Shown here: piece by piece, positions 1 through 64,000 of the stretch
How the letters are laid out: every line of letters begins with the position of its first letter
Numbering within the stretch: position 1 is the first letter of the stretch
Origin: a virus
Length of the DNA stretch: 64,000 nt
Virus record (IMG/VR): IMGVR_UViG_3300032397_000008
Coordinates: 19,040-83,039 of that record
Reading direction: 5' to 3' (one strand)
Position numbers and translations under genes: made by a program
Notes under the pieces: model-generated
The model's database searches: none
What the model saw: only the letters and a program-made list of their open reading frames with translations
Told to the model about the DNA's origin: nothing

Positions 1-549
1 GCCCGTGTGGTTTGGGATGAAGAGAACAATCGTCCAAAGATCATTGCCCAAGGCACTACGTTCCCGTTCCTGGTGCAGGAATTAAGCAAAGGGCTTATGG
101 AACTTGTGTCACGCAAAGGGCTTCCATCTGATCAAGAGAAGATGAAGGGTGCGATCGAGAAGGCAGACTTGGTTACTAATGAGACCTGGGCAATGATCTT
201 GGGTCGTCGGATATGGATGGATTTCGTAGAACAGGTAGGGGATGAAGATGAGCTGACGATGAACTTGTATGACAAGATCATCCAGATGGAACCTGACGAG
301 TATCACGCCACTATTAAGACGCTTCTTGCCGGTGGATCCCAAGCTGGTGAATTGATGCAGCAGATGGTCCATGAGATTAAGGTAGACATGGAGCTAGAGG
401 ATTCTGACGAGTTCAAGCGGTCTGAGAGCGGAGGAGAGCCTGAAGGTCCTGAGTTCGGTGGTCCGTCTGAGTTCGAACCTCCTGATCCGGAAGCCTGGAG
501 AGGTGGCGAGTCTGTTAAGAAAACGGTCGATGATCTGCTTAATGGCTAG
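1..549 (+). CDS. Unknown phage protein, 5' end outside window
   Basis: The frame is open from the first base, so the true start probably lies upstream; a GTG at 7 is only the first start codon visible. The visible part is helical and acidic. It ends in a Gly/Pro/Glu-rich, probably disordered stretch (about residues 135-170) and a short basic-acidic tail. I do not recognise a domain. Its stop overlaps by 4 bases the end of the convergent gene 546-1037. In this phage, acidic low-complexity tails occur in virion proteins and the SSB, but that alone does not assign a role. Confidence 0.65.
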   Translation, partial: ARVVWDEENNRPKIIAQGTTFPFLVQELSKGLMELVSRKGLPSDQEKMKGAIEKADLVTNETWAMILGRRIWMDFVEQVGDEDELTMNLYDKIIQMEPDEYHATIKTLLAGGSQAGELMQQMVHEIKVDMELEDSDEFKRSESGGEPEGPEFGGPSEFEPPDPEAWRGGESVKKTVDDLLNG

Positions 550-1037
550 ACCTTTACGCCAATTTCTTTTAGACAGTTGTCACACCGGTAGAAGACGATC
601 TTGATGGGTTCATCAGGCGTTCCTGCTTCCTGTTCTCTTACCGGATGTCCCATCACTTCAGCTCCGCAGTGATAGCATTTTTTTCCGCTGATCTGCGGTC
701 GGGGCACCCTGGGCGTTGGTTTGACTACTGGTGCCGGAACTGGAACGAACTGTGGGATGGCAGGGGCTGGGGGTGCCGGAACTGGAACGAACTGCGGGAC
801 GGTAGGGGATGCTGGTTCTTCGTGGGGAACGAATTGTTGAGGACCCAGAACAGCGATCGGTTCGGCTTTATTTACCGATTGTGTGCTAGATGTAGACGTT
901 GTGATGACCGGTTTGGGTTTTGACCAGAAATTCCAGGCAATTATCCACCCAGTTGCCAGCGTTACTGTGAACATAAGCGATTGAATGACAAAGAGTAACG
1001 TCAATATAGTGAGTAGCAGCAGAAGGTTGTCGTTCAT
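546..1037 (-). CDS. Membrane-anchored protein with C-terminal zinc ribbon
   Basis: I chose the ATG at 1037 because it begins directly with a hydrophobic segment (residues about 3-37, one or two membrane passes). A Pro/Val/Ala-rich linker with repeated VPVPAP-type units follows. The C-terminal domain has cysteine pairs C121/C124 and C152/C155, the spacing of a zinc ribbon. The frame is open further upstream, but that part looks like non-coding leader. The likely topology is an inner-membrane anchor with a cytosolic zinc module on a flexible stalk. No function can be assigned. The divergent element at 1079-1097 may drive it. Confidence 0.7.
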   Translation of the reverse strand: MNDNLLLLLTILTLLFVIQSLMFTVTLATGWIIAWNFWSKPKPVITTSTSSTQSVNKAEPIAVLGPQQFVPHEEPASPTVPQFVPVPAPPAPAIPQFVPVPAPVVKPTPRVPRPQISGKKCYHCGAEVMGHPVREQEAGTPDEPIKIVFYRCDNCLKEIGVKV

Positions 1038-1078
1038 ATGGGCGATTTTGTTCTTGCGTTTGGCATTTGTTTCAGTTA

Positions 1079-1097
1079 CCGTTCTACAAGTAAGAAC
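1079..1097. promoter_or_regulatory. Motif A promoter-like palindrome, divergent
   Basis: CCGTTCTACAAGTAAGAAC contains GTTCT and its complement AGAAC, so the GTTCT(T)A box occurs on both strands. On the plus strand it ends six bases before the ATG at 1103. On the minus strand it faces the membrane-protein gene. An almost identical element lies at 29545-29564. Confidence 0.55.
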
Positions 1098-1102
1098 AGA
1101 AT

Positions 1103-1276
1103 ATGAACCGGAAAGACACAACGAACTACAGCCACGGTGACAAAGTCCGCAAGCCAACCACTTGGTCTTGCGAGGCAGGCCCCTTCACAGTCGCAATCAC
1201 TTGTGGGCACATTCACTATCGTCTGAGGTTAACAAAGCTCAGCACAAGGATATTGGGCGAGTCCGGGAACAGTTAG
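1103..1276 (+). CDS. Small unknown protein (57 aa)
   Basis: A 57-codon frame starts with ATG six bases after a motif A element. The product is basic and has two cysteines and two histidines (C23, C34, H36, H38 region), which could bind a metal, but the pattern fits no finger I know. It lies upstream of the gene at 1301 in the same direction. Support comes from the promoter-like element, start placement and otherwise empty sequence rather than homology. Confidence 0.5.
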   Translation: MNRKDTTNYSHGDKVRKPTTWSCEAGPFTVAITCGHIHYRLRLTKLSTRILGESGNS

Positions 1277-1300
1277 CGGAGTGGACGGCAGCAATTGAGA

Positions 1301-1936
1301 ATGCAGGCCATGAATTTCAAAGTTAAGTTGTATTCGTTTGTAAAGCGTTGCTTCATGTTTTTCGTACTCCTATGCGCCTCCAGGAGTAAGCGGAGGCAAC
1401 TGAAGAAGACACGTTCGATTGTCAAGCGTTACGTTAAGGATCACCCCGATGTAATGGATGGGGTGATGAAAGCATACTACGCTTATCACGCTCCTCATTT
1501 TCGGTTAGTGTTCAGTGGACATAATTTTTTGGGGTGTTTTCGCACGTCAAAATGTGCATGGTGCGGACGAAGCCGTGAAATGGTGCGTCATGATAATTTG
1601 CCGGCTCAGTGCCTGCACAGACCAATCAGTGCCGATCGACCAATCGTGGATGTAGTCTTGGAGGAAGAACAAAAAAGTTATGTTCTTTTGGAACGTGCTG
1701 GGAAGGATGTTCCAAAACTGATTGCTAAAATGGGTATGAGCGGTGAAACACTGGCCGTGCTGCACCACACGCATGGGTATGATCCCGATATGGTGGCATT
1801 GGCTTTGGACATGCTACACTCAGAATCGACGGTTAATATTCACTCGTTAATGCCTGAGTATGAACTAGCAATGAACCGAGAACGGGCACGATCAAAGGCG
1901 GTTCATCGAGAAACTGTAGTCATTGCACAAATATGA
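1301..1936 (+). CDS. Unknown protein with CxxC knuckle
   Basis: The protein is about 211 residues. The start could be ATG 1301 or ATG 1310. A short hydrophobic N-terminal stretch (YSFVKRCFMFFVLLCAS) could be a membrane anchor or signal-like segment, followed by a very basic patch (SRSKRRQLKKTR). A CAWC knuckle lies in the middle. The stop overlaps the start of the ligase gene by 4 bases, so the two genes are probably translationally coupled. I do not recognise a family. Confidence 0.6.
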   Translation: MQAMNFKVKLYSFVKRCFMFFVLLCASRSKRRQLKKTRSIVKRYVKDHPDVMDGVMKAYYAYHAPHFRLVFSGHNFLGCFRTSKCAWCGRSREMVRHDNLPAQCLHRPISADRPIVDVVLEEEQKSYVLLERAGKDVPKLIAKMGMSGETLAVLHHTHGYDPDMVALALDMLHSESTVNIHSLMPEYELAMNRERARSKAVHRETVVIAQI

Positions 1937-3930
1937 ACTTCAAAGCGAAGATCGAACAACTTCGGGCGGAGATTACCCGGCACGGCCGTCTCTATTACAA
2001 CCAACAACCCGAAATCAGCGACGCCGATTATGACGTAAAGTTCAAGGAGTTGGGGGATCTTGAACGTCGGTTTCCTGAGTATGACGATCCGAACTCCCCC
2101 ACGGCACGAGTTGGCAGTCAGGTAGAGAGCGATTTCTCCCAAGGACGGCACAATCATAAAATGTTGTCTTTGGACAATACTTATAGCGCCGAGGAGGTTG
2201 CTACCTTCTTTGATCAGGATGATAAGCTCAAGGTGGTTGTGGCCGGAGAACCGAAGTTCGATGGGTGTTCCCTGGCACTTCACTATCGGGGTGGTCAGTT
2301 GGTACAGGCGATTACCCGAGGAGACGGATCAGTCGGTGAAGACGTGACACGCAGCGCCAGGACCATCAGGAGTATTCCGCTTGTTTTGCACCAACCTATT
2401 GACTTGGAGGTGCGAGGAGAGGTTGTCATGCAATTTTCGGTCTTCGCGGCATTGAATGCGGAGCTGGAGAAACAGGGCGAAGATTTGTTTGCCAACCCAC
2501 GCAACGCCGCCTCGGGCACGCTTAAGCAGAAAGATTCTCGGGTGGTTGCAAAGCGCAACCTTACGTTTATTGCTTATAGCTTGATCTCCGGTCACGTCCA
2601 TAGAACTCATGGCGACGCCATCTATAGCTTGCGGGAGATTGGATTCGTCACACCTATGAACGTGCCCGCTGTCAATGGACATAAGATTGAGGCGCTGTTT
2701 CTAGTTGAGGCGGATGCCATGTCCATCGGTCACGTGATCGAACGTTTCTCTGAATTGCGAGACAACTTCGACTTTCCTATCGATGGTGTCGTTTTCAAGA
2801 TCAACGATATTCAACTTCAGACCGAATTAGGCGATGGAACGCGTGCTCCTAAATGGGCAACAGCTTACAAGTATCCGCCGGAGCGTAAGATAACCCAGCT
2901 TCTTGATATTGAGGTTAGCGTGGGCCGTCATGGCACGATCACACCGGTTGCAATCCTCGCCCCAGTTCAACTTTCCGGTGTCACAGTGACCCGTGCAAGT
3001 CTGTGCAATCAGAACGAAGTTGATCGTTTGGGGATTGCCATCGGGGACGATGTTTATGTGGAACGGAGCGCTGACGTTATCCCAAAACTAATGGGTATAG
3101 CAAAAAAGAACACGGTGCAAACATGGCATCTGCCAGAGCAGTGTCCTTGCTGCAATACCAGGCTGTTGCGGGCTCAGGGCATGGTTGCTTACAAGTGTCC
3201 GAATCACTATTGCAAGGACCAGATTCGCCAGCGCCTGGAGCATGCATGCAGCAGGTCCGCATTGTACATCGACGGTGTTGGACCGGTGTTCATCGCCATG
3301 CTGATTCATCAAGGGGTAACCGACCTGTTGGGTCTTATGACGGTCGAGGTTGATGAGACGTCTGCCGCTAAGCGAAAGTTTGTCAAAGAGCGTAAGAAGG
3401 CGTTTCAGGCTCCATTGTGGCGTAAGCTGTATGCTTTGGGGATTGAGGGCGTAGGAAAATCCAAGTGTCAGGACTTGGTCTCACGGTGGAAATCTTTAGG
3501 TGAAATTGTAGACAACTTTGAGGAAGCCGAAACGGTGGTGCTCGGAGAAGTCCACGCTGCTAGTGTCGCTGATTTCCTACAGGAAAACGTGAGCCTGATC
3601 GAAGGATTGGAGAAGGCGGGATTTCATTTTGAGGAGGATAAGCAGAATATCGGACCGTTGTCGGGTAAGACGTTCGTCATCACGGGAACGCTTATGAGCG
3701 GTAAGCGGGATGACGTGATCCGCAAGATCGAGGCGGCCGGCGGCCGGGTTAGCAGTAGCGTGACGAAGAAGGTACAGTATCTGGTGTGCGGCATAGAGGG
3801 CGGTGCCAACAAGGCCGCTGCGGCGCAGAAGCTAGGTACTACAGTCATAAGCGAAGAGCGGCTTTATGCTCTTCTCGGGGAGGAAATGACACTTGTTAAC
3901 AATTCTCTGGGAGAAGGCGGAGGATTGTAG
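1933..3930 (+). CDS. ligA: NAD+-dependent DNA ligase
   Basis: LigA seals nicks using NAD+ and forms an enzyme-AMP intermediate. The protein is full length at 665 residues, as in bacterial LigA. In order: the Ia/adenylation domain with the KFDG motif (K108 is the nucleotidyl lysine), an OB domain, a four-cysteine zinc finger (CPCC...C...C, about 403-430), helix-hairpin-helix repeats, and a C-terminal BRCT domain starting near LSGKTFVITG (about residue 575). All catalytic blocks appear intact. Its start overlaps the previous stop. Phages more often carry ATP-dependent ligases, so a complete bacterial-type enzyme suggests acquisition from a bacterium. It likely works in replication or recombination with the UvsX/gp46 set. 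Confidence 0.95.
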   Translation: MNFKAKIEQLRAEITRHGRLYYNQQPEISDADYDVKFKELGDLERRFPEYDDPNSPTARVGSQVESDFSQGRHNHKMLSLDNTYSAEEVATFFDQDDKLKVVVAGEPKFDGCSLALHYRGGQLVQAITRGDGSVGEDVTRSARTIRSIPLVLHQPIDLEVRGEVVMQFSVFAALNAELEKQGEDLFANPRNAASGTLKQKDSRVVAKRNLTFIAYSLISGHVHRTHGDAIYSLREIGFVTPMNVPAVNGHKIEALFLVEADAMSIGHVIERFSELRDNFDFPIDGVVFKINDIQLQTELGDGTRAPKWATAYKYPPERKITQLLDIEVSVGRHGTITPVAILAPVQLSGVTVTRASLCNQNEVDRLGIAIGDDVYVERSADVIPKLMGIAKKNTVQTWHLPEQCPCCNTRLLRAQGMVAYKCPNHYCKDQIRQRLEHACSRSALYIDGVGPVFIAMLIHQGVTDLLGLMTVEVDETSAAKRKFVKERKKAFQAPLWRKLYALGIEGVGKSKCQDLVSRWKSLGEIVDNFEEAETVVLGEVHAASVADFLQENVSLIEGLEKAGFHFEEDKQNIGPLSGKTFVITGTLMSGKRDDVIRKIEAAGGRVSSSVTKKVQYLVCGIEGGANKAAAAQKLGTTVISEERLYALLGEEMTLVNNSLGEGGGL

Positions 3931-4222
3931 ACAATTGACTCATATTCGCTAACGTCTGATTATCATATAGTTATGAAGCAAATAATTTCTTGTAACTCGT
4001 GCTTGACTTCTCGGTTCTATAGGAGTATCGTCAGAATAGTCAGAGGCAAGGTGATTTGGCGATAGTTAGAATGGAAATGCGACAACACTGGACAAGTCAG
4101 TATAGGTTGGAGACGCTGAAATCAGCGATGATCCCGACCTTTTGTACCCATAAAGGGTTACCTGTGGTCGCCGATGCAGAAAGAAAAAGTGTGGTGGGAT
4201 AGGCGACCGAAGAAAAAGATTT

Positions 4223-4255
4223 CCCCACCACACCGAAAGGTTTGGTGGGTTTTTT
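4223..4255 (+). terminator. Rho-independent terminator
   Basis: The stem CCCACCA/TGGTGGG, extended by an inner ACC-GAAA-GGT tetraloop, is followed by six T residues. It lies inside the large non-coding region and would end transcripts coming from ligA or from the first part of that region. Confidence 0.7.
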
Positions 4256-4499
4256 GTTGGTTGGAGTTAGAAAGTCTCGGGTAGGAAAACCGCCGAGCGG
4301 CAGAGACAAAACTGCGACGGTAGAGGCAGAGCGTGAAAGCGCAGAGCCGGTGGCAGATCAGGGGCAGCCCGTGTGGTCTGACATCACCAACCTTAGGTCA
4401 AGCGTATTCAGATGCGCTTCACGATAGAAAGTGCGTTCTTGGGAAGAGAGACGGGTCAGACGTTTCTTCGACAGTTTCTCTTCCTTCAATTTTAATGGA

Positions 4500-4562
4500 A
4501 AGGTGGTAGGCTTAGAAGCAGCCAGCCATAAGAGTGACTCGTCCTTCTCTCACGAACCTGTC
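4500..4562 (+). ncRNA. 23S rRNA GTPase-associated-centre-like segment
   Basis: GTAGGCTTAGAAGCAGCCA (4506-4524) matches the helix 43 hairpin of bacterial 23S rRNA, the L11- and thiostrepton-binding site near E. coli 1067, apart from the natural variation at 1061. It is followed by AAGAGTG...CTCAC, resembling helix 44. AGGT/ACCT could close the element. The rRNA comparison is from memory of the conserved 58-nucleotide fragment. Confidence 0.5.
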
Positions 4563-4778
4563 AAGAATCAACTTGCCAGATGACCCCGAAGTCCGAATAC
4601 AAGGGAATCCTTCCAACCTCAGCAATGAGGCCATAGGGCCTTTGCGGAAGGGATGAAAGCGTGGAGCAGCCCGTCAAGCCGGGCGAGGGCTACCGAGTAA
4701 GAAGCGGCGGGATACATGACGGTATTCCGGTCTTTAGCGTAACAGCACGCCTTTCCGTTATTTTTAACATTAGTTTTT

Positions 4779-4852
4779 GCGGGTGTGGTTTAATAGTAGA
4801 ATGTGGCCTTGCCGAGGCTAAGACGAGGGAGCATAACCCTTCACCCGCTCCA
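4779..4852 (+). tRNA. tRNA-Gly(GCC)
   Basis: The acceptor GCGGGTG/CACCCGC is perfect, with discriminator T and encoded CCA. The anticodon loop TTGCCGA gives GCC. The T-loop AGCATAA is non-canonical. First tRNA of the array. Confidence 0.85.
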
Positions 4853-4868
4853 TTTTGCGGCAATTCGT

Positions 4869-4942
4869 GGTGTCATCGTTTAGTGGCAGGACATAACTCT
4901 GGCAGAGTTGAGACGGGAGTCCGATTCTCCTTGATTCCACCA
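4869..4942 (+). tRNA. tRNA-Ala(GGC)
   Basis: The acceptor GGTGTCA/TGATTCC has one T-T mismatch and one G-T pair. The stem TAACT/AGTTG carries the loop CTGGCAG (anticodon GGC). The T-loop is TCCGATT, one of the few in this array without G55. CCA is encoded. Confidence 0.7.
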
Positions 4943-5190
4943 ATTTCTCAACCACCCTATCTTTTGTACCGATCGTGCATCAGCAGTAAAATGTATACAC
5001 GTTCTCGTGTATGTGCTGTTAAGATGCGTTGTTTCTTTGACAGTCTATTAGGCGTCCGACACGCCTAGCACGGGGTCAACACATCCTCGTCTGGATGGAG
5101 TGCTCGTGGAACGCTGCTAAAAGCGGTCAGGATAAACCACTTAGGTGGGCAGCCCTGACAGTCACTAATCGGTCAGTAAAGGACTTCGGG
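4943..5190 (+). ncRNA. Structured non-coding spacer
   Basis: No gene is visible. The first part folds as a long hairpin (GCATC...GATGC enclosing GCAG/GCTGT-type pairs and ATACAC-gttctc-GTGTAT, 4977-5027). AGGCGT/ACGCCT, CATCC/GGATG and CCACTT-type hairpins follow. The 24-base sequence at 5154-5177 recurs inverted at 22674-22697. Its position between tRNAs suggests an RNA processed from the same transcript. Confidence 0.35.
5154..5177 (+). repeat. 24-bp sequence inverted relative to 22674-22697
   Basis: Partner of the copy at 22674; about 17.5 kb apart in opposite orientation, with flanking similarity extending a few bases on the TTTA side. Confidence 0.6.
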
Positions 5191-5274
5191 GGGCACGTGG
5201 TTCAACCAGAATAGCAGATGGTCCAGCTTCAAAACCTGGCAGCCTTAAAGGTGCAAGTCCTTTCGTGCCTACCA
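5191..5274 (+). tRNA. tRNA-Leu(CAA)
   Basis: The acceptor GGGCACG/CGTGCCT has discriminator A and encoded CCA. The anticodon loop TTCAAAA gives CAA, with a C-C mismatch at 31-39. The D-arm is long, as in other Leu tRNAs here, but the variable loop is only about 7 bases. T-loop TGCAAGT. Confidence 0.7.
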
Positions 5275-5302
5275 TTTGTAATTGTTCCACGTGAAGAATC
5301 AT

Positions 5303-5377
5303 CAGGTACGTGATGTAAGAGTAGCATCTCAGACTGTGAATCTGACCGTACGGGTGCGAATCCCGTCTACCTGACCA
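5303..5377 (+). tRNA. tRNA-His(GTG)
   Basis: The acceptor is CAGGTAC/CTACCTG with a mismatch at the inner pair. The D-stem GATG/CATC is clear. The loop CTGTGAA on TCAGA/TCTGA gives GTG. T-loop TGCGAAT; CCA is encoded. Confidence 0.8.
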
Positions 5378-5636
5378 TTTCAAGCCAAAAAGCCAGAACG
5401 CTGGCCATGGTAATCAGCCTGTGGCTAGAGGAAGTTCAAGACTGCTCAACTCGTCGATTGGGAGGGCATTCGTGCCCGTTATCACCACAAGTCCGCAGCA
5501 ATCCTAAAGCGCCCCAGCATGTGAGTTGTGCGCTACGAGGGCATGGTTGGAGCAGCGGCTATTAGCAAGCCGCCAGGTTCGCCTGAGATAAATGTTCTGG
5601 ATAACAGAATCTTGGCTACCTTTTTGACTTGATTGT
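5378..5636 (+). ncRNA. Structured non-coding spacer
   Basis: I see no gene in this stretch. It has CTGGCCA/TGGCTAG (5403-5434 region), a GGGCA-TTCG-TGCCC hairpin with a UUCG tetraloop near 5462-5475, an AGCGGCT...AGCCGC stem near 5553-5570 and TTCTG-gataa-CAGAA near 5595. The AGCGGCT hairpin superficially resembles an anticodon arm, but no acceptor or T-arm goes with it. Confidence 0.35.
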
Positions 5637-5712
5637 GGGGACGTGGCAGACAAGTGATGCACCTGGTCCGCAACTAGGTTTAAGCGGGAGCGTTACCCGT
5701 CGTTCTCCACCA
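5637..5712 (+). tRNA. tRNA-Arg(CGC), irregular
   Basis: The acceptor GGGGACG pairs with the 3' arm only if a bulge is allowed. The stem CCTGG/CTAGG carries TCCGCAA, giving anticodon CGC with C instead of T at position 33. T-arm loop AGCGTTA; CCA is encoded. Identity is less certain than for its neighbours. Confidence 0.55.
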
Positions 5713-5719
5713 ATTTCAC

Positions 5720-5794
5720 GGGGGATTAGTGATAGTGCCAGCACAACCGGTTTGCACCCGGTAAGCAGCGGTCGGATTCCGCTATCCTCCACCA
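5720..5794 (+). tRNA. tRNA-Ala(TGC)
   Basis: The acceptor GGGGGAT/ATCCTCC has one G-T pair. The stem ACCGG/CCGGT carries TTTGCAC (anticodon TGC). T-arm AGCGG-TCGGATT-CCGCT; discriminator A; CCA is encoded. Confidence 0.85.
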
Positions 5795-5800
5795 TTTCAC

Positions 5801-5874
5801 GGGTCGGTAGTGTAACAGTAGCACAGCAGCCTCCAAACCTGCTTGTCAGGGTGCAAATCCTTGCCGACCTGCCA
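5801..5874 (+). tRNA. tRNA-Trp(CCA)
   Basis: The acceptor GGGTCGG/CCGACCT has discriminator G, as is usual for Trp. The anticodon loop CTCCAAA gives CCA, with a C-C mismatch at 31-39. The D-loop AACAGTA has only one G. T-loop TGCAAAT. Confidence 0.85.
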
Positions 5875-5880
5875 CCTTTC

Positions 5881-5955
5881 CGCCCGTTGGCCGATCCGCA
5901 AAGGCGGCGGTTTGCAGAACCGCAGAGGCTGGTGCAACTCCAGCACGGGCGTCCA
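5881..5955 (+). tRNA. tRNA-Cys(GCA)
   Basis: The acceptor CGCCCGT/ACGGGCG is perfect, with discriminator T. GCGGT-TTGCAGA-ACCGC gives GCA. T-arm GCTGG-TGCAACT-CCAGC; CCA is encoded. Confidence 0.88.
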
Positions 5956-5966
5956 TTTAGAACCAC

Positions 5967-5977
5967 GTAGTTAGGGT
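5967..5977 (+). promoter_or_regulatory. Motif B (GTAGTTA) late-promoter-like box
   Basis: GTAGTTAGGGT abuts the GTG start of the metallopeptidase gene. The box begins 11 bases before the start codon, the commonest spacing of this motif in the window. Confidence 0.55.
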
Positions 5978-6613
5978 GTGAGATCACAGGACATCATTGA
6001 GGCGATAGTTGGCGATCAACCCGAAATCACCGATTATATCGTAGACATTTCTCGGTGGGCGGCGCAGACGGAACCCGATGACGAAAACGCTGCTATCGCA
6101 CTTGCCAACAAGGCGCTGGAAGAATACCGTGTAACGTACGTAACGGGTGACCCTATCGTATCTCACGGGGGTAGAGTAGAGGCAGACGGCACTATCAAAA
6201 TTGCTGTAGACAACGGATTCTACGACTTGGTAAACAGTAAACAGTTTCCAAGTGTGATTCAGCATGAGTTCGTTCATCAGGAGCAGGTGCGCCACGCTGG
6301 CGAAGGCGCTAGTAAGATGGCGGCGAACTCGTACAACCGATGCTTGAACCCTGATGGTTCGATTAACATGAAGGAGTACTACTTAATCCCTTACGAGATT
6401 ATGGCGTATGCTAAATCTGTGGCAGACAGTTTTAAGACGGCGGGTATGAGTAAGGATGAAGTGTTGAAGATGCTTCGAACGAAAGTGCATCTATGGAAAC
6501 TTCCATCGGACGTCCAAAAGTTTATTTATCCTTACTATTCCAGGCGCAAGAAGCATCCAGACGTGTGGCACAAGTTTCTTCGTTACACGATTGACTATGT
6601 TCGGAATTGGTAA
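5978..6613 (+). CDS. Zincin-like metallopeptidase with putative capsid-targeting N-terminus
   Basis: The protein is 211 residues with HEFVH at 96-100, the HExxH zinc and catalytic motif of zincins. E140 in a downstream helix (PYEIMAYA) could be the third ligand. The N-terminus MRSQDIIEAIVGD resembles those of four or five other proteins here and holds an I-x-E site, as in T4 capsid-targeting peptides cut by gp21. I infer a protease packaged in the head and possibly delivered to the host. The GTG start is chosen because GTAGTTA lies 11 bases upstream. It is the first gene after eight tRNAs. Confidence 0.7.
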   Translation: MRSQDIIEAIVGDQPEITDYIVDISRWAAQTEPDDENAAIALANKALEEYRVTYVTGDPIVSHGGRVEADGTIKIAVDNGFYDLVNSKQFPSVIQHEFVHQEQVRHAGEGASKMAANSYNRCLNPDGSINMKEYYLIPYEIMAYAKSVADSFKTAGMSKDEVLKMLRTKVHLWKLPSDVQKFIYPYYSRRKKHPDVWHKFLRYTIDYVRNW

Positions 6614-6622
6614 AAATAATGC

Positions 6623-7165
6623 ATGGATGAGACTGTTCAAATCGCTGGGCGTTGGAACTACGAGTCATTCCTTGAGCCGATTCAATACGGTGAGACCGAA
6701 TCTTATCGACTGGCTGCTGCGTGGCTGAACGGTTGTTCTGAAGTTGAGGATTGGGGATGCGGATGTGCTTTCGCTAAGAGGTTTTTCACTACCCAGTACA
6801 TAGGCATTGACGGCAGCAAGAGTCTCTGGAATGATAAAGTTGCCGATTTGATGATTTATCGTAGCAAGACTGAGGGATTACATATACGCCATGTTCTGGA
6901 GCACAATTACCTATGGCGTCCGATCTTGCGGAACGCTCTTGACTCTTTTACCAAGCGGATGGTTCTGACCTTGTTTATCCGGCCGACACCGACGGATATG
7001 GATGTTTTTGGAACTGTGCAAAATCACTATTTTCAGGAGGTTCCAAATCGTGGCTTGTGCAAGAAAGACTTGATGGAAATGATAGGTTCGTTTTTGGTGG
7101 AAACTCACGAGCTGGATACCGGAGAGGTGGTTTACTTACTGGAAAAGAAGATCGATGGTAGTTAA
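6623..7165 (+). CDS. Class I SAM methyltransferase-like protein
   Basis: The first 100 residues fit a Rossmann methyltransferase: VEDWGCGCAFAKRFF as the SAM-binding motif I region, YIGIDGS as motif II with an acidic residue, and HIRHVLEHNY as the post-II segment of the Methyltransf_23 type. The product is 180 residues, short but plausible. The substrate is unknown; glycan or cyclitol methylation would fit the glycosyltransferases elsewhere in the window. It starts nine bases after the metallopeptidase stop. Confidence 0.6.
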   Translation: MDETVQIAGRWNYESFLEPIQYGETESYRLAAAWLNGCSEVEDWGCGCAFAKRFFTTQYIGIDGSKSLWNDKVADLMIYRSKTEGLHIRHVLEHNYLWRPILRNALDSFTKRMVLTLFIRPTPTDMDVFGTVQNHYFQEVPNRGLCKKDLMEMIGSFLVETHELDTGEVVYLLEKKIDGS

Positions 7166-7168
7166 GGT
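7158..7168 (+). promoter_or_regulatory. Motif B (GTAGTTA) late-promoter-like box
   Basis: GTAGTTAAGGTGT precedes the ATG at 7171 and overlaps the end of the upstream gene. Box-to-start distance is 13 bases. Confidence 0.5.
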
Positions 7169-7170
7169 GT

Positions 7171-7425
7171 ATGCCAAAATCTCGTGACATCATTGATGCG
7201 GTTGTGGAAGGCCATCACTACCCGGTAGAAGATGAGCCGCCGAGGGCGGGATTCACCAGCCCTGAGGAAGATACGGCATTCTACACTAAGAACCCGTTCC
7301 TGGCATATAACAAGGCTTTGGAGTTGGGTCGTCACGATGATCGCTTCTGGAGGGCTATTCGAGGGTCTGTCTACGAAAAGCCTTATGCCGAACGGTTCTT
7401 CCGCAAAAGTCGTCCGGCCGGGTAA
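7171..7425 (+). CDS. Small protein with capsid-targeting-like N-terminus
   Basis: The 84-residue product begins MPKSRDIIDAVVEGHHYP. The N-terminal helix ending in V-V-E matches the pattern shared with the genes at 5978, 16323, 53848 and 60724. The remainder is rich in Arg, Phe and Pro and has no recognisable domain. With motif B directly upstream, it is most likely a late internal head protein. It ends 8 bases before tRNA-Tyr. Confidence 0.6.
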   Translation: MPKSRDIIDAVVEGHHYPVEDEPPRAGFTSPEEDTAFYTKNPFLAYNKALELGRHDDRFWRAIRGSVYEKPYAERFFRKSRPAG

Positions 7426-7433
7426 ATAATTGT

Positions 7434-7519
7434 CCGCCACTAGACCGCTAAAGATACGGGGCAGGCTGTAAACCTGTCGTCTTCGGGCCAGGAAGGAGCA
7501 TTACCTTCGTGGCGGACCA
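7434..7519 (+). tRNA. tRNA-Tyr(GTA)
   Basis: Type II tRNA. The acceptor CCGCCAC/GTGGCGG has discriminator A. GCAGG-CTGTAAA-CCTGT gives GTA. A longer variable region (CGTCTTCGGGCCAG) is consistent with Tyr. T-arm GAAGG-AGCATTA-CCTTC. Confidence 0.85.
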
Positions 7520-7526
7520 TTTTCAC

Positions 7527-7602
7527 GGGACGTTCTTCTAGTAGACCAGGATATTGCTCTGTCTAAGCAATGACTCGGGTGCGAATCCCGAACGTCTCGC
7601 CA
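7527..7602 (+). tRNA. tRNA-Asp(GTC)
   Basis: The acceptor GGGACGT/ACGTCTC has discriminator G, expected for Asp. TTGCT-CTGTCTA-AGCAA gives GTC. T-loop TGCGAAT; CCA is encoded. Confidence 0.9.
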
Positions 7603-7606
7603 TTTT

Positions 7607-7614
7607 AGTTCTTG
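7607..7614 (+). promoter_or_regulatory. Motif A (GTTCTT) box
   Basis: AGTTCTTG lies five bases before the ATG at 7620, directly after the tRNA-Asp CCA. It has the same spacing logic as at 10206 and 20798. Confidence 0.45.
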
Positions 7615-7619
7615 TAGGC

Positions 7620-8477
7620 ATGCGACTGTTGGATTATCAGAACGACGTGTTTTCTCAGAACGGTGAGGATGGAATCCTTGCTCAGGTTTTTAAGATCATC
7701 GGCGTGCGTCATAAACGGTGCATGGAGTTTGGGGCTTGGGACGGATTATACTTATCTAACGTAGCTCGTCTGTGGGCTGACGAAGGTTGGGAAGCTATCC
7801 TCGCCGAAAAAGACAGGTCTAGGTTCGATCAACTGGTCCGCAACACGTCGGACAAACCGGTCGAGTGTCACAACTTTGCGGTCGAATCGACCGGAGACCA
7901 CTCCATTGATACTATTTTGAACGGACGGGAACTCGATTTGATAGTGATTGATGTGGATGGAGACGACTGGCTTCTTTGGAAAAGCATGGTGTGCCGGCCA
8001 AGAGTGGCGGTTATCGAGTACAATTGTTCCGTACCGCTGGGAATATCTATGGCCCAAGCCTCGGGGGAATACTTCGGAGCATCGGCCCAGGTCTTGATCG
8101 ACATTGGTCGCCGCAAGGGCTATAGCTTGGTTGAGATGAACATTTGTAACTGCTTTTTTGTGCAGGACGAGTACCTGCCCTTGTTCAATGGATATGAGCT
8201 TGATCCGGTCAAGCTGTTCGATCCTCGTTTTTTGGTCTACGCTGTCAGTGCCTTTGACCGGCGCATGGCTTTGACCAGTAACGAATCGGCTTGGGGAGTC
8301 TTTCAGACGTGCACTGTCAATAAAATTCAGTTGGCAATATGTTGTGCCGATCAGGGTGTAGCTCAATCTAGTAGAGCGCCTGGCCTGGGACCAGGAGGTT
8401 GCAGGAGCGAAGCCTGTCACCCTGACCATTTTTACTCAAACGGTCTTGTTTACCGCACAGTAAACAAGACCATTTGA
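7620..8477 (+). CDS. FkbM-like methyltransferase whose 3' end runs through tRNA-Pro
   Basis: I place the start at ATG 7620, right after tRNA-Asp and a motif A box; upstream codons lie inside that tRNA. The fold is an FkbM-type Rossmann methyltransferase: FSQNGEDGILAQVF at the N-terminus, CMEFGAWDGLYLSN as motif I, ILAEKD as motif II and LIVIDVDGDDW as a post-motif acidic strand. The frame has no stop until 8477, so its last ~40 codons overlap the tRNA-Pro gene at 8352-8428 and half of a hairpin. Either the transcript is cut at the tRNA, removing the stop, or an upstream frameshift has displaced it. Confidence 0.65.
   Translation: MRLLDYQNDVFSQNGEDGILAQVFKIIGVRHKRCMEFGAWDGLYLSNVARLWADEGWEAILAEKDRSRFDQLVRNTSDKPVECHNFAVESTGDHSIDTILNGRELDLIVIDVDGDDWLLWKSMVCRPRVAVIEYNCSVPLGISMAQASGEYFGASAQVLIDIGRRKGYSLVEMNICNCFFVQDEYLPLFNGYELDPVKLFDPRFLVYAVSAFDRRMALTSNESAWGVFQTCTVNKIQLAICCADQGVAQSSRAPGLGPGGCRSEACHPDHFYSNGLVYRTVNKTI
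8352..8428 (+). tRNA. tRNA-Pro(TGG), C33
   Basis: The acceptor CAGGGTG/CACCCTG is perfect. D-stem GCTC/GAGC. CCTGG-CCTGGGA-CCAGG gives anticodon TGG with C at position 33. T-loop AGCGAAG. It lies inside the 3' part of the methyltransferase frame. Confidence 0.82.
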
Positions 8478-8481
8478 GTAA
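8432..8481. terminator. Long perfect-type hairpin, possible bidirectional terminator or processing site
   Basis: TTACTCAAA plus GGTCTTGTTTAC pairs with its complement across a 6-base loop: about 21 base pairs with one mismatch. It has only a weak T run, so RNase III-like processing is an alternative to termination. It separates two tRNA-Pro genes. Confidence 0.6.
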
Positions 8482-8484
8482 ACT

Positions 8485-8560
8485 CCGGGTGTAGTGTAGC
8501 AGTCAACATGCTTGTTTCGGGAACAAGTGATCGTGGATGCAAATTCCACCACCCGGACCA
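8485..8560 (+). tRNA. tRNA-Pro(CGG)
   Basis: The acceptor CCGGGTG/CACCCGG is perfect. CTTGT-TTCGGGA-ACAAG gives CGG with a normal T33. T-loop TGCAAAT; CCA is encoded. Confidence 0.88.
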
Positions 8561-8563
8561 ATT

Positions 8564-8742
8564 TTGAGTCGCCTGGTGCTCCGACAAGGAGATCGCCAGT
8601 TAGGGAGAGCATGCTCGTGTCGGCAGGAGTGCCTCCCAAATTCCGCCTGCTCACGTGCCACGAGTCTGGCTTGTCAGGATCGCTGCGGCACCCAAATGGC
8701 ATGTCGTAACAGCGTAGTAGCGCACGTCGCCAGGTGACTCAA
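8564..8742 (+). ncRNA. ~180-nt structured RNA closed by a 13-bp terminal stem
   Basis: The sequence at 8564-8576 (TTGAGTCGCCTGG) pairs with 8730-8742 (one G-U pair), enclosing a GC-rich interior. The interior has two similar internal segments around CCCAAATTCC and CCCAAATGGC and several short hairpins. It starts four bases after a tRNA CCA end. No start codon or frame of interest is inside. I do not recognise the family. Confidence 0.5.
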
Positions 8743-8755
8743 TTACTTGTTATGC

Positions 8756-8767
8756 TTTCCGTTCTTA
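8756..8767 (+). promoter_or_regulatory. Motif A (TTTCCGTTCTTA) box
   Basis: This is the fullest form of motif A, seven bases upstream of the ATG at 8775. The same box stands before 50703 (minus) and, with longer spacing, before 49359. Confidence 0.55.
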
Positions 8768-8774
8768 CAGGCGT

Positions 8775-9116
8775 ATGTTAAAAGCAGTATGCAGCCGGTG
8801 TGGGCATGTTTGGGATGTGCCATTGGAAGCAGTACGATCGGGGGCGGGTGTAATTTTTCCGGGACATCCTCATTTTCAAACCTGGGCCGCAGATATGGAA
8901 TGTGCTCGATGTGGCATAGCGTGCCCTCATGTGTTAACCAAAGATGGACGCCCTTACAGGGAATCCGGGGATAAACAACGCATGTTAGAGAAGGCGGCGC
9001 AAGAGCCTGATCATTTTCTTATGGCATGTTTTACGGAAGGATACGAATCAATTTTATTGCCAGATAGCACAATAGAAATGCAGGCGGCTCTGACCATTTT
9101 GACGGGTCGTCGCTGA
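8775..9116 (+). CDS. Small zinc-binding protein
   Basis: The 113-residue product has two CxxC pairs, CSRCGH at residues 7-12 and CARCGI near 43-47, which could form one treble-clef or ribbon-type zinc site. A helical C-terminal half follows. A single-domain nucleic-acid or protein adaptor is plausible, but no family is recognised. The start is fixed by the motif A element seven bases upstream. Confidence 0.6.
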   Translation: MLKAVCSRCGHVWDVPLEAVRSGAGVIFPGHPHFQTWAADMECARCGIACPHVLTKDGRPYRESGDKQRMLEKAAQEPDHFLMACFTEGYESILLPDSTIEMQAALTILTGRR

Positions 9117-9149
9117 GGGTTATCTAAAATGTATACCCTCTGCACCAAC

Positions 9150-9635
9150 TTATCCGTCATATTTTCTAATTCCTATCTCATATTCAACGTGATGGGTTGG
9201 ACATAAGACATCTAAGTTTTGCATCACATTGTTATTACGATTTTTATCTCTATGATGAACTTCAAGAACAGAACTGATAGAATACCCGCATATGGTGCAT
9301 TTTTCTCCATACTGCTCTAGTGCTCGTTTTCGATAGCTAGATATCCCTGATTTGTAATATGGGTGATTTATTCCTCGTATAAGCCGTCCTCTGAATGTAT
9401 TGGCACACTGTTTTGAACAGAAGTGTTTTTCTGCTCGGTTAAACTTTGATTGTTGTTTGGATATTTCTTTTCTGCATTCATCGCAGTTAAGCATAACCTG
9501 CTTTTTATGCGCCGCATCACTACATTTTCTCGAACAGTAGGGTAGCGTACCATGACACCTATTTGCAGAGACCCATTTGGTAGGTCTTTGAAATTCATTT
9601 TTACACCTGGTGCATATTAGCACCATAGTTCGCAT
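9150..9635 (-). CDS. HNH homing endonuclease with zinc fingers
   Basis: The 161-residue protein has an N-terminal array of three CxxC...C-type zinc knuckles (CTRCKNEF, YCSRKCSD, CDEC, FCSKQC) and a C-terminal HNH domain. That domain has CTICGY, LEVHHRDKNRNNN and LCPTHH, giving the metal-binding histidines and asparagine. It is antisense within the tRNA array, as expected of a free-standing homing nuclease that invaded between tRNA genes. GTAGTTAG lies 11 bases upstream of its ATG at 9635. Confidence 0.85.
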   Translation of the reverse strand: MRTMVLICTRCKNEFQRPTKWVSANRCHGTLPYCSRKCSDAAHKKQVMLNCDECRKEISKQQSKFNRAEKHFCSKQCANTFRGRLIRGINHPYYKSGISSYRKRALEQYGEKCTICGYSISSVLEVHHRDKNRNNNVMQNLDVLCPTHHVEYEIGIRKYDG

Positions 9636-9638
9636 ATT

Positions 9639-9646
9639 CTAACTAC
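9639..9646 (-). promoter_or_regulatory. Motif B (GTAGTTAG) box
   Basis: On the minus strand GTAGTTAGAAT precedes the ATG at 9635 with the standard 11-base spacing. This is one of the few motif B boxes before a non-virion gene. Confidence 0.5.
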
Positions 9647-9688
9647 GACTGCCATCTGTGGATTTGACAAAGTCAGTGCAAGCAGTCT

Positions 9689-9762
9689 TGCTGGGTAGTG
9701 TAATAGTAGCACGAGGGTCTCTGAAACCCTTTGAATGGGTGCGAATCCTGTCCCAGCAGCCA
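9689..9762 (+). tRNA. tRNA-Gln(CTG)
   Basis: The acceptor TGCTGGG/CCCAGCA has discriminator G. AGGGT-CTCTGAA-ACCCT gives CTG. T-loop TGCGAAT; CCA is encoded. Confidence 0.88.
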
Positions 9763-9769
9763 ATTTCAC

Positions 9770-9844
9770 TGCTGAGTGTTGAAATAGTATCTTCCCGTCC
9801 TGTTAAGACGTGGGTTCCTGGTGCGAATCCAGGCTCAGCAGCCA
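9770..9844 (+). tRNA. tRNA-Asn(GTT), copy 1
   Basis: The acceptor TGCTGAG/CTCAGCA has discriminator G. The loop CTGTTAA on CCGTC/GACGT gives GTT. The D-arm is weak. T-loop TGCGAAT. A second Asn tRNA lies at 21274. Confidence 0.8.
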
Positions 9845-9847
9845 CTT

Positions 9848-9941
9848 TGGTGACTCCTCTCCATCTCCCCGCTTCAGATGGGTCTTCAATGTCTCGATGA
9901 AGTCGTCTAAAAACAACATCGACCGATTGGAGGAGTCACCA
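9848..9941 (+). ncRNA. Small structured RNA mimicking a tRNA 3' end
   Basis: TGGTGACTCCT pairs perfectly with AGGAGTCACCA over 11 bases. Inside are CCATCT/AGATGG and TCGATG/CATCGA stems, so it folds as a three-way junction. The 3' end is ACCA followed by the CTTT spacer seen after real tRNAs. There is no T-arm, so it is not an ordinary tRNA. Confidence 0.5.
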
Positions 9942-9947
9942 CTTTCT

Positions 9948-10024
9948 GCTCCCGTGGCCGAACAGACTTAGGCAGCGATTTTCTAAGTCGCCTTATGCAG
10001 GTGCAACTCCTGTCGGGAGTACCA
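9948..10024 (+). tRNA. tRNA-Arg(TCT)
   Basis: The acceptor GCTCCCG/CGGGAGT has one G-T pair. GCGAT-TTTCTAA-GTCGC gives TCT. T-arm GCAGG-TGCAACT-CCTGT; CCA is encoded. Confidence 0.86.
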
Positions 10025-10043
10025 TTTTCGTGACTGTGAGCGA

Positions 10044-10131
10044 GGATAGCTAAACGGACAAGCGTGCCGTCACCGCCTTGAAAGCGGCAGGGACCTTCGG
10101 GTCTGGGGGGCAGTACCTCAACTATCCGCCA
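10044..10131 (+). tRNA. tRNA-Ser(TGA)
   Basis: Type II tRNA. The acceptor is GGATAGC/ACTATCC with one mismatch. The CTTGAAA loop gives TGA. The variable arm GGACC-TTCG-GGTCT is typical of Ser. T-loop GGCAGTA; discriminator G. Confidence 0.82.
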
Positions 10132-10168
10132 CTTTGCGTTTCGACGCTGTCCACTCGTATACACCGTT

Positions 10169-10204
10169 GTGGTGGTCGCTGTTCAAGCCAGTGACCGATG
10201 CCAC
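10169..10204 (+). repeat. 36-bp hairpin repeat, copy 1 of 3
   Basis: GTGG/CCAC closes an inner stem GGTCGCTG/CAGTGACC with a TTCAAGC loop, resembling a T-arm. It is identical or nearly so to 22731-22766 and 25040-25075. Here it lies just upstream of the motif A box of the radical SAM gene. Confidence 0.75.
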
Positions 10205-10205
10205 T

Positions 10206-10212
10206 GTTCTTA
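10206..10212 (+). promoter_or_regulatory. Motif A (GTTCTTA) box
   Basis: TGTTCTTAGTAGTAGGC precedes the ATG at 10222. The AGGC-ATG end is shared with the box before 7620. Confidence 0.5.
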
Positions 10213-10221
10213 GTAGTAGGC

Positions 10222-10926
10222 ATGTCAAATGTACCACGAATACGTTCCTTGGAGATTGCGATCACTTACGTTTGCAATGTCAAGTGTCATAACTGTAATT
10301 CCCTTTGTACCCAGGCACCTGTCAAACAGTCTACAGACATGACCGTCGATCAAGTGAGGAGGTTTGTGGACGAATCCGTGGCATGTAGCTACCCCTGGGA
10401 GCGACTTCTTCTATTTGGAGGTGAACCCACCCTCCATCCAAACTTCTTAGATATCTGTACCCTATTATATGATTACCGTCTACAACACAATCGCCGCGTG
10501 AGCTTGATATGTTGTTCCAACGGATCGAATCCTGGCAAGGTAGATGCCGCCGTAAAGATGGGATTTGAACCTCATGTGTCAGTCAAGCTCAAAACCAACT
10601 ATCCTTGGTCGTACGAACCGGTAAACATCAGCCCGGTTGATCGAGGCATAAAAGGCACACCCGGGTGTCACTGGTCGTATGATTGTGGTATTGGAATGAA
10701 CACTTTGGGGTTTTGGCCGTGTAGTCCAGCGGGTGCTGCTGCCCGTGTGTTTGGATACGCTGCTCCAGTGACTTCAGTTAAGGACATCACTGCTGAGCGT
10801 CTTATGACAATGTACTCGCATTGCGATCATTGCGGTGCTGGTTTGGTAAGTGAACCACGGGCTATGGAGCAGGTAAGTAGTCCTGAGTGGGTTGCCAAGC
10901 TTGACGCTTACAACAAGAGGATTTGA
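10222..10926 (+). CDS. Radical SAM domain protein
   Basis: Radical SAM enzymes bind a 4Fe-4S cluster through CxxxCxxC and cleave SAM. Here CNVKCHNC lies near residues 18-25 of the chosen start, after an ITYVCN strand typical of the family. LLLFGGEPTLHP is the GGE motif binding the SAM amino group. Extra cysteines near the C-terminus (CHWSYDC, CDHCGAG) may hold an auxiliary cluster. The start ATG 10222 follows a motif A box; a longer in-frame start at 10198 lies inside the hairpin repeat and is less likely. Peptide or sugar modification is possible; the substrate is unknown. Confidence 0.8.
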   Translation: MSNVPRIRSLEIAITYVCNVKCHNCNSLCTQAPVKQSTDMTVDQVRRFVDESVACSYPWERLLLFGGEPTLHPNFLDICTLLYDYRLQHNRRVSLICCSNGSNPGKVDAAVKMGFEPHVSVKLKTNYPWSYEPVNISPVDRGIKGTPGCHWSYDCGIGMNTLGFWPCSPAGAAARVFGYAAPVTSVKDITAERLMTMYSHCDHCGAGLVSEPRAMEQVSSPEWVAKLDAYNKRI

Positions 10927-10944
10927 CAGGCCGAAGTGTGAGGG

Positions 10945-11511
10945 TTATCTAAAGCACAGTTTTTTTTCGTGTATCCAGGAGTTCCCCACAATTGTAGGAA
11001 ATTCTCGTATAACATCGTGAACTGCCTGGCCTACGGCGGGACATCCGAAGTCGTGTCCACCAATGGTGCCACCCAAACGTACCAAAGGCAACCAGGATTT
11101 CAGATCAGTCACGACACTTGCGTAATCGTGACTACCATCAATGTAAACGAAGTCCAAACTTCCTGGAGTGTAGAGTTTGGCCGCTTCGACGGATGATAAT
11201 CGAATTGGGTGTATGAAAGTGCTTACCGGCGCTGTGTGGTACAGGAACTCTTCGAACAGCGTGTTGTTTACAACAGATGGTACACTGGCGTGTTCGGCAC
11301 TCCCCTTCCAGTGGTCTACGACATCAAACTTTATGTTCTTACCACTGTTGGCAATTTCGACTGCCATGAAAGCCGTGCTCTTACCCATCCAGGCTCCGAT
11401 TTCAACAAAGTGAGCTCCTCGCAGTGCTAATCGTACGGCCTTGCTGTAAACTTCTTGAAAGTCAAACCAGCCGGCGATGTTTTCGTAGAAGTGCTCCATA
11501 CCCTGAATCAA
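10945..11511 (-). CDS. SAM-dependent methyltransferase (Methyltransf_24/TylF-like)
   Basis: The core FVEIGAWMGKSTAFMAVEI is motif I of class I methyltransferases. FDVVDHWKG is motif II, and LDFVYIDGSHDYASVVTDLKSW followed by GGTIGGHDF is the hallmark of the Methyltransf_24 family. A TTG at 11511 overlaps the upstream stop; an ATG four codons later is an alternative start. It is co-directional with the gene at 11508. Sugar O-methylation is a typical role in this family and would suit a phage that builds glycans, but this is inference. Confidence 0.75.
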   Translation of the reverse strand: MIQGMEHFYENIAGWFDFQEVYSKAVRLALRGAHFVEIGAWMGKSTAFMAVEIANSGKNIKFDVVDHWKGSAEHASVPSVVNNTLFEEFLYHTAPVSTFIHPIRLSSVEAAKLYTPGSLDFVYIDGSHDYASVVTDLKSWLPLVRLGGTIGGHDFGCPAVGQAVHDVIREFPTIVGNSWIHEKKLCFR

Positions 11512-11882
11512 TGTTTTGGCGGAGATGGCTTACTACGCTCTTCCTTTAACACTTCGAAGAAGTACCCCATCACGTTGAACATGACACCAGCCAGGGCATC
11601 GTGCATAGTTTCACGGCCGGGAAGGTTGTTGTGAATAGACCACCAGTCCATGAAGTGACGCCAGGCACTTTTCATGTAAACATCCTTAGGTATGCCTTTT
11701 TTCCAATTGTCCGAGGGACGCAACGAGCCGTTCGACTGGACTCGGTGCTTGTTCATGTACTCGACAAATGCCTTAAGAACTTCGGGTGAAAGGAACCCCT
11801 CGTAATCTAATTTGCCAGCTTCCGTGTCACGAGTCGCTCCAGTTTTGAATTGGCGAATTTTTTTAGGGAGTTGAGCGGCCAC
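11508..11882 (-). CDS. dATP/dGTP diphosphohydrolase-like (DUF5664 type)
   Basis: The 124-residue product has the pattern of this phage family: GATRDTEAGKLDYEGFLSPE near the N-terminus, DNWKKGIPKDVYMKSAWRHFMDWW in the middle and HDALAGVMFNVMGYFFEVL at the end, with conserved acidic and histidine residues likely binding metal. Members are linked to phage nucleotide pool control. I prefer the GTG at 11882 because GTTCTTTA lies just upstream and longer starts would lie within tRNA-Ser(CGA) on the other strand. Its stop overlaps the methyltransferase start. Confidence 0.65.
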   Translation of the reverse strand: MAAQLPKKIRQFKTGATRDTEAGKLDYEGFLSPEVLKAFVEYMNKHRVQSNGSLRPSDNWKKGIPKDVYMKSAWRHFMDWWSIHNNLPGRETMHDALAGVMFNVMGYFFEVLKEERSKPSPPKH

Positions 11883-11901
11883 ACAATAAAGAACACAATT
11901 T

Positions 11902-11991
11902 GGCGGAAGTCCGGTATACACGAGGACACCGATTCGAAATCGGCTGCGGTTTTGTAGACCGTCGTGGGTGGAATTCCCATTTCCGCCGCCA
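11902..11991 (+). tRNA. tRNA-Ser(CGA)
   Basis: Type II tRNA. The acceptor GGCGGAA/TTCCGCC has discriminator G. The TTCGAAA loop gives CGA. The variable arm is CGGT-TTTGTAG-ACCG. T-loop TGGAATT; CCA is encoded. It is antisense to the upstream region of the DUF5664 gene. Confidence 0.85.
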
Positions 11992-12007
11992 TTTTGCGTT
12001 CTATACC

Positions 12008-12016
12008 GTAGTTAGA
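12008..12016 (+). promoter_or_regulatory. Motif B-like box
   Basis: GTAGTTAGAGC is preceded by GCGTTCTATA, so motifs A and B occur back to back before the HNH gene. The box is 17-23 bases from the possible starts. Confidence 0.4.
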
Positions 12017-12030
12017 GCAAGACTGTGTCT

Positions 12031-12621
12031 ATGAAGGTGTGCCCAAAGTGTAGAAAATCGTTTCCTCACGCTATTAAAGTGGATGGCAGGTGGAAGAGTT
12101 CGAACCGGCGGTATTGTTGGGCTTGCTCACCTACCGGGTGTGTTGCAGGCAGGATTCCTGGGAAGGTTTGTAAAGGATGTGGTAGTCACTTTACTTCGAG
12201 TGCTAGTAAGCGGCTGTACTGCCTTGTTTGCTCTCCTATTGGGTTCAAAGGAGGGAAACATCCTCACGAAAAAGGAGCGGAGCGAATCTGTTCGACTTGC
12301 AAGCGGCTTTACTCCTATTTTCCTAGCAAAGGGCACAGCTGGATTCAATGCAATTCATGTGTGGTCAATGGAAGACGAGAAAGGGTGCGGGATCGTGCGG
12401 TGGATTGTAAAGGGGGTAGGTGCATAATCTGCGGATACTCAAAACGGTGCCGGTCTTTACATTTTCACCATGTAGACCCAACTCAAAAAGACTTCTGTGT
12501 AAACGGCGCTGTCGCAGCACTATCGTGGAAAAAGATCAAGCTGGAACTAGATAAATGCGTGTTGCTGTGCGCAAACTGCCATGGTGAGGTTCACGATGGG
12601 CTAGCGACTTTCGTCAGTTAG
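12031..12621 (+). CDS. HNH endonuclease with multiple zinc knuckles
   Basis: Three CxxC-x(n)-CxxC zinc modules (CPKCRKSF...CWAC, CKGCGSHF...CLVC, CSTCKRLY...CNSC) precede an HNH core: CIICGYS, LHFHHVDPTQKDF and CVLLCANCHGEVH. This is the usual layout of phage free-standing homing endonucleases that bind DNA through their fingers. GTG 12025 is an alternative start. The last ten bases overlap the 5' end of tRNA-Ile(GAT). The nuclease may have inserted beside that tRNA. Confidence 0.85.
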   Translation: MKVCPKCRKSFPHAIKVDGRWKSSNRRYCWACSPTGCVAGRIPGKVCKGCGSHFTSSASKRLYCLVCSPIGFKGGKHPHEKGAERICSTCKRLYSYFPSKGHSWIQCNSCVVNGRRERVRDRAVDCKGGRCIICGYSKRCRSLHFHHVDPTQKDFCVNGAVAALSWKKIKLELDKCVLLCANCHGEVHDGLATFVS

Positions 12622-12685
12622 CTTAATAGAAAAGCACTCGGCTGATAACCGAGCGACGCCGGAGCGTTACCGGCACTGACGACCA
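12612..12685 (+). tRNA. tRNA-Ile(GAT)
   Basis: The acceptor CGTCAGT/ACTGACG is perfect; its first ten bases lie in the HNH gene. CTCGG-CTGATAA-CCGAG gives GAT. T-arm GCCGG-AGCGTTA-CCGGC. Confidence 0.88.
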
Positions 12686-12695
12686 CTTTTTAAAT

Positions 12696-12770
12696 GCCAG
12701 CATAGCTCAGGAGTAGAGCGGCTGCTTGAAGCGCAGTGCGTCGAGGGTGCGATCCCTTCTGCTGGCACCA
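12696..12770 (+). tRNA. tRNA-Phe(GAA)
   Basis: The acceptor GCCAGCA/TGCTGGC is perfect. D-stem GCTC/GAGC. GCTGC-TTGAAGC-GCAGT gives GAA, with G at 37 rather than A. T-loop TGCGATC. Confidence 0.78.
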
Positions 12771-12776
12771 CTTTAC

Positions 12777-12853
12777 GGGGCCATCGTCTAGTAGCCTAGG
12801 ATACCGCCCTTTCAAGGCGAAGATCGTGAGTGCGAATCTCACTGGCCCTACCA
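12777..12853 (+). tRNA. tRNA-Glu(TTC)
   Basis: The acceptor GGGGCCA/TGGCCCT has one G-T pair. CCGCC-CTTTCAA-GGCGA gives TTC. T-arm GTGAG-TGCGAAT-CTCAC. Confidence 0.88.
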
Positions 12854-12934
12854 ATGACAAATAGGTAGACAATGAGATCGTCCATGCCGTCGTCGTGGGC
12901 ATCGTCCGAGAATCCGTTCTTGGGTCGTATGGGA

Positions 12935-12942
12935 GTAGTTAA
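12935..12942 (+). promoter_or_regulatory. Motif B-like box
   Basis: GTAGTTAA lies 21 bases before the ATG of the phosphoesterase gene, with GTTCTTGGG also upstream. The longer spacing argues that the box is a promoter element rather than a ribosome-binding feature. Confidence 0.4.
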
Positions 12943-12955
12943 ATCAAACTCACGT

Positions 12956-13873
12956 ATGCCTAAGAAACCAACCGAGATCACCAACATTGTCACTATATCA
13001 GACAGCCATTTTGGATCAACCCTCGGTCTATGCTCTCCAAAAGTTCGTTTGGACGACGGCGGTTGGTACACTGCTTCTCCGGTCCAGGAGAAGATATGGG
13101 GCTTTTGGAAAGATTTCTGGAAGTGGACTTTCAACCTCATTGGAGATGAACCTTTTGCGCTCGTTCACAACGGCGACATCGTAGACGGAGACCACCACGG
13201 CACCACCGCACTGTTCAGTCACAACTTGAAAGATCAGGAGAACTTGGCAGTGAAGGTCATGAGCCCTATTGTGGAGCGTGCGGCGCTTTATTTTCAGATT
13301 CGTGGCACTGAGGCTCACGTCGGTCAGAGTGCTTCGTTTGAAGAGAGAGTTGCGGAACGATTAGGTGCTGTCGTAGACGAAGAGACGGGTCAACACTCTC
13401 GTTGGGAGCTGTGCGTTGAACTCGGCCACGAGATCATTCACTTTAGCCATCACATCGGGACGACCAGCTCGGTTGCCTACGAGTCGAGTGCTCTCATGCG
13501 GGAGATTGCTGCGACGTTTATGGAAGCAGGGCAATGGGGGCAGCGTCCACCAACTGTTTTGGTGCGTAGTCACAGGCATCGTTATTGTGAGGTCAAACCT
13601 CCCAATTGCCGTATTTTGGTCACCCCTGGGTGGCAAGGTAAAACAAGTTTCGTGTTTAAGATGGACCGTATGCGCATGCCTCAGTTTGGTGGCGTTATCA
13701 TCCGTCTGAACGACAATGGAAAAGGTGTGCACGCCCGAGAGCGTGTTTACACTCTTAGCCGTTCGCAACCTGTCAATTTTGACAAAGCTATCAATGGAAA
13801 AAAGCACAATGAAAATTCTCAAAAAAACCGCTCCGTGCGCAGCGCTTGGGAACTCCCAGACACCACCGAGTGA
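12956..13873 (+). CDS. Calcineurin-like metallophosphoesterase
   Basis: The motifs of the binuclear metallophosphoesterase fold appear in order: VTISDSHFGS (D-x-H, about residues 12-21), VHNGDIVDGDHH (GD-x-x-D), RGTEAHV replacing the GNHD block, and RSHRHRY near the end as the GHxH-like block. The substrate could be nucleic acid, a phosphoester or a cyclic nucleotide. The start ATG 12956 is chosen because the motif starts soon after it. The gene overlaps the next by about 80 bases. It sits between two tRNA-Glu genes. Confidence 0.8.
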   Translation: MPKKPTEITNIVTISDSHFGSTLGLCSPKVRLDDGGWYTASPVQEKIWGFWKDFWKWTFNLIGDEPFALVHNGDIVDGDHHGTTALFSHNLKDQENLAVKVMSPIVERAALYFQIRGTEAHVGQSASFEERVAERLGAVVDEETGQHSRWELCVELGHEIIHFSHHIGTTSSVAYESSALMREIAATFMEAGQWGQRPPTVLVRSHRHRYCEVKPPNCRILVTPGWQGKTSFVFKMDRMRMPQFGGVIIRLNDNGKGVHARERVYTLSRSQPVNFDKAINGKKHNENSQKNRSVRSAWELPDTTE

Positions 13874-14123
13874 TGCCCCAGCGCCCTTGACTGTCAACGA
13901 GTGGCTTACCGCTTATTTGGAAGTCGTGGCTGACAAGGAAGAGCAAGTTCCAAAGGGATACCTGCCCCGTGGGGAGCTTGCCAAAAAGATGGGATGCGGC
14001 ATAGCGACGGCTAGCGAACGTGGTAACGTATTGTATCGTGCGGGCAGGGCGGATCGTATCGAACTCCGTCGTCTGATCGGCGGTAGAATCAGAATAGTTC
14101 CTTACTTCAAGTTGCATTGTTGA
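13794..14123 (+). CDS. Small DNA-binding-like protein
   Basis: About 109 residues; starts at ATG 13794 or 13809, both inside the end of the phosphoesterase gene. The C-terminal two thirds (RGELAKKMGCGIATASERGNVLYRAGRAD, then RRLIGGRIRIVPYFKL) reads like a winged helix-turn-helix with a basic wing. The N-terminus is basic and Pro-rich. It ends two bases before tRNA-Glu(CTC). A local regulator is possible. Confidence 0.5.
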   Translation: MEKSTMKILKKTAPCAALGNSQTPPSDAPAPLTVNEWLTAYLEVVADKEEQVPKGYLPRGELAKKMGCGIATASERGNVLYRAGRADRIELRRLIGGRIRIVPYFKLHC

Positions 14124-14125
14124 GT

Positions 14126-14200
14126 GGCCCGTTCGTCTACCGGCTAGGATCACAGATTCTCAATTTGTGGAAAGGGGATCGACACCCCTACGGGCTACCA
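14126..14200 (+). tRNA. tRNA-Glu(CTC)
   Basis: The acceptor GGCCCGT/ACGGGCT has one G-T pair. ACAGA-TTCTCAA-TTTGT gives CTC. T-loop ATCGACA, the one clear case in the array keeping T at position 55. Confidence 0.82.
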
Positions 14201-14205
14201 ATTTT

Positions 14206-14282
14206 GGGGCTAAGGTGTAATAGAACTGCACGTCTCTCTGCGAAAGAGAAGGTTCTCGGTGCGATTCCGAGTAGCCCTACCA
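14206..14282 (+). tRNA. tRNA-Arg(GCG)
   Basis: The acceptor GGGGCTA/TAGCCCT has one G-T pair. CTCT-CTGCGAA-AGAG gives GCG; bacteria normally use ACG (inosine) for this box. T-loop TGCGATT. Confidence 0.83.
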
Positions 14283-14298
14283 CTTTTTGACCATCGTT

Positions 14299-14307
14299 GT
14301 AGTTAAG
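14299..14307 (+). promoter_or_regulatory. Motif B box upstream of an RNA gene
   Basis: TTGTAGTTAAGATA stands just before the structured RNA at 14310, with no start codon to serve. It supports a promoter role for motif B. Confidence 0.5.
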
Positions 14308-14309
14308 AT

Positions 14310-14427
14310 ACGGCGGTGGTGAGATGACCGGGCTGACGCCCTTTGCGGGTTTCTTGCTTTTCCCGCAACGTCGGATCACCTTTGTCGGTGCGGCGGATTT
14401 TCTCCTTTCCCGCCCACTGGACGCCGT
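14310..14427 (+). ncRNA. ~120-nt structured RNA
   Basis: ACGGCG plus GTGG at the 5' end pairs with CCAC and CGCCGT at the 3' end. The interior holds GC-rich hairpins (GACGCC, CCCTTTGCGGG-type, TTTTCCCGC). It lies between tRNA-Arg(GCG) and tRNA-Arg(CCT), directly after a motif B box. No family is recognised. Confidence 0.4.
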
Positions 14428-14433
14428 TTTCCT

Positions 14434-14509
14434 GCTCTTGTGGCGCAATAGACAGCGCAGCGCTCTCCTAAAGCGAAGGTTGTGAGTGCAACTCTCACCA
14501 AGAGTACCA
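14434..14509 (+). tRNA. tRNA-Arg(CCT)
   Basis: The acceptor GCTCTTG/CAAGAGT has one G-T pair. D-stem GCGC/GCGC. GCGCT-CTCCTAA-AGCGA gives CCT. T-arm GTGAG-TGCAACT-CTCAC. Confidence 0.86.
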
Positions 14510-14510
14510 T

Positions 14511-14584
14511 GCCCGGTTAGCACAGAAGCAGTGCACCAATCCTACACATTGGCTAAGCTGGAGCGTTACCAGCACCGGGTACCA
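14511..14584 (+). tRNA. tRNA-Val(TAC), C33
   Basis: The acceptor GCCCGGT/ACCGGGT has one G-T pair. CCAAT-CCTACAC-ATTGG gives TAC, with C at position 33. T-loop AGCGTTA. Only one base separates it from the previous CCA. Confidence 0.82.
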
Positions 14585-14588
14585 TTTT

Positions 14589-14664
14589 GCCCCCGAAGCA
14601 TATAAAGTGATGCGTCGGTTTCGTAAACCGAAGAATGCAGGGCAGTACTGCACTGGGGGCTCCA
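14589..14664 (+). tRNA. tRNA-Thr(CGT)
   Basis: The acceptor GCCCCCG/TGGGGGC ends in a G-T pair; discriminator T, as in the other two Thr tRNAs. TCGGT-TTCGTAA-ACCGA gives CGT. T-loop GGCAGTA. Confidence 0.86.
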
Positions 14665-14681
14665 TTTCAGTTCTCTGTACT

Positions 14682-15356
14682 GTGATCATCAATCTCAGCC
14701 CATCCGAACGACGTCACTGTTATGAGTACGCAGAAAAGTGGATGACCGTAGACGGCGGCCGGCACTATAACCGGCGTGAGAGCACTTCCACGAAAAAGCG
14801 AGTCACAGACCAGTGTATCGGCAAAGCAGGTGAGGTGGCAGTCTCCAAGTTTTTACAAGGAGAAGGGTTGCGTGTTACCGGCCCAGACTTCGAAGTTTAC
14901 ACTCCAGCTGGTAAATCGTGGAAACAAGACTTGGTGGTACATTTTGATGATCATGACGAAAATCCCCATGTGAAGTCTCAAAGCTTATCTGCTGTTAAGA
15001 TATATGGTATAGTGGGGTGGGTTTTTCAGTATGCTGATGACTATGGTAACGCCGAGGGTAGTCATAGGGACTGGCACATTTTTGGGTCAGGGTACCCTGT
15101 TCAGTTAAACGGGAATGACTTACGCCAAGTGCCTGAGGGTGTGAACGGAGACGAGAAGATATTTTGCTGTTCTGTTCTCGATGACATTAGCCAAGTGTGC
15201 CTTCGTGCGCACGTCTCGCTTCGTGCTCTGTACGCCCATGCTCTGTTCAGGCTACCGGAGAAGAACGACATCAAGCTGTCCAAACGGGTGATTCATTTTT
15301 CAGCGTTGAGGCGGGTTAACGATCCAGAGATCGAAATATCCGGTCAACAATGGTAA
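14682..15356 (+). CDS. PD-(D/E)XK-like nuclease candidate
   Basis: I use the GTG at 14682, past the tRNA-Thr end and six bases after GTTCTCTG, a motif A variant. The centre reads CIGKAGEVAVSKFLQGEG (helix with conserved E), GPDFEVYT, then QDLVVHF and HVKSQS. This order of E...D...(V)K resembles the PD-(D/E)XK nuclease core. A DNA adenine methylase gene follows at 15397, which would fit a restriction-modification-like pair or a phage nuclease. The assignment rests on motif order only. Confidence 0.5.
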   Translation: MIINLSPSERRHCYEYAEKWMTVDGGRHYNRRESTSTKKRVTDQCIGKAGEVAVSKFLQGEGLRVTGPDFEVYTPAGKSWKQDLVVHFDDHDENPHVKSQSLSAVKIYGIVGWVFQYADDYGNAEGSHRDWHIFGSGYPVQLNGNDLRQVPEGVNGDEKIFCCSVLDDISQVCLRAHVSLRALYAHALFRLPEKNDIKLSKRVIHFSALRRVNDPEIEISGQQW

Positions 15357-15377
15357 GTGGCCGATAACGGTACTCAA

Positions 15378-15390
15378 ATTTTCCGTTCTT
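15378..15390 (+). promoter_or_regulatory. Motif A (TTTTCCGTTCTT) box
   Basis: The box is followed by CGGAGT and the ATG at 15397. GGAG may double as a Shine-Dalgarno. Confidence 0.5.
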
Positions 15391-15396
15391 CGGAGT

Positions 15397-16326
15397 ATGG
15401 TGTCCACCACGCTGCGCACAAAACTAACCCCTGTCCGGTATCCAGGTGGGAAGTCTAATGCACTTCCTTTTCTGAAGGAATACTTGCCGGTCGACTATGC
15501 TGAATGGAGGGAACCTTTCTTCGGTGGCGGTTCTGTGGGTCTCTTTCAAATGCAGCGTAACAAGACTGCCACCTATTGGATAAACGATTTGTTCTATCCC
15601 GTTTACTGCTTCTGGAATATCGTCTATCACAATCCCGAGGCAATGGTTGTTACCCTGTTGGAGGGCAAGCGAGCATTCCCGAACAAGGAAGAAGGAAGGG
15701 CATTGCATAAGGACATGCGTACACGTATCATCGAGTACATTAACGCTCAGGATGAACTTAGCACTGCCTGTGCTTGGTACGTACTGAACAAGACCTCTTA
15801 TTCCGGATTGGCGATGGCAGGATCATACGCTCCGCTCGCTTGGGATCAGAATTTTACCGAGAACTGTATTATTCGACTGCCTAGAATCAGTCTTCTAATG
15901 CATTCTGTGCGGTCGGTCAAGATTACGAATTTGGATTATACTGAGTTGTTGAGTAACACTGGAGAGAATGTGTTTGTGTTTTTAGACCCGCCCTACGCGA
16001 TTCGTCACAACCTTTACGGTGATGTCCAGGGTGCGATGCACCGAAATTTTAACCACGAAGAGTTCGCTTTGGCCATCCAAGCGTGTCAGCATCGGTGGAC
16101 TATCACCTACAACGCCAGCCAGGAGATCAAAGATAGATTTTCCAAGTACCAGCAGCGCGAGTGGCAGCTAACGTATACAATGAAAGCAGCGAAACGATTA
16201 GAAGGGGATAGAGCAAAAGTCAAAGGGGTGGGTGGTGCCAGGCAGAGTGATAAGACTGGTAAGTGCGGTAAAGAACTGCTTGTTTGGAACTGGGAAGGGG
16301 AAACTTACCCCGTAGTTAAAGCATGA
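15397..16326 (+). CDS. dam: DNA N6-adenine methyltransferase (D12 class)
   Basis: The protein transfers methyl groups from SAM to adenine N6. It begins with the D12-class N-terminal block PVRYPGGKSNALPFL, followed by EPFFGGGSVGLF (SAM binding) and YWINDLFYPVY. The catalytic DPPY appears as VFLDPPYAIR near residues 194-203. The 309-residue length fits Dam-family enzymes. It may protect phage DNA from host or its own nuclease; the neighbouring PD-(D/E)XK-like gene suggests the latter. It overlaps the next gene by 4 bases. The target site cannot be read from sequence. Confidence 0.9.
   Translation: MVSTTLRTKLTPVRYPGGKSNALPFLKEYLPVDYAEWREPFFGGGSVGLFQMQRNKTATYWINDLFYPVYCFWNIVYHNPEAMVVTLLEGKRAFPNKEEGRALHKDMRTRIIEYINAQDELSTACAWYVLNKTSYSGLAMAGSYAPLAWDQNFTENCIIRLPRISLLMHSVRSVKITNLDYTELLSNTGENVFVFLDPPYAIRHNLYGDVQGAMHRNFNHEEFALAIQACQHRWTITYNASQEIKDRFSKYQQREWQLTYTMKAAKRLEGDRAKVKGVGGARQSDKTGKCGKELLVWNWEGETYPVVKA
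16312..16322 (+). promoter_or_regulatory. Motif B (GTAGTTAAAGC) box
   Basis: This is the canonical form, joined directly to the ATG at 16323. The identical string precedes 26398 and 60724. Confidence 0.6.
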
Positions 16327-16604
16327 CCAGAGCGCAGACCGTTGTAAACATCTTGTTGGAAGACGATGCACCAACAATTCCAGTCCGTCAACAGGAACCC
16401 TATGAAGTCGTTAGGGTGTGTGCAATGTGCGAGCAAGAAAAGGGTAGAGCAGTGATAGGTCCTGGTCAAAAACCTTCTCATGGGTTGTGCCCTCGTCATT
16501 ATCAGGAGGCTGCAAAGGAGTACGGTATTTCGCCTGATCGAGTACAGAAAGTTCTTGATTTGGAAGCCAGTAAACCGCCTTTTTGGCATGACACGCCTAG
16601 ATGA
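16323..16604 (+). CDS. Small zinc-binding protein with capsid-targeting-like N-terminus
   Basis: The 93-residue product starts MTRAQTVVNILLEDDAP, an amphipathic helix ending in L-L-E, the same pattern as at 53848 and 60724. A zinc-like site follows: CAMC near residues 34-37 and HGLCPRH near 55-61. It overlaps dam by 4 bases but has its own motif B, so it could be transcribed late, apart from dam. I infer an internal head protein. Confidence 0.6.
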   Translation: MTRAQTVVNILLEDDAPTIPVRQQEPYEVVRVCAMCEQEKGRAVIGPGQKPSHGLCPRHYQEAAKEYGISPDRVQKVLDLEASKPPFWHDTPR

Positions 16605-16608
16605 TTTT

Positions 16609-16682
16609 GCGCCATTAGCATAAAAGTAATGTGCTAGTCTTCCAAACTAGCGAAGTCGGAGCATTACCGACATGGCGCTCCA
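16609..16682 (+). tRNA. tRNA-Gly(TCC)
   Basis: The acceptor GCGCCAT/ATGGCGC is perfect, discriminator T. CTAGT-CTTCCAA-ACTAG gives TCC. T-loop AGCATTA. Confidence 0.88.
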
Positions 16683-16687
16683 ATTTT

Positions 16688-16761
16688 GCCCTTGTAGTAC
16701 AAAAGCAGTATGCGTGCATGGTAAGCACGAGATGACGGGGCAGTACCGTCCTAGGGCTCCA
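16688..16761 (+). tRNA. tRNA-Thr(GGT)
   Basis: The acceptor GCCCTTG/CTAGGGC has one T-T mismatch; discriminator T. CGTGC-ATGGTAA-GCACG gives GGT. T-loop GGCAGTA. Confidence 0.84.
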
Positions 16762-16830
16762 TATTTTGTTCTTGACGACGTTTTCCAGGTGTGATTTACT
16801 GGGCACGTTCTTTGAGATTTTGTATGGAAT

Positions 16831-17267
16831 GGGGGCGTTACGGAATCGACTGACTGAACGAACCCGAATGCGACATGCCAAGGATGATCGTTGGCCTTGT
16901 AAAATCCCGATCAAAAGTCAAATGCTAAACACATATCTGACTCCCTGGTGAACGGTCTTAGGACCGCCTGGGCTCGAATCGTCGATCGTGCGGGTGCATT
17001 GATCGATGCAATTCGTAGCACTGCGGAACCGACCTTCGCCTCGATGGCGGCGTAAGCTACCACGTCCAACTCCCGATGTCTGCTGAGGAGAATGGGCGAA
17101 AACAGCAGGCAAAACAACAGCACTCGTAAGAGCTGATAATCTTCCGATAGGTGCCAGCAGATGCCAGGTGGCTAGGGTGAGCACCGAAGTAAACACCTGG
17201 AGAAGCATGTGTAAGCGTCGGTAAGTGCAGTTAGGACGCGAGGTTCGAATCCTCGCCGCCTCCACCA
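16831..17267 (+). ncRNA. ssrA: Transfer-messenger RNA (tmRNA)
   Basis: tmRNA rescues stalled ribosomes. The 5' end GGGGGCG pairs with 3' CGCCTCC-A-CCA. The 3' part GGACGCGAGGTTCGAATCCT has a canonical T-arm. The 5' part, with ATGCCAAGG...TTGGCCTTGTAAAA, follows the usual tmRNA pattern up to the resume region. The most likely resume codon is GCT at 16924, 93 bases from the 5' end. Read there, the tag frame runs 43 codons to a TAA at 17053-17055 and ends ...FASMAA, an AA end as in natural tags but unusually long. The -1-type alternative beginning at ATG 16922 gives the short MLNTYLTPW and stops. Length is about 437 nt. Confidence 0.93.
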
Positions 17268-17279
17268 CTTTTGGATACT

Positions 17280-17432
17280 TAAGCACGGTCAGGGGGCTGA
17301 AGGGTCGCACAGGATTCTTCAGCTTTATCGACTCGTCCTTATGCCTGCCCGTTCTGTGATCTTGGTGGGCAGTCTGGATGTGCCGTGCGTCGCAGTGATT
17401 CTCAGGTAGACGTGCTTGGGCCGCACTGCGAC
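17280..17432 (+). ncRNA. Structured RNA between tmRNA and tRNA-Met
   Basis: GCACGG (17283) pairs with CCGTGC (17383-17388), enclosing GCTGAAG/CTTCAGC and CTGCCC/GGGCAG hairpins. GTCGCAGTG (17389-17397) then pairs with CACTGCGAC (17424-17432). These four stems account for most of the 150 bases. No gene is visible. Confidence 0.45.
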
Positions 17433-17436
17433 ACCC

Positions 17437-17508
17437 GCCAGCAGGTCAAGTGACCGATGGTGTCTCATAAGCACTGTCAGGCAGGAGCGTTACCTGCTAC
17501 TGGCACCA
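17437..17508 (+). tRNA. tRNA-Met(CAT)
   Basis: The acceptor GCCAGCA/TACTGGC has one mismatch. The D-arm is compact. GGTGT-CTCATAA-GCACT gives CAT. T-arm GCAGG-AGCGTTA-CCTGC. Initiator, elongator and lysidine-type Ile cannot be told apart; elongator Met is the default. Confidence 0.75.
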
Positions 17509-17515
17509 ATTTCAT

Positions 17516-17590
17516 GGGCTGCAAGCTTTGCAAGCGAAGCATCTGGCTCTTACCCAGAAGAACCCGGAGCATTACCGGGGCGGCTCACCA
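17516..17590 (+). tRNA. tRNA-Lys(CTT)
   Basis: The acceptor GGGCTGC/GCGGCTC has two wobble pairs. TCTGG-CTCTTAC-CCAGA gives CTT. T-arm CCCGG-AGCATTA-CCGGG. Confidence 0.84.
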
Positions 17591-17592
17591 AT

Positions 17593-17696
17593 TTACCGTG
17601 TCTCTCGCCGAGCGGTGGCAGCGGACGTTGTGCCAAAGCCGAAGCAGCAGCGGGCGTACAAGGCTGCATCAGTGGTCTACGCTGCTGGCATGGTAA
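17593..17696 (+). ncRNA. ~100-nt structured RNA
   Basis: TTACCGTG at the 5' end pairs with CATGGTAA at the 3' end, and AGCAGCG with CGCTGCT inside. It occupies the gap between tRNA-Lys(CTT) and tRNA-Thr(TGT). No family is recognised. Confidence 0.4.
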
Positions 17697-17703
17697 TCCA
17701 TTT

Positions 17704-17775
17704 GCCGATACCTCCAGCGAGGGATCGAGTTCTGTAAACTTGGTCAGGTCGGGGCAGCACCGACTTTCGGCTCCA
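17704..17775 (+). tRNA. tRNA-Thr(TGT), C33
   Basis: The acceptor GCCGATA/TTTCGGC has one T-T mismatch; discriminator T. CGAGT-TCTGTAA-ACTTG gives TGT with C at 33. The D-loop is short. T-loop GGCAGCA. Confidence 0.75.
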
Positions 17776-17776
17776 C

Positions 17777-17850
17777 GGGCCGATAGGCTAGGAGCAAACT
17801 GCGTCTCTCACACAGACGATTCCCTGGTGCGATTCCAGGTCGGCCCACCA
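17777..17850 (+). tRNA. tRNA-Val(CAC)
   Basis: The acceptor GGGCCGA/TCGGCCC is perfect. CGTCT-CTCACAC-AGACG gives CAC. T-loop TGCGATT. One base separates it from the preceding CCA. Confidence 0.87.
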
Positions 17851-17851
17851 C

Positions 17852-18043
17852 TTACTCAGCAGGAGGGAGAGGGACCTTGCTTGTCCAGGGGTCTTCGACA
17901 ACCTTGATTTCAACAACGGACCCGCCAGTTGCTTGCTCGATTTTCGCTTCTAGTTCAGCGCAGAGGGAGTATTTGTCGGCGGGGGTGACTCGATCTGCCA
18001 TTCCAGCTTGCGGTGCGAACTCCAGTGTCAACCTGACCTTCAT
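17852..18043 (-). CDS. Small unknown protein (63 aa)
   Basis: The start ATG 18043 is chosen because AAGGAG lies seven bases upstream, one of the few clear Shine-Dalgarno sites in the window. The product MKVRLTLEFAPQ... is an alpha-beta type small protein with an acidic C-terminus. No family is recognised. It is the last of three co-directional minus-strand genes (18911 to 17852) and ends one base before tRNA-Val. Confidence 0.6.
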   Translation of the reverse strand: MKVRLTLEFAPQAGMADRVTPADKYSLCAELEAKIEQATGGSVVEIKVVEDPWTSKVPLPPAE

Positions 18044-18078
18044 GCTTACTCCTTGGGTGGCCTTGGGACTTTTGATTT

Positions 18079-18270
18079 TCAAGCGTTGAGAGCGGGGTGC
18101 TCTGGCAGCATGGACGCTAGTTTTTGGGCATCTTTCCCCTGAATTACCATGATGACGTTTACATCGTGCCCCGTAATCAATACCGTGCCATCAGCCAGCC
18201 GTGAGAATCCGAATGGGCGAGTTGCCGGGATGTTACCACCGTATTGTTTAGCTGCCTCTTTCCAGTTCAT
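18079..18270 (-). CDS. Small unknown protein (63 aa)
   Basis: AAGGAG seven bases before the ATG supports the start. The protein MNWKEAAKQYGGNIPATRPFGFSRLADGTVLITGHDVNVIMVIQG... looks like a small beta-rich domain. The same AAGGAGTAA leader precedes the next gene in the operon, so the two may have arisen with a duplicated intergenic region. No function is assigned. Confidence 0.6.
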   Translation of the reverse strand: MNWKEAAKQYGGNIPATRPFGFSRLADGTVLITGHDVNVIMVIQGKDAQKLASMLPEHPALNA

Positions 18271-18272
18271 AT

Positions 18273-18911
18273 TTACTCCTTGGGAGGTTTCGGAACTTTG
18301 CTCACCCAGGTAAGCTTTTCACTGCTACCTTTTGGTTTGCGGGTGGTTGGATAATACTTAGGATTTTCTTTGACGTGGTCACTTGCTATCTTGGATGCCT
18401 TTCTAGGGTCCTCAGTATGTTCCTTTTCAATCTTGGTTCCGATCGTCATCTGTTGTTTTTTGGATTCAACCCGACGATCCATTCGTAATTCTTTGCCGGG
18501 TGGCATGAATCCGGTAAGGTGACGGGTACGGCGGGCGCTGGGAGATAGTTCTGCGGAACCAGGGTTTATCGGTATTTCTTCCTCTTCGGGTTCGAGCGCT
18601 GGAAAAGTGCATTCAATTTCCGGTGGGGTTGGTGCTTCTGGCACTTCCGGTTCGCCCGGCAGCATGCCTTGGGTCCCGTCTCCAGCGAGTGAGTCACCCG
18701 TAGGAGGGCCGATCATGAGTCCATGGGTGCGGCTGGCTGCTACTTTGCGACTGATATTCCGCGGCGGGATCATCATTCCAACGGTGTCTCCGAATGAATT
18801 TCCAGTGCCGGTATCGGATGGCAGTCCCATTGCTTCGTCTATGCTTGGTTTCGGTACCATGCTTACAGCAATTTCACGAGGCGAGAAATCGTTAAAAGGA
18901 TAGTCATTCAT
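18273..18911 (-). CDS. Virion-associated candidate with DUF5661-like C-terminus
   Basis: The 212-residue product has a Pro/Glu-rich disordered middle. Its C-terminal segment KIEKEHTEDPRKASKIASDHVKENPKYY (quoted in parts: KIEKEHTEDPRKA, then KIASDHVKENPKYY) matches the EHT-D...A..IA.DHL.E.P.YY pattern of DUF5661, found in phage and bacterial proteins of unknown role. The start follows GTAGTTAAGGC directly, the motif seen before late genes, so a virion role is likely. Confidence 0.65.
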   Translation of the reverse strand: MNDYPFNDFSPREIAVSMVPKPSIDEAMGLPSDTGTGNSFGDTVGMMIPPRNISRKVAASRTHGLMIGPPTGDSLAGDGTQGMLPGEPEVPEAPTPPEIECTFPALEPEEEEIPINPGSAELSPSARRTRHLTGFMPPGKELRMDRRVESKKQQMTIGTKIEKEHTEDPRKASKIASDHVKENPKYYPTTRKPKGSSEKLTWVSKVPKPPKE

Positions 18912-18922
18912 GCCTTAACTAC
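18912..18922 (-). promoter_or_regulatory. Motif B (GTAGTTAAGGC) box
   Basis: On the minus strand, GTAGTTAAGGC joins directly to the ATG at 18911, 11-base spacing. Identical to the box before 51097. Confidence 0.6.
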
Positions 18923-18928
18923 TCTCTT

Positions 18929-19002
18929 GGGGTGCTAGTTTAACAGCAGAATGCTCGATTGACGTTCGAGCGATATCGGTGCGATTCCGGTGCGCCCTAC
19001 CA
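18929..19002 (+). tRNA. tRNA-Val(GAC)
   Basis: The acceptor GGGGTGC/GCGCCCT has two wobble pairs. CTCGA-TTGACGT-TCGAG gives GAC. T-arm ATCGG-TGCGATT-CCGGT. Confidence 0.84.
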
Positions 19003-19008
19003 TTTTTT

Positions 19009-19083
19009 GCCTCCGTAGTGAAACAGATATCACGCAAGTCTTCGAAACTTGAAGTGCTGGTGCGACTCCAGCCGGGGGTGCCA
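19009..19083 (+). tRNA. tRNA-Arg(TCG)
   Basis: The acceptor GCCTCCG/CGGGGGT has two wobble pairs; discriminator G. CAAGT-CTTCGAA-ACTTG gives TCG. T-arm GCTGG-TGCGACT-CCAGC. Confidence 0.86.
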
Positions 19084-19094
19084 TTTGTATACAT

Positions 19095-19178
19095 GCCAGC
19101 GTGGTTAACGGGGAAGAGCAGACCCATCTGAATTAGAATCAGACAGCCTTGAAGGTGCAATTCCTTTCGCTGGCACCA
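19095..19178 (+). tRNA. tRNA-Leu(TAG)
   Basis: The acceptor GCCAGCG/CGCTGGC is perfect. TCTGA-ATTAGAA-TCAGA gives TAG. Long D-arm, short variable loop. T-loop TGCAATT. Confidence 0.84.
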
Positions 19179-19190
19179 TTTTTCGTAGTC

Positions 19191-19198
19191 GTAGTTAA
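19191..19198 (+). promoter_or_regulatory. Motif B box upstream of tRNA-Leu
   Basis: GTAGTTAAGGCG stands ten bases before tRNA-Leu(TAA), with no reading frame to serve. It supports a promoter role for the box. Confidence 0.5.
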
Positions 19199-19207
19199 GG
19201 CGTGACC

Positions 19208-19291
19208 GCCCGTGTGGTCTAGGTGAGAAAAGCACATCGCACCGGCTTAAACCCGGCGACTTTGCAGGTGCAAGTCCTGTCACGGGCACCA
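19208..19291 (+). tRNA. tRNA-Leu(TAA)
   Basis: The acceptor GCCCGTG/CACGGGC is perfect. CCGG-CTTAAAC-CCGG gives TAA. Long D-arm, short variable loop. T-arm GCAGG-TGCAAGT-CCTGT. Confidence 0.85.
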
Positions 19292-19299
19292 ATTTTAAG

Positions 19300-19620
19300 A
19301 TGAATGCTGATCTGATAGTGGTTCTGTTGCTGGAAACTGATTTGGTCCATAAGACCACAGTGAAGTTCTGGAATCTCTATAACGCTTTGCCTGAGGAGAT
19401 TCAAGCCATAGCGAATAAGCAGTTTGCCCTGCTTAAGCAGAATCCTCTGCATCCGAGTCTGCATTTCAGAAAATTGCCTGACAGGGGGCTGTGGGAAGCT
19501 TACGTAACGAACCAAGGAGTGGCCTATAGGGCATTTGCAAGACCTTTAGGACAAGGCAGTTACGAATGGTTTTTTATTGGAACTCATCGGGAAGCTGAAA
19601 GATTTTTACGAAGTTTGTAA
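19300..19620 (+). CDS. RelE/HigB-like toxin
   Basis: The 106-residue product has the small RelE/ParE fold pattern: NALPEEIQAIANKQFALLKQNP (helical hairpin), LHFRKLPDRGLWEAYVTNQGVAYRAFAR (beta sheet with basic residues) and WFFIGTHREAERFL (C-terminal strand and helix). Toxins of this type are mRNA interferases or gyrase poisons. A small acidic gene follows 41 bases later, as in HigBA-type modules with toxin first. It starts eight b after tRNA-Leu(TAA). It could guard the tRNA region or exclude other phages; this is inference. Confidence 0.7.
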   Translation: MNADLIVVLLLETDLVHKTTVKFWNLYNALPEEIQAIANKQFALLKQNPLHPSLHFRKLPDRGLWEAYVTNQGVAYRAFARPLGQGSYEWFFIGTHREAERFLRSL

Positions 19621-19661
19621 TTTTTGTTGACAAGATCACCTTGGTGTGGCAAATTGATGAT

Positions 19662-19901
19662 ATGAAAACAGAGACAAAACTGCTGACCGAAGAAGATATC
19701 AAGGCGTTGAAAGCGATCAACGAGTCTCAATCCTCCTGGAAGGAGAAGTTTTTCAATGAGCTAGAAGAAATCGGCAAGCGGGAGGCAGCTCGTCGGCCAG
19801 GGGAGAAGATTTCAATGGCGGATGTGCAAGCGGAGTTTTCCCAGTACGATGACTCTGGACTGACTTTGGAAGAGGGGTTTGCCAGGTTGGCAAAAGTGTG
19901 A
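19662..19901 (+). CDS. Probable antitoxin of the 19300 toxin
   Basis: The ATG at 19662 begins MKTETKLLTEEDIKALKAI. The 79-residue product is mostly helical and acidic, with a basic stretch (KREAARRPGEK). No HTH is certain. Position directly downstream of the RelE-like toxin, size and charge make it the likely neutralising partner. It ends 16 bases before the next tRNA. Confidence 0.55.
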   Translation: MKTETKLLTEEDIKALKAINESQSSWKEKFFNELEEIGKREAARRPGEKISMADVQAEFSQYDDSGLTLEEGFARLAKV

Positions 19902-19917
19902 TTTTCCGTTGCCGAAT

Positions 19918-20006
19918 TGCGGGGACAGGCCGGAGGACGCCAATCCGGCTCATAACCGGAGCCTCGAAAGAGACTATGGGTGGTGCAACGCCATCCCCCG
20001 CAACCA
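19918..20006 (+). tRNA. tRNA(CAT) with long variable arm
   Basis: The acceptor TGCGGGG/CCCCGCA is perfect. TCCGG-CTCATAA-CCGGA gives CAT. Unusually for a CAT tRNA, the variable region is about 17 bases with a CTC-GAAA-GAG stem. T-arm GGTGG-TGCAACG-CCATC. Met, or Ile reading AUA via lysidine; the type II Ile(TAT) tRNA nearby makes Ile worth considering. Confidence 0.7.
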
Positions 20007-20016
20007 ATTTACAAAT

Positions 20017-20643
20017 ATGCCACTACGAGCACAAGAGTTGAAACAGTTCGCCGGTCCACTTTTTATTGAAACTGGGGCGTGGGACGGAGAGGGGGTTGTT
20101 GAAGCCTTGAATGCTGGATTTGAAAAAGTCATTTCCATCGAGGCTGGAGAAGGCAAGTATCAGCATTGTGTAAAACGTTTTCAAAACGACCCACGAGTAA
20201 TGATGGTTTATGGCACGTCGCAAGACCAGCTATGGCACGTGATTAAAGACATTACGATTCCGGTTGTGGTTTATCTTGACGCTCACTACTGTGGGGATAC
20301 CGGGTACGGTTCTTGTGCCCTCGGTTCCCCGGTTAGTGAGGAATTGGCAATTCTTGCGCGACACCCAATACGATGTCACACCATCTTGATCGACGACATA
20401 CGCTGTTTCAAGGATGGTGACTGGATGTTTGATGAGTTTTTGAAAGACGAGGCTGTCGAAGCTCTTGAAGCGAAGATTCGACAGATTAACCCCGATTACA
20501 CTATCAGTTATCTGGATGGCCGATTTCCTGACAAGTTCAATAATCCGACCGTGTTTCTTGAAGATGTGTTGATGGCGCAAGTTTTAGCTGACTGTGCCGG
20601 ACCGGAAGGTAAGGTGGCAAAGCTTGCTACGGCAGCCCGCTAA
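20017..20643 (+). CDS. Class I methyltransferase-like protein
   Basis: The start ATG 20017 (MPLRAQELKQF) is chosen because upstream codons lie in the tRNA. FIETGAWDGEGVVEAL is motif I, VISIEAGEGKYQHC motif II and VVYLDAHYCGD plus TILIDDIRCF the acidic post-motifs. It resembles sugar or FkbM-like methyltransferases. The last 40 bases overlap tRNA-Ser(GCT), as the 7620 methyltransferase overlaps tRNA-Pro, so processing of that tRNA would cut this message near its end. Confidence 0.7.
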   Translation: MPLRAQELKQFAGPLFIETGAWDGEGVVEALNAGFEKVISIEAGEGKYQHCVKRFQNDPRVMMVYGTSQDQLWHVIKDITIPVVVYLDAHYCGDTGYGSCALGSPVSEELAILARHPIRCHTILIDDIRCFKDGDWMFDEFLKDEAVEALEAKIRQINPDYTISYLDGRFPDKFNNPTVFLEDVLMAQVLADCAGPEGKVAKLATAAR

Positions 20644-20693
20644 GCTGATCGCACCCGCAAGGGTGTCTGGAGCGTTACCAGTGCCTTCCGCCA
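20604..20693 (+). tRNA. tRNA-Ser(GCT), C33
   Basis: Type II tRNA. The acceptor GGAAGGT/GCCTTCC is good, discriminator G. The CCGCTAA loop gives GCT with C at 33. The variable arm CACCC-GCAA-GGGTG is clear. T-arm TCTGG-AGCGTTA-CCAGT. Its 5' half lies in the methyltransferase gene. Confidence 0.8.
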
Positions 20694-20698
20694 ATTTT

Positions 20699-20792
20699 AG
20701 CCTCGTGATGTAACAGTGAACATGGCGGCCCTATAAGCCGTGAAGCCCTAGATTTGGGCGCTATCTCGGTGCAAATCCGGGCGAGGCTACCA
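20699..20792 (+). tRNA. tRNA-Ile(TAT), type II, C33
   Basis: The acceptor AGCCTCG/CGAGGCT is perfect. GCGGC-CCTATAA-GCCGT gives TAT with C at 33. It has a long variable arm GCCC-TAGATTT-GGGC, abnormal for Ile. T-arm CTCGG-TGCAAAT-CCGGG. Confidence 0.65.
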
Positions 20793-20797
20793 TTTTT

Positions 20798-20804
20798 GTT
20801 CTTA
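20798..20804 (+). promoter_or_regulatory. Motif A (GTTCTTA) box
   Basis: TTTTTGTTCTTAACCGT joins the ATG at 20810, directly after tRNA-Ile(TAT). Confidence 0.5.
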
Positions 20805-20809
20805 ACCGT

Positions 20810-21283
20810 ATGGATACGCACTACAAAATCATGGATATAGGCAGGCTGGACTTCTTGCGGGGTACAATGCCACAGGGTCTTGTAGTGACGAATGGGTGCT
20901 TCGATTGTCTTCATGCCGGGCACGTGGACTATCTGGAGAGGGCCAGGAGCCTCGGTAAAATGCTGATTGTCGGATTGAACGGCGACGATGCGGTTACTGT
21001 TCTAAAGGGAGCGGGCCGTCCGATTAACAAGGAGACGGACCGAGCCAGGGTTCTGGCAGCTCTTGAATGTGTTCACTTTGTAATTATTTTTCAGGACGTC
21101 AGGGCGACCGAGTTCATTCGAATCGCTAAGCCGGAGATTTATGTCAAGGGCGGGGACTATACATTGGAGACCCTTTACCCGCCTGAGCGAGAGGCCGTAG
21201 AGGCAGCGGGGGGTAGGATCGTCATTCTTCCGCTCTCTAAAGGGTACTCCACGACTGAAATGATCAAACGAATTGCCAGGTAG
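20810..21283 (+). CDS. HldE-type nucleotidyltransferase (heptose-phosphate adenylyltransferase domain)
   Basis: The 157-residue protein matches the cytidylyltransferase-like C-terminal domain of HldE/RfaE: TNGCFDCLHAGHVDYLERAR (HxGH nucleotide-binding motif), VGLNGDDAVTVLKG, GRPIN...DRARVLAALECV, YVKGGDY, and a C-terminal ISTTEMI-like block (GYSTTEMIKRI). This enzyme makes ADP-heptose from heptose-1-phosphate. A GT9 heptosyltransferase-like gene lies at 31484, so the phage may make or use an ADP-heptose-type sugar. The kinase half is absent here. The last ten bases overlap tRNA-Asn. Confidence 0.85.
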   Translation: MDTHYKIMDIGRLDFLRGTMPQGLVVTNGCFDCLHAGHVDYLERARSLGKMLIVGLNGDDAVTVLKGAGRPINKETDRARVLAALECVHFVIIFQDVRATEFIRIAKPEIYVKGGDYTLETLYPPEREAVEAAGGRIVILPLSKGYSTTEMIKRIAR

Positions 21284-21348
21284 CTCAATAGTAGAGCGAC
21301 ACGCTGTTAACGTGAGGGTTGTGGGTGCAAGTCCTACCCTGGCAGCCA
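21274..21348 (+). tRNA. tRNA-Asn(GTT), copy 2
   Basis: The acceptor TGCCAGG/CCTGGCA is perfect, discriminator G. D-stem GCTC/GAGC. CACG-CTGTTAA-CGTG gives GTT. T-loop TGCAAGT. It overlaps the end of the nucleotidyltransferase gene. Confidence 0.88.
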
Positions 21349-21349
21349 T

Positions 21350-21433
21350 GAGCATGTGGTTTACCCAGAATAGCAGATGGACCAGATCGAGAATCTGGAA
21401 GCCTTGGGAGTGCAAGTCTCCCCATGCTCACCA
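21350..21433 (+). tRNA. tRNA-Leu(GAG)
   Basis: The acceptor GAGCATG/CATGCTC is perfect. CCAGA-TCGAGAA-TCTGG gives GAG. The D-arm AGAATAGCAGA is shared with Leu(CAA). T-arm GGGAG-TGCAAGT-CTCCC. One base follows the previous CCA. Confidence 0.86.
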
Positions 21434-21442
21434 ATTTATTAA

Positions 21443-21521
21443 ACCGCTGAAGCCACAGTAGACGGGCAACCGACTTTTAATCGGTCTATTCGTGAGGCTG
21501 CAACTGCCTCCAGCGGTACCA
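21443..21521 (+). tRNA. tRNA-Lys(TTT)
   Basis: The acceptor ACCGCTG/CAGCGGT is perfect. ACCGA-CTTTTAA-TCGGT gives TTT. T-arm GAGGC-TGCAACT-GCCTC. Confidence 0.88.
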
Positions 21522-21528
21522 TTTTCAT

Positions 21529-21606
21529 AGCCACGTGGGAGAGTAGTCGAATCCAACCGCCTTTGAAGCGGTAAAGCCGTTGGTGCAAATCCAACCGTGG
21601 CCGCCA
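21529..21606 (+). tRNA. tRNA-Gln(TTG)
   Basis: The acceptor AGCCACG/CGTGGCC has an A-C first pair; discriminator G. ACCGC-CTTTGAA-GCGGT gives TTG. T-arm GTTGG-TGCAAAT-CCAAC. Last tRNA of the array. Confidence 0.84.
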
Positions 21607-21652
21607 CTTTTCACTTGACACAATCCCCAAGAACGCACATCATCAAAACTAT

Positions 21653-21817
21653 ATGGGTAAAACATGGCATGGGTCAAAAGGCCCTGGATACGAGCACTGG
21701 TTAGCACAACCTAGAAACCGTGGTGCGGCTATTCCAAACAAGTTTCGCAAAAAACTAATTCACCGAAAAGAACGGCGAGCCGTTCACCGGCAAGTGGAAA
21801 GAGAATTTGATGACTGA
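21653..21817 (+). CDS. Very basic small protein (54 aa)
   Basis: The frame MGKTWHGSKGPGYEHWLAQP is followed by a strongly basic half (FRKKLIHRKERRAVHRQ) and a short acidic end. It overlaps the HNH gene start by 8 bases, which suggests coupled translation. The charge suggests nucleic-acid binding, perhaps as a partner or former domain of the nuclease. No family is recognised. Confidence 0.5.
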   Translation: MGKTWHGSKGPGYEHWLAQPRNRGAAIPNKFRKKLIHRKERRAVHRQVEREFDD

Positions 21818-22382
21818 CGTATTGGACGAAAAGTGTCTGGTTCTTAATCGAGTTTGGCAGGCGATTGGTGAGACCAGTGTGCGTGTTGCGATGTGCGATA
21901 TCGTTCGCGAGTCGGCAACTGCAATTGATACGGAGACCATGACTCCCATGCGCACGGAAGAGTGGTTTTCTCTGCCCATTCGTCCTATCGACAAGTTTTT
22001 ACGGCTGACCCGGGACCGGCGAGTAAGGGTGCCCACTGTAATCAGCCGAATAGGTTATGACAAGATGCCAATGAAGCCCCCGCGTCTTGACAAGAAGAAT
22101 CTTGTGGATCGGGACAAGAATGCTTGTCAGTACTGCGGCCAGGTGCATCGGATCGATCATCTGAACATGGACCACGTCCTACCGAGGTCTCGGGGCGGCA
22201 ATAAGACTTGGAAGAACATCGTATCGTCCTGTGTTCCTTGTAATAGCAAGAAGGCTGATAAGACTCCCGGAGAGGCAGGCATGCGTCTCATCAAAATACC
22301 AAAGGAACCTGCCCGTAAGCCGGTTGTCGCTTCCATTCGAAAGCGTCCGGACCGCCCAGAGTGGGATTCCTTTCTAATTTGA
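21810..22382 (+). CDS. HNH endonuclease
   Basis: The 190-residue protein has a C-terminal HNH core: ACQYCGQ, LNMDHVLPRSRGG (catalytic H in DHV) and VSSCVPCNSKKADKTP. Unlike the homing nucleases in the array, it lacks N-terminal zinc knuckles and carries an N-terminal half typical of stand-alone phage HNH proteins (VLNRVWQAIGETSVRVA). Such proteins can act near terminase or in host DNA cleavage. It overlaps the small basic gene upstream. Confidence 0.85.
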   Translation: MTDVLDEKCLVLNRVWQAIGETSVRVAMCDIVRESATAIDTETMTPMRTEEWFSLPIRPIDKFLRLTRDRRVRVPTVISRIGYDKMPMKPPRLDKKNLVDRDKNACQYCGQVHRIDHLNMDHVLPRSRGGNKTWKNIVSSCVPCNSKKADKTPGEAGMRLIKIPKEPARKPVVASIRKRPDRPEWDSFLI

Positions 22383-22452
22383 TGCCTGTCGATTGTAGAC
22401 AATTCTCCGTCATAGTGAGGATTTTGTGTGTATACGTCTACGGTGTGACGCT

Positions 22453-22465
22453 GTAGTTACTCTGG
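22453..22465 (+). promoter_or_regulatory. Motif B-like box (GTAGTTAC)
   Basis: GTAGTTACTCTGG joins the ATG at 22466, 13-base spacing. Confidence 0.4.
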
Positions 22466-22678
22466 ATGCACAACACGTTAGAGTATGGATCAAGAGGGTG
22501 CCAATGCCAGCTCTGTGTGCCGAACTTGGACGTTGTGGAAATAGATACGCCCCGATCACTGGATCGGGGCGTGGATACAAAACCACAGCGTTCGTTTCAG
22601 GAACGCAGAATAACTACGCAAGCATTTTTGGAGGTTTGCAGAATCCTCCAAATGCCCGTGCCCGGAGTCTTTAACTGA
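22466..22678 (+). CDS. Small cysteine-containing protein or structured RNA
   Basis: The frame starts MHNTLEYGSRGCQCQLC, like the short H-x(4)-YG..GC-C..C proteins common in phages. However, the same DNA forms three strong hairpins: GCCCCGATC-ACTG-GATCGGGGC, GCGTTC/GAACGC and TTTGGAGG/CCTCCAAA. That is more than a coding sequence needs. A protein with structured mRNA and an independent RNA are both possible. Confidence 0.4.
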   Translation: MHNTLEYGSRGCQCQLCVPNLDVVEIDTPRSLDRGVDTKPQRSFQERRITTQAFLEVCRILQMPVPGVFN

Positions 22679-22697
22679 CCGATTAGTGACTGTCAGG
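22674..22697 (-). repeat. 24-bp sequence inverted relative to 5154-5177
   Basis: The 24 bases here (beginning ACTGACCGATTAG) are the exact reverse complement of 5154-5177. The two copies bracket nearly the whole tRNA array. CTGAC/GTCAG makes a small hairpin within each copy. Confidence 0.6.
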
Positions 22698-22709
22698 CCA
22701 CTCGGACAG

Positions 22710-23567
22710 CTAGGAACTTACAATTTGACCGTGGTGGTCGCTGTTCAAGCCAGTGACCGATGCCACGGGTGAATCCAGGTAGCACTGGATTATCTTAGTT
22801 TCCAATTCTGGAAGCGGCCTTCGACCATGAAGTTCGGAGAAACAACCCGAGCGGATAGCTTTCTCGTCGACTTTAGTAATTTGGCCTGTGCCAAAAGCCA
22901 TTCGATCCTGACGGCGCTCAAACTGGTCTGATGACCACCACGGAGGTATGTCCATAACCGGTACTACTTTCTTAGCGATAGCGTAGGTTAAGATAGCTTC
23001 GTCGATTCCCCATCTATCCCCCTCTTTGGCTTGTTCATAGAGCAATTTGTAGTCTTCGTGGTAAATTCGTCGGATGTATTCTGGAAAAGTGGGGGTTGGG
23101 TTTACTACTTTTTTCCATATACGTGACTTAGCTGTAGCATAGGCGGTGGTGTAGTACGGGTAAGGGTAGTTTCCGCTCCATTTCGGCCCCAAACAAATAG
23201 CGTGCATCGCATCATCAGCAGGCCCTTCAATCATTTTTAACAAGTGGTCAGATAATGGGACATTGTCAATGCCACAGATCAAGACGACTTCATCGTCTGA
23301 AAATTGGCAGGCACCCCATAGTAGTCCCGCTGATGGTTTCCAGTTTCGATCCGGGTAATGGATAAGGTCTGAGTCGCTATCGGTTTGTCTGACTTCTCCA
23401 AACTCAGTCGATAACTTTAAGGCATCCAGAGATTCCTGTGTTCCTACGTAGAGTAGCACTGGGTCCAGGCCGAGCTTTTGTTTAAAGACTCGGGAGTTCC
23501 AGTACCAGTAACCTGTGTAGCTAGGATTGGAATCCAGGCAGAAAAGGACTTTGTCGATTTTCACCAA
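22710..23567 (-). CDS. Glycosyltransferase-like protein
   Basis: The protein opens VDKVLFCLDSN-type beta strand (KIDKVLFCLDSNPSY), with VVLICGIDNVPLSDHLL as a DxD-like region, typical of GT-A folds that hold a nucleotide sugar and metal. The start is TTG 23567 or GTG 23564, a few bases after a GTTCTTAC box. Its last ~20 codons read through a 36-bp hairpin repeat, which apparently extended the C-terminus. It fits the glycan-building theme of 27199-32740; donor and acceptor are unknown. Confidence 0.6.
   Translation of the reverse strand: MVKIDKVLFCLDSNPSYTGYWYWNSRVFKQKLGLDPVLLYVGTQESLDALKLSTEFGEVRQTDSDSDLIHYPDRNWKPSAGLLWGACQFSDDEVVLICGIDNVPLSDHLLKMIEGPADDAMHAICLGPKWSGNYPYPYYTTAYATAKSRIWKKVVNPTPTFPEYIRRIYHEDYKLLYEQAKEGDRWGIDEAILTYAIAKKVVPVMDIPPWWSSDQFERRQDRMAFGTGQITKVDEKAIRSGCFSELHGRRPLPELETKIIQCYLDSPVASVTGLNSDHHGQIVSS
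22731..22766 (+). repeat. 36-bp hairpin repeat, copy 2 of 3
   Basis: Identical to 10169-10204 by eye. It lies within the 3' end of the glycosyltransferase-like gene on the opposite strand. Confidence 0.75.
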
Positions 23568-23570
23568 CAG

Positions 23571-23577
23571 TAAGAAC
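23571..23577 (-). promoter_or_regulatory. Motif A (GTTCTTA) box
   Basis: On the minus strand ATAGTTCTTACTG precedes the TTG/GTG start of the 22710-23567 gene by three to six bases. Confidence 0.45.
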
Positions 23578-23629
23578 TATTTTGGGTTCATAGAATAGTA
23601 GGCAGTGAGTAATATGCTAATGTAGACAT

Positions 23630-23884
23630 ATGCGTAATTTCAAAGTTGATCCTTTTTATGAGGGACCCAGGTCAAAGGTTTGGCCAAGGAACAAAGTGTA
23701 TACGCTCAAGGAAGTAGATGATCGATGCAGAAAAACCAACGCTTACCTGGAAATATCGGGTCAGCGTCGCTACTTCATCAAGGACTCGCGGCGTCGGGTA
23801 ATCACTAGGCTGGTTACAACTACACGACAGGCCAGTAGCCACGTTGAACCAGAGAGTGTCAAAGCCTACGTTGTCGTAGCATGA
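23630..23884 (+). CDS. Unknown basic protein (84 aa)
   Basis: Starts at ATG after AATGTAGACAT, a looser relative of motif B. The product is basic with YEGPRSKVW and RRYFIKDSRRRVITR segments, possibly a nucleic-acid-binding beta fold. No family is recognised. It stands alone between divergent and following genes. Confidence 0.5.
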   Translation: MRNFKVDPFYEGPRSKVWPRNKVYTLKEVDDRCRKTNAYLEISGQRRYFIKDSRRRVITRLVTTTRQASSHVEPESVKAYVVVA

Positions 23885-23965
23885 ACGCATTCCTTGATCG
23901 AATAGGAACGAGTGATTGTGGCGCTTGGGTAGGGGAGGGTATGCCCATTTTTGTAGACGTATTCC

Positions 23966-25024
23966 ATGAAAATTTCTAAAATCGGTTCCTGGGTTTTCGG
24001 TTCTAAGAGTAAAGACAAATCTTTAAGCGACTGTGACACAGCTATGACAAATATATCCGGTTACTTCAACTCGAACCCCTGGCCGTTGATCCTGTGGGTT
24101 TCAGAACTTAACCTTCAAATTCAGGTGGCTGCCGCACCGCCCAATCGGTTCGTGCAGGACGATAGAGGCAATCGTATAAACGATCCAATTTTGGACAAGT
24201 ATTGTGGCCAGAAAATGCTGCAACGCGAGGTGAGTCAGGAACCAGTTCCTATTCTGTTGTTTACCCGCAATCCGGCCGCAGCCAAGAGCGATGAGCGTAA
24301 GTCTCCAGTCTCATCTGTGAAAGCGTTTGCCAGAGATTCCCAAGGGCGCACAGTCGCCGTTCCAAATGACGTTCCAGAGACGATTCCGGCCGTGCCTTTG
24401 GTGTCTACCAATCCGGTTAGGGGCCTTACCATTGAGCAGGCTCGTAAGGCGGGTCTCGCTCGTCCTACCAAGCTGGTGCCAGAAGACTTCGGTGCTCCAG
24501 AGACAGCAGGTGCTCCTACACGTGGTCAGATTATTCCGACGATAGAGTACGCTCAAGACCTGGGACCCCGGGCGGTCAAGGCACTCAAGCTTAATGAAGA
24601 ACTTACCCGTCCTCTAGCTTCTGTCGCTTCTCAGCCGGCTCGTCAGGCCGTTCTAAGGGCGTTGCACGAAGGTGTTGGGTATGATCCCGATTCACCTGAC
24701 TTGCCAGAGATCGTGACTCGTAGAAAGAATATCGGTTTGCCGTCCCCGGTACAAGACGAGCGCCGTGTGGCACCGTACAAAGCTCCTGTCGAGGCTCCTC
24801 TTCCTGAGCCCATGCTGGAAGAAACTATTCCCCCGCCTGCGGTTCCGGTTCCGGTTAGTCTCAAGTTCCAACCGTTTGTATGTCTGGCGGATGGAAAAGG
24901 GTTCCCGAATCGGGAACAGCTTCTGATCTATATTACTGAGACGTTTCCTGACAGTGTAGCCGAGCTGATGGAGCCCTATCCGGCTATTCCCAAGAAGCGC
25001 CCGCGTAATCCTGCGCTACCGTAG
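23966..25024 (+). CDS. Unknown Pro-rich protein, virion candidate
   Basis: The 352-residue product has an ordered N-terminal ~100 residues (DTAMTNISGYFNSNPWPLILWVSELNLQIQ in part), then a long Pro/Ala/Val-rich region with repeated PxxP and EP segments, and a short C-terminal helical domain near FPNREQLLIYITETFPDSVAELM. TTGTAGACG lies before the ATG. Low-complexity linkers of this kind recur in 44889 and 18273. A structural or tail-associated role is a guess from position upstream of the neck gene. Confidence 0.5.
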   Translation: MKISKIGSWVFGSKSKDKSLSDCDTAMTNISGYFNSNPWPLILWVSELNLQIQVAAAPPNRFVQDDRGNRINDPILDKYCGQKMLQREVSQEPVPILLFTRNPAAAKSDERKSPVSSVKAFARDSQGRTVAVPNDVPETIPAVPLVSTNPVRGLTIEQARKAGLARPTKLVPEDFGAPETAGAPTRGQIIPTIEYAQDLGPRAVKALKLNEELTRPLASVASQPARQAVLRALHEGVGYDPDSPDLPEIVTRRKNIGLPSPVQDERRVAPYKAPVEAPLPEPMLEETIPPPAVPVPVSLKFQPFVCLADGKGFPNREQLLIYITETFPDSVAELMEPYPAIPKKRPRNPALP

Positions 25025-25039
25025 CCGCCGCCTCAACTC

Positions 25040-25075
25040 GTGGTGGTTGCTGTTCAAGCCAGTGACCGATGCCAC
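25040..25075 (+). repeat. 36-bp hairpin repeat, copy 3 of 3
   Basis: Differs from copies 1 and 2 at one base (GGTT for GGTC), which keeps pairing through a wobble. It lies between the Pro-rich gene and the HNH gene and contains in-frame TTG and GTG codons of the latter. Confidence 0.75.
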
Positions 25076-25094
25076 TCATGGTAGAAGTACACAC

Positions 25095-26375
25095 GTGAGA
25101 CCTGATAGCCAAATTGTTGCGGAGTCTGTGAACTTAGAAAAAAACGAGCCTTCCGAACGATACGGAAGGCTCGTTGTTGTTTCCAGGTCGAAAGGTAAAG
25201 CTACTTGCCGTTGTGATTGTGGGCAGGTCAAAGAAGTCAATTATTACGCTATGCGGCATGGGTCTCCTAAAAGTTGTGGATGTATTCGACGGGAAATTAC
25301 GTCTAAAGTCAACTTAATCCTAATATCGGTGGGAGAAAAGTTTGGAAAGCTCGTGGTAGTTGAGTACAACGGCAAGAGGTGCCTGTGCCAGTGCGAGTGT
25401 GGCAGAAAGTCAGTAGTAATGTCTACCAAGCTTCGAACCGGTAAAACTAGAAGCTGTGGGTGCCTTCGGGAGATGAACAATAAGGATACTGCGGCTATCA
25501 TAGCACCTGGGTCAGTGTTCAACAGATTAACTTTGATGTCTCAGGATGGAGCGTTTGGCACGTTTAAGTGTGAGTGTGGTAACGAGATTACGGTTAAAAC
25601 GATTAAGGTTAGAAGCGGCCATACAAAAAGCTGCGGGTGCTTAGTGGTTGATCACGCTGTGCAAATGTCAAAAGACAAAGTGCGGCCGTACGGTGAAACA
25701 GCTTTTAATGGGGTTTTCGCTCAATATGTCTGCAATGCTAAATCCAGAGGAGTTGAATTCAAACTCAGCAAAGATGATGTAAAGCTTATCGTGGGTAAGC
25801 CGTGTTATTATTGCGGGTTGCCTCCTTCTAATGTAAAGATAGTAAAAAGTAGTATTGGAAAATGTGTTTACAGCGGGATAGATCGAGTTAACTCATCAGA
25901 CGGGTACACACATGAAAATGTAGTACCCTGTTGCATACGGTGTAATAACGCAAAGTATGACCTTTCCGAGGAAGAGTTACTCTTGTACTTAAAAAGACTT
26001 CGCAGTTATACTGTACCAAACGAAACAGTGTACTCGAAGGTCTTGATAGAAGGTTTAGCAGAGCTTGAACGTGATTACGCAACGTACAAAAGTGCTGTTA
26101 TTCATAAAGGGCGAAAATTTGAAATAGAGTTTGAAAAATTTAGGCAAATAGTGTCATCAAACTGTCACTACTGCGGTGTTTCGCCCGGTTCAATACCTAA
26201 AAAAAGCACCGCTACTTATGCTCGTAATGGCATAGACAGAGTAGACAGTGGCATCGGCTACATTACAGGGAATATGGTCCCTTGCTGCTGGATGTGCAAT
26301 CGAGCAAAATCAGATTCCATCTACGAAGACTTTATACGGTGGATAGACTTTTTGAAAAAGCCAAAGGCGCTCTAG
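25095..26375 (+). CDS. Double-HNH homing endonuclease with CxCG repeats
   Basis: The start is uncertain; GTG 25095 is used, with TTG 25047 and GTG 25062 (inside the repeat) as alternatives. Three copies of a CxCxCG...SCGC module occupy the first ~170 residues (CRCDCGQ...SCGC, CQCECGR...SCGC, FKCECGN...SCGC). Two tandem nuclease-like modules follow: CYYCG...GIDRVN...NVVPCCIRCNNAK, then CHYCG...GIDRVD...NMVPCCWMCNRAK. The duplicated core suggests internal duplication. It probably invaded next to the hairpin repeat. Confidence 0.82.
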   Translation: MRPDSQIVAESVNLEKNEPSERYGRLVVVSRSKGKATCRCDCGQVKEVNYYAMRHGSPKSCGCIRREITSKVNLILISVGEKFGKLVVVEYNGKRCLCQCECGRKSVVMSTKLRTGKTRSCGCLREMNNKDTAAIIAPGSVFNRLTLMSQDGAFGTFKCECGNEITVKTIKVRSGHTKSCGCLVVDHAVQMSKDKVRPYGETAFNGVFAQYVCNAKSRGVEFKLSKDDVKLIVGKPCYYCGLPPSNVKIVKSSIGKCVYSGIDRVNSSDGYTHENVVPCCIRCNNAKYDLSEEELLLYLKRLRSYTVPNETVYSKVLIEGLAELERDYATYKSAVIHKGRKFEIEFEKFRQIVSSNCHYCGVSPGSIPKKSTATYARNGIDRVDSGIGYITGNMVPCCWMCNRAKSDSIYEDFIRWIDFLKKPKAL

Positions 26376-26386
26376 GCTCGTAACTT

Positions 26387-26397
26387 GTAGTTAAAGC
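26387..26397 (+). promoter_or_regulatory. Motif B (GTAGTTAAAGC) box
   Basis: The canonical box is joined directly to the ATG of the neck protein gene. Confidence 0.6.
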
Positions 26398-27189
26398 ATG
26401 AGCGCAGGTGCCGTAAGTAGCCAATCTTCTGCCCCGAACATATTTGGGACTGCCAACTCACCCGACAACCTTCCGCAGGGAGGGCGATCCGGTGGGGGGT
26501 ATACAACGGATCAGTTGATTCAATACATCCGTCGGCAACTTGGAGAGCCTGTGTGGGTTGTTGAACTCACCAATCAACAGATTGCTGATAATATCAACGA
26601 TGCTCTTCAGATGTTTTCGCTCTATGTCCCGTTAGAGCGAGTTGGAAATTTATTGTTGGTTCGTGGTCAGTTTAAGTATCTGGAAGGCATAGACATAGGG
26701 CAGGGAATTACAAACGTAAGTTTCCTAGAACCGAACCCAATTCCTACAGAAATTTTTTACGGCAATTTGATAAATCCTGCACCTTTGTTTCGTGTTGGTA
26801 TCGACGAGTACGATAGTTTTCTACGGTGGCGTAAAGTGTGGCAGAGGGTCACCAGCGTAAGACCAGACTGGTACTACGACGATTACGAGAAGGCGCTCTA
26901 CATTCACAATCCTATCGAGCGATATCAAGCAGCAATTTGGGCGTTTTTCAACTGGACGGATTTGGTCAAGGTGCCGGCGGTAGGTGCGAATTGGATTCGT
27001 CGTTACTCTCTGGAAAGGTCCCGTTATCAGTACGGTGATCTATTGATGAAATACTCAGGAGCCATTCCTGCTCCGGCAAAGGACATGGCGCTTGACAGTG
27101 CGAAACGTGCGGAAGCAGAAAAGCGAATCGACAAGCTGGAAGAGGAGTTGAAAGGAATGCAGTCCGCCACCGCTATCAGTATTGACTGA
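26398..27189 (+). CDS. gp13-like neck protein
   Basis: After a Gly/Ser-rich leader, YTTDQLIQYIRRQLGEPVWVVELTNQQIADNINDALQMF (quoted in part: TTDQLIQYIRRQLGEP, then QIADNINDALQMF) matches the N-terminal signature of T4 gp13-like neck proteins: a helix, then L-G-x-P-V, then a D-x-I-x-D-A-L helix. FRVGIDEYDSFL and AAIWAFFNW fit the core. A C-terminal coiled coil (AKRAEAEKRIDKLEEELK) follows. It joins head and tail. Motif B directly upstream marks it as late. Confidence 0.75.
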   Translation: MSAGAVSSQSSAPNIFGTANSPDNLPQGGRSGGGYTTDQLIQYIRRQLGEPVWVVELTNQQIADNINDALQMFSLYVPLERVGNLLLVRGQFKYLEGIDIGQGITNVSFLEPNPIPTEIFYGNLINPAPLFRVGIDEYDSFLRWRKVWQRVTSVRPDWYYDDYEKALYIHNPIERYQAAIWAFFNWTDLVKVPAVGANWIRRYSLERSRYQYGDLLMKYSGAIPAPAKDMALDSAKRAEAEKRIDKLEEELKGMQSATAISID

Positions 27190-27198
27190 TCCAAACTT

Positions 27199-28134
27199 TC
27201 ATGCTGTTTTCAATCGACTAAGATAGTCGCAGTAGGCAAACTTCAATCCAGTTTTCAGGTCCATCAGTGGCTTCCACCCCATCGCCTTTATGCGGCTACT
27301 GTTCAATAGTTTTTTGGGTGTGCCGGCGGGTCTGTGGGTGTCGAAGAACAACCTATTAGGATCGATTCCAACGGTATTGGCGACCATGTAGGAGAGTTCG
27401 AGCATGTCGATATCTTCTCCATATCCCACGTTGATCCAGCTGTCTTCATCGTAAAACTGCATCAACGTGACCAGCGCCCGGGATAGGTCGTCTACGTAGA
27501 GGAATTCTCTTCGGGTGTCCTGAGCGCCCCATACCATGATTGGCTTGTCATTGCTCTTCTCCGTGTGGAATCGGTGAATCAGGGCGGGGATAACGTGCGA
27601 TTCCTTAGGGTTATAGTTGTCTCCCGGTCCGTAAAGATTAGTGGGTATGGCGCTGATGAAGTTTTTATTGTACTGCCGGCGATATGCTTGGCACAGTTTC
27701 AATCCGGTGATCTTAGCAAGAGCGTACCATTCGTTGGTTGGTTCCAGAGGACCGGTCAGCAGGCATGACTCAGACATCGGCTGAGGCGCTAATTTCGGGT
27801 AAATGCAAGATGATCCCAGGAAGAGTAGTTTAGTCACACCAAATTCAACTGCTGCTTGAATGACAGCGTTTTGAATTTGCATGTTGGTTAGGAGAAAGTC
27901 TACGGGCCTGGAGTCGTTGGCTTCAATGCCACCGACAACCGCTGCGGCCATGAACACGTAGCTGGGACGATAGCGGTAGAAGAATTCTCGGACTTGATCC
28001 ACGTTCGATAGGTTCAGTTCCCCTCGGTGACGTGTTTCAACGTGTGTGAATCCAGCGGAGTGAAGTTCTCGAATTATGGACGATCCTACCATGCCAAATC
28101 CGCCTGCTACGAATATGTTGTCCATCGGGTTCAT
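27199..28134 (-). CDS. fcl: GDP-L-fucose synthase
   Basis: This enzyme epimerises and reduces GDP-4-keto-6-deoxy-mannose. [21 protein letters not shown] carries the GxxGxxG NAD(P) motif. SSCIYP and [10 protein letters not shown] give the S-Y-x3-K catalytic residues of short-chain dehydrogenases. [13 protein letters not shown] and [10 protein letters not shown] are family hallmarks. The start ATG 28134 overlaps the gmd stop (ATGA), so the two are coupled. With gmd upstream it completes GDP-fucose synthesis from GDP-mannose. Confidence 0.93.
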
Positions 28135-29117
28135 ACTGACTGGAGGTCTGCTTCTACCATCATTGCAACGAGGTCGGTAAAAGTCACTGTGGGTTTCCAT
28201 CCAAGTATCGTTCTGGCTTTGGACGAATCACCGATCAATATGTCTACTTCTGCTGGTCTTAGATAGTGGGTATCGTGCATAATGTGTTTTTTCCAGTCGA
28301 GCTTAGCGTAGGAAAAAGCGGCCTCCACAAATTCTTGAACGCTATGGGCTTCTCCCGTTGCTATCACATAATCGTCAGGTTTGTCTTGCTGAAGCATCAT
28401 CCACATGGCTTCTACATAGTCTTTGGCGTACCCCCAGTCTCTTTTGGAGTTCAGGTTGCCCAAGTAGAGTAAGCGTTGTTTTCCTTTTGCAATTTTGGCG
28501 ACCGCACAGGTGATTTTACGGGTCACGAATGTCTCGTTGCGTCTTGGGCTTTCGTGGTTGAATAGGATACCATTGCTAGCGTGCAGTCCGTAAGACTCTC
28601 GGTAGTTCACCGTAATCCAGTAGGCGTAGGCTTTGGCACACCCGTAGGGAGATCGGGGATGAAATGGAGTTTTTTCGTCTATAATGGTGTTTCCATGGTA
28701 AAGTCCGCCAAACATTTCGCTTGAGGATGCTTGGTAGTAGCGGATGGCAGGGTTCACCACTTTGACAGCTTCCAGCAGATTAGTTGCGCCTAGGCCAGTA
28801 ACTTGGCCAGTGTAGACTGGTGTGTCGAATGACACTCGTACATGTGATTGCGCCCCAAGGTTGTAAACTTCGGTGGGCTGGAGCTTGTAAATAAGTCCGG
28901 CGAGCGACAGTCCGTCGGTCAAGTCACTGTAATGCAGGTGAAGATGGGTGTCCGGATTGTGAGGGTCTAGGTAGATGTGGTCGATCCTACCCGTGTTGAA
29001 CGTACTACTTTTGCGGATTAGTCCATGAACTTCGTACCCTTTAGAAAGGAGTAACTCGGCCAAATACGAACCGTCCTGGCCGGTGATTCCAGTTATGAGG
29101 GCGGTTGGGGTGTTCAT
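28131..29117 (-). CDS. gmd: GDP-mannose 4,6-dehydratase
   Basis: [19 protein letters not shown] is the NADP-binding Rossmann start of Gmd. SSSEMFG and [12 protein letters not shown] supply the S/T-E-Y-K catalytic set. Further family signatures are [17 protein letters not shown] and [14 protein letters not shown]. At about 328 residues it is full length. The start ATG 29117 overlaps the previous stop. With fcl it makes GDP-L-fucose; glycosyltransferases at 29570, 31484 and 41174 are possible users. Confidence 0.95.
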
Positions 29118-29368
29118 TTCAAATCGCAACTTACGAGTCTGATCTCGTTATTGCTTATACGTTTAGCAAAAACGCCCAGACGTGATCCATACGGAACCAC
29201 GCTAGCTTCATCGAAAAGGAAACACTTGATAGGAATTTCCCCGAGGTGTGTGTTAAGGGCGTTAGTCGCCCCGAGGGCTACTAACGCAGCCGGTGCTGCT
29301 ACGATCTCTTTCGGGCTCTCCCCGTGCCGCTGTTCATACTGTTCCAGCATGCGTCTTAGAGTTGTCAT
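29114..29368 (-). CDS. Unknown small protein (84 aa)
   Basis: [22 protein letters not shown] begins with a helix; the rest is Ala-rich and alpha-beta like. No family is recognised. It is coupled to gmd by a 4-base overlap and itself overlaps the gene upstream by 35 bases, so all four minus-strand genes (29537 to 27199) form one operon from the divergent motif A promoter. Confidence 0.6.
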
Positions 29369-29537
29369 AATTCTTGAGTTCTTCTAGCATACCGGCTGTG
29401 TGTCGGGAGTACTGATCCAGCAGACGTTGTTGCTCCTGAATGATGCTTGCCAAACCCAGAACCAATGAAGTTAGATTTGACAAGCGTAGGTGTTCTGTGG
29501 TAATTTGCGCTTGATTCTTAAGGATCACTGAGTCCAT
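29334..29537 (-). CDS. Unknown small coiled-coil protein (67 aa)
   Basis: MDSVILKNQAQITTEHLRLSN starts a product that is almost entirely helical with heptad-like Leu/Ile spacing (LVLGLASIIQEQQRLLDQ). It is the first gene after the divergent promoter element. A dimerisation role is possible; nothing more can be said. Confidence 0.55.
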   Translation of the reverse strand: MDSVILKNQAQITTEHLRLSNLTSLVLGLASIIQEQQRLLDQYSRHTAGMLEELKNYDNSKTHAGTV

Positions 29538-29544
29538 AGTTTTG

Positions 29545-29564
29545 CCGTTCTATAACATAAGAAC
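29545..29564. promoter_or_regulatory. Divergent motif A palindrome
   Basis: CCGTTCTATAACATAAGAAC is a GTTCT...AGAAC palindrome placed between the gmd operon (minus) and the 29570 glycosyltransferase (plus). It matches 1079-1097 in arrangement and in the following GAATATG. Confidence 0.6.
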
Positions 29565-29569
29565 TGAAT

Positions 29570-31216
29570 ATGAGTGTACCGACATTTTCCCTGGCATATA
29601 CTTCTGTCCGCGCTAATGACATCGTCCGAGTAGTGACCCTGTGGCGTGAGCGTGCAGAGACACCGTCCGACATCGAAGTCGTTATTGCGGTAGACGTAGG
29701 GAACGAGGAGTGCCTTAAGGTAGCACAATCTGTGATAGGTGCAAAGGTTGTCATACAGAAGGACATTCCATTTAACTGTGTAAAAGGCTGGAACCTGGCA
29801 GCAGCTCACACTACAGGTAAGGTGATCATCGCCATCGCAGATGATTTTAACCCTCCGAACGGGTGGGATCAGCTTCTCAAGAATCTGCCTCAGACTGGGT
29901 GGATGGAAAGCCCCCATGTGGTGCACGTTGAAGATGGATATGTTCACAACATCTTCGTACTTGCTATTTTGACCAGAAAGCGGTACGAGCAGTTTGGGTA
30001 CGTTTTCTATCCGGCGTACGAGAGCATGTTCAGTGACACTGAATTCACCGAAGTTGCTTACCGTGATAGTGTTGTGATTCCAGCGACAAATCTTCTGTTT
30101 GAACACATTCACTGTGACTGTGGCAAACGGGTGAGGGATATTTATGATAAAGAACATTCAAGCAAAGATCGGTGGAATCGTGGAGAGATGTTGTTCAACT
30201 ATCGTAAGGACCTGGGATTCCCCCTAGACGCTGGTCCGATGGCTGACAAGGGTGGCGATACACAAACGTGTTCACATCCAAAACCGTCTACAGTTGTTGA
30301 AGGTGAGGAGATCAAGGAAAATGTCTACGTTGCTTATATCCAAGCAACCCGTGACGACATCTGCTTAAATGAAGTCATTGACCGTTTATTCGATGAGGGT
30401 GTTCGTCATTTCTTCTTTTGCATTCCTGATGAATACTGGAGTGGCAAGTCAACCCCGCAGACAGAGATGGATGAAGTGAAATTTGCTGCTGCTCGTATCG
30501 AGAAAAAAGGAGCCAAAGTGCGGGTTAAAGTTTTCGTAGTGGCAGATTACCGATATCCTGGAGAGACCCGTATCGAGACTGAAACCCGTGTTCGAAACGA
30601 TTCTTTGAATTGGATCAGAGGAGAAGGGTACTATCGTATTTTGATCGTTGATAGCGATGAACTTTGGAAAAGGGGCACGCTCAATCAAATCAAAGACCGC
30701 GTGAAACAGCATAATCCGTCGGCGATCAGTTTGCCGATGGTTCCGGTAATCGGTTTGCCTGGATATCCGGTTGACAACGCTCAGGACCGGGTTACCTCCT
30801 ATGTGGGCGGGTACACCATCTTCCGCGATTGTAGGACACCGGTCAATCAACCTGAGTATATTGACTCTACCGTTGTGTATCATCTTACCGGCACTCGGCG
30901 CACGATGGAGGAAATCATCGAGAAGCATCGTCAGTCAGGTCATTACGACGATCCTGAATACCTGTTCGAAGAGTGGATTCATCAGGTGCTGCCCAATATC
31001 AAGCCTGGATTCGTTCATACGTGGCCTAACGGCATTACGGGACTACACATGTTTACGGGTTACCAGATTTGGAAGTCGGTGAGGAATTGGTCGGTAGAGG
31101 AGTGGGTGGACATTCCGGAGACTATGCGCCAGTACTTTGGTTTACCGCACGAGGGTGTTGAGAAAACGACTTCAGTTATGTCTCAGCATGCGCAGAAATT
31201 TCAGGTTTACCGGTGA
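29570..31216 (+). CDS. Two-domain glycosyltransferase
   Basis: The N-terminal ~215 residues form a GT2-type GT-A domain: SLAYTSVRANDIVRV, VVIAVDVGN, NCVKGWNLAAAHTTGKVIIAIADDFNPP with the DD metal site. A second domain from about residue 245 (VYVAYIQATRDDICLNEVIDRLFDEGV) has YYRILIVDSDELW, a DxD-like site, and ends in an acceptor-type region with several Trp/His residues. The protein may add two sugars or combine transferase and recognition domains. It lies divergent from the GDP-fucose genes under the shared motif A element. Confidence 0.75.
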   Translation: MSVPTFSLAYTSVRANDIVRVVTLWRERAETPSDIEVVIAVDVGNEECLKVAQSVIGAKVVIQKDIPFNCVKGWNLAAAHTTGKVIIAIADDFNPPNGWDQLLKNLPQTGWMESPHVVHVEDGYVHNIFVLAILTRKRYEQFGYVFYPAYESMFSDTEFTEVAYRDSVVIPATNLLFEHIHCDCGKRVRDIYDKEHSSKDRWNRGEMLFNYRKDLGFPLDAGPMADKGGDTQTCSHPKPSTVVEGEEIKENVYVAYIQATRDDICLNEVIDRLFDEGVRHFFFCIPDEYWSGKSTPQTEMDEVKFAAARIEKKGAKVRVKVFVVADYRYPGETRIETETRVRNDSLNWIRGEGYYRILIVDSDELWKRGTLNQIKDRVKQHNPSAISLPMVPVIGLPGYPVDNAQDRVTSYVGGYTIFRDCRTPVNQPEYIDSTVVYHLTGTRRTMEEIIEKHRQSGHYDDPEYLFEEWIHQVLPNIKPGFVHTWPNGITGLHMFTGYQIWKSVRNWSVEEWVDIPETMRQYFGLPHEGVEKTTSVMSQHAQKFQVYR

Positions 31217-31602
31217 GTTTATATGAATATGAGGTTTTGGATTACCTGTTTCACCGTTACGGTGAGAAGGTTCAGTACTGGCGCATGATCAATGAAATCG
31301 CCGAACAGTTTCAGGGCAACCATCCTCACCGAAGTGTTCGCATTGAAATTAAAAACCAGATTCTAATGGCGCTTACTTCTCTTTGTAGACAAAAGAAAGT
31401 CAGACGCTATTGGTTTAGTAGACGGCCACAGCTAATACGCATTTCAGAAATTGAGTTCTCTAAGATGCAAGATAAAAAGAGATATGGACAAGCAACCCAA
31501 CACTCCACAGTACATCATTGCCACGGTCAACCAACCCGTTCTCTATGCCCGATCGGACAACGAAACGTGGCAGCTCAACCCGCCCCGTCGTTATATTTTT
31601 AA
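31213..31602 (+). CDS. Small winged-helix-like protein
   Basis: The first ~80 residues (YEYEVLDYLFHRYGEK, then RSVRIEIKNQILMALTSLCRQKKVRRYWF) look like a winged helix. The C-terminal ~40 residues overlap the next gene by over 100 bases and are of low quality, so the functional part may be shorter. It starts in a 4-base overlap with the glycosyltransferase stop. Possibly a regulator; the assignment is weak. Confidence 0.45.
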   Translation: MSLYEYEVLDYLFHRYGEKVQYWRMINEIAEQFQGNHPHRSVRIEIKNQILMALTSLCRQKKVRRYWFSRRPQLIRISEIEFSKMQDKKRYGQATQHSTVHHCHGQPTRSLCPIGQRNVAAQPAPSLYF

Positions 31603-32740
31603 CGCCAACCAGGTGGACTCCTTGCGCCCGTACATTGAGTCTTCATCCGACTTGACTTGTGCAGCGAACTATCGACCTTTACGAACTCCATGTAAACTAT
31701 CGGGAGCGAAAATCTTGGTAGAAAGGTACCGAGAACGGGGTCTCGGTGATCTCTTGTTCCTAACCGGTCCTCTTCAGTACTTGCGACATGTGACCGGGAA
31801 CGACTTACATGTAGACTTCTACGCGTTATCTGATCGTGGTCAGGTGCTGTCCTACAATCCGGCGCTGAAGTATGGAACTGTGCTGACGGGGCCGTTACAC
31901 TACGACGATCTCCAATTCTACGCCTACCATTGGTTGGTTGACACTGTGACTGAATGTGACGAAGAGCAGGATCAGGTGAACGTGTATGACGCCCTTTATC
32001 GACAGTTGAACGTTGACCCGGCAACTGTTCCGATCCAGTTTAAGCGCCCCTACGCTTATCTGGACGAAAAGGAATCCAAGGACCTGGAACAGTTCATGTA
32101 TTTCGTTTGGATGGAGCGGAAGATCGACCTGCGCAAGACAGGATATTACGTCGTTGCGCCCTTCGCTGTATCGTCCAGCAGGTCTCTCAAATATGGTACG
32201 TGGTTAGAGGTAATTCACAAGCTGGCGAAGATTCGTCCGGTGGTGATTGTAGGTATGATTACTGAACGAATGCCGTCTACAGACATGACCGTTGGTGAAT
32301 TTTTCCAAGCTCTCGGACACGCTGAAGGCCCGGTTATCAACGCTATCGGAATTACCCCGGTTCGGCTGCTGATGTCCATTATTTCTAAGGCTACCGGGCT
32401 GCTAGGTCTCGACTCGGGACCGTTTTACATCGCTCAGGCGTTTAGGGTCCCAGCAATCTCTGTGTGGGGAACACATGCTCCTTTGGTGAGGATTGGGTAT
32501 GACAAAGACTATATGGACTTGGCAATCTGGAATATCTTAGAGTGCCGCCATGCGCCTTGTTTCTCTTGGGGCGGGTTTCCTGTCCATAAATGCCCTTATG
32601 GCACGAATCAAACTGTTTGTCAGTGTTTGTCTACAGTTTCCGTGGATATGATCATGGAGAAAGTAGACATGATTGAGTCATCCCGTAAGATGCTTCCACC
32701 AGTTCAACCTGGAAATGCCAATGAAAAATGTCCTGCCTAA
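31484..32740 (+). CDS. GT9-like (heptosyltransferase family) glycosyltransferase
   Basis: I use ATG 31484 (MDKQPNTPQYIIATV). A GT9-like core starts at KILVERYRERGLGDLLFLTGPL, the family's GDxL...P segment. GYYVVAPFAVSSSRSLKYG and LLGLDSGPFYIAQAFRVPAISVWGTHAP match the C-terminal nucleotide-sugar site (DSGP-H-A). A Cys-rich insert (CRHAPCFSW...HKCPYGTNQTVCQC) near the end is typical of GT9 enzymes. Donors in this family are ADP-heptose or related; the HldE-type gene at 20810 would fit. Confidence 0.8.
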   Translation: MDKQPNTPQYIIATVNQPVLYARSDNETWQLNPPRRYIFNANQVDSLRPYIESSSDLTCAANYRPLRTPCKLSGAKILVERYRERGLGDLLFLTGPLQYLRHVTGNDLHVDFYALSDRGQVLSYNPALKYGTVLTGPLHYDDLQFYAYHWLVDTVTECDEEQDQVNVYDALYRQLNVDPATVPIQFKRPYAYLDEKESKDLEQFMYFVWMERKIDLRKTGYYVVAPFAVSSSRSLKYGTWLEVIHKLAKIRPVVIVGMITERMPSTDMTVGEFFQALGHAEGPVINAIGITPVRLLMSIISKATGLLGLDSGPFYIAQAFRVPAISVWGTHAPLVRIGYDKDYMDLAIWNILECRHAPCFSWGGFPVHKCPYGTNQTVCQCLSTVSVDMIMEKVDMIESSRKMLPPVQPGNANEKCPA

Positions 32741-33203
32741 ACTTGATCCTGTGTCGTGGGGTGGTGATTTTACGCTTGACTTGGATTACTATCTGGGGCA
32801 TGATTACCTGGATATTGCGGAAGCTTGCACGGAGTTGCCTGCTGTGATTGAATGGGTTAATGAGCGGCTTCAGAGAGTTACTGAAGATAGGTTGAGGATC
32901 AAATCCAAAATCAAGCGGATGGAAGCTAAAGCATATTTTCGACTGAAAGATGGAGGTTATGAGGCGGATGGATATGCTGGCAAAGCAACTAATGAGGCTC
33001 TGGAGAGGGCGATTTCTCTCAATCCAGAAGTGCAAAAAGAAGAAGATGAATTTGCCGTTCTCAGTGGATGGCATGTGCGCCTGGTTAATCTAATAACCTC
33101 GCTACAAAGTAAGCTGGATTTGACCCGGTCGGTCGAGTCTACACGGCGCAGGTTGGTTGAAGACAGTCAAACTAAAGGAAACAAACAAAACTATGATGAG
33201 TGA
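32715..33203 (+). CDS. UvsY-like recombination mediator candidate
   Basis: About 162 residues (ATG 32715 or 32721). It is helical, with a basic central stretch (RLRIKSKIKRMEAKAYFRLK) and a long C-terminal helix pair, the general layout of T4 UvsY, which loads UvsX onto SSB-coated DNA. It lies directly upstream of the gp32-like and UvsX genes and overlaps the former by 11 bases, the expected partnership. Sequence similarity to UvsY is faint, so the call rests mainly on size, charge and context. Confidence 0.45.
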   Translation: MPMKNVLPKLDPVSWGGDFTLDLDYYLGHDYLDIAEACTELPAVIEWVNERLQRVTEDRLRIKSKIKRMEAKAYFRLKDGGYEADGYAGKATNEALERAISLNPEVQKEEDEFAVLSGWHVRLVNLITSLQSKLDLTRSVESTRRRLVEDSQTKGNKQNYDE

Positions 33204-34632
33204 CATCGGACCGGAATATCTGGCAGACCTTGAGAGCGAGCGTCAGTTCGCAACCCAGGGCAATCGTGCTCGACGAGTGAAGTTGGAAAAGGGACACGCT
33301 GTACTGGCGCGATTTCTTCCCTTTCCTATGGGTCCTAACCGACGCCCGTACGCTCGTATCGCCAATCACTGGGTTAACATGAAACCTCATGTGTGCCCCC
33401 GGGATACGCACGTTGATTGGGGTGGCAATCCAGAAGCATTTTGCCCGATTTGTGAGATTGCCAATCATCTGTACGACCATGCGCCCACCGACGAGATTCG
33501 AGATGCGGCTTACAAGATCAAGGCTAACCCACAGTGGTTGATGTGGTGTTTAGTGCTTGCTAAAGACGATGCTCGAAGCGAGGTGGAGTATATCGAGCCG
33601 CCCGAGTTGTGGAAACCTTGGGAATTTCAGGTTTCTAAAACTTCCTGGGATGAGTTAAGTGTTATGATGCGACGGGCTGCTGCTCGTGGTGCGGACCTTC
33701 TGGATGTCGAGACGGGAACTAACGTTTGGGTGTCTCGCAATAAGAAGGGATATCGGCTTGACCGTGATGAAACGGGTCCGTCTAGCATCATCCGTCCGGG
33801 CGAGAACTTTGACGAGATTATAGCTAAGGTGTGGACGGGATGCAAAGAACCGGTCGTGAATATCGAGAGTGAGGACAAACTCGCAATCGTGGCAGAGAAG
33901 ATTCGGGATCAATTTGCGAGTGGAAACTATGAGTCCCGTGATCGTGGCGAGCGTAATCGTGGCGGACGGGTCGACGAAGACGATAGTGGTCGTTCTCATC
34001 GGGCTCGTTTCAACGACGATGACGATGATGATCGTGGATCGCATCGGAATCGTAGCGATAACGATAGTCGTACATCACCTCGCAAACAAAAAACTGAAGA
34101 GGACGATGTACGCTATGATGATCCACCTGCCATTCCGTTGCAGCATCGTGCTTCATTGGTGCTTCCTCCTCCTCCTCGTAGGACCTCTGCGCCGGCTCCG
34201 ATTGGCGAAACTGACTCCAGTGCGCCACGAAGTAACACAGCTGGACCTCCTTTGCGGAGATTTCCGCCACCCACTTCGTCATTACCGTTACCCAGGGCTT
34301 CGGCACCGTCGGCACCCCGCCGGGCAGCACCTCCTCCTCCTCCCCCTCCTAGCCGAGGTGAGGGTGCGAGTCCAACTCGTTTGCCTGTAAAGTCTGCTAA
34401 TCCTTCGGAGACGGCACCTATCGGCGAAGGCAGTATTGACGAGAGCGAGGAAACCATACCTGAAGAGAGGCGTGATCCAGCTCCACCCGCCGAGGCACCT
34501 CTTTCTGAAGGACAAGACGGACAAGACGGGCAATCAGAAGCGACACTAACTCCTCCTCAGTCTCCTTCTCGTAAGGGACTTGACGCAGCTATTCGGGGAC
34601 GCCTCGTTAACCTTAGAGAGCGAAAGCAATAA
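33193..34632 (+). CDS. gp32-like single-stranded DNA-binding protein
   Basis: The N-terminal ~240 residues contain an OB-type core with a zinc site (HVCPRDTHVDW...FCPICEIANH), as in gp32-like proteins of T4 relatives: VLARFLPFPMG, PQWLMWCLVLAKDD, VWVSRNKKGYRLDRD. The last 240 residues are disordered, with Asp/Arg-rich (RARFNDDDDDDRGSHR), Pro-rich and acidic segments. Such a tail usually recruits partners. It is unusually long and almost doubles the family's normal length. Replication, repair and recombination role. Confidence 0.8.
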   Translation: MMSDIGPEYLADLESERQFATQGNRARRVKLEKGHAVLARFLPFPMGPNRRPYARIANHWVNMKPHVCPRDTHVDWGGNPEAFCPICEIANHLYDHAPTDEIRDAAYKIKANPQWLMWCLVLAKDDARSEVEYIEPPELWKPWEFQVSKTSWDELSVMMRRAAARGADLLDVETGTNVWVSRNKKGYRLDRDETGPSSIIRPGENFDEIIAKVWTGCKEPVVNIESEDKLAIVAEKIRDQFASGNYESRDRGERNRGGRVDEDDSGRSHRARFNDDDDDDRGSHRNRSDNDSRTSPRKQKTEEDDVRYDDPPAIPLQHRASLVLPPPPRRTSAPAPIGETDSSAPRSNTAGPPLRRFPPPTSSLPLPRASAPSAPRRAAPPPPPPPSRGEGASPTRLPVKSANPSETAPIGEGSIDESEETIPEERRDPAPPAEAPLSEGQDGQDGQSEATLTPPQSPSRKGLDAAIRGRLVNLRERKQ

Positions 34633-34638
34633 TTCAAT

Positions 34639-36054
34639 ATGGCACCATCAAAGAAGAAGGAATTTCTGACTCTAACTCAGAAGATTGCCGCCAAACTGAA
34701 GAAGGGCATGCCCGACAACGACGATGGTGCCTACTACGAACTTGCTATCGCCCACGAGCAAGTCTTGTCCACTATCAAGTACGTGATCAAGATTGGTAAC
34801 CAACCCTTCGACGATGAGGCAGGCGGTATGCCTTTCGGTCGGGTGGTGGAACTGTTTGGCTTGGACTCCTGTGGTAAGTCTGCGATGGTGATTCGGACCG
34901 CATGTCGAGCTATTGGAGGTCATATTTACCGACGCGTTCGTGTGGGCAACAGCTACACTGAAGAGAAGCTTGATCCGAGTGAATATGAGCTGTCGATCCT
35001 TTATTTGGACAATGAATCGTCTCTGGATGATCCATCCAAGATGACTGTAGACGGGGTTACCTTGTCTACAGATAATGCTAACATCGGGCGGTGTAACACT
35101 GTCGAATTGATGTTCAAAGAGGTTGACCTGGCCGTGCAAGTCCTCAAAGAAGAGACTGATCATGAAAATAAAGCAGCGGAAGAAGAAGGACGAACGTCCA
35201 AACTGTACTTTCTGCTGGTAGTTATCGACACCATCGCTGCCACTTCCTCTAAAGAGGAACTGGGGCGAGAATGGGGTAAGGATGATTACTCTCGTCAAGC
35301 GAAACAGCTCCGGGAAGGATTCCGCAAGATGATTCAGGATATTTCCCGGTATAACGTGTGCATGATTTGCACGAATCAGGTCAGTGATAACATCAAAGAC
35401 GCTGGTGAAAGATCCAAGCGAAAGTGGCAAGGTCCTATGTACGAAGACTTCGTGGCGTTCGGTGGCAAGGCCCTGCGCTATTATGCTACATTCCGGATAT
35501 TTGTGCACGCCTTGAAGACCAAGTACACTTTGGTAAGAGGTTCTCAGTTCCCGGATGGGCTCTGTATCGGATTCATAACGGTTAAGAATCGCATGAGAAA
35601 GCCTTTGCGGGAGGGACGCATGGTACTGTTGTTCGACGAAGTCAACGGTGGATTGAACAACACCATGTCGATACTGGAATCATTGCTTTTCTTAGGGCTA
35701 GCAGAGTACGGTGACGATGGTGAGTTTATCTTCAAGTGTAAGTCAAACGGTGTGCTACTTACAACTTTCCCTGACATCCCACAAGAGAGCTTGGAAGACC
35801 AGGACCGGGGTGCCAGGAAGGGTAGGCGGGGTGGGTACAAAGACCCTCGTATCTATGAACGCTATGAGTGGCCAAAGTTCTACCAAGAGCACAAGACGGA
35901 TATGGATGCTCTATGGAAGAAAGCAGTGGATTACGCGTTTTCAACGACCGGAGAGGGGTGCGGTGCTGTTCAGCGAGAGTCAGAAGTAGTTACAGCCCTT
36001 GAAATGATTGAATTGAAAGAAACGGATCAACAACAACAACCACAACCAACATAA
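34639..36054 (+). CDS. uvsX: UvsX/RecA-like recombinase
   Basis: Strand-exchange ATPase. Walker A is GLDSCGKS at residues 74-81 and Walker B is FLLVVIDTIA near 190-200. MICTNQVSDN resembles the L2/Q-containing switch region (ICTNQ) of RecA/UvsX. At 471 residues it is longer than T4 UvsX, with a Gln/Pro C-terminal tail (QQQQPQPT). The leader lacks a Shine-Dalgarno. Together with gp32-like, UvsY-like and gp46 proteins it forms the phage recombination-dependent replication set. Confidence 0.85.
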   Translation: MAPSKKKEFLTLTQKIAAKLKKGMPDNDDGAYYELAIAHEQVLSTIKYVIKIGNQPFDDEAGGMPFGRVVELFGLDSCGKSAMVIRTACRAIGGHIYRRVRVGNSYTEEKLDPSEYELSILYLDNESSLDDPSKMTVDGVTLSTDNANIGRCNTVELMFKEVDLAVQVLKEETDHENKAAEEEGRTSKLYFLLVVIDTIAATSSKEELGREWGKDDYSRQAKQLREGFRKMIQDISRYNVCMICTNQVSDNIKDAGERSKRKWQGPMYEDFVAFGGKALRYYATFRIFVHALKTKYTLVRGSQFPDGLCIGFITVKNRMRKPLREGRMVLLFDEVNGGLNNTMSILESLLFLGLAEYGDDGEFIFKCKSNGVLLTTFPDIPQESLEDQDRGARKGRRGGYKDPRIYERYEWPKFYQEHKTDMDALWKKAVDYAFSTTGEGCGAVQRESEVVTALEMIELKETDQQQQPQPT

Positions 36055-36057
36055 CCT

Positions 36058-36633
36058 ATGCCTATCGAATACAGCATCAATAAGGGGCTTCAAGATGCCT
36101 TGAGCTCAATGCTTTGTGACATGTCCTTGGCGGAGTTTACTCCACTGAGAGACAGCGGGATCAAAGTTCTAGCCTGCACCAAGGTCAAATTTCAGGACGA
36201 GGAGGAACAGCCGTGCAGCGGTGATCCAGTCTCGGTAAGGAAGGTGTCAGACCTTCATCGTGTCTTTATTGACGGGCACTACTTACTTGTGGCAGATCAG
36301 TATACGTTCAGTCACTCGAATGAACTCCAACTTAAGGCACTTCTTCATTCTGCGCTCATGCGTATCAGCGTCGAAAACACAGAATCGGGACTCAAACTGG
36401 GTATTCGCAAACCTGACATCATGGCATTTCAGGCGACCATCAACCGTTTCGGTGCCTACACGGATGCTTTACTCGGTTTGCGAGACTGCCTGGTCACGGC
36501 CAGCAAGCGATTTGCAAATATGGTAACCACGGAGTCAACAGAACGGTCTGAAACACTATCCGAACCGGTTCGGCAGGCAGAGGAAGTGCCTCTGCCAGCA
36601 CAAAAACGAGTTCGATTCAAAAAGGGAGAATAG
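36058..36633 (+). CDS. Metallopeptidase-fold protein lacking HExxH
   Basis: The layout RKVSDLHRVFIDGHYLLVADQY...ELQLKALLHSALMRI...GLKLGIRKPDIMAFQATINRFG follows the phage putative metallopeptidase pattern (vsdl...G.d..l......LL.HEL.H...GLKL..HDI..F...I.R.G). At the catalytic position the sequence is LLHSALM instead of HELxH, so zinc and the general base seem lost. It could be a binding or regulatory derivative. It lies in the operon with UvsX and the sigma factor. The family match is by pattern only. Confidence 0.5.
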   Translation: MPIEYSINKGLQDALSSMLCDMSLAEFTPLRDSGIKVLACTKVKFQDEEEQPCSGDPVSVRKVSDLHRVFIDGHYLLVADQYTFSHSNELQLKALLHSALMRISVENTESGLKLGIRKPDIMAFQATINRFGAYTDALLGLRDCLVTASKRFANMVTTESTERSETLSEPVRQAEEVPLPAQKRVRFKKGE

Positions 36634-36639
36634 CACAGC

Positions 36640-37227
36640 ATGTCCTCATACACAATACAAAAAGCAAAGCCGGGGTGGAACTACAAACGAGTAGGAAAGA
36701 TCGTTTCGGGTGATCCCTCCCTTAAGCGTTTTATTGGCGAAAAAACTGTCTCTATCGAACGGCGTAACGGGACGACCGTCAATTATTCTCCCGAGCTGAT
36801 TCTACTCATGGAAGCCATGGCGCAGGCCGGCATTCCGCTTCAGACATGCCCTAAGACTACTGTTTTGCAGTTCGCTGCGAGGTTCTGGATTAAGGAATCC
36901 TTCAAGTCCGTATCCGTACCGGTGGTCGCCGCTCCCGCCCAGCCCTCGAAGCCCGCTCCGGCATCCTTAAAAGCGGCTATACCTCGGAAAGAAGAAGTTC
37001 AGAATAAAGTTTTGAAATCAGACGAGAAGCCAACTTTTTGCGCCGCCGTAGCGTTGGCAAATCTGTCCATGTCCATGCTTCAGCTGGCCGAGCATTATGA
37101 CACATCTCCGGGAGCGGATAAGCGCCGGGAGAAACTGAACGCTCTTGCCACTGAGTATGAGCATCTCACAACGAGTTACTTAGACGGATGCTGGGAAGCC
37201 GGCATACGACACAATGCCAAAGCTTAA
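36640..37227 (+). CDS. Unknown protein in recombination-transcription operon
   Basis: 195 residues. The N-terminal ~90 residues are ordered (ERRNGTTVNYSPELILLMEAMAQ in part), then a Pro/Ala/Lys linker, and a helical C-terminal ~65 residues (AVALANLSMSMLQLAEHYD). It overlaps the sigma-factor gene by 14 bases. The two-domain layout with a flexible linker suggests an adaptor, perhaps for DNA or RNA polymerase, but there is no homology evidence. Confidence 0.55.
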   Translation: MSSYTIQKAKPGWNYKRVGKIVSGDPSLKRFIGEKTVSIERRNGTTVNYSPELILLMEAMAQAGIPLQTCPKTTVLQFAARFWIKESFKSVSVPVVAAPAQPSKPAPASLKAAIPRKEEVQNKVLKSDEKPTFCAAVALANLSMSMLQLAEHYDTSPGADKRREKLNALATEYEHLTTSYLDGCWEAGIRHNAKA

Positions 37228-39325
37228 GGTACACGAGCCGATTTCAGGAGAACATATCTTTCCAGCATCTCAAATCACTCCATTGGCGGTAAAGTGGAAG
37301 GAATTGAACACTGCGGGTCGCCATGAGCAGGCGATGCTGATTCTGGAAGATATCGTAAAACTGTCAACTTCTATGTTTGAGCGCCTGGCTCAGCATGAGG
37401 ATTTCCATCATACGGTTGATCTCAGCATCCTGGTGTCGGCCGCTCAAGAGAAGGTGATCAAGTGGCTGCTCCGGTGGAATCCTAAGAAAGGAAGAATTTT
37501 TTCATGGTTTTCGCTTAGTGAGCGAACGCAAATCCTTCTTCCAGATGGTAATACACGACAGATCGGTGATCTAGTAAATGAACGGTATAGCGGTAAGGTG
37601 ATGTGTTGGAATTTTGAAAAGAAAGCATTTGAAGCCAAGCAAGTCACTGACTGGAGTAAAAAACCGTGCAAACGAAAAGATTGGCGTAAACTTATTGTAA
37701 CGCGACCCAGCGGATATTCTCGCTACATTTACATCACCAAAGACCACCGAGTTTGGACCCAAACAGGATGGGCGTGTGTAGATTGGCTCAATCCTAGAGA
37801 TCTCCTTAGTGTCGATAAACCGACTTTGACCAAAGACGGACAAGCAGCTTTGTTGGGTTTGTACTTGGGAGATGGTTCAGTTTTTAAGAATGATTTTCGA
37901 GTTACACACGGAAAAGATCAACGTTTCTACAATGAATGGTTACTGAAGAAATTTAGGGGTAATCTGTACGATTGTCACACTGTTGGGTGGAATAAGTTTA
38001 CCAAGACGACGATGGACCATTCTGGTGAAACTATCATGTATTTCCATGCCGCCGATATGTGGCCAGAATTTGAAAATTTGAGTCATCCTAAGAAGATTAC
38101 TCCGTGGATTTTGGATCGTCTTACACCACTAAGTTTAGCGATATGGTATATGGACGACGGCAGCTACGCAGAAAGTCAATTCGGTCAAGTGACGTTGGCG
38201 TCCCATGGATTTACTGAGCCGGAGCGTGGGCTTATTGTGAATGCTCTCAAGTGCCGATTTGGCATAACTGCTAATACGCACAAGGGTGGCTCCATATACG
38301 TCACCGAACAATCTAAGAATACGTTTTTTTCTCTTATTGCGCCGTATGTATTACAAGAATTCAGCTACAAGATAAAAGAGTCTTATCGACATGTTTCAAA
38401 GGTTGATTCCATGTTCGTTGAAGATCAAATAGAGCTAGTCAGTCACAAAGATATCGCCGTTTCAGGAGAAAGTTACTGGGAAGCAAAGAAGGTGTTTAAG
38501 CCGGTTTACAGGTCTGGCGAGACTACAAAAATGCTTCGATGGAAGTACGATTTGACCGTAGAAGGTAATCACAACTTTTTTGCGGGTCGATGTAAGTTGT
38601 TGGTATCCAACTCCAAATGTGCCAAGCACGCTTTTCTTTCTGAACTGGTCAAGGTCAACCAGTACCGAAAACGGTATCATGTTACCGGTGATAACCTGGA
38701 GAAATACTTCGGGGAGGTTGACCAGACTAGTGAGCGTCACAACCTGGCGGAGGAGTTTAATAACCGTCTGAAGACGCTTTATTGCTACTGGGGTAGCTTA
38801 CAGGAGCGAGGGGCGATTCGATATCTAGTGGAATGTGTCATAGACCTGGATAATCATGACCGGCAGGAGGCGATTCGCGGAGCTGCCTATGCTTACGGTA
38901 TCGGAATTGATTTGTCCAAATTTTTCTATAACTTCGTGCTGGTATCTTTGCGAGACCTGCATTACGATAAGATTCGTGTTTCGGTATCAGAGCACGACCT
39001 GCTGCGACTCCAGCAGGCGTATTCGACGTTTATGTTTTTGATGGAGGAGCTTCCTCCTGATAAGATCAAACGATTTATAGCGGTGTACGGCGGACAGAGA
39101 TTCAAGGTGCCAACCATACAGCAGGTGTACAAGCTAAAAGAAGATTTCAAAATCTTTCAAGAGATCGATCGAAGCAGTCAGGACCCGGATGCGATCAATG
39201 AAGCAGCTAAGAAGTTCAAGAAAACGCCACGCACGGCCTCGGAAATTTACCACGAGATGGCAGAAACACTTAACCCCGCCAGGAACGGGGAATTTGGAGT
39301 TTACAGCGACGACCCGTATGAATGA
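37214..39325 (+). CDS. gp55-like late sigma factor interrupted by an intein
   Basis: The exteins (residues 1-99 and 467-703) join as NPKKGRIFSWF-SKCAKHAFLSEL, the core-binding region 2 helix of phage gp55-like sigma factors. The C-extein continues with acidic and basic helices suited to contact with core polymerase and sliding clamp. The intein (100-466) begins with Ser and ends SN before Ser467. Such a factor would direct late transcription; the GTAGTTA boxes upstream of virion genes are its likely targets. The gene is followed by a second sigma-like gene overlapping its stop. Confidence 0.75.
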   Translation: MPKLKVHEPISGEHIFPASQITPLAVKWKELNTAGRHEQAMLILEDIVKLSTSMFERLAQHEDFHHTVDLSILVSAAQEKVIKWLLRWNPKKGRIFSWFSLSERTQILLPDGNTRQIGDLVNERYSGKVMCWNFEKKAFEAKQVTDWSKKPCKRKDWRKLIVTRPSGYSRYIYITKDHRVWTQTGWACVDWLNPRDLLSVDKPTLTKDGQAALLGLYLGDGSVFKNDFRVTHGKDQRFYNEWLLKKFRGNLYDCHTVGWNKFTKTTMDHSGETIMYFHAADMWPEFENLSHPKKITPWILDRLTPLSLAIWYMDDGSYAESQFGQVTLASHGFTEPERGLIVNALKCRFGITANTHKGGSIYVTEQSKNTFFSLIAPYVLQEFSYKIKESYRHVSKVDSMFVEDQIELVSHKDIAVSGESYWEAKKVFKPVYRSGETTKMLRWKYDLTVEGNHNFFAGRCKLLVSNSKCAKHAFLSELVKVNQYRKRYHVTGDNLEKYFGEVDQTSERHNLAEEFNNRLKTLYCYWGSLQERGAIRYLVECVIDLDNHDRQEAIRGAAYAYGIGIDLSKFFYNFVLVSLRDLHYDKIRVSVSEHDLLRLQQAYSTFMFLMEELPPDKIKRFIAVYGGQRFKVPTIQQVYKLKEDFKIFQEIDRSSQDPDAINEAAKKFKKTPRTASEIYHEMAETLNPARNGEFGVYSDDPYE
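37511..38611 (+). mobile_element. Intein with LAGLIDADG homing endonuclease in the sigma factor
   Basis: The splicing block starts SLSERTQILLPDG (Ser1 instead of the usual Cys) and TKDHRVWTQTGW is block B. Two LAGLIDADG motifs are seen: ALLGLYLGDGSV and SLAIWYMDDGSY. The C-terminal block is DLTVEGNHNFFAGRC...LLVSN with Asn466 and +1 Ser. The penultimate residue is Ser rather than His, which may slow splicing. Length 367 residues. Confidence 0.88.
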
Positions 39326-40802
39326 TGTAGAGATTATTATTGAAGTGCTTAGGAAAAGCAGCCGGAACGTGGAATGGATGGTAAGATCAAAATCTACTTT
39401 ACCTTGTCTTCCTCCACTAGAAGACATGATGCCCGATATAAATCGTTTGATCATGTCGATTGTGCGGACGTATGCCAACCCGGCCAATCCTCTTCTTCAC
39501 TTTGAGGATTTAGTGTCAGAATGTAAGGAGAAACTTGCTAAGCTGCTGTTTGATGGTCTGGAAAAACGGGCACCGACTCGTGAAAAGTTCTTCGCATTCA
39601 TCAAGGTGGCGTTCAAGCATCACATTTACAGTCATATCCAGAAGCACGTATTCGCCTTTAAGCGGACCGGCGTCAAGGCTCCGCCCAGGAATCAGCAAGT
39701 TCAGTCTCTCCGGGCGTGCGAAGAGCCGGTGCCGATAGAATCGGAGCATGCAGTTCGACTCTATCTGGACGATCCAGATGCCAACGTACAGGTCGGAGAA
39801 CCTTTTGATACTAACGTTATGTACGAGCGGGAACTGGTCGATGAATTAAAAGCAGTTTTGTGGCCGGTTGAAAGACTAGTTTTGGATCAATTACTCAGTC
39901 CCAACGCAGAAGCTATGGTACATTCTCAGATTGATGCTTATCGTGGCAAGAACTTGAGTCGTGTGAATTTCCGTGTGAACTATCGACACATGGCAGAGGG
40001 CCTCGGTATCACTATCGATCTCTTTCAGCAAGCCATGGTAGCCATCAAACAAAAATACAAGATGATTATGATACAAGAAGACAAACAAGAATCTCCGGAA
40101 CAGCAACAAATCAAATTGGCCGAACTTACCCTCTGCCGGGTGTTTTGTGTTCAGGTGCCACCTACCATTGACTCCGTTACCAAGCGTCGGCTGTTTACAC
40201 TGGTGGCCCGTGATCAGGCGGATAAAATTACCACCGAGATTGCCAATCTGTTGGTGCTCATCGGTGCCCAAGTACCGCACAAGTTGGGTGATCAACTTTC
40301 TTGTCACGGTGTTCTTTGGCAGCGTAATCATCGTATCTGCATGTCGTGTGGTGCTCAGGACAGCTGTAAGGTCAAAGCAGTGAATTTAGGGCTCGGGGAT
40401 ATGGTGCTGAGTCCTCGCCTACTGGGTGCAAAGCTCTCTCGGATACCGGTGATTCTGCCTAACCAGCCACCTGAGTCTGACGTGGAACCTGAAAGGGGAG
40501 TTCTGCCACAGAATAACCGTGACGAAGACGTGTTGTCCTACCTAAACGATAGCTTCAAGCCGGTCATGCACATGGGGGAGATTTATTACAAGTTTAACGA
40601 ACGCCTCGGTGATCGTGATCGGTTACTGTTTTGCGTGGGTGAGCCTGGGTCGGCGATGCGTCTTAGGTTCTGCAATCCTCATGAGTCGGTAAGAGAGTCT
40701 TTACGACTGGGTAATCGAAAGGGATGGTATGTTCCTGACAATTTGACTGCTCAGGAGGTAATCGAGGTTATCGACCAACACACAAAAGCGGTTCTTTTAT
40801 AG
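39318..40802 (+). CDS. Second sigma-like protein with zinc knuckle
   Basis: I use ATG 39318 (MNDVEIII), overlapping the sigma gene's stop by 8 bases. Residues about 40-130 (RLIMSIVRTYANPANPLLHFEDLVSECKEKLAKLL; quoted in part HFEDLVSECKEKLAKLL, FFAFIKVAFKHHIYSHIQKH) follow the sigma-70 region 2 pattern: D-L-V/x-E and F-x-F-x-K...I...I. Later there is CMSCGAQDSC, a possible zinc knuckle, and an alpha-beta C-terminal half. It may be a region-2-like initiation factor or a sigma-derived DNA-binding protein. It is adjacent and co-directional with the gp55-like gene. Confidence 0.5.
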   Translation: MNDVEIIIEVLRKSSRNVEWMVRSKSTLPCLPPLEDMMPDINRLIMSIVRTYANPANPLLHFEDLVSECKEKLAKLLFDGLEKRAPTREKFFAFIKVAFKHHIYSHIQKHVFAFKRTGVKAPPRNQQVQSLRACEEPVPIESEHAVRLYLDDPDANVQVGEPFDTNVMYERELVDELKAVLWPVERLVLDQLLSPNAEAMVHSQIDAYRGKNLSRVNFRVNYRHMAEGLGITIDLFQQAMVAIKQKYKMIMIQEDKQESPEQQQIKLAELTLCRVFCVQVPPTIDSVTKRRLFTLVARDQADKITTEIANLLVLIGAQVPHKLGDQLSCHGVLWQRNHRICMSCGAQDSCKVKAVNLGLGDMVLSPRLLGAKLSRIPVILPNQPPESDVEPERGVLPQNNRDEDVLSYLNDSFKPVMHMGEIYYKFNERLGDRDRLLFCVGEPGSAMRLRFCNPHESVRESLRLGNRKGWYVPDNLTAQEVIEVIDQHTKAVLL

Positions 40803-40805
40803 CGT

Positions 40806-41177
40806 ATGGCTGAACAACTAGCACAAACGAATCAGCAGGTTCAACCTGCTGAATTGATAGACTCTATGAACAAGTGGGACGCCCTTAAACAACAAGGGTG
40901 GATCAAACCCGTGGATTACTTGTTTATGTTTGTCATAATCCTACTGTGGACGGGCATGATCGTCTACTATTTAACAAGTTTTCCTAGTGTTTACACGCTC
41001 CTATCAACGGGAGTGTGTACGGTTATACTACTCCAGATATGGCTCGTCATGCTCGTGTACCGATGCATGGACTTCGTACTGGTTACTCGGGCTGATATCA
41101 ACTTGATGCCGGTCTCAGCAGCCCGCATGGCGATTGCTTATTTTCAAGCAGGACAGACACCCCCAACGACCAAATGA
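40806..41177 (+). CDS. Small membrane protein
   Basis: 123 residues with two transmembrane segments: YLFMFVIILLWTGMIVYYL (about residues 39-57) and a second at LLSTGVCTVILLQIWLVMLV. Cytoplasmic ends are polar. The size and topology would allow a holin, but a two-helix membrane protein of this kind is not diagnostic. It overlaps the glycosyltransferase at 41174 by 4 bases and may anchor or assist it. Confidence 0.6.
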   Translation: MAEQLAQTNQQVQPAELIDSMNKWDALKQQGWIKPVDYLFMFVIILLWTGMIVYYLTSFPSVYTLLSTGVCTVILLQIWLVMLVYRCMDFVLVTRADINLMPVSAARMAIAYFQAGQTPPTTK

Positions 41178-42082
41178 CATCAGCCCTAGCTATTTTAACC
41201 TACAACAGGGTTGGTGCTTTAAAGACTGAGCTGGAAGGTCTTTTTCAGCACTGCGGGCAATACCCTCTAGCGATTTTTGAGGATTTTGGGTGGAGAGATG
41301 GTACCGAAGCCTTTCTTCGTACGGGTTCGACAAAAGTGACCGATCGCAAAGACCTTCTGGCAGAAGAGTGGAAAAACCCCAAATTCACTGCCTTTTTAGG
41401 AACAAAGAACCTGGGTGTGGCAGGAAACAGTAATCGAGTGATCAAGTGGTTTCTGGACGAAACTACCGCTGATCACCTTTTTATGATCAACGACGATTTA
41501 CACATTTTGGGCGATGCGGTTGCCTGGTACGCTCAAGCGCACGAAGACTTAGGCGTGGGGCTGTTCTGTTTTTGTGACTTCCTTGAGAAGAGCTACAAGT
41601 GGTTGACAATTCGTTCACGGGGGTATCACGTGAAACTCTTACCCAGGATGACTGGTATTCTCATGTCCCAAACTCGTGCTGCGACGAAAAAGGTAGGATA
41701 CTATGATACCCGATTCGGAAAGTTCGGAGAAGAGCATTCTGACTACACCAACCGCATGCGCCTCGCGGGACAGATCACTCTGGATACCTCTCACCAACCT
41801 TGTCTTGATATTGAACATTACCGGGTTGGAGAAAAGCCTAGGATGCTGATGAAGCATCAGGACGTGCCGACATCTGTGGTTGGCATGGAACGTAGACGGG
41901 CAGACGCTGCCGCCGCTTCAGCGATGTCCGAGGCGGTCGTATCCTACCGGAATAGAAACGTTTTCAGACCGTTTGCCTTGTGGACTCCGAAGTGGGTTGG
42001 CATGTCTAAGGACGTTGGCATTCCTGTAAACAGATTGCTTTCCTCGCACGCGCTAGTGTTTGACCATGGCAGTTGTAATTAA
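41174..42082 (+). CDS. GT2-like glycosyltransferase
   Basis: MTSALAILTYNRVGALKTEL is a GT-A start (strand, then NR for the nucleotide). LGVAGNSNRVIKWFLDE and HLFMINDDLHIL give the DD metal motif. A galactosyl-like site HSDYTNRMRLAGQ and a C-terminal region with conserved His/Asp follow. 302 residues, cytosolic. It is coupled to a small membrane protein, so it may act at the membrane on a lipid-linked or phage-decorating glycan. The sugar is unknown. Confidence 0.75.
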   Translation: MTSALAILTYNRVGALKTELEGLFQHCGQYPLAIFEDFGWRDGTEAFLRTGSTKVTDRKDLLAEEWKNPKFTAFLGTKNLGVAGNSNRVIKWFLDETTADHLFMINDDLHILGDAVAWYAQAHEDLGVGLFCFCDFLEKSYKWLTIRSRGYHVKLLPRMTGILMSQTRAATKKVGYYDTRFGKFGEEHSDYTNRMRLAGQITLDTSHQPCLDIEHYRVGEKPRMLMKHQDVPTSVVGMERRRADAAAASAMSEAVVSYRNRNVFRPFALWTPKWVGMSKDVGIPVNRLLSSHALVFDHGSCN

Positions 42083-42124
42083 GTCTGCCGGTAGGCTGCG
42101 ATTTGAATTGTTAACAGAAGTCTC

Positions 42125-44872
42125 ATGCTTCACATTACTCCAACATTCCACACTGATGATTCCCGATCTCCCTACGATACAGTTACGTGGTCTTTAAGGA
42201 CAGCAGAAATCAAAGATCATTTAGGTAAGTCGTTTTTTCATCAGAACGAGGTAGAAGCTCCCGCTTCTTGGTCGGACATGGCAGTTAACATCGCAGCCTC
42301 AAAGTATTTTTATGGTGTGAGCGGGACGAGCGAACGAGAATCAAGCGTACGCGCTATGATCCACCGAGTCTGTAGCACTATCGAGGACTGGGGTGTGGCA
42401 GACGGATACTTTGGAGTAGCCGACGGAAATGTATTCTACAAGGAGCTGTCTTACTTGTGTTTGAATCAATATGCTTCGTTCAATTCTCCCGTTTGGTTCA
42501 ATGTAGGATTATGGCACCAATACGGGTACGGCAAGACCGGCACGGCGGGTAACTGGTGGTACAATTCAAAAACCGATCAAGCCGAATATCAAGATAATCA
42601 GTACAAGCGTCCTCAATGTTCGGCATGTTTTATTCAAAGCGTGGAGGACAGCATGCCGTCCATCATGCATTTGGCCGTTTCAGAAGCTATGCTGTTCAAA
42701 TTTGGGTCTGGGTCAGGAACCAATCTTTCCCCTATCCGCTCTTATCGTGAATCCCTGTCGGGCGGAGGCACCCCTTCGGGACCGCTTTCGTTTCTGAAGA
42801 TTTATGATCAGGTGGCTAACGTCGTGAAATCCGGCGGTAAGACTCGCCGAGCGGCTAAGATAAACATTCTTCACGATTGGCATGGTGACATTGAGGAGTT
42901 TATCGACGCCAAATCAATTGAAGAAAGAAAGGCATGGGCACTGATCGAACAGGGATACGATGGATCGTTCGGGGGCGATGCTTATGGGTCGGTTATGTAC
43001 CAGAATGAAAATTTGTCCGTGCGAATCAGTGATGAGTTCATGCACGCGGCAACTGATGAAGGGCATACCGGAGAATGGTGGACCCGGTCAGTTACCACCG
43101 GTAAACCTATAGAGAAAAAGAACGCACGAAATTTATTTCGAAAGATGGCGGAGGGGGCTTGGTTGTGCGGGGACCCTGGTGTTCAATTCGATAGCACGAT
43201 TCAAAAGTGGAACACTTGTAAGGCAAGCGGTCGAATCGAGGCGACGAACCCATGTGCCGAGTTCCACTTTTTGGATAATACAGCGTGCAACTTGGCGTCT
43301 TTGAACTTGATGAAGTTTGTGAAATCCGATGGGTCGTTCGATGTGGACATGTTTAAGGCTGCGGTGAGAATCGTACTCATTGCTCAGGACATACTTGTAG
43401 ACAATGCTAGCTATCCGACCAAGGAGATTGCCGAACGATCGCACGTATTTAGACCTCTAGGGCTTGGGTACGCCAATTTAGGGGCACTGATTATGTCTCG
43501 TGGTTTGCCCTACGACAGCCATACGTCAAGAGAATTGGCAGGGGCTATCACAGCGTTGATGACCGGGCACGCCTACGAAGTGTCAGCAGAAATCGCTCAG
43601 GTAAAGGGAGCCTTTTCTGCTTATGCCATAAATCGTGCATCGGTGATAGAAGTCATTGATAAACACTGCGAAGCGTGCAGTCAAGCACTGCACCACTCTG
43701 CGGGCGTTGTGCCTATTCTGGATGCGGCATATTCGTGCTGGAAGAAGGTAAAGTGTCTGTGCGACGAGCAAGGATTCAGAAATTCTCAAGTAACTCTTTT
43801 GGCTCCTACTGGCACGATCTCGTTTCTATTGGACTGTGCTACTACCGGTATCGAACCTGAAATCGCGCTGACTCGGTACAAATCTTTGGCGGGTGGTGGT
43901 AGCATAAAGGTGATCAATTCTGTAGTTCCACAGACGCTAAAGACGCTTGGTTACAGTTCAATGGACATTGAGTCGATAATGTCACACCTTGAGTCAACGG
44001 GTACTATCGAAAACGCTCCTCGTTTGAAGGAAGAAGATTGGGCGGTGTTCGATTGTGCCATGAGGTCACCGTCGGGCAAGCGTAGCATTGAGTACAAGGC
44101 GCATGTTCTCATGATGTCTGCGGTTCAACCGTTTCTTAGCGGCGCTATTTCCAAGACGGTAAATATGCCAACGGACGCAACGGTGATTGACATAGAGAAC
44201 ACCTATTTGTTAGCGTGGAAGCGAGGTTTGAAGTGTATAGCGGTTTACCGTGACGGGTCTAAACGGTCGCAGCCCGTCAACATTAAGATGGCATCTCCAC
44301 TGGAAATCTCTACTGTCGATCGTTTGAGATTAGAAATCGAGACTCTGAAAGGCAAGATAAACACCCCTCGTCGCAAAAAGATGCCGCAGACCCGTCAATC
44401 GGTGACTCACAAGTTCGCTATTTCAGGGCATGAAGGGTACTTGACCGTTGGGCTCTTTCCGGATGGTAAGCCGGGCGAGTTGTTCATCACTATGTCAAAA
44501 GAGGGTTCCACGGTCGGCGGTCTCATGGATTGCATCGGTACCCTTACCAGCATGGCATTGCAATATGGTGTGCCGGTAGAGTCTTTGATCAACAAATTCA
44601 GTCACGTGAGATTCGAACCTAGCGGGTGGACGGGCGATAGTCAGATCAAGAGTGCTTCGTCTATAATTGATTATGTCTTTCGATGGATGGAAATGCAGTT
44701 TCCTCAGAAGGAAGAAGTCAAGGAGAAGATTAAGAAAGAAGCACCTCCAGCTTCATCTGCTCATGAGATGACAACGGATGCGCCTCCTTGTTCGAATTGT
44801 GGTCAGATTACGGTCAGGAATGGCTCTTGCCACAAATGCTTGAATTGTGGCGAGAGTAATGGGTGTTCGTGA
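42125..44872 (+). CDS. nrdJ: Class II (adenosylcobalamin-dependent) ribonucleotide reductase
   Basis: Reduces ribonucleotides with an adenosylcobalamin radical. FNSPVWFNVGLW, then CSACFIQSVEDSM, GSGSGTNLSPIRS and NPCAEFHFLDNTACNLASLN (NPCxE near residues 375-379) are class II signatures. LLAPTGTISFLLDCATTGIEPE completes the barrel. The C-terminal ~150 residues after the core include a zinc-ribbon tail (CSNCGQITVRNGSCHKC...CGESNGCS) that probably reloads the active-site cysteines. Using B12 lets the phage make dNTPs without oxygen-dependent cofactors. 915 residues is normal for NrdJ of this subtype. Confidence 0.93.
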   Translation: MLHITPTFHTDDSRSPYDTVTWSLRTAEIKDHLGKSFFHQNEVEAPASWSDMAVNIAASKYFYGVSGTSERESSVRAMIHRVCSTIEDWGVADGYFGVADGNVFYKELSYLCLNQYASFNSPVWFNVGLWHQYGYGKTGTAGNWWYNSKTDQAEYQDNQYKRPQCSACFIQSVEDSMPSIMHLAVSEAMLFKFGSGSGTNLSPIRSYRESLSGGGTPSGPLSFLKIYDQVANVVKSGGKTRRAAKINILHDWHGDIEEFIDAKSIEERKAWALIEQGYDGSFGGDAYGSVMYQNENLSVRISDEFMHAATDEGHTGEWWTRSVTTGKPIEKKNARNLFRKMAEGAWLCGDPGVQFDSTIQKWNTCKASGRIEATNPCAEFHFLDNTACNLASLNLMKFVKSDGSFDVDMFKAAVRIVLIAQDILVDNASYPTKEIAERSHVFRPLGLGYANLGALIMSRGLPYDSHTSRELAGAITALMTGHAYEVSAEIAQVKGAFSAYAINRASVIEVIDKHCEACSQALHHSAGVVPILDAAYSCWKKVKCLCDEQGFRNSQVTLLAPTGTISFLLDCATTGIEPEIALTRYKSLAGGGSIKVINSVVPQTLKTLGYSSMDIESIMSHLESTGTIENAPRLKEEDWAVFDCAMRSPSGKRSIEYKAHVLMMSAVQPFLSGAISKTVNMPTDATVIDIENTYLLAWKRGLKCIAVYRDGSKRSQPVNIKMASPLEISTVDRLRLEIETLKGKINTPRRKKMPQTRQSVTHKFAISGHEGYLTVGLFPDGKPGELFITMSKEGSTVGGLMDCIGTLTSMALQYGVPVESLINKFSHVRFEPSGWTGDSQIKSASSIIDYVFRWMEMQFPQKEEVKEKIKKEAPPASSAHEMTTDAPPCSNCGQITVRNGSCHKCLNCGESNGCS

Positions 44873-44875
44873 ACT

Positions 44876-44888
44876 GTAGTTATGGCGT
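44876..44888 (+). promoter_or_regulatory. Motif B (GTAGTTA) box
   Basis: GTAGTTATGGCGT joins the ATG at 44889, 13-base spacing, at the start of the head module. Confidence 0.5.
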
Positions 44889-45668
44889 ATGAGCACGTTG
44901 ACAAACCGTATGACGGGTGTATACGAAAACACGGGTGTTACCATGGCGGGTGACGTTCCGCCAGTGATGACGGGTATGGGAATGAGCGCCGCTTTCGCCC
45001 CTTCCCGGTTCAAGACAGTTGACAAGGTAAAAAAGCCATACCGTCGCAGCCGCATGGTTTCTGGGATCATTGGTCGTCTCAAAGAAGATGAAGATGAGCA
45101 AGAAAAAGGAGTAATCCCTGGTGATGCCAAGGAAGTAGACAGTTTGGTGACTAGCGTAAGTGCAGTATCTGTAGAAACGCCTGTTATGCCGGATCCAGAC
45201 AAACCCGCCTCTATGCTCAAGCCGGGAGAGCCACTGATCTCTCCTGCGGCTGCCTTGGTAGCGCCTGACGTTACTCCTGACTCGTTGAAACCACTTGACC
45301 CAAGCCAGGTGCCAGGTGCTGACAAAGGAACGCCTCCAGAGGCAATGCCAGCGCCATCTCTTCCTTCCGAAGCTCGTTATTCGCCTACTGAACCTGGTGC
45401 GGCACTGGACATGGTACTGGGTAGGACTGCTCCGGCGAATATGCCTGCTTACGCCTCGTCCGGCCCGGCTCTTCAGGCGGGTGGGACGATGCCCGTTGAA
45501 TCTATGCTACCTGGTATTCCTTCACCGTCTACCTTTGCGTCCTCCGCCGCCACCGCTGTTCCGTTGTCCGAAGCCGCATTGATGCGGTCTCAGGGTGCTG
45601 GTATGCCTGAACACATAGCGGCCAATGGAGACGCGGTGCTGAGTGCTTTCCGGCGCTTCAGCCATTGA
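44889..45668 (+). CDS. Pro/Ala-rich virion candidate
   Basis: 259 residues, mostly low complexity: a short basic N-terminal region (KPYRRSRMVSGIIGRL), then a long stretch of Pro, Ala, Met, Ser and Glu. It starts the head gene block under a motif B box. Disordered proteins of this type occur as linkers, scaffolding or internal proteins. No domain is recognised. Confidence 0.55.
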   Translation: MSTLTNRMTGVYENTGVTMAGDVPPVMTGMGMSAAFAPSRFKTVDKVKKPYRRSRMVSGIIGRLKEDEDEQEKGVIPGDAKEVDSLVTSVSAVSVETPVMPDPDKPASMLKPGEPLISPAAALVAPDVTPDSLKPLDPSQVPGADKGTPPEAMPAPSLPSEARYSPTEPGAALDMVLGRTAPANMPAYASSGPALQAGGTMPVESMLPGIPSPSTFASSAATAVPLSEAALMRSQGAGMPEHIAANGDAVLSAFRRFSH

Positions 45669-45669
45669 T

Positions 45670-45954
45670 ATGGCCGTTGTATTAGAAGTACCCCGTCCGT
45701 TCCTGCCGCCACTTACTGTAGAAATCACACGGGAGATGTGGAGTGATTTATTTGTCATAAAACGTCTGGATAATGGACACACGGAAGAGCTAGAAACAGA
45801 GGAGACTCGGGACTGGTTTAAGGCTCACGGTGCTGACATGGTGAAGATTGACAAGGTGTTAGATCACGTTTACAATTTTCAAAAAGCTACGTGCACGATA
45901 GCCAAGCCTATTGAACCGAAAGTTCAGCAAAGAGACGCCGAGCCTCAGCTGTGA
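45670..45954 (+). CDS. Unknown small protein (94 aa)
   Basis: ATG 45670 gives MAVVLEVPRPFLPPLTVEITREMWSD... with an alpha-beta layout ending in a long C-terminal helix region. Located between the disordered protein and the prohead protease, directly before a strong hairpin. A virion or assembly role follows from position only. Confidence 0.5.
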   Translation: MAVVLEVPRPFLPPLTVEITREMWSDLFVIKRLDNGHTEELETEETRDWFKAHGADMVKIDKVLDHVYNFQKATCTIAKPIEPKVQQRDAEPQL

Positions 45955-45988
45955 ATTTTTGTGGTGAGTGTGTAGTCCGTTTGACAGC

Positions 45989-46028
45989 GAAATGACCGTT
46001 TTCACCAATCGGTGAAAACGGTCATTTC
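45989..46028. terminator. Perfect 18-bp hairpin, no T-run
   Basis: GAAATGACCGTTTTCACC pairs with its exact complement across the loop AATC. There is no downstream T-run on the plus strand, so it may end transcripts on either strand, or act as a processing site as in 8432-8481. It divides 45954 and the protease-scaffold gene. Confidence 0.6.
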
Positions 46029-46153
46029 AGTGAACTTGATAGTGATTACGGCTCTATGCTATACTTCTAAATGGTGTGTCTACGCATTCATTGATGGTTT
46101 ATAGGGAGTAGACATAGTTGCTACAGATAGAAGACTGCACTTGTAGCAACGCC

Positions 46154-47734
46154 ATGGCAAGACAATTACTAATGGAGGGCTTAAAAGGAGCATTCCCTTT
46201 TCTGCCCGATCCAGATAACGCTAAGATCATTCAGGAATCTCTGCCTTCAGGCGAAATCCGCACCCGGGTTCCTGGTAGATTTAGCATATGCGATGAGACC
46301 AACGGGAACAATCGTCGGTACCGTAAGAGTGTTTGGGAGAAGAACTTGCAGTCTGGTTCCATCCTTACGGAGTCTATTAAGCGTAACGGCGCATTCGGAC
46401 TTTTGGAACACCCAGACGATGGAGTTGTAACTCTTCGATCTCCTATCAGTCACCGAGTTACCGCTGCTACTCTTCAAGAGGGTAAGGACAAGGACGGCAA
46501 GTTGATCTGGGAAGTTCGTGGTGAAATTTCTATTTATACTGACATCCCGGAAGGAAAGAAACTGCTAGAATTTATTAAGGGAGGGTACAACCCCTTGGTA
46601 TCCAGTCGTGGATTTGGCTCCCTTCTCAAGGCGAACGATGGGGTAGACGAAGTTCAAGACGACTACATCTGCGAAGGATGGGATGTCGTTATCAAGCCAT
46701 CTTTTCTGAACGCTGAACTCACGCCTGAACGTAATGCCCTTGATGTGGTGCTGGCAAAGACTGAGGAAGCGAAGAAAGTCACTGAAGATTTGAAGACTGA
46801 GTCGGTTCAACCTCAGGCTTCTTCTGGAGCCGCCGCTGTAGCGGCCACCAGCGTACCGACACAACGAACCATCAACGAGACTACAATGCAAATCAACGAA
46901 ATTAAGATGCGGATTGCGCAGTTGAAAGCCACCAAGGTGGACGATTCTGTGAAATTCGCTGAAGGCATGTCTCAGGTGCAAGAACTCCACCAAGCGGTCT
47001 CCAACTATGTCGCCGAGGACGGTCCGAAGCGTCTCTATGAGGGTAGTAAGTTGGACAAGTCGCTGGATGAGATTGAAACCACCTGGAAAATTGCCCAGCA
47101 AGTGCCAGTCAAGGCACTCGGCACGATGAAGGAGTCTCAGACTAAACTGCTCAAAGTCATCAAGGTTGTTACCGAGACTGCCTTGAAGTTCAAGCAGGTT
47201 CTGTCTGAAACTCTGGGTCGTGAAGTTCGGCAGACGAAACTGATCGAAGAATTGACCAAGAATGGAACCGGCTGGATGACACTGGCTGAGACCCGCAAGG
47301 CCAAACTCGATTCTACCACCCGCAAGTATACCACTGCATGCGAAGCCATTGATATCATCAAGAATCGCTACCATGAAGACATTACTGAGTTGGGACGTCG
47401 TCTGATAATCGTAGAATTCGTCGAACAGGCTAAACGGCCTGAAATTGCTAAACTTCTCAAGGAAGCCAAGAAGCCGAAAGACATCGTGGCGATTCGTGAG
47501 CAGTTGGTTGGCAAGACGGAAGAGAAACCCACCGCTAACGCCACGGACGCCAAGACAGCAGTGCAGACTGAGGTCAAGGCAGACGAGGCCAAAACGGAAT
47601 CGGTGAAGGAATCTGCGCTCGCTGCCGCTGCGCCGATAGCCACGAAAACGATCGAGGTCGGAACCCCGGTCAGTCCAAAGGACCTCAATGAGTCACTTGG
47701 GATCGTCAAGCGGTTGTCTCTGGCTACCGCCTAA
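46154..47734 (+). CDS. Prohead protease (gp21-like) fused to scaffold domain
   Basis: The first ~200 residues resemble the T4 gp21-type serine protease of phage heads: VPGRFSICDETNGNNRRY, LLEHPDDG (H86) and NPLVSSRGFGS (S150/S151). The remaining ~320 residues are highly helical and charged (IKMRIAQLKATKVDDSVKF...LKAMKESQTK-type), as in gp22 scaffold, so one gene replaces two. The N-terminus MARQLLMEGLKG contains its own L-x-E cleavage site. The start ATG 46154 is preferred over TTG 46118. It cleaves (L/I)-x-E sites in head and internal proteins; the capsid protein follows. Confidence 0.8.
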   Translation: MARQLLMEGLKGAFPFLPDPDNAKIIQESLPSGEIRTRVPGRFSICDETNGNNRRYRKSVWEKNLQSGSILTESIKRNGAFGLLEHPDDGVVTLRSPISHRVTAATLQEGKDKDGKLIWEVRGEISIYTDIPEGKKLLEFIKGGYNPLVSSRGFGSLLKANDGVDEVQDDYICEGWDVVIKPSFLNAELTPERNALDVVLAKTEEAKKVTEDLKTESVQPQASSGAAAVAATSVPTQRTINETTMQINEIKMRIAQLKATKVDDSVKFAEGMSQVQELHQAVSNYVAEDGPKRLYEGSKLDKSLDEIETTWKIAQQVPVKALGTMKESQTKLLKVIKVVTETALKFKQVLSETLGREVRQTKLIEELTKNGTGWMTLAETRKAKLDSTTRKYTTACEAIDIIKNRYHEDITELGRRLIIVEFVEQAKRPEIAKLLKEAKKPKDIVAIREQLVGKTEEKPTANATDAKTAVQTEVKADEAKTESVKESALAAAAPIATKTIEVGTPVSPKDLNESLGIVKRLSLATA

Positions 47735-47778
47735 CGTAACCGCCAGAACTGGCAGAAACAACAAACACAAACACACAT

Positions 47779-49233
47779 ATGGTAATCCTCGATCAGCAAA
47801 CTGGACGACCTGTGCTTGCGTCGAATGGCGGTCACATCAGCCGCTTCACTGACGTACTCGAATGGGGTTATCGCCTGGCGGAAACGCCAGTCGGCATCCC
47901 GGACAAGCACCCGAAAGGTCTTTGGGAGGCGAGGGGCTGGAAAGAGTTCGTGGCGCACATGCCCGAGCACAAGCGCCCTATCGCTGCAATCATGCTGGAA
48001 AACTGCCGTTCACGCTTCGGCGCACTCGACGAAGTAACACGGACTTCCAGCCTGGGAACATTCGACAAATGGATTTTCCCAGTCATCGCCAACATGTCTG
48101 AGAACGACGTGATCGACCAATTGGTTGCTCTGCAACCGATGGCGGGTCCCGTTTCTCAGATCGTCTACATGGACATTGTCACTGGTAAGCGCAAGGGCCG
48201 CACCCCGGCTGGCGCTCCGATGTGGCGTGCGCTGCAAGGCGCAGTGGACCGTGATGACGACGCCGATGAACTCGTGCAGGATGAAACCGGCACGACCGCG
48301 GCGAGCGCAGGTCAACTGGAGTGGTATCCGGTCCGTCCGGGCACGTTTCAGATCACCATCGGTACCGATACGACAATCGACGACGGCAACGGTGCACTTG
48401 TGGCTGCCGGTTCCATCTCTGGTGGTACTGTCAACTACGTGACCGGCGCTTTCACGACTGCCGGTGTCGCTGCTGCGTCCGCCTTCACGGTAACCTATGC
48501 GTTCAACGCAGAAGGTAACCTGAACATTCAAGACTACGAAATGAAGTTGTCTTCGACTCCGGTGACTGCCAAGGTCATGAAGCTGAAGGCTCTCTGGTCT
48601 GAAGAAGCCGATCAAAACCTCCAGGCCATGTATAACATCAAGGCCGAGAGTGTTTTGCTCAACGCCCTCACTAACGCCCTCCAGTACCAGAAGCACCGTC
48701 AGGTCATCTTTGACCTGCGTGCCCGCGCTGATGCCGGGTTCGTCGTGTGGGATGCCGTCGCTCCGACGGGTGTCAACTACCAGACGCACAAGTTCAGTAT
48801 CATTGATGCGTTCGAGACCGCTTCGAACTTCATCTTCGGTGCCACGAACATGGTGTCGGGTAACTGGATGCTCCTGGGTCTCCAGGCTGCAACTGTGGTT
48901 GCAACGCTGCCTCAGTTCGTTGCCAAGGGTAACCGGACGCAGATGCAGGGTATCACCTACATCGGTGACATCGGGAATAAGAAGGTCTTCGCTGATCCTC
49001 ACTTCCCGAACAATGAGTGGCTGGTCGGTCACAAAGGTGACGCGTTTCTCACAACCGGGTATGTATTGGCAGAGTATCAGAAGCTGTACACGACTCCTGA
49101 TATTGTGCTGCCAGACTTCATCCACCAACGTGGATTCGCTACCTCATTTGCGCGTAAGTGCGTGAACAGTAAGATGTTCTGTAGGGGTCTTGTGAGCAAC
49201 AGCCCAACGAGTTTCGGAAGCGTCATTGGATAA
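47779..49233 (+). CDS. Major capsid protein (gp23-like)
   Basis: 484 residues. The N-terminal arm is followed by FPVIANMSENDVIDQLVALQPM and GPVSQIVYMDIVTGKRKG, the conserved gp23 core signature (QPM-GP-...). NIQDYEMKLSSTPVTAKVMKLKALWSEEADQNLQAMYNIKAE holds the spine helix region (quoted in part). Ends near SPTSFGSVIG. The leader is A/C-rich without a Shine-Dalgarno. Preceded by protease-scaffold and followed by a strong terminator, it is likely the most highly transcribed gene of the module. Confidence 0.92.
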   Translation: MVILDQQTGRPVLASNGGHISRFTDVLEWGYRLAETPVGIPDKHPKGLWEARGWKEFVAHMPEHKRPIAAIMLENCRSRFGALDEVTRTSSLGTFDKWIFPVIANMSENDVIDQLVALQPMAGPVSQIVYMDIVTGKRKGRTPAGAPMWRALQGAVDRDDDADELVQDETGTTAASAGQLEWYPVRPGTFQITIGTDTTIDDGNGALVAAGSISGGTVNYVTGAFTTAGVAAASAFTVTYAFNAEGNLNIQDYEMKLSSTPVTAKVMKLKALWSEEADQNLQAMYNIKAESVLLNALTNALQYQKHRQVIFDLRARADAGFVVWDAVAPTGVNYQTHKFSIIDAFETASNFIFGATNMVSGNWMLLGLQAATVVATLPQFVAKGNRTQMQGITYIGDIGNKKVFADPHFPNNEWLVGHKGDAFLTTGYVLAEYQKLYTTPDIVLPDFIHQRGFATSFARKCVNSKMFCRGLVSNSPTSFGSVIG

Positions 49234-49255
49234 GACTCTTACGACTCAAATTCAT

Positions 49256-49286
49256 CCCGCCATGGAGAAATCTATGGCGGGTTTTT
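49256..49286 (+). terminator. Rho-independent terminator of the capsid module
   Basis: CCCGCCAT/ATGGCGGG with a 10-base loop and TTTTT, 23 bases after the capsid gene stop. Confidence 0.85.
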
Positions 49287-49330
49287 AATTGTAAAATGTA
49301 GGTAGGATTGGTATTAAATAATCCTTGACT

Positions 49331-49343
49331 TTTTCCGTTCTTA
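49331..49343 (+). promoter_or_regulatory. Motif A (TTTTCCGTTCTTA) box
   Basis: The full box is followed by GTGTAAGATGATACT and the ATG at 49359, 15 bases after the box. Confidence 0.5.
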
Positions 49344-49358
49344 GTGTAAGATGATACT

Positions 49359-50498
49359 ATGAACTGGAAGTATACAGATGAAGACTTGATTCAAAGCGCA
49401 AGACAGTATGTCTGGCTCGCAGACTGGAGAAAAGCTGAACCACTTAAATATCAAGCAGTGTTGAGGAGGCACTTGATCAAACAAGTGAAGGAGATACTTA
49501 TTCCTCAGACGACTGGCGCTAAACCAACGTACAGCGAGGAAGAGTTGGCTTTGGATGTCAAAAAGTATGCTACTCGTAAGGAATGGGCAAAATCAGGCCA
49601 GGCTCTCATGAAGGAGGGAAAAGTAAGTCTTTATCATTGTGCGTTGAGCTATCCGGGATTTTTCCAAAAGCATGCTCTTCACATGGAGAAGCATCACAAA
49701 TGGACTGACAATGAACTCATCGCTGTTGCTGCCAAGTACCAGCACAAGGGCGACTGGAAACGGTCTAGGGATTCCAAAGACGCTGCTGCTTATCAATCTG
49801 CTTCCAATCGACCCGACGTCTTCACACAGGTGACCGCCCACATGGTCCCCAAGGCCAACCCCTACGCCGGTGACTATACCGTATACGCCTACGAGTTTGC
49901 AGATCATAATGCCTACATTGGACTCACATTCCTTCCTACGGCTCGGTACGGTCAGCATATGTGTCGAGGTCCAGTATTCGACCACATGAGAGTGTGCCAC
50001 GAATTCAAGCACCTTACGCTGGCATCAGGACTAGGTGATCCACACAGTGCTGTTGCCGCCGAGAAGAAATGGATCGAAAAGTATCGGGCTGAGGGGTGGA
50101 CCCTCCTCAATACGTCTACAGGGGGCAGCCTTGGCACCGTGCAACGGGAATGGACCAAAGAACTCGTTCTCGTTGAAGCCCGTAAGTTCGCCACTAAGCA
50201 GGAGTGGATCGACAAGAGCCAGAGCTCCTACCGCCTCGCCAAGAAGGAGGGCTGGTTTGAAGAGGCAACCACCCATATGCCTAAGCGGGATGCCAGGCAT
50301 CTCGTTGGACGCCAGGTTAGCCGGGCCACCCGCCAGAAGATGTCAGAGGCAGCCCAGAAGCGTGCGGACGACTCTGTATGGCGTGCGAAGCATAGCGCGG
50401 CGTTGAAGGGCAGGAAACTCGCCCAGGCACACCGAGAGACTATTCGCCAGGGGATGCGAAACTCTCCCCTGGATCATGTGGCAATCCTCTCTGGATAG
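49359..50498 (+). CDS. GIY-YIG homing endonuclease with repeat DNA-binding modules
   Basis: The nuclease core is YTVYAYEFADHNAYIGLT (GIY-YIG type: VYAY...YIG) followed by ARYGQH with the catalytic Arg and a downstream Glu (AAEKKWIEKY). About four copies of a W-x-(E/D)-(E/D)-L-x-x-x-(A)-x-(K/Q)-(Y/F) module flank the core (WTDEDLIQSARQY, YSEEELALDVKKY, WTDNELIAVAAKY, WTKELVLVEARKF), forming a repeated DNA-binding module. The C-terminus RATRQKMSEAAQKR resembles NUMOD3. It follows the capsid gene terminator. Confidence 0.85.
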   Translation: MNWKYTDEDLIQSARQYVWLADWRKAEPLKYQAVLRRHLIKQVKEILIPQTTGAKPTYSEEELALDVKKYATRKEWAKSGQALMKEGKVSLYHCALSYPGFFQKHALHMEKHHKWTDNELIAVAAKYQHKGDWKRSRDSKDAAAYQSASNRPDVFTQVTAHMVPKANPYAGDYTVYAYEFADHNAYIGLTFLPTARYGQHMCRGPVFDHMRVCHEFKHLTLASGLGDPHSAVAAEKKWIEKYRAEGWTLLNTSTGGSLGTVQREWTKELVLVEARKFATKQEWIDKSQSSYRLAKKEGWFEEATTHMPKRDARHLVGRQVSRATRQKMSEAAQKRADDSVWRAKHSAALKGRKLAQAHRETIRQGMRNSPLDHVAILSG

Positions 50499-50703
50499 GT
50501 TTCCGCCTGAAGATGACCATATCCCCACGCATCACGGCCACGTCCCGCATGGCAGATTTGACCGCAACCACCGCCTGCTCAATTGCCGTCTGCTCGTCCT
50601 TGTAGTAGGTGCATGACTCCTTGTTGCCCCACCTCTCACCGCTCCAGTAGGGTCCAGGTGATTTGTTCTTGGGCAATTGAACGATGACTAGTTTAGAGGC
50701 CAC
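50440..50703 (-). CDS. Unknown small protein (87 aa)
   Basis: GTG 50703 follows a full motif A box (TTTTCCGTTCTTACAGGGT) on the minus strand. The product is basic with a WSGERWGNKESCTYY segment and an alpha-beta fold feel. Its end overlaps the GIY-YIG gene by 59 bases. No family is recognised. Confidence 0.5.
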   Translation of the reverse strand: MASKLVIVQLPKNKSPGPYWSGERWGNKESCTYYKDEQTAIEQAVVAVKSAMRDVAVMRGDMVIFRRKPIQRGLPHDPGESFASPGE

Positions 50704-50718
50704 ACCCTGTAAGAACGG
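50704..50718 (-). promoter_or_regulatory. Motif A box on minus strand
   Basis: TTTTCCGTTCTTA ends seven bases before the GTG at 50703. Its 5' edge touches the terminator hairpin at 50719-50752. Confidence 0.5.
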
Positions 50719-50752
50719 AAAACCCCTTCCGGGAGTCCGGGAGGGGTTTTTG
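50719..50752. terminator. Bidirectional terminator, 34-bp inverted repeat left copy
   Basis: CCCCTTCCGG/CCGGGAGGGG with loop GAGT, flanked by AAAA and TTTTT, so it can stop transcription on both strands. Exact reverse complement of 51149-51182. Confidence 0.85.
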
Positions 50753-50761
50753 TAGGCAAGA

Positions 50762-51097
50762 TTAGAGTACCCCGGGCTTCTGCGTAATGGTGCCTGCCGT
50801 GATGATCACACGGGTCGCTGGAGCCGGCACTACCTGAACCGCCAGATTGCCCTGGATTTGAACGTAGTTGGGTCCGACGTCCGCATCCGCCGTTACGACC
50901 ACGCTGGCTGTCCCGGACGCCATAGCGACCACGGTAGCGGTGTTTATGCCTGGCGTATAGAGCACACGTGCTACGGCGGCGTTAGTAGTAAACCAGAGTG
51001 GGTAGTTTGCTACAGGAACGGACTGCCCAGACGGTGTAAGAAACTGAACAGTAGCGTTGGCTTGCTGTTCGGTGGTAAGGATAAGAGGCATCATCAT
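50762..51097 (-). CDS. Ig-like (Big2-type) domain protein, moron
   Basis: 111 residues, mostly beta: QANATVQFLTPSGQSVPV, then ASGTASVVVTADADVG and a hydrophobic C-terminal strand, matching bacterial Ig-like domains found as capsid or tail decorations. Motif B (GTAGTTAAGGC) lies directly before the start. The gene is boxed by two inverted 34-bp terminators, the arrangement of an independently acquired and expressed moron. It would decorate heads or tails and bind surfaces. Confidence 0.7.
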   Translation of the reverse strand: MMMPLILTTEQQANATVQFLTPSGQSVPVANYPLWFTTNAAVARVLYTPGINTATVVAMASGTASVVVTADADVGPNYVQIQGNLAVQVVPAPATRVIITAGTITQKPGVL

Positions 51098-51108
51098 GCC
51101 TTAACTAC
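51098..51108 (-). promoter_or_regulatory. Motif B (GTAGTTAAGGC) box
   Basis: Joined directly to the ATG at 51097; same sequence as before 18911. Confidence 0.6.
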
Positions 51109-51148
51109 AGACTTACATTTTGTAGTTGAATTTTATTCAAAAGTACAC

Positions 51149-51182
51149 CAAAAACCCCTCCCGGACTCCCGGAAGGGGTTTT
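51149..51182. terminator. Bidirectional terminator, 34-bp inverted repeat right copy
   Basis: Exact reverse complement of 50719-50752. It ends transcripts entering the Ig-like gene and those leaving the DUF932-like gene. Confidence 0.85.
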
Positions 51183-51203
51183 ACTACTCCTGGGGTGCTG
51201 GTA

Positions 51204-51998
51204 TCAGACATTTACGACCGCTTCCGTATCCGTGGTGCCGGCGATAATTTCCACGTCGATGGGCTTAACGCCCGACAACTGATCGCAGAGGGCGTGCAGG
51301 CGCTCCGTGCGGCCCGAGAGCTGCCAGATCGCTCCCTTAAGAATTTCGGTCACACTATTGAAGAACCGCCACACATTCGACGCCACGGCGAACTCGGGGT
51401 GCCGAGGGGTGCGCCATTCCTTGATGACGTCGTCGATCCGGGTCTTCGGGAATACGCCGGCTTCCAAGCAGCGGATCATCAGGTCGTTGGCATGGACGTC
51501 ATCCAGTTCAGCCCGCTTGTAGGCTTCAATGCGGTCGCCTTGGCGGTTGTAGTGGGCAGCCAGGCGGGAGATGGCGTTGAGGGTGAGGATGGGGAGGTCC
51601 CGCATGATGTTGAGGGTGTGCTTGCGGGCGATTTCAATCTCGGCGGAGAGCGCCAGATTGTCGCAGACGAAGACACGGCTGCCAACACCTAGTTTTGCAG
51701 GAAAGGACTTGTCATGCGAATTCCTAAGACCTAGCATGTAACCGTAGTCCTCGGTTTTCACACCATTAGCGACCTGGAGGAGTCCGAACATGCGGGCACC
51801 GCTTTTGGTGAGACCGTACGCCTCTTCCACGACGTGCATGTTGACTTGGGTCAGTGCTTTCTCAACCTGTTCCACTAGAGTGAAGTGAGGGATGGGTTGC
51901 CAGGTTTCAGTGGCGGCGGGGGTGGGAACCTTAACGAGGTCTTCCCGTGTGATGCGTTCGGCACCGCAGTGCAGGTAGAGTTTCGAGTTGTTGTTCAT
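51204..51998 (-). CDS. DUF932-like phage protein
   Basis: ATG 51998 (MNNNSKLYLH) gives 264 residues. YGYMLGLRNSHDKSFPAKLGVGSRVFVCDNLALSAEIEIARKHT (quoted in part) matches the R-NS-DKS...V-VCDNL...RH signature of DUF932, common on phages and plasmids and often linked to anti-restriction or recombination loci. Role unknown. No SD; the leader is A-rich. Confidence 0.7.
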   Translation of the reverse strand: MNNNSKLYLHCGAERITREDLVKVPTPAATETWQPIPHFTLVEQVEKALTQVNMHVVEEAYGLTKSGARMFGLLQVANGVKTEDYGYMLGLRNSHDKSFPAKLGVGSRVFVCDNLALSAEIEIARKHTLNIMRDLPILTLNAISRLAAHYNRQGDRIEAYKRAELDDVHANDLMIRCLEAGVFPKTRIDDVIKEWRTPRHPEFAVASNVWRFFNSVTEILKGAIWQLSGRTERLHALCDQLSGVKPIDVEIIAGTTDTEAVVNV

Positions 51999-52185
51999 TG
52001 TCTTGCTTTCTTCGTTTTTGTTTCTTTTCAGGAACCATTCCCGTTTATCTGCGATGAATTTGCCACAACTGGGGTTGGAAGTCAAGAGTTTATTTGCATG
52101 AATTCTGATGCGTGCAACGTCGGGCGCACCGGGGAGTTATGTAGACGATTCAAGAAGGGTTCGTCGGTGGGTAGTTAGGAGTGCC

Positions 52186-52416
52186 ATGCCAGCCGTATCA
52201 AGAGCCCAGCAACAAGCAGCCGCCTGCGCATTGTACCATCCTGGAAAAGCTAAAACTAGCATGGGAAATATGAAACGGTCTGATCTTCGCAAGTTTGCCA
52301 AAACAAAGCACAAAGGTCTTCCCAAGCATGTGGAGAGCCGGTTCGGTATTCAAACGCAGGCAAAATCTCTGGCATGCCAGATCGTCGAGGACCTGCTCGA
52401 TAGTGAGGACTCATGA
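52186..52416 (+). CDS. DUF3008-like small protein
   Basis: ATG 52186 gives MPAVSRAQQQAAACALYHPGK, then FAKTKHKGLPKHV, both blocks of DUF3008 (MPAVSKxQQ.A...; TKHKGLP). This small basic protein is common in phages; function unknown. It overlaps the next gene by 4 bases. Confidence 0.75.
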   Translation: MPAVSRAQQQAAACALYHPGKAKTSMGNMKRSDLRKFAKTKHKGLPKHVESRFGIQTQAKSLACQIVEDLLDSEDS

Positions 52417-53879
52417 GAGACGACCTGGGAAAGACATTCGATCTGCCTTCGTCTTCTAGGCGTTATATTCGCATGAAAGGCGATTTTGGTGTCAGTCCTA
52501 AAAAGGCGCAGTTGTACATTGACTCTATGGCCGACCTGACCAATCAGAAAGATCGTCAAAAGGGATTCTCCAACAAGGACGCCAGCGGACCCGTGCCGCA
52601 TGCGATCAAGGACTCTGAAGAGGTCGCACAGTGCGTGCTTGAGGACCGCTTAGGTCCCAGCACTCTGGTTCTTCACCCACGCGACCGCTCTACGGACTTT
52701 TTGAAGCCCATTTACGAAGGCATGGGGTGCACGGTGTTGTCGGGTCAGAAGGATGAGCCAAAGGTTATGACTATTCTGGAGAGGTATGCACGTGTTTTCA
52801 TGCTGGGGCACGGCGGTCCAGATGGGTTGTTTTGGTTATCCGACTATCACTTGTTGTCTAATCCAAAATTTATTGAGATGCTACAAAAACGGCCGGGCGG
52901 GCTGTACATTTGGTGCAATGCCGATGCCTACATGAAGCGTCATAAATTGTCCGGTCTATCGACCGGCATGTTCATCTCGGAGGTAGGTGAAGCGTCAATC
53001 TTTGGGATCAAGGCTACCCAGACAGAAGTAAGCGCCTCCAACGATACGTTTGCAAAAGTGGTTCGCTCGTACCTGGATACTGGTGCTGAACCATCAACGG
53101 TGCGTCAGTGCTATACGAGTGCCGAATGCAAGGTCATTCGATTTAACAATGAGCGTCTTTATGTATGGAATGAAGGCGAACCCACACCGGCTTTACATCC
53201 TAGCAGTCTGGCGCATTCTCCGCCTGCATATGATCGTTACGATAGGTATGATCGTTACGATAGGTATGGTCCTAACGATAAGTTTCTTCAGTGGAAACCT
53301 GGGGATAAGCCTGGGAAGGAGCGGAAGATTCCTGATCAAGATATAGAACTTCCATTTTGGATGTCTCCGGAGTATCACGATACGATGATGGGCAAGAACC
53401 AGTCCAAAGAAGACGTCGATCCTGAAGGGAAGGTGAGAAACTACATAGTTGCAGCAGGGTACAATCCAGATGATTTTTCTGTTAAGGACTATCTTGACAT
53501 CATAGACGATATGAGAGATTTTCCGGATTCTACGGATCATATGGATTTTACGGATTCTGCCAGTAAGATTGCCAGTAACCTATTGGAAGATAATGATCCT
53601 GAGGAGATTGCGCAACTCGCCGCGAGCTGTCTTCGTCTATCCACTATCGACGTGAAGTTTGACAAGGCAGGATGGAAAGAGGTTGAGATTCCTGCCACGG
53701 TTGTGACGCAGTTTCGAAGTAGTGAAGACTACCTTGGATTTTTGATTGATTACCTAAACAACACGTACCAACTTCAGTTTGGAGGGGTGAACGAATTAGG
53801 AAGTTTCGATCATCTGTTTTCAGAGGGTAAGCACCCGTTGAAAGTTTATGCCCGTTGTGACGCCATCCGCCCTCTCTGA
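52413..53879 (+). CDS. Candidate caspase-fold protein with repeat linker
   Basis: The N-terminal half contains VFMLGHGGPDGLFWLSD with H133 and GGLYIWCNADAYMK with C168. These match the GHG and C of caspase-like or C11/CHAT-type cysteine peptidases (H then C about 35 residues later, each after a hydrophobic strand). A tandem YDRYDRYDRYDRY stretch near residues 272-285 (DNA 53228-53272) links to an acidic C-terminal region rich in Asp/Glu helices. The gene overlaps the next by 32 bases. The family is inferred from motifs only. Confidence 0.55.
   Translation: MRDDLGKTFDLPSSSRRYIRMKGDFGVSPKKAQLYIDSMADLTNQKDRQKGFSNKDASGPVPHAIKDSEEVAQCVLEDRLGPSTLVLHPRDRSTDFLKPIYEGMGCTVLSGQKDEPKVMTILERYARVFMLGHGGPDGLFWLSDYHLLSNPKFIEMLQKRPGGLYIWCNADAYMKRHKLSGLSTGMFISEVGEASIFGIKATQTEVSASNDTFAKVVRSYLDTGAEPSTVRQCYTSAECKVIRFNNERLYVWNEGEPTPALHPSSLAHSPPAYDRYDRYDRYDRYGPNDKFLQWKPGDKPGKERKIPDQDIELPFWMSPEYHDTMMGKNQSKEDVDPEGKVRNYIVAAGYNPDDFSVKDYLDIIDDMRDFPDSTDHMDFTDSASKIASNLLEDNDPEEIAQLAASCLRLSTIDVKFDKAGWKEVEIPATVVTQFRSSEDYLGFLIDYLNNTYQLQFGGVNELGSFDHLFSEGKHPLKVYARCDAIRPL
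53228..53272 (+). repeat. Tandem 18-bp-type coding repeat (YDRYDR)
   Basis: Units of TATGATCGTTACGATAGG repeat two to three times in frame, giving alternating Tyr-Asp-Arg. Copy number could vary by slippage. Confidence 0.7.
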
Positions 53880-54246
53880 AGCAATTGTAGACATCTTGCT
53901 TGAAGCAGGTCCGTACCGTTTCGTGACCAACTGCATGGGGTGTGACAGCGGCGAGAAGATCAGAAAGATGGTTGATTCGGCTACTGAGGTGACATACGAC
54001 GAGTTCATGCGACACGTGGACTTGAATGATCTTTTAACTATGACGCCGGCCTCCATGTATGCCTGGTCGCCGCAGGCGCTTAAGCGGGCACAGTTTAGTT
54101 CTGAGGATGCCGAGGCGTATCGTTCGCAGAGGTCGAACCTTCGTATGCGGGATGATTGGGCAATCAGTTTTCACAAGGGGAAATTTGAGGGCCGTCCGTG
54201 CTATTACCTGGACCACTCTCGGATTGAGTACATTTTTTGTAGATAA
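53848..54246 (+). CDS. Small protein with capsid-targeting-like N-terminus
   Basis: 132 residues; N-terminus MPVVTPSALSEAIVDILLEAG ends in L-L-E after an amphipathic helix, as at 16323 and 60724. The rest is a compact alpha-beta domain with DWAISFHKGKFEGRPCYYLDHSRIEYIF (quoted in part as DWAISFHKGKFEG) near its end. It overlaps the caspase-like gene's end by 32 bases. Likely an internal head protein processed by the prohead protease. Confidence 0.55.
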   Translation: MPVVTPSALSEAIVDILLEAGPYRFVTNCMGCDSGEKIRKMVDSATEVTYDEFMRHVDLNDLLTMTPASMYAWSPQALKRAQFSSEDAEAYRSQRSNLRMRDDWAISFHKGKFEGRPCYYLDHSRIEYIFCR

Positions 54247-54253
54247 ATAGATT

Positions 54254-56497
54254 ATGGTACCGACCGCATTAGCAGGATTGGAGACTCTGGTTTACTATAC
54301 CACTGACCTCAATAAGAAATTGGATGAGGCTCAGGGGCATACTGACACCATGTCCAAGAACATGAAGTTGATTGAGATGGCGACGGATAAAACGTCCTAC
54401 TGGTGGCACAAGATGCTTCCAATGGCCGTGAAGCCGTTCAGTGGATTAATAGACACCATCGGCAAGAATGTCGCTGCGACGAACAAGGCTTTTAAGGAAG
54501 AGTTACAAACGATTTCAGAACGTCAGAAAGATTTGCGAAATATAGAGAAGAGCCTACAGAGCGAACAGTCTCACTGGAGAATAGATCGCAATGCTCAGGA
54601 AATGAAATTCCTGGAAGGCCAGGAATCGAAACTCAGACTTCAGTACGAATGGCATAAACTCGTCAACCTCAAGTCATTGCAGGCAGTGGCTTTGATGTTC
54701 AAAGATACCTGGGCGGCGCACAGGACATTCAATGCAGCCCTACTTGAGGCAAACGCTAATTTGGACAAGCGCCGAGGTCTGATAACAGACACGTTCGGGG
54801 TTCAGATAAAACTGGGTGCCAGTACGGATACCATGCGAGGTGCGGTAGGAGCACTGACAAAGTATGGGTTCGATCTCCGGGGAACCTATAAGGACCTGGT
54901 TCAGTACGTGGTTCAGATGAAGGAAGGTCTGGGTGTTTCCGAAGAAGAGAGTGTGCAGCTGGCCCGGGTGTTCGGTATATCCTTGAAAATGGATGTCAAG
55001 GCAGTGGCGGACACGATCACATCTATTGTGAACTGGACTAGTTTGGCGGCCGATGAAGCAACCCGATTTTCTCAGGAGATTGGTCGTGGCATAATGAACA
55101 TCGCGGGGTTTGGTGGCAAGGGAGATATTCGTGGGGCCATGGGACTCACTGCTGCTTTGAAGGACGTGGGAGGTGACCCGGCCGAGATGGCCAAGATGTT
55201 TCGTACGATGTCGGGTGGGTCCACCCAGGGTGTCATGCTTCGTGGAATGGCCGGCATTACCGCTGGTCAGATGCTGGGCGGTAAGTCATGGGCGGAGGGG
55301 TTGGATCGATTTATCAAGGGTATCGTGCAGTCTAAGAAGGGTACTGAGTCCTATACGATTGAGGTTGAGCAGGCAGCACAGATACTTGGAACGACCACCG
55401 ATACGGTTCAGAGATGGAGTGCTGCTCTGGCTGAGTCCAACAAGCCTATTACAGAATCTCAGAAGTTACAAGACCGCTGGAAAGAGCAAATCAAAGGTAC
55501 CAGCGAGGGGTGGAATCGTCTGGTGGTGTCGGTTCAGGCGCTCTATCGGAAGGGCTTGACCCCGCTGATCCCGTTATTTCAGAAGTTCGTGGGTCTAGTA
55601 ACTGAGTTGGTTGATGCTCTTGCGCGTATTCCATCGTGGGTATTGACTGTTGGTGCTTTGTCTGGCGCAGTAACTGGAGTAAGAGGCATAGGAAAGTGGT
55701 TTGGAGCGGGATTAAGTAGATTAGGATTTCTGGCCTCTGCTAAAGCCGCTGGTGGCGATCTTGCTCAATCCTTGAGTCCTGGGATATCCGGCGGACCCGC
55801 AGCAGCAGGATTGGCGAGAACAGGATTGTTCGGTTCAACAACGAGGGCTGCGATGAGTGTACCTCACGTAGCTCTCGCCACCGCCGTCTTTGGGACATTC
55901 TGGACACTGGGGCGGGCACTCGACAGGGCGTGGCCTAATAACTGGGTCCATACCCTAGCGGTAGAAGTAGGTACGGAGACTGTTGGACGCATGGACAAGA
56001 GGGTTGTTTATGCTAGGACCGCTGAAGCGGATTCATTGACCACGAGGTGGAATAAAGTTATCGAAAAGGCAATGAAGACTGGTGATACCACGCATCTTAA
56101 TGAAGATCTGGCAGAGGCGGTTGCAGGGTCTAACCTACCTAAATTTTTAGCGAGCGGACAAATGGGTGCTGCTGGTTATGTTAGGGCAATCAGCCGTCAG
56201 GTTCAAGATACCCATGACCAATTGGTGTCCCTGCAACAAAGTACGCGGAACAAACCATCGTTTTGGGTGTCATCGAATGAGGAGCTGGAAAAACTTCGGC
56301 TGCAACGTGAAACTTCTCAAGGAATTGAACAAGTGGTGACCAATACGGGTCTGTACCTGGATATACTACAAAAGATTGCTCAGGACTTTAGGGGCTTGAA
56401 ACAAGACAACGCCGTTGTCAATACTGAAAACGTCAATCGTGAGTTGTTGAGAGGTGGATCATTCCCGTCGGAGAATATCCCTCACTATCAACCGTAG
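54254..56497 (+). CDS. Tail tape measure-like protein
   Basis: 747 residues with long amphipathic helical stretches early (about 20-200), a compact middle (LITDTFGVQIKLGASTDTMRGAVGALTKYGF in part) with Gly/Ala-rich repeated-looking segments (TAALKDVGGDPAEMAKMFRTMSGG in part), and hydrophobic segments near residues 460-520 (ALFGTFWTLGRALD-type and PSWVLTVGALSGAVTG). This is the usual build of tape measure proteins. TTGTAGATAAATAG precedes the ATG. Its stop overlaps the motif B box of the next gene. Confidence 0.6.
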   Translation: MVPTALAGLETLVYYTTDLNKKLDEAQGHTDTMSKNMKLIEMATDKTSYWWHKMLPMAVKPFSGLIDTIGKNVAATNKAFKEELQTISERQKDLRNIEKSLQSEQSHWRIDRNAQEMKFLEGQESKLRLQYEWHKLVNLKSLQAVALMFKDTWAAHRTFNAALLEANANLDKRRGLITDTFGVQIKLGASTDTMRGAVGALTKYGFDLRGTYKDLVQYVVQMKEGLGVSEEESVQLARVFGISLKMDVKAVADTITSIVNWTSLAADEATRFSQEIGRGIMNIAGFGGKGDIRGAMGLTAALKDVGGDPAEMAKMFRTMSGGSTQGVMLRGMAGITAGQMLGGKSWAEGLDRFIKGIVQSKKGTESYTIEVEQAAQILGTTTDTVQRWSAALAESNKPITESQKLQDRWKEQIKGTSEGWNRLVVSVQALYRKGLTPLIPLFQKFVGLVTELVDALARIPSWVLTVGALSGAVTGVRGIGKWFGAGLSRLGFLASAKAAGGDLAQSLSPGISGGPAAAGLARTGLFGSTTRAAMSVPHVALATAVFGTFWTLGRALDRAWPNNWVHTLAVEVGTETVGRMDKRVVYARTAEADSLTTRWNKVIEKAMKTGDTTHLNEDLAEAVAGSNLPKFLASGQMGAAGYVRAISRQVQDTHDQLVSLQQSTRNKPSFWVSSNEELEKLRLQRETSQGIEQVVTNTGLYLDILQKIAQDFRGLKQDNAVVNTENVNRELLRGGSFPSENIPHYQP

Positions 56498-56504
56498 TTA
56501 AAAT
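56494..56504 (+). promoter_or_regulatory. Motif B (GTAGTTAAAAT) box
   Basis: The box overlaps the stop codon of the tape measure gene (TAG in GTAGTTA) and joins the ATG at 56505. Confidence 0.55.
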
Positions 56505-57635
56505 ATGCCACCGCAGCCCCAACCCCAGCGCGAGAGTTCTAAACGAACTAGTGGTCGTTTGACGGCGTTGCAGTCTACATACGTATTAGACACGCATGAC
56601 TTGCCTACTTGGCAGGGGCAGGCACTCTTTTTTCCTGCTATGCCGGATGTCATAGAATTGGCTCGCAAGACGGATTATGCAGTGGTGAATGCTCGCTATG
56701 CGCCGGATGGCATACACATCTATAAGAGCACTTTTCCCTTGGAAATTCCTATCACGTTTAAGTTAGCATCCAATGACATCGACTTTTGTCCCAAGGGCGT
56801 CTATTCTCTGCTTCAAATGGCAGCACTCTTACATGCCTTGGTGCTACCTTTGGGAACGCAAGATAAGAAAGTTACTGCGACCCAAATGGCATCTACCGTT
56901 GGAGAGCCCGCTCCGGCCATTGCTGGTCAGCCGAGCACTTCAAGCGCAAGTAATGCACAAGACCCGAACGTAAGCACTTCTTGCGAGCAAGATGATGCGC
57001 TTCGACCTCCGGTAACTTGTGCGCTAGAATTGATGTGGACCGAGGCAGAGGGTCCCGGTATCGTGTGCATCGGGTATGTCAAGGATGTGTCCGCGAAATT
57101 TTCAGGTCCATGGCTGAGGGGACCTCGTCAGTCTTTCAACCTTCCATCGTTTTGCGATTTTTCGTTTACGTTTGTTCATGCTCCTGGGTATGGTAATGAT
57201 TATACCAAAACGGGGCAGGGATTAGGTCAGCAGGTGCACGCTTACGCTCAGTACGTGGAGAAGCACTTCTATAGCACGTTTGGTCTGTCTAACAATGGGG
57301 CGGCCGGGTCAAAATACAGGGGACTTAGAGACGGACCGCCAAAAGGCACAAAGCCACCGAACGTGCCGCCCGTGACGGCTGCTCAGGAAGCAACCTTACC
57401 TTCAACTCTTGAAGCTAGAGTTAAGGCTGAAACAAATAAGAATGAGAATCTGATCACGCAGCGCGATCGGCAAGAAAATTGGGCAATATATTTAGGCGAA
57501 AGTGGCAATCCTATGAGTCAGGAGGCATACAGGCAGCTCGCTGAGCAGACTCGACAAATCAATACTCAAAATTATGTGCCTGTGACCACATCCCGTTGGA
57601 GCATGATAGGCGTGGTAGGTCGTGGACATTATTAA
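56505..57635 (+). CDS. Virion structural protein (tail/baseplate candidate)
   Basis: 376 residues. After a short basic arm, a beta-rich domain: ALFFPAMPDVIELARKTDYAVVNARYAPDGIHIYKSTFPLEIP (quoted in part). A long Gln/Ala/Thr-rich linker follows, then CALELMWTEAEGPGIVCIGYVKDV and LPSFCDFSFTFVHAPGYGND, resembling phage tail-tube or baseplate beta domains. Ends beside the convergent gp46 gene, overlapping its end by 4 bases. Motif B upstream and adjacency to the tape measure support a tail role. Confidence 0.6.
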   Translation: MPPQPQPQRESSKRTSGRLTALQSTYVLDTHDLPTWQGQALFFPAMPDVIELARKTDYAVVNARYAPDGIHIYKSTFPLEIPITFKLASNDIDFCPKGVYSLLQMAALLHALVLPLGTQDKKVTATQMASTVGEPAPAIAGQPSTSSASNAQDPNVSTSCEQDDALRPPVTCALELMWTEAEGPGIVCIGYVKDVSAKFSGPWLRGPRQSFNLPSFCDFSFTFVHAPGYGNDYTKTGQGLGQQVHAYAQYVEKHFYSTFGLSNNGAAGSKYRGLRDGPPKGTKPPNVPPVTAAQEATLPSTLEARVKAETNKNENLITQRDRQENWAIYLGESGNPMSQEAYRQLAEQTRQINTQNYVPVTTSRWSMIGVVGRGHY

Positions 57636-60600
57636 GCCCACTTGAACGTGGTGCCATCGTCTTCAGTCTTTTCAGCGATCAGGATGTAATCTGCAAAATT
57701 TGCTGTTTCCTGATGATGATCTACCACGAAGATTAAAATTCCTAGAGTGTGAGCAACCTGTTTCATGTAGGATAGGATGCTCTTGCGCACAGCGGGGTCT
57801 TGAGAGTTCAGTACTTCATCATACCATCGGTAACCGATTCGATTGGACACCTGACCGACCTCGGACAACGTCTCAGCGATGATCAGATTAGTGAGACCGC
57901 TCTCTCCCTTGGAATTACCGGCAATCTTCTTTGATCCTATCCGGTTGTTTACGTTGACCGTCAGTTCGGCTTTCGAATCCCCGCTGGCAAGCGCACGGGA
58001 CGTGGCGTAGGTGACTTCAATAGTGCCACCGGTCATAAGCAGGCTGATACGCCGGGCAATCTCATTCAGGGGATTTATCACTTCTCCTAGCACCATGTTG
58101 GGTATGCCAAACGGACCGAATCCACGATTCCAATAATCTACAATCTTCAGAACTTCCTGTGACTGAAATAGTTTCGTGGATGTTTCTTCTACACTGCCAG
58201 ATGCCTTTTTGTGTTCCTCCTGGCGTTCTTCGAACACTGTCTTGGCTCGCAATAAAGTAGAGTTGTCAGGACCTCGTTCTAATGCCGCCAGGGTTACCTG
58301 GAGGCTTCTGATGTTGTCTTTAATGCGGTTTAACTCTCGATCCGACTCCTCATATTGATTACTCAGCGTTGTGGTTTCCCGGGCACCTCCTAGGTTGCGG
58401 ATATCGGCGTCAATCTCTCGGACCGTGGTTTCATACTGTTGCACGGTGGTGCTCGCTACACGCAAATTTGCGGCGAAGGTGTCAAGCGCTTTCTGAGCTT
58501 CCACAATCGAAGTCTGTTGCCGTTCCAGTTCTTCCTGACCGTATGCCTTGTCCCACGCCTTGCCGCACGTTGGGCAATTCTTTGGGACTGACTTCATCTT
58601 GGCTAGAGCCTGTTCTTCCTGGCGAATTTTAGCTTGTGCCTCCGCCCGAGGAGCATGAAGTGTGTCACGCTTGGCACGGTGCTCCGTCAGCTCGCGCTCA
58701 ATTTTGTTGCGTTGCTTTTCCAGCTCATGGTGCTGGCGTGCCTTTTCATCTTCGATCTCTTTGAGTCGCTTACGAATATCAGCTAACGTTTTTACCAGCT
58801 CCTGCGCTCGTATGTCCAGACGGGACTGACTCGCCTTCGATTCTACAAGTTTGGTGTGGTTCCTGGCTACTTCTTCATCGAACGCACGTTGCGCTGTTTT
58901 CAGGGCATCTTGAGCTTGATTCTTGGCAACGATAACTGACTGTAAGCGGCGGCGGGCTTCTTCGATCATCGCTTGATCGGTTGCGAGGTCTCGCTTGGCA
59001 TTTTGTAGTGCTTTGGAAGACTTTTCGGCATAGAAAGTCCAAGGAGGCTGCTGGAGCGACCACATAAGAACGTCTACAGCGTCTTTTTCAGATAGTTTAC
59101 TGAACTTGAGGTTGTCACCGTCAATGAACACTGTCCACTGGGCCAATTCGGGTGTGACGTTGACTACCCTTGTTAGTTCCTCTCGTGTTTCGGTGAGATG
59201 TCCTCGCTCGATGGGTGTCTCTTGGCCGATGGTGTAGCGCAGTCCTTCACCAGTGCGGCTGAGTTCTTTGCACTTGAATCCCATTTCAACTCTTAGGGGT
59301 TGATCGTTGAGAGTCGTGCGTAAGTCAATGTAAGTGTTACCTTTGTCGTTGTGACTGTAATCGCCTAGCTTGCTAAATTTGCCTGTTACGCCAACCAAAG
59401 ACCGGCTAATTGCTTCTCCGAGGGACGTCTTGCCTGAGTTATGCGTTACCGTGAAATCATCCAGAAGGTACAAACCATCCCTGTCTAAAGTGAATCCGTA
59501 GAAGTCATTTTCGTCCAAGTGTTTAATCGAAAATCCAGTAACGTTGTGTTGTCTGTTACTGTTCGATTTATCCGCTTTTTTGCGTAGTAGGTGAGTTGGT
59601 ATGTCTTCTATACGTCCGAAAATAGACACGGTATAGCACCACGCACCATTACCTGTCTGGCATTTTTTGAATCTAGGTGCTGGTAGCCGAGCAGTGAACC
59701 CTAAACTACGAGCTAGAAAAGCAGTATCTGTAGCAATCGTTTTGCTGGTACTGTAGAAGTAAAAGCACTTATTAGCGTAATATCCATCAGAATCCAACAA
59801 TCCTGATAGTAAGTTCAAGCGGTCATTTCTTGACGCTGTTTTGTATTGAAACGGTATGTGTTTGTTGTTTATTAAGTTGTACTCTTTAAGAAGTCTCAAA
59901 ACTGTATTTTTCCCGGAATTTTCGAACCGGCCAGATCGCTTGTTTCTATTACGCCCAGCAGAACCTGCCGAAATGAAGATACTTTTGCAACGGGCTTGGT
60001 GCTTTTTTTGGCATCTGACAGATAGACCAAGTCGAGTGGCGTAGGATATCCATTCGTTTTCGACCTCTGCGTCAGCGGTTGTTATAGCTGAAGTTCTGCT
60101 ATGGCCGTCTCCCAGCCATAGTCCTAGTATCCTTGGTGGTATTTTTAGGTTGCCCAGATTGCTGAAGTCTACGGCGTCGCTGGTGTACAGTTTGCAACTA
60201 TCGCGCTTATGCCTACTCATGTTCAGAAAATCTTTAACCGAGACAGTGAAGTATCCTTTGGCGCATGGTTCGGTAGGCGCGTAGTTGCAGTGTTTTCTGC
60301 ATCTTACAGAATTTTTGTCTACAATGTACTGTCCTGGAGTAAGGTAAAGTGCCAAAATATGATCTTCGTTGATGATAAATTCATGGCCGTGTAATGGCAC
60401 TATTTTGAACATTTTGCCTCTCCCACGGCACAGCTTCATCACTTCTCTCGGAGCTGAATCTGGACCCATTAACTTGTCTCCAACCGTGATACTTTCTACG
60501 GGTGCAAGCCTACCATCGTGTAACAGAACCAGTTGTCCTTTGGCGTGGCACCCCACGGAGTCCATCTTGCCATTTGAGGCACGGTTTGATCCTGTAACCA

Positions 60601-60691
60601 AGACGAGACCCTTGTCAGGAAACTCTATTTCTGCATCGTGGACCTGCTGCCAGTTGCGAATGTGGATTGATTTAAGCGTCAGTTGAGCCAT
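57632..60691 (-). CDS. gp46/SbcC-like recombination ATPase with intein in the P-loop
   Basis: ATG 60691 follows GCAGGAG, one of the better Shine-Dalgarno sites. Exteins: MAQLTLKSIHIRNWQQVHDAEI..., a Walker A split as NGKMDSVG | SGKTSLGEAI, a long coiled coil with a zinc-hook CPTC (NCPTCGKAW) and a C-terminal ABC-type half with SGGE-like QESGLTNLIIAE signature and Walker B (ILIFVVDHHQ). It resects DNA ends with a gp47/SbcD-type nuclease not seen in this window. The intein occupies residues 48-418. Confidence 0.88.
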   Translation of the reverse strand: MAQLTLKSIHIRNWQQVHDAEIEFPDKGLVLVTGSNRASNGKMDSVGCHAKGQLVLLHDGRLAPVESITVGDKLMGPDSAPREVMKLCRGRGKMFKIVPLHGHEFIINEDHILALYLTPGQYIVDKNSVRCRKHCNYAPTEPCAKGYFTVSVKDFLNMSRHKRDSCKLYTSDAVDFSNLGNLKIPPRILGLWLGDGHSRTSAITTADAEVENEWISYATRLGLSVRCQKKHQARCKSIFISAGSAGRNRNKRSGRFENSGKNTVLRLLKEYNLINNKHIPFQYKTASRNDRLNLLSGLLDSDGYYANKCFYFYSTSKTIATDTAFLARSLGFTARLPAPRFKKCQTGNGAWCYTVSIFGRIEDIPTHLLRKKADKSNSNRQHNVTGFSIKHLDENDFYGFTLDRDGLYLLDDFTVTHNSGKTSLGEAISRSLVGVTGKFSKLGDYSHNDKGNTYIDLRTTLNDQPLRVEMGFKCKELSRTGEGLRYTIGQETPIERGHLTETREELTRVVNVTPELAQWTVFIDGDNLKFSKLSEKDAVDVLMWSLQQPPWTFYAEKSSKALQNAKRDLATDQAMIEEARRRLQSVIVAKNQAQDALKTAQRAFDEEVARNHTKLVESKASQSRLDIRAQELVKTLADIRKRLKEIEDEKARQHHELEKQRNKIERELTEHRAKRDTLHAPRAEAQAKIRQEEQALAKMKSVPKNCPTCGKAWDKAYGQEELERQQTSIVEAQKALDTFAANLRVASTTVQQYETTVREIDADIRNLGGARETTTLSNQYEESDRELNRIKDNIRSLQVTLAALERGPDNSTLLRAKTVFEERQEEHKKASGSVEETSTKLFQSQEVLKIVDYWNRGFGPFGIPNMVLGEVINPLNEIARRISLLMTGGTIEVTYATSRALASGDSKAELTVNVNNRIGSKKIAGNSKGESGLTNLIIAETLSEVGQVSNRIGYRWYDEVLNSQDPAVRKSILSYMKQVAHTLGILIFVVDHHQETANFADYILIAEKTEDDGTTFKWA
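59438..60550 (-). mobile_element. Intein with LAGLIDADG nuclease in the gp46 Walker A
   Basis: CHAKGQLVLLHDG starts the N-terminal splicing block (Cys1) and NEDHILALY is a block B. LAGLIDADG motifs are LGLWLGDGHS and LLSGLLDSDGYY. The C-terminal block ends DDFTVTHN with +1 Ser of SGKTS. It sits inside the P-loop between G and SGKT, the classic intein site in ATPases. 371 residues, all blocks apparently intact. Confidence 0.92.
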
Positions 60692-60697
60692 TCTCCT

Positions 60698-60708
60698 GCA
60701 TAGAACGG
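60698..60708 (-). promoter_or_regulatory. Motif A (CCGTTCTATGC) box of gp46
   Basis: On the minus strand this ends six bases before the ATG at 60691. The divergent motif B of 60724 lies a few bases away, so the two genes have back-to-back promoters of different class. Confidence 0.5.
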
Positions 60709-60712
60709 ATTT

Positions 60713-60723
60713 GTAGTTAAAGC
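60713..60723 (+). promoter_or_regulatory. Motif B (GTAGTTAAAGC) box
   Basis: Canonical box joined to the ATG at 60724. Confidence 0.6.
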
Positions 60724-61407
60724 ATGAAAGTTGAAGATCTAGTATCAGTAATTCTGGAAGATGAAGGCGATAGTTTACCCGGGGCTCTGTTCTATTTTGA
60801 TGGAATGGCCACAAAAGGATATTACGTATCCCCTCCTGAAAAAGGGGACATTCTTGCTAAAATTGTAGACATCATTGCCAAACTGCGCCCTGCCCTTTTT
60901 GCTAGTAACAGGGAGCTTCCGGATGCTGATCGGGTAATCGAGGCCATGATGAACCAGTATAATTTGATCGTAGCACTGAACTTCGAAAATGAAATAGCAA
61001 TCTATTCCAAGAACTCCAATTTTAATTTGCCGGAAGAGTTCAATGATAAACTGAAGTACTATTTCGGTGCGACTCCGGAAACTGAAGCTGTGTGGTTTAC
61101 AACACTGGCCAGCGAGACACCGATTGTAGCGAAGCTTTTCAAGTCGGATCAGCGTAAGAAAGACTCACGCGCTCCCTCAACGACTCCCAACGAGGATGAA
61201 CCAGAAGTTCCGATCGCTTCTTTACTGGGTGTTGCCAAGCCAGCTGACCTGGCGACTGCGCCTTGGAGCCTCAGTGATTTAAAAAAGGTAGGTGCTAGAG
61301 GTAAGGCCAAACCCCTTAGCTATCACGATCGAGCTGATTTTAGGGGTCATTTTTGGGGACCGGACCGAGAACCGATGACGGGTGACTTGGATCAGTTAGG
61401 ATATTGA
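60724..61407 (+). CDS. Protein with capsid-targeting-like N-terminus
   Basis: 227 residues; N-terminus MKVEDLVSVILEDEGDS is an amphipathic helix ending in I-L-E. The first ~140 residues contain ALFYFDGMATKGYYVSP and a helical region (ADRVIEAMMNQYNLI); the C-terminal half is linker-like, ending in basic WSLSDLKKVGARGKAK segments. Canonical motif B upstream. Likely a head-internal protein cut by the gp21-type protease. No catalytic motif is seen. Confidence 0.55.
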   Translation: MKVEDLVSVILEDEGDSLPGALFYFDGMATKGYYVSPPEKGDILAKIVDIIAKLRPALFASNRELPDADRVIEAMMNQYNLIVALNFENEIAIYSKNSNFNLPEEFNDKLKYYFGATPETEAVWFTTLASETPIVAKLFKSDQRKKDSRAPSTTPNEDEPEVPIASLLGVAKPADLATAPWSLSDLKKVGARGKAKPLSYHDRADFRGHFWGPDREPMTGDLDQLGY

Positions 61408-62300
61408 TGCGCTGTACTCACGACCCAGAGCATACGTCGTTTGACGAATTGTTTGCTAATTATTCGAATGACTTGCTACAGGCGGTGCAGACTGCTATCG
61501 AGGAACGGCTGACCTATGATCAACTGTTCAACGTGTCGGAGCCCAAGCGGGTCCTGCGCTCATTTACGGTTAAAGGACCGCCGCTTACCGTAGATGCTTA
61601 TCAAGACGCCGTCTACTACATCTTCCGTTTCAAAGCGAGTCCGTCTACAGAACTCAGGCGACACGTTGGGTACGTCAAGTTCCACAAGCCCAAGAGAGGT
61701 AATCGACAAAAACCTCTACAAGATATCGAGGTCACGGTCGATTGTGATTGTAAGGACTTTCGCTACCGGTGGGCGTGGGCGAACAAGCAACGTGGATCAA
61801 GCCGGGTAGGTCCAAGCAGTTTGAACAAAGCGATCAATCGTGCTCCACGTATCACTAACCCAGGCAGCCGGCCAGGTCTTTGTAAACATTTGTTAGCAAC
61901 GCGGCACTACATCTACGGCTTGCTATCAAACTTTCCTGCTGATAAGAGTCTGGATAAGGCAGATAAGCTGGATAAGCTGACAAAGTATGCTACTCGCCGA
62001 TACATCAACTATGCCGCAGACTACGAGAAGGCTAAGGCGTTGGACCGAAAGTGGAAAGACTGGAGAATAAGGCGGCAAATGCAGGGTATGCAGCCTGCTG
62101 GTGGCTTGCCTCCACCGGCCGAACCGGAGCCTCAACCACAGATACCGAATGTTCAGCAACGAGAAATGCCTGTTCCTTTGCCACCGGAGGAAGGAATTCC
62201 AAACCCTCCGCAGCGATTGCCTCCGAATCCAGCCGGACGGCAGAGGCGGGTGCCAGAACCGCCACCTCCGGAAGAAGGTCCAGAAAATGAGATAGTGTGA
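61407..62300 (+). CDS. SWIM-type zinc-finger protein
   Basis: ATG 61407 overlaps the previous stop (TGATG). The central region has VDCDCKDFRYRW followed ~40 residues later by PGLCKHLLA, the CxC...CxH pattern of SWIM zinc fingers. A Pro/Glu-rich tail of ~90 residues follows (PPPAEPEPQPQIPN). SWIM fingers bind DNA or proteins. The position between presumed head-internal genes suggests a packaged or structural role. Confidence 0.65.
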   Translation: MRCTHDPEHTSFDELFANYSNDLLQAVQTAIEERLTYDQLFNVSEPKRVLRSFTVKGPPLTVDAYQDAVYYIFRFKASPSTELRRHVGYVKFHKPKRGNRQKPLQDIEVTVDCDCKDFRYRWAWANKQRGSSRVGPSSLNKAINRAPRITNPGSRPGLCKHLLATRHYIYGLLSNFPADKSLDKADKLDKLTKYATRRYINYAADYEKAKALDRKWKDWRIRRQMQGMQPAGGLPPPAEPEPQPQIPNVQQREMPVPLPPEEGIPNPPQRLPPNPAGRQRRVPEPPPPEEGPENEIV

Positions 62301-62309
62301 GAACGATGC

Positions 62310-62320
62310 GTAGTTAGAGC
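62310..62320 (+). promoter_or_regulatory. Motif B (GTAGTTAGAGC) box
   Basis: The box lies 29 bases before the ATG at 62339; the longer spacing again fits a promoter with a short leader. Confidence 0.45.
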
Positions 62321-62338
62321 AGACGGAAAATCAATCTT

Positions 62339-62731
62339 ATGAAAGACGCAAAACTGATCGAAGCCCAAAAGATCGTCCAAGAAGTGGCGGACGAAATGGC
62401 GAAACTGGATGCTTCGGGTGCGCTTGATACGCCCGGTGTGGAGCCCTTTCCCGACGAAGCGGGTGACACCACTGATCTCGGGGGTCCGGAAGACCTCGCG
62501 GCCGGTCCGGAAGCTCCCGAAGACGAAGCGCTGAACCTCTTGCGAGACATTGCAGGCGGTATCGGACGTCTCGCCAACGAACTTGCTCCTATCGAACCAG
62601 AGGAAGACGAAAACGAGGGAACAGACGAGAAAAAGGAGCCCGGTGAGGAGAATCCATCGCTTCCAGAACCTACCAGCGACGAAATCGAACCGGCTAGCGG
62701 TGAGACCATGCCGGTTCCTTCCGGTGCGTAA
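62339..62731 (+). CDS. Acidic low-complexity protein (130 aa)
   Basis: MKDAKLIEAQKIVQEVADEM is an N-terminal helix; the remainder is extremely acidic and Pro/Gly-rich. Possibly a scaffold or internal protein. Calculated charge would be strongly negative, unlike nucleic-acid-binding internal proteins. The call rests on position and the motif B box. Confidence 0.5.
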   Translation: MKDAKLIEAQKIVQEVADEMAKLDASGALDTPGVEPFPDEAGDTTDLGGPEDLAAGPEAPEDEALNLLRDIAGGIGRLANELAPIEPEEDENEGTDEKKEPGEENPSLPEPTSDEIEPASGETMPVPSGA

Positions 62732-62743
62732 TAGGCTGACCAT

Positions 62744-63211
62744 ATGAGCTACCCAGGTGAATACGTCCAGGTGTATCCTAGAGTGCAGGATGTCCGTACG
62801 GCGGTAATCAGCGGGTACGTTGCTTGCCGTCTTCGCATTGAGGACCCGGTGTTTACGTCCGGCCGGACTACTTACCCAGCCGTCGTCACTCTGTCAAATC
62901 TCAGCACGACCAACACATTAGGCGTTGCGTTCAAAGAAACCAACGATCGTTCCGTCAGCGGAGTGCGTTATCTAGTAGCTGGCGATTATGCGGCGTCTTT
63001 GGTTCCTGCTGGTTTCAAAGAAGTGAAAATCACACCACGGCTCCCATTCCTAGAAGTGTGGGGCACGGATGGTCCAGCTGATATGCGTATGCACATCGCT
63101 TCCAAGACCCGTTGGGAAATTCTTGCGTTTGACAAGGATGCGGATAGCGCCTTCGTTTATCCGCCAATGTGGAACGTAAAACCGTCTCCGACTGCTGTGT
63201 CTTCTCCGTAA
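62744..63211 (+). CDS. Beta-rich virion candidate (155 aa)
   Basis: MSYPGEYVQVYPRVQDVRTAV leads into a beta-strand-rich domain (RLRIEDPVFTSGRTTYPAVVTL, FKEVKITPRLPFLEVWG in part), resembling small phage tail or decoration proteins. A terminator lies 27 bases after its stop. No family is recognised. Confidence 0.55.
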   Translation: MSYPGEYVQVYPRVQDVRTAVISGYVACRLRIEDPVFTSGRTTYPAVVTLSNLSTTNTLGVAFKETNDRSVSGVRYLVAGDYAASLVPAGFKEVKITPRLPFLEVWGTDGPADMRMHIASKTRWEILAFDKDADSAFVYPPMWNVKPSPTAVSSP

Positions 63212-63237
63212 CCGGGTTGAATGTCGTGAAACGTCAA

Positions 63238-63272
63238 ACGACCGCTGGGCAACCGGCGGTCGTTGTGTTTTA
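63238..63272 (+). terminator. Rho-independent terminator
   Basis: ACGACCGCTGG/CCGGCGGTCGT with GCAA loop and TGTGTTTT. It separates the plus-strand virion genes from the convergent partial gene. Confidence 0.75.
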
Positions 63273-64000
63273 TCCCTTGTTGGGATCGCGAGCGGTGGAG
63301 ACCATACCCTCGATGCTGATTCCTGGGCTTCCGTGCACAGCGTTTGAGGCTTCGATAGATTGGGTATTCAGCTCTATGCCCGGCGCAGTGCGGGGAGGTT
63401 CAATTACGTTCTCCATCCCATAGTATTTGGATTTAATCGTACTTCCCAGACAGGTATTCATCTCTCCTCGTTGTAGCGTCATACGTGAGGCGAGGCTGCC
63501 TTTCAGGTACGCTACGACGATGTTTTTTACATAGTAGTACCCCGACCAATCAGAGGTTCTTTTCTGTTCCGGACTGATATCCAGGAACAGCATGTCTCCG
63601 TGCCGTGCTTGAATGCTGTTGGGGAGCGTTACTTCTACTTCGTATGTGTTCATACGCGCATCTTCGTAGGAGTTGTCCGCCAAGGCTTGAATCTCCGCTT
63701 CCGGGTTCAGTGTTGTGTGATACGGAAAATTGATCTCAGCTCCTGGAAACCGTTCAATGTCAGGTATTGTATTTCCTAGTTTCAGTGTCCTGTTTCGGTC
63801 GGTTTTAATTTCTTTGAACTGACCCGTAGACGGCGAGTACGACACGAAACGGACGCCGGCAACGCCCTTATCTGGCATCATTTGACCTTGATCCCGTTTC
63901 AGAAGGTCTTTTCCTGTGCTTGAAAAGTAACGTAGAAGTTTTAAGTCAGTGTGATAGTCTGGTGAGTGATAATGCACAGTACCATCCTTGACGAAGAATT
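63270..64000 (-). CDS. Virion-type protein, 5' end outside window
   Basis: The frame is open to the window edge, so the start is probably upstream of position 64000; a GTG at 63977 is an internal possibility. The product is beta-rich (PYHTTLNPEAEIQALADNS, DMLFLDISPEQKRTSDWSGYYYVKNIVVAYLKGS in part) and may be a tail or baseplate protein. It ends next to a terminator used by the opposite strand. Confidence 0.55.
   Translation of the reverse strand, partial: FFVKDGTVHYHSPDYHTDLKLLRYFSSTGKDLLKRDQGQMMPDKGVAGVRFVSYSPSTGQFKEIKTDRNRTLKLGNTIPDIERFPGAEINFPYHTTLNPEAEIQALADNSYEDARMNTYEVEVTLPNSIQARHGDMLFLDISPEQKRTSDWSGYYYVKNIVVAYLKGSLASRMTLQRGEMNTCLGSTIKSKYYGMENVIEPPRTAPGIELNTQSIEASNAVHGSPGISIEGMVSTARDPNKG

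What the first reader, a model, noticed from the sequence alone, without database searches (positions are those of the whole stretch)
4500..4562. 23S GTPase-centre mimic inside a phage RNA
GTAGGCTTAGAAGCAGCCA matches the universal 23S helix 43 loop that binds L11 and contacts elongation factors; flanking AAGAGTG...CTCAC resembles helix 44. Chance identity of 19 bases at this exact functional element is unlikely. A decoy for L11, EF-G, RelA or a thiopeptide-like antibiotic can be imagined.
Basis: partly seen in the sequence, partly recalled or inferred. Interest (0 to 1): 0.85.

Follow-up and report, generated by a model that had tools for sequence, protein, structure and literature searches.

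The report
Phage RNA mimicking ribosomal L11 site
Many large bacteriophages, mostly ones that carry their own transfer-RNA genes, also carry an unannotated RNA that rebuilds the part of the bacterial ribosome where protein L11 binds, probably so as to capture that protein and tune the host's protein synthesis.

Summary
The 19-base match is real (4506-4524) and not chance. It is the 5' half of a complete copy of the 23S GTPase-associated centre (GAC, the 58-nt L11 site). The copy is interrupted after position 1090, in the 5' strand of helix 44, by an insert of 25 to about 350 nt. The true 3' half, TTTAGCGTAACAGCACGCC, lies about 230 nt downstream (4733-4751) and an 11-bp stem closes the RNA (4493-4503/4750-4760).

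At least 120 distinct sequences in phage and prophage-like DNA share this design. Searching with either half finds the other: 85/93 and 79/82, controls near zero. Stems covary strongly in 79 dereplicated members (22-48 double changes per pair). The 1082-1086 tertiary pair of 23S covaries too. No other region of the rRNA operon recurs. The RNA lies among phage tRNA genes, always on their strand, often flush with them. Rfam has no model for it and I found no description in the held literature.

Best explanation: a phage RNA that binds host ribosomal protein uL11, probably as a decoy. The structure is well supported; binding and function are inferred. The window's own copy is a divergent member lacking three nucleotides.

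The parts
4493..4760 (+). Predicted RNA carrying the interrupted GAC (268 nt between the outer ends of the closing stem; true ends unknown). Lies between the DNA ligase gene (ends 3930) and the first tRNA (4779).
   Evidence: Two halves plus closing stem. Members elsewhere are flush with tRNAs.
4493..4503 (+). 5' strand of closing stem (TAATGGAAAGG), in the place of the outer part of 23S helix 42
   Evidence: 11 of 11 pairs (one G-U) with 4750-4760. The same stem covaries across 79 members.
4504..4528 (+). Helix 43: TGG/CCA (1057-1059/1079-1081), bulged UA/AG, GGCU/AGCC stem, loop UAGAAGC (1066-1072; A1067 = 4514)
   Evidence: Matches E. coli 23S. 1058-1080 covaries in the family.
4529..4535 (+). 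Junction and start of helix 44: U1082, A1084, A1085, G1087 (4532), A1088, G1089, U1090. Two nucleotides of the 1082-1086 loop are missing compared with most members.
   Evidence: link is 8 nt here, 10 nt in 92 members.
4536..4732 (+). Insert (197 nt) between 1090 and 1091. Base stem GACU (4536-4539) pairs with GGUC (4729-4732).
   Evidence: The base stem of the insert is 91-100% paired over its first 3 pairs with 21-43 double changes.
4733..4751 (+). 3' half: linker UUUA, then GCGUAACAGC (1091-1100; A1095 = 4741), A1101, C1102, G1103, C1104
   Evidence: Only match of the 3' pattern in the window, on either strand.
4750..4760 (+). 3' strand of closing stem (CCTTTCCGTTA)
4779..4849 (+). First tRNA gene of the phage tRNA array, 18 nt after the closing stem
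   Evidence: Rfam tRNA 50 bits.

Best explanation
It is a phage-encoded noncoding RNA built on a complete, independently folding copy of the 23S rRNA GTPase-associated centre, the binding site of ribosomal protein uL11. A variable arm is inserted at position 1090 and a private stem closes the domain. SHOWN by comparison: the two-part domain, its closing stem, the base stem of the insert, its spread across many phages, and its place among tRNA genes. INFERRED: the RNA is cut out of the tRNA-array transcript by tRNA-processing enzymes, folds like the L11 site, and binds host uL11 (the phages examined encode none). By titrating uL11 away from new or exchanging 50S subunits it would make part of the ribosome pool L11-poor. 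That would blunt L11-dependent events such as RelA activation by uncharged tRNA, which a cell making many extra phage tRNAs would otherwise be prone to. The variable insert may add a phage-specific task.
For: Each half predicts the other: 85 of 93 viral loci found by the 3' half have the 5' half upstream with at most 3 mismatches (reverse-complement control 0/93, downstream control 2). In the other direction 79/82 (69 with closing stem, null 4/410). Covariation in 79 members of the closing stem, helix-43 base and insert stem and of the 23S tertiary pair 1082-1086 (71/79 paired, shuffles at most 58). Core positions such as U1066, G1071, C1072, A1084, A1085 and A1088 hold in all 79, while loop tip 1067-1070 drifts, unlike real 23S; that fits recognition of the folded core. 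BLAST of the E. coli rRNA operon against 119 loci: 89 hits in 23S 1050-1108, otherwise tRNA and isolated hits. 64 of 119 lie within 500 nt of a tRNA, all on the same strand (random positions 34%). The insert can shrink to a 25-nt hairpin, so the GAC is the constant part. L11 is absent from 50 member phages. The 58-nt domain folds on its own and is the known L11 site (PMC4409310); L11 mediates RelA binding (PMC9998046).
Against: No binding, expression or phenotype data. Energy folding of the window RNA prefers another helix-44 arrangement (-92.5 against -79.4 kcal/mol with the GAC enforced), although such models omit tertiary contacts and protein. The window copy lacks 1056 and two nucleotides of the 1082-1086 loop, so its L11 affinity may be reduced. 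uL11 is abundant and already ribosome-bound, so titration needs a very abundant RNA. A domain that only bound L11 would not obviously need an insert. Many loci (39/119) show no tRNA on the stretch held.
Confidence: 0.52

Rival explanations
1. tRNA-elbow binder. In the ribosome the GAC touches the tRNA elbow through A1067 and the L1 stalk touches the E-site tRNA. The phage RNA could use its GAC to hold, shield or help process the phage tRNAs made next to it.
For: Location inside tRNA arrays, always on the same strand and often flush with tRNAs. A1067 stacks on the tRNA elbow (PMC5829649). A rarer L1-stalk mimic also occurs in phage DNA, in one case beside a tRNA.
Against: Position 1067 and the loop tip are the least conserved part of the domain, while the core is constant. 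An isolated GAC is not known to me to bind tRNA well.
Confidence: 0.12
2. uL11-docked effector. Binding uL11 is only the anchor; the variable insert does the work, for example by blocking the stalk base or carrying an RNA to free uL11 or assembling 50S.
For: The insert has its own conserved base stem and recurrent submotifs, e.g. GGCACCCCGGAAACGGTAAGG-like in about 23 of 120 members.
Against: Inserts differ widely and can be a bare 25-nt hairpin.
Confidence: 0.14
3. Cis-acting uL11-sensing element. Like ribosomal-protein leaders that mimic rRNA, it lets uL11 control processing or expression of the tRNA-array transcript.
For: rRNA mimicry is the standard trick of ribosomal-protein leaders (PMC7247131, PMC10931766). 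Same strand as the tRNAs.
Against: It often lies between two tRNA genes rather than before an ORF, and is usually a self-closed domain without a terminator or start site in its insert (read by eye).
Confidence: 0.1
4. Decoy for EF-G, RelA or thiopeptide antibiotics.
For: A1067 and A1095 are both present in most members and in the window.
Against: About a fifth of members lack A1067, the crucial residue for thiostrepton. Factor contacts on the ribosome need the sarcin-ricin loop as well, which BLAST of the rRNA operon did not find.
Confidence: 0.06
5. Chance match, rRNA contamination or a decaying 23S fragment.
For: Viral collections do hold some real 23S sequence.
Against: Flanks are phage DNA; the 3' half has AGCACAC where 23S has AGCTCAC; closing and insert stems covary; two independent searches converge.
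Confidence: 0.01

Closest known systems
GTPase-associated centre of 23S rRNA (helices 42-44, E. coli 1051-1108)
   Same: Helix 43, the 1082-1086 tertiary pair, A1088/U1060, C1072/C1092/G1099 and the helix-44 loop.
   Different: Free-standing phage RNA; insert of 25-350 nt after 1090; U1101 is A and pairs with U1090; outer helix 42 replaced by an arbitrary stem; loop tip drifts.
rRNA-mimicking ribosomal-protein leaders (uL1, L20, S15, S4 and others)
   Same: Imitate the rRNA binding site of a ribosomal protein.
   Different: Not in an mRNA leader of a ribosomal-protein gene; encoded by phages beside tRNAs; no L11-type leader is named in the survey read (PMC7247131).
GOLLD and ROOL RNAs
   Same: Structured noncoding RNAs of phages and prophages, often near tRNA islands, function unknown (PMC12286853).
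   Different: Different sequence and structure, 600-800+ nt; Rfam models for them do not match.
Phage T4 species 1 and 2 RNAs (rnaC, rnaD)
   Same: Small stable RNAs encoded next to phage tRNAs.
   Different: Neither GAC half is visible in their sequences.
OLE RNA (proposed to sequester RpsU)
   Same: Idea of a noncoding RNA that holds a ribosomal protein (PMC12286853).
   Different: Bacterial, unrelated structure, different protein.

Membership tests
23S GTPase-associated centre fold (L11-binding domain) | Helix 43 with 7-nt loop and bulged U1060/1061 | tested here: met
   Window 4504-4528; 79-member alignment.
23S GTPase-associated centre fold (L11-binding domain) | Helix 44 with loop GUAAYA, G1091-C1100 and C1092-G1099 | tested here: met
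   Found unbiased downstream of the 5' half in 69/82 with closing stem; window 4737-4746.
23S GTPase-associated centre fold (L11-binding domain) | Tertiary pair 1082-1086 | tested here: inconclusive
   Met in the family (71/79 standard pairs against a shuffle mean of 49). The window copy lacks two nucleotides of this loop.
23S GTPase-associated centre fold (L11-binding domain) | Contiguous 58-nt domain | tested here: not met
   Interrupted after 1090 in all members analysed; half-to-half distance 58-398 nt. It resembles the GAC but is not a piece of 23S rRNA.
23S GTPase-associated centre fold (L11-binding domain) | Binds uL11 | not testable with these tools
   Needs a binding assay.
GOLLD / ROOL / any Rfam 15 family | Match to a covariance model at its gathering score | tested here: not met
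   Only tRNA (and tmRNA in the window) matched in the window and 20 member loci.
Ribosomal-protein leader | Lies in the mRNA leader of a ribosomal-protein gene | tested here: not met
   Lies among tRNAs; no L11 gene in 50 phages.
T4 species 1/2 RNA | Sequence similarity | tested here: not met
   Sequence of rnaC/rnaD read by eye; no GAC halves.

The most novel reading that the evidence does not exclude
Phages carry a class of trans-acting RNAs that copy ribosomal-protein binding sites of the 50S stalks (uL11 site widely, uL1 site rarely) to strip or withhold these proteins from host ribosomes. That would make specialised ribosomes and silence the stringent response during infection.
Probability: 0.35. 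Interest if true: 0.95.

Novelty: categorically new. Interest (0 to 1): 0.88.

Why it matters
It would be, as far as I could find, the first widespread viral RNA that rebuilds a functional domain of the large ribosomal subunit. It suggests that phages remodel ribosomes with RNA, not only with proteins and tRNAs, and gives a testable link between phage tRNA arrays and L11-dependent control such as the stringent response. Isolated phages that carry it (pf16, Astolliot, UNO-G1W1, Aeromonas 4_4572, XacN1, GAP32) make it testable now. It could also serve as an RNA tool to bind L11.

Tried and rejected
Rfam, gathering scores and low-threshold E-values: only tRNA/tmRNA above cut-off; the Betaproteobacteria-1 hit (23.8 bits, cut-off 49.4) is below threshold. 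T4 rnaC/rnaD as relatives: rejected. Phage-encoded L11 as partner: 0 of 50. Phage-encoded L12-like hits in 8 of 50, several short and weak: no matched control, not used. Energy folding alone does not recover the helix-44 junction. Close relatives of the window RNA: only the same virus again (L226). Ten literature searches and the XacN1, GOLLD/ROOL and ribosomal-leader papers gave no mention of such an RNA; bioRxiv and most subscription papers could not be searched. Invariance at 1059/1060 and at several 3' positions is partly imposed by my search patterns; one search gives the unbiased view of the 3' half.

Full report
What is there. The window is part of an 83-kb IMG/VR phage record with T4-like head genes (gp23-like major head protein and prohead protease) and a tRNA array. 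GTAGGCTTAGAAGCAGCCA lies at 4506-4524 and equals E. coli 23S 1059-1077 except at 1061. A window scan finds the 15-base core once.

From match to family. A scan of IMG/VR for GGCTTAGAAGCAGCC returned at least 120 stretches. Most carry the longer 23S consensus GG..GTnGGCTTAGAAGCAGCCATC.TTTAAAGAGTG and then diverge from 23S. Reading on, nearly all have a second conserved string 60-400 nt later, TTTGGCGTAAYAGCACACC, which is 23S 1091-1104 with U1101 changed to A. Together the two strings rebuild the whole 58-nt GTPase-associated centre. The 5' strand of helix 44 is interrupted after position 1090.

Tests of the two-part model. (a) The strict 3' pattern occurs within 700 nt downstream in 58 of 85 distinct loci, upstream in 1, on the reverse strand in 0. 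(b) A separate scan with the 3' half, which is not an rRNA string, found 93 distinct viral loci. Of these 85 have the 5' half upstream with at most 3 mismatches; the reverse-complement control gives 0 and the downstream control 2. Thirteen of 17 bacterial-genome contig hits (mostly metagenome-assembled genomes) behave the same way. (c) A fuzzy search from the 5' side recovers the 3' half plus closing stem in 69 of 82 loci against 4 of 410 shuffles; 10 of the 13 others have the 3' half with a weaker stem. (d) In 79 dereplicated members the closing stem (first 7 pairs 84-100% paired; 22-48 double changes per pair after the invariant first pair), helix-43 pair 1058-1080 (99%, 46 double changes) and the first three pairs of the insert stem (91-100%, 21-43 double changes) covary. 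The 23S tertiary pair 1082-1086 appears as UA, CG and AU (71/79 paired; best shuffle 58).

The window member. Closing stem 4493-4503/4750-4760 (11 of 11 pairs, one G-U), helix 43 at 4504-4528, G1087 at 4532, insert 4536-4732 with base stem GACU/GGUC, 3' half 4733-4751, A1095 at 4741. Compared with the common form it lacks 1056 and two nucleotides of the 1082-1086 loop (link 8 nt against 10 in 92 members), so it is a divergent member. Its only near relative in the collection is the same virus.

Genomic setting. 64 of 119 members lie within 500 nt of a tRNA, all on the tRNA's strand; random positions on the same loci give 34%. Many abut tRNAs by 0-10 nt on one or both sides. Lengths are 101-441 nt, median 214; ORFs of 80 aa or more cover 24% of the RNA against 69% of the loci. 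Of the 80 listed 3'-half hits 39 are on contigs of at least 80 kb, against 7 of 80 listed hits of an arbitrary 14-mer (my count). Isolates include Pseudomonas phages pf16, Milchi, Astolliot and UNO-G1W1, Aeromonas 4_4572, Xanthomonas XacN1, Cronobacter GAP32 and relatives. Both halves were located in six of them: pf16, XacN1, 4_4572, Astolliot, UNO-G1W1 and GAP32. In those six annotated records no RNA feature covers it.

Specificity. BLAST of the E. coli rRNA operon against 119 loci gave 89 hits in 23S 1050-1108, a handful to tRNA-Glu, one 16S 530-loop-like string and one L1-stalk match; the reversed control gave none. The copying is of this domain, not of rRNA in general.

How it may work. 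Within the domain, the loop tip 1067-1070 that touches tRNA, factors and thiopeptides drifts in phages (1067: 78 A, 15 G, 3 C, 1 U) but not in 52 matches from 43 bacterial genomes. The folded core is almost constant. That points to a partner that reads the core fold; the known one is uL11 (PMC4409310). None of 50 member phages encodes L11, so the partner would be the host protein. L11 mediates RelA activation by uncharged tRNA (PMC9998046). A phage that makes many tRNAs has a plausible reason to dampen it. This chain from uL11 binding to RelA is inference. The insert can be a 25-nt hairpin, so it is not needed in every case.

Novelty. No Rfam 15 model matches. Ten searches of open-access papers found no such RNA, and the XacN1 paper does not mention one. 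Known relatives by idea are ribosomal leaders that mimic rRNA (PMC7247131, PMC10931766), GOLLD/ROOL (PMC12286853) and T4 species 1/2 RNAs. None is an L11-site mimic encoded in trans by a phage. Preprints and closed papers were out of reach.

Limits. No expression, ends or binding data exist here. Energy folding of the window RNA does not by itself favour the helix-44 junction. Some 'invariant' positions were fixed by the search patterns; one search is the fair test of the 3' half.

Noticed in passing
L172 (IMGVR_UViG_3300028833_002293), reversed locus 13947-14017; also L218 about 1235-1310: A second kind of rRNA mimic: the 23S L1-stalk (uL1 site), e.g. ATGAGTGTAGGATAGGTGGGAG...CAACCTTGAAATACCACCCTCAT with a private closing stem and non-rRNA flanks; in L172 about 60 nt before a tRNA-Arg and 3.5 kb from that phage's GAC RNA.
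   Followed up: partly
window 16831-17267, + strand: Phage-encoded tmRNA (Rfam 100 bits) in the tRNA array; one frame reads MLNTYLTPW then stop, unlike the usual -LAA tag, and the region after it is unusually long.
   Followed up: partly
window 4224-4258 and 4262-4490: Terminator-like hairpin CCCCACCACACCGAAAGGTTTGGTGGGTTTTTT, then about 230 nt of non-coding sequence before the GAC RNA that could be a further RNA; GC-rich stretches, no Rfam match.
   Followed up: no
inserts of about 23 of 120 members, e.g. L012, L065, L074, L107, L146: Recurrent submotif GGCACCCCGGAAACGGTAAGG (tetraloop hairpin whose closing pair varies G-C, A-U, G-U) near the 3' end of the insert; meaning unknown.
   Followed up: partly
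8 of 50 member phages, e.g. L224, L225: L7/L12-like protein matches (4 over the Pfam cut-off); could be relevant since L12 sits at the same stalk, but no matched control was run.
   Followed up: no
L006, reverse strand about 3354-3377: 24-base string with one mismatch to the 16S 530 loop (CCAGCAGCCGCGGAAATACGGAGG); flanks do not look like 16S.
   Followed up: partly
L063, 5134 and 5452: Two GAC 5' motifs about 320 nt apart on the same strand, separated by a tRNA-Pro.
   Followed up: no
window 37214-39325 and 57632-60814: Intein or homing-endonuclease insertions, in a protein with similarity to a late transcription activator and in an SbcC-like protein.
   Followed up: no

What the first reader, a model, noticed from the sequence alone, without database searches (positions are those of the whole stretch)
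37511..38611. Intein inside the phage sigma factor
A full LAGLIDADG intein interrupts the core-binding helix of the gp55-like protein, exactly at a conserved F-S junction. Its Ser1 and penultimate Ser are unusual. Splicing would have to happen before late transcription, so splicing might gate the switch.
Basis: partly seen in the sequence, partly recalled or inferred. Interest (0 to 1): 0.7.

Follow-up and report, generated by a model that had tools for sequence, protein, structure and literature searches.

The report
Intein in a phage sigma factor
A self-splicing protein insert (intein), carrying its own DNA-cutting homing enzyme, sits inside the promoter-melting helix of a phage sigma factor; the insert is real and its site is new to us, but nothing supports the idea that it works as a switch, because 12 distinct relatives of the gene lack it.

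Summary
The 703-aa ORF at 37214-39325 contains a complete 367-aa LAGLIDADG intein at exactly 37511-38611. Its Hint and endonuclease motifs are intact. Twelve distinct intein-free homologues read straight across the junction (…FSWF|SKCAK…), which fixes both edges. None of the homologues found carries an intein, and the site lies in the most conserved stretch of the protein. The host protein is a sigma factor by fold: the top 50 Foldseek hits are all sigma factors, the sigma-2 domain fits at 2.2 Å, and there is a weak match to the gp55 family. It is longer than T4 gp55, with a C-terminal Mor-like domain. The junction maps to region 2.3 (sigma70 Y430|A431), the promoter-melting helix, not the core-binding helix. 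Ser1 and penultimate Ser are each known elsewhere. Together with no upstream histidine (the 'motif NX' His expected of Ser1/Ser+1 inteins), in a neighbourhood of Cys1 inteins, they make an uncommon active site. Splicing was not tested. Most likely this is a selfish class 1 intein that must splice for the sigma factor to work. Regulatory gating is untested and not conserved. Known kind, new host gene and site.

The parts
37214..39325 (+). Sigma-factor gene with intein, precursor of 703 aa
37214..37510 (+). N-extein, 99 aa, ends ..KKGRIFSWF; most of sigma region 2
   Evidence: homologues continuous across the junction; fold match
37511..38611 (+). Intein, 367 aa (Ser1 ... Asn367)
37511..37549 (+). 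Splicing block A, SLSERTQILLPDG, Ser1 nucleophile
   Evidence: alignment with 10 viral inteins
37736..37747 (+). Splicing block B, T76-K-D-H79
   Evidence: T76 and H79 invariant in A4
37850..37876 (+). LAGLIDADG motif 1, LLGLYLGDG (acidic D121)
38135..38161 (+). LAGLIDADG motif 2, LAIWYMDDG (D215/D216)
   Evidence: invariant AIWYMDDG block
38543..38584 (+). Splicing block F, WKYDLTVEGNHNFF with D347 and H354
38591..38614 (+). Splicing block G, CKLLVSN|S: penultimate Ser366, Asn367, +1 Ser of the C-extein
38612..39325 (+). C-extein, 237 aa plus stop, begins SKCAKHAF; rest of region 2.3/2.4 and the C-terminal part
39026..39268 (+). C-terminal part matching Mor / late transcriptional activator profile (phrog_836)

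Best explanation
A phage sigma factor gene has been invaded by a mobile class 1 LAGLIDADG intein. The endonuclease (inferred to be active, since both acidic motifs are intact) would cut intein-free alleles at the most conserved codons of the gene and copy the intein in. The translated precursor would be non-functional because the helix of sigma region 2.3 is split. Autocatalytic splicing through Ser1, Ser+1 and Asn367 would remove the insert without scar and rejoin FSWF-SKCAK. Shown here: intact anatomy, exact empty sites in relatives, a sigma fold, and the position in region 2.3. Inferred: splicing, homing, and loss of function of the precursor. Regulatory gating is not needed to explain anything seen.
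For: Intein and endonuclease profiles; intein-with-endonuclease and I-SceI folds; splicing residues T76, H79, D347, H354, N367 and both LAGLIDADG acidic motifs kept; single open frame. Twelve distinct intein-free homologues, with F-S-C-A-K at the junction nearly invariant. Junction in the top-conserved 20-residue windows (rank 6 of 316). Intein G+C 0.43 against 0.48 for the exteins and third-position G+C 0.42 against 0.53-0.56, as expected of an acquired element. Two more inteins in the same genome, in DNA polymerase and SbcC-like genes. Sigma assignment: Foldseek top 50 all sigma factors; sigma-2 domain rmsd 2.2 Å over 101 residues; phrog_234 late sigma factor in 5 of 8 relatives, best 1.8e-4.
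Against: No splicing or cleavage experiment. Ser1 without any histidine before H79, and no penultimate His, could mean slow or failed splicing. The nearest inteins are only 21-32% identical. The extein model is of low confidence overall (pLDDT 63.5, pTM 0.34), and the sequence match to gp55 is weak (E 0.004). One contig only; read-level support was not seen.
Confidence: 0.86

Rival explanations
1. Conditional splicing gate: the slow or condition-dependent Ser1/Ser-Asn active site delays release of active sigma factor, so that splicing times the phage's late transcription.
For: The insert splits the region 2.3 melting helix, so the precursor should be inactive. The active site is unusual: Ser1, penultimate Ser, no His before H79, while the 10 aligned viral relatives are Cys1. 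A mycobacteriophage study found that the penultimate residue tunes precursor accumulation (PMC5050341).
Against: No homologue found carries the intein, so the lineage does not need such a gate. No evidence on rate or trigger. That the sigma factor is late rests on family likeness only; T4-type TATAAATA is not enriched (1 seen, 0.77 expected).
Confidence: 0.07
2. Decaying intein: the C1S and penultimate H-to-S changes have crippled splicing, so this phage carries a damaged sigma gene and relies on another factor or on low residual splicing.
For: C1S mutants of several Cys1 inteins are reported inactive (PMC10189870); the motif NX histidine is absent.
Against: All other catalytic positions, both endonuclease motifs and the whole 703-aa frame are intact; the extein keeps its conserved residues. 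Natural Ser1 inteins splice, and penultimate Ser occurs in related viral inteins L163 and L164.
Confidence: 0.07

Closest known systems
Class 1 LAGLIDADG phage inteins (Pseudaeromonas phage KLEP7 RNA ligase; T5-like DNA polymerase; UvsX of Yersinia phage fHe-Yen9-02)
   Same: Block A/B/F/G layout, central LAGLIDADG endonuclease of the same family, about 350-370 aa
   Different: Those are Cys1 with penultimate His, in ligases, polymerases or recombinases; identity only 21-32%
Archaeal TFIIB inteins (Mja; Mvu mini-intein, PDB 5o9i)
   Same: Intein in a transcription initiation factor; Mja TFIIB cited as a Ser1/Ser+1(Thr+1) intein; profile and fold matches
   Different: Archaeal host and an unrelated host protein; the solved one is a mini-intein
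Ser1/Ser+1 'cysteine-less' inteins (PolB16 OarG, Psp Pol-1, PI-TkoII)
   Same: Oxyester chemistry expected: Ser1 and Ser+1
   Different: They carry a motif NX histidine before block B; here there is no His before H79, and the penultimate residue is Ser
T4 gp55 late sigma factor (phrog_234)
   Same: Collinear sigma region 2 match over about 100 residues; PHROG match in 5 of 8 relatives
   Different: Spliced product is 336 aa against 185 aa, with an added C-terminal Mor-like part; the match is weak

Membership tests
Class 1 intein | Cys or Ser at position 1, Asn at the C-terminus, Cys/Ser/Thr at +1 | tested here: met
   S1, N367, S+1
Class 1 intein | Block B TxxH and block F Asp/His | tested here: met
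   T76, H79, D347, H354
Class 1 intein | Penultimate His (common, not obligatory, so not a defining feature) | tested here: not met
   Ser366; Ser here is known in class 2 and phage inteins
Class 1 intein | Hint fold | tested here: met
   Foldseek to Mtu RecA, TliVMA and Ssp DnaB inteins
Class 1 intein | Self-splicing | not testable with these tools
   needs expression
LAGLIDADG homing endonuclease | Two LAGLIDADG motifs with acidic residues | tested here: met
   LLGLYLGDG and LAIWYMDDG; LAGLIDADG_2 1.6e-17; I-SceI fold
LAGLIDADG homing endonuclease | Cleavage of the intein-free site | not testable with these tools
   needs biochemistry
Ser1/Ser+1 intein subgroup | Motif NX histidine upstream of block B His | tested here: not met
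   No His in residues 1-78; motif described in PMC10189870 as highly but not completely conserved
Sigma-70 superfamily | Sigma region 2 fold | tested here: met
   Top 50 Foldseek hits are sigma factors; 6pss_L Z 10.2, rmsd 2.2 Å, 101 residues; Sigma70_r2 weak in 2 of 8
Sigma-70 superfamily | Binding of RNA polymerase core | not testable with these tools
   needs biochemistry
T4 gp55 | Match to the gp55 / late sigma profile | tested here: met
   phrog_234 in 5 of 8 relatives, best 1.8e-4; weak in our own HMM; the interrupted window protein itself shows no such match
T4 gp55 | Short, about 185 aa, without a C-terminal DNA-binding domain | tested here: not met
   336 aa spliced; phrog_836 match at the C-terminus in 7 of 8
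T4 gp55 | TATAAATA late promoters in the genome | tested here: inconclusive
   1 match, 0.77 expected; promoter specificity may differ

The most novel reading that the evidence does not exclude
A Ser1/Ser-Asn/Ser+1 intein without the motif NX histidine uses an altered activation chemistry, and its rate or trigger controls when the phage's sigma factor becomes active, so that protein splicing times the late transcription switch.
Probability: 0.06. Interest if true: 0.8.

Novelty: new member of a known kind. Interest (0 to 1): 0.42.

Why it matters
Phage inteins are reported mostly in replication, recombination, ligase, nucleotide and packaging genes. The papers searched here report none in a sigma factor. 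Insertion in region 2.3 gives a natural case in which splicing is required before a transcription factor can open promoters. The Ser1/Ser+1 active site without the motif NX histidine is a test case for how serine inteins activate Ser1. The sigma family itself (a gp55-like region 2 with a Mor-like C-terminus, in phages with contigs up to 238 kb) had no annotated relative in the collections searched.

Tried and rejected
Single-protein searches of viral contigs and phages with the spliced sequence found nothing; relatives came only through the major capsid protein. hhalign of the extein family to gp55 or RpoD gave no meaningful alignment because the profiles are shallow. No cellular homologue in genome contigs, so the host stays unknown. 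T4 late promoter motif not enriched. Co-conversion around the insertion: flank identity is high to all relatives because this is the most conserved part, so no tract could be claimed. Tested whether the neighbour gene at 39189-40802 is a second sigma factor: no profile support. PDB sequence search with the extein profile gave only chance hits. Literature search for inteins in sigma factors found none in the held library, which is not proof of absence.

Full report
What is there. Window 37214-39325 (+) is one open frame of 703 codons. Residues 100-466 (nt 37511-38611) form a 367-aa intein. Profiles find LAGLIDADG_2 (1.6e-17), Intein_splicing (1.1e-6, below Pfam's own cut-off) and the NCBIfam N- and C-terminal intein regions. 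A profile of the intein with ten viral relatives finds I-SceI-type endonucleases (best 1e-28) and many solved inteins, among them the TFIIB inteins. An AlphaFold2 model (mean pLDDT 75.5; about 82-95 at the two splicing ends) matches intein-plus-endonuclease structures such as TliVMA (5e-12) and PI-PfuI (8e-10). This is far beyond chance.

The edges are exact. No relative was found by direct search, but an alignment of major capsid proteins recovered a group of related phages, with contigs up to 238 kb. Most of them carry the sigma gene in the same order: uvsX, one or two small genes, sigma, several further genes, prohead protease, capsid. Twelve distinct homologues (13 sequences, of which L041 is an end-truncated copy of L104) run straight across the junction, …FSWF|SKCAK…; a second scan returned only intein-free loci. 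So the intein is absent from every homologue found. The junction lies among the most conserved 20-residue windows of the protein (rank 6 of 316). Intein G+C (0.43) and third-position G+C (0.42) are below those of the exteins (0.48; 0.53-0.56).

What the host protein is. Pfam and PHROGs do not name the window protein a sigma factor. The family does better: phrog_234 (late sigma factor, the gp55 family) matches 5 of 8 relatives, best 1.8e-4; phrog_836 (late transcriptional activator, Mor-like) matches the C-terminus of 7 of 8; Sigma70_r2 is weak in 2 of 8. A gp55 profile built here matches L104 at E 0.004, above 1000 shuffled sequences (best 0.9), collinear over 100 residues. The AlphaFold2 model of the intein-free L020 protein is confident at about residues 20-110 only, but the top 50 Foldseek hits in the PDB are all sigma factors, and residues 13-116 superpose on sigma70 106-448 at 2.2 Å over 101 residues. 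Z about 10 is modest for a helical bundle; the uniform identity of the hits and the PHROG match carry the case. It is a sigma factor related to gp55 but larger (336 aa after splicing against 185), so 'gp55' is a likeness, not a strict membership.

Where the insert falls. Counting back along one helix from model 116 = sigma70 448 puts F98|S99 at Y430|A431. The sequences agree independently: KKGRLFSWF|SKCAK against RRGYKFSTY|ATWWI. In gp55 the same point is I|T of …HAYI|TQACFNAF. A precursor with this helix split should not open promoters (inference).

The active site. T76, H79, D347, H354 and N367 are kept, as are both LAGLIDADG acidic motifs. Position 1 is Ser, the penultimate residue is Ser and +1 is Ser. 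All ten aligned viral relatives are Cys1; so, by inspection, are the two other inteins of this genome, in DNA polymerase and SbcC-like genes. Ser1 is known in Pol and TFIIB inteins (PMC10189870). Penultimate Ser is known in class 2 inteins (PMC4031507), in mycobacteriophage inteins (PMC5050341), and in relatives L163 and L164. Uncommon is the lack of any His before H79: Ser1/Ser+1 inteins have a highly, though not completely, conserved motif NX histidine there (PMC10189870). H354 of block F may stand in for the penultimate His, as discussed in PMC5050341.

Mechanism and verdict. Best supported: a mobile class 1 intein that has invaded a conserved codon stretch and must splice for the sigma factor to work. 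Splicing and homing are inferred from intact anatomy, not shown. The gate idea has no positive evidence: no homologue found has the insert, T4-type late promoters are not enriched, and no rate is known. A decaying intein cannot be excluded. The kind is known; host gene and site appear new within the literature searched.

Noticed in passing
window 59438-60550 (-): Second intein, 371 aa, Cys1 ... His-Asn, inserted in the Walker A motif (VG|SGKTS) of an SbcC-like gene (ORF 57632-60814 -).
   Followed up: partly
G000:C1:16142-16369 (locus L001), outside the window: Third intein, apparently Cys1 ... THN, in what looks like a family A DNA polymerase gene of the same genome.
   Followed up: partly
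window 39189-40802 (+): Conserved neighbour gene of the sigma factor (A6), with a CxxCG...C cluster and a stretch resembling sigma region 2 to the eye; no profile match in Pfam or PHROGs.
   Followed up: partly
L015:8205, L017:8242, L020:8152, L045:8215, L095:10859: Motif TTTTCAATCGNCTTAGNTGC; in L015, L017 and L020 it lies shortly upstream of the prohead protease ORF, a possible late promoter; not found at that place in the window.
   Followed up: partly
window 4869-21606 (+): 23 tRNA genes by ARAGORN, all on the + strand, spread over 17 kb.
   Followed up: no
L162:1501-2589: Ligase-type viral intein interrupted by one in-frame stop (..TDGSKM*IGKIV..): recoding or a frame defect.
   Followed up: no
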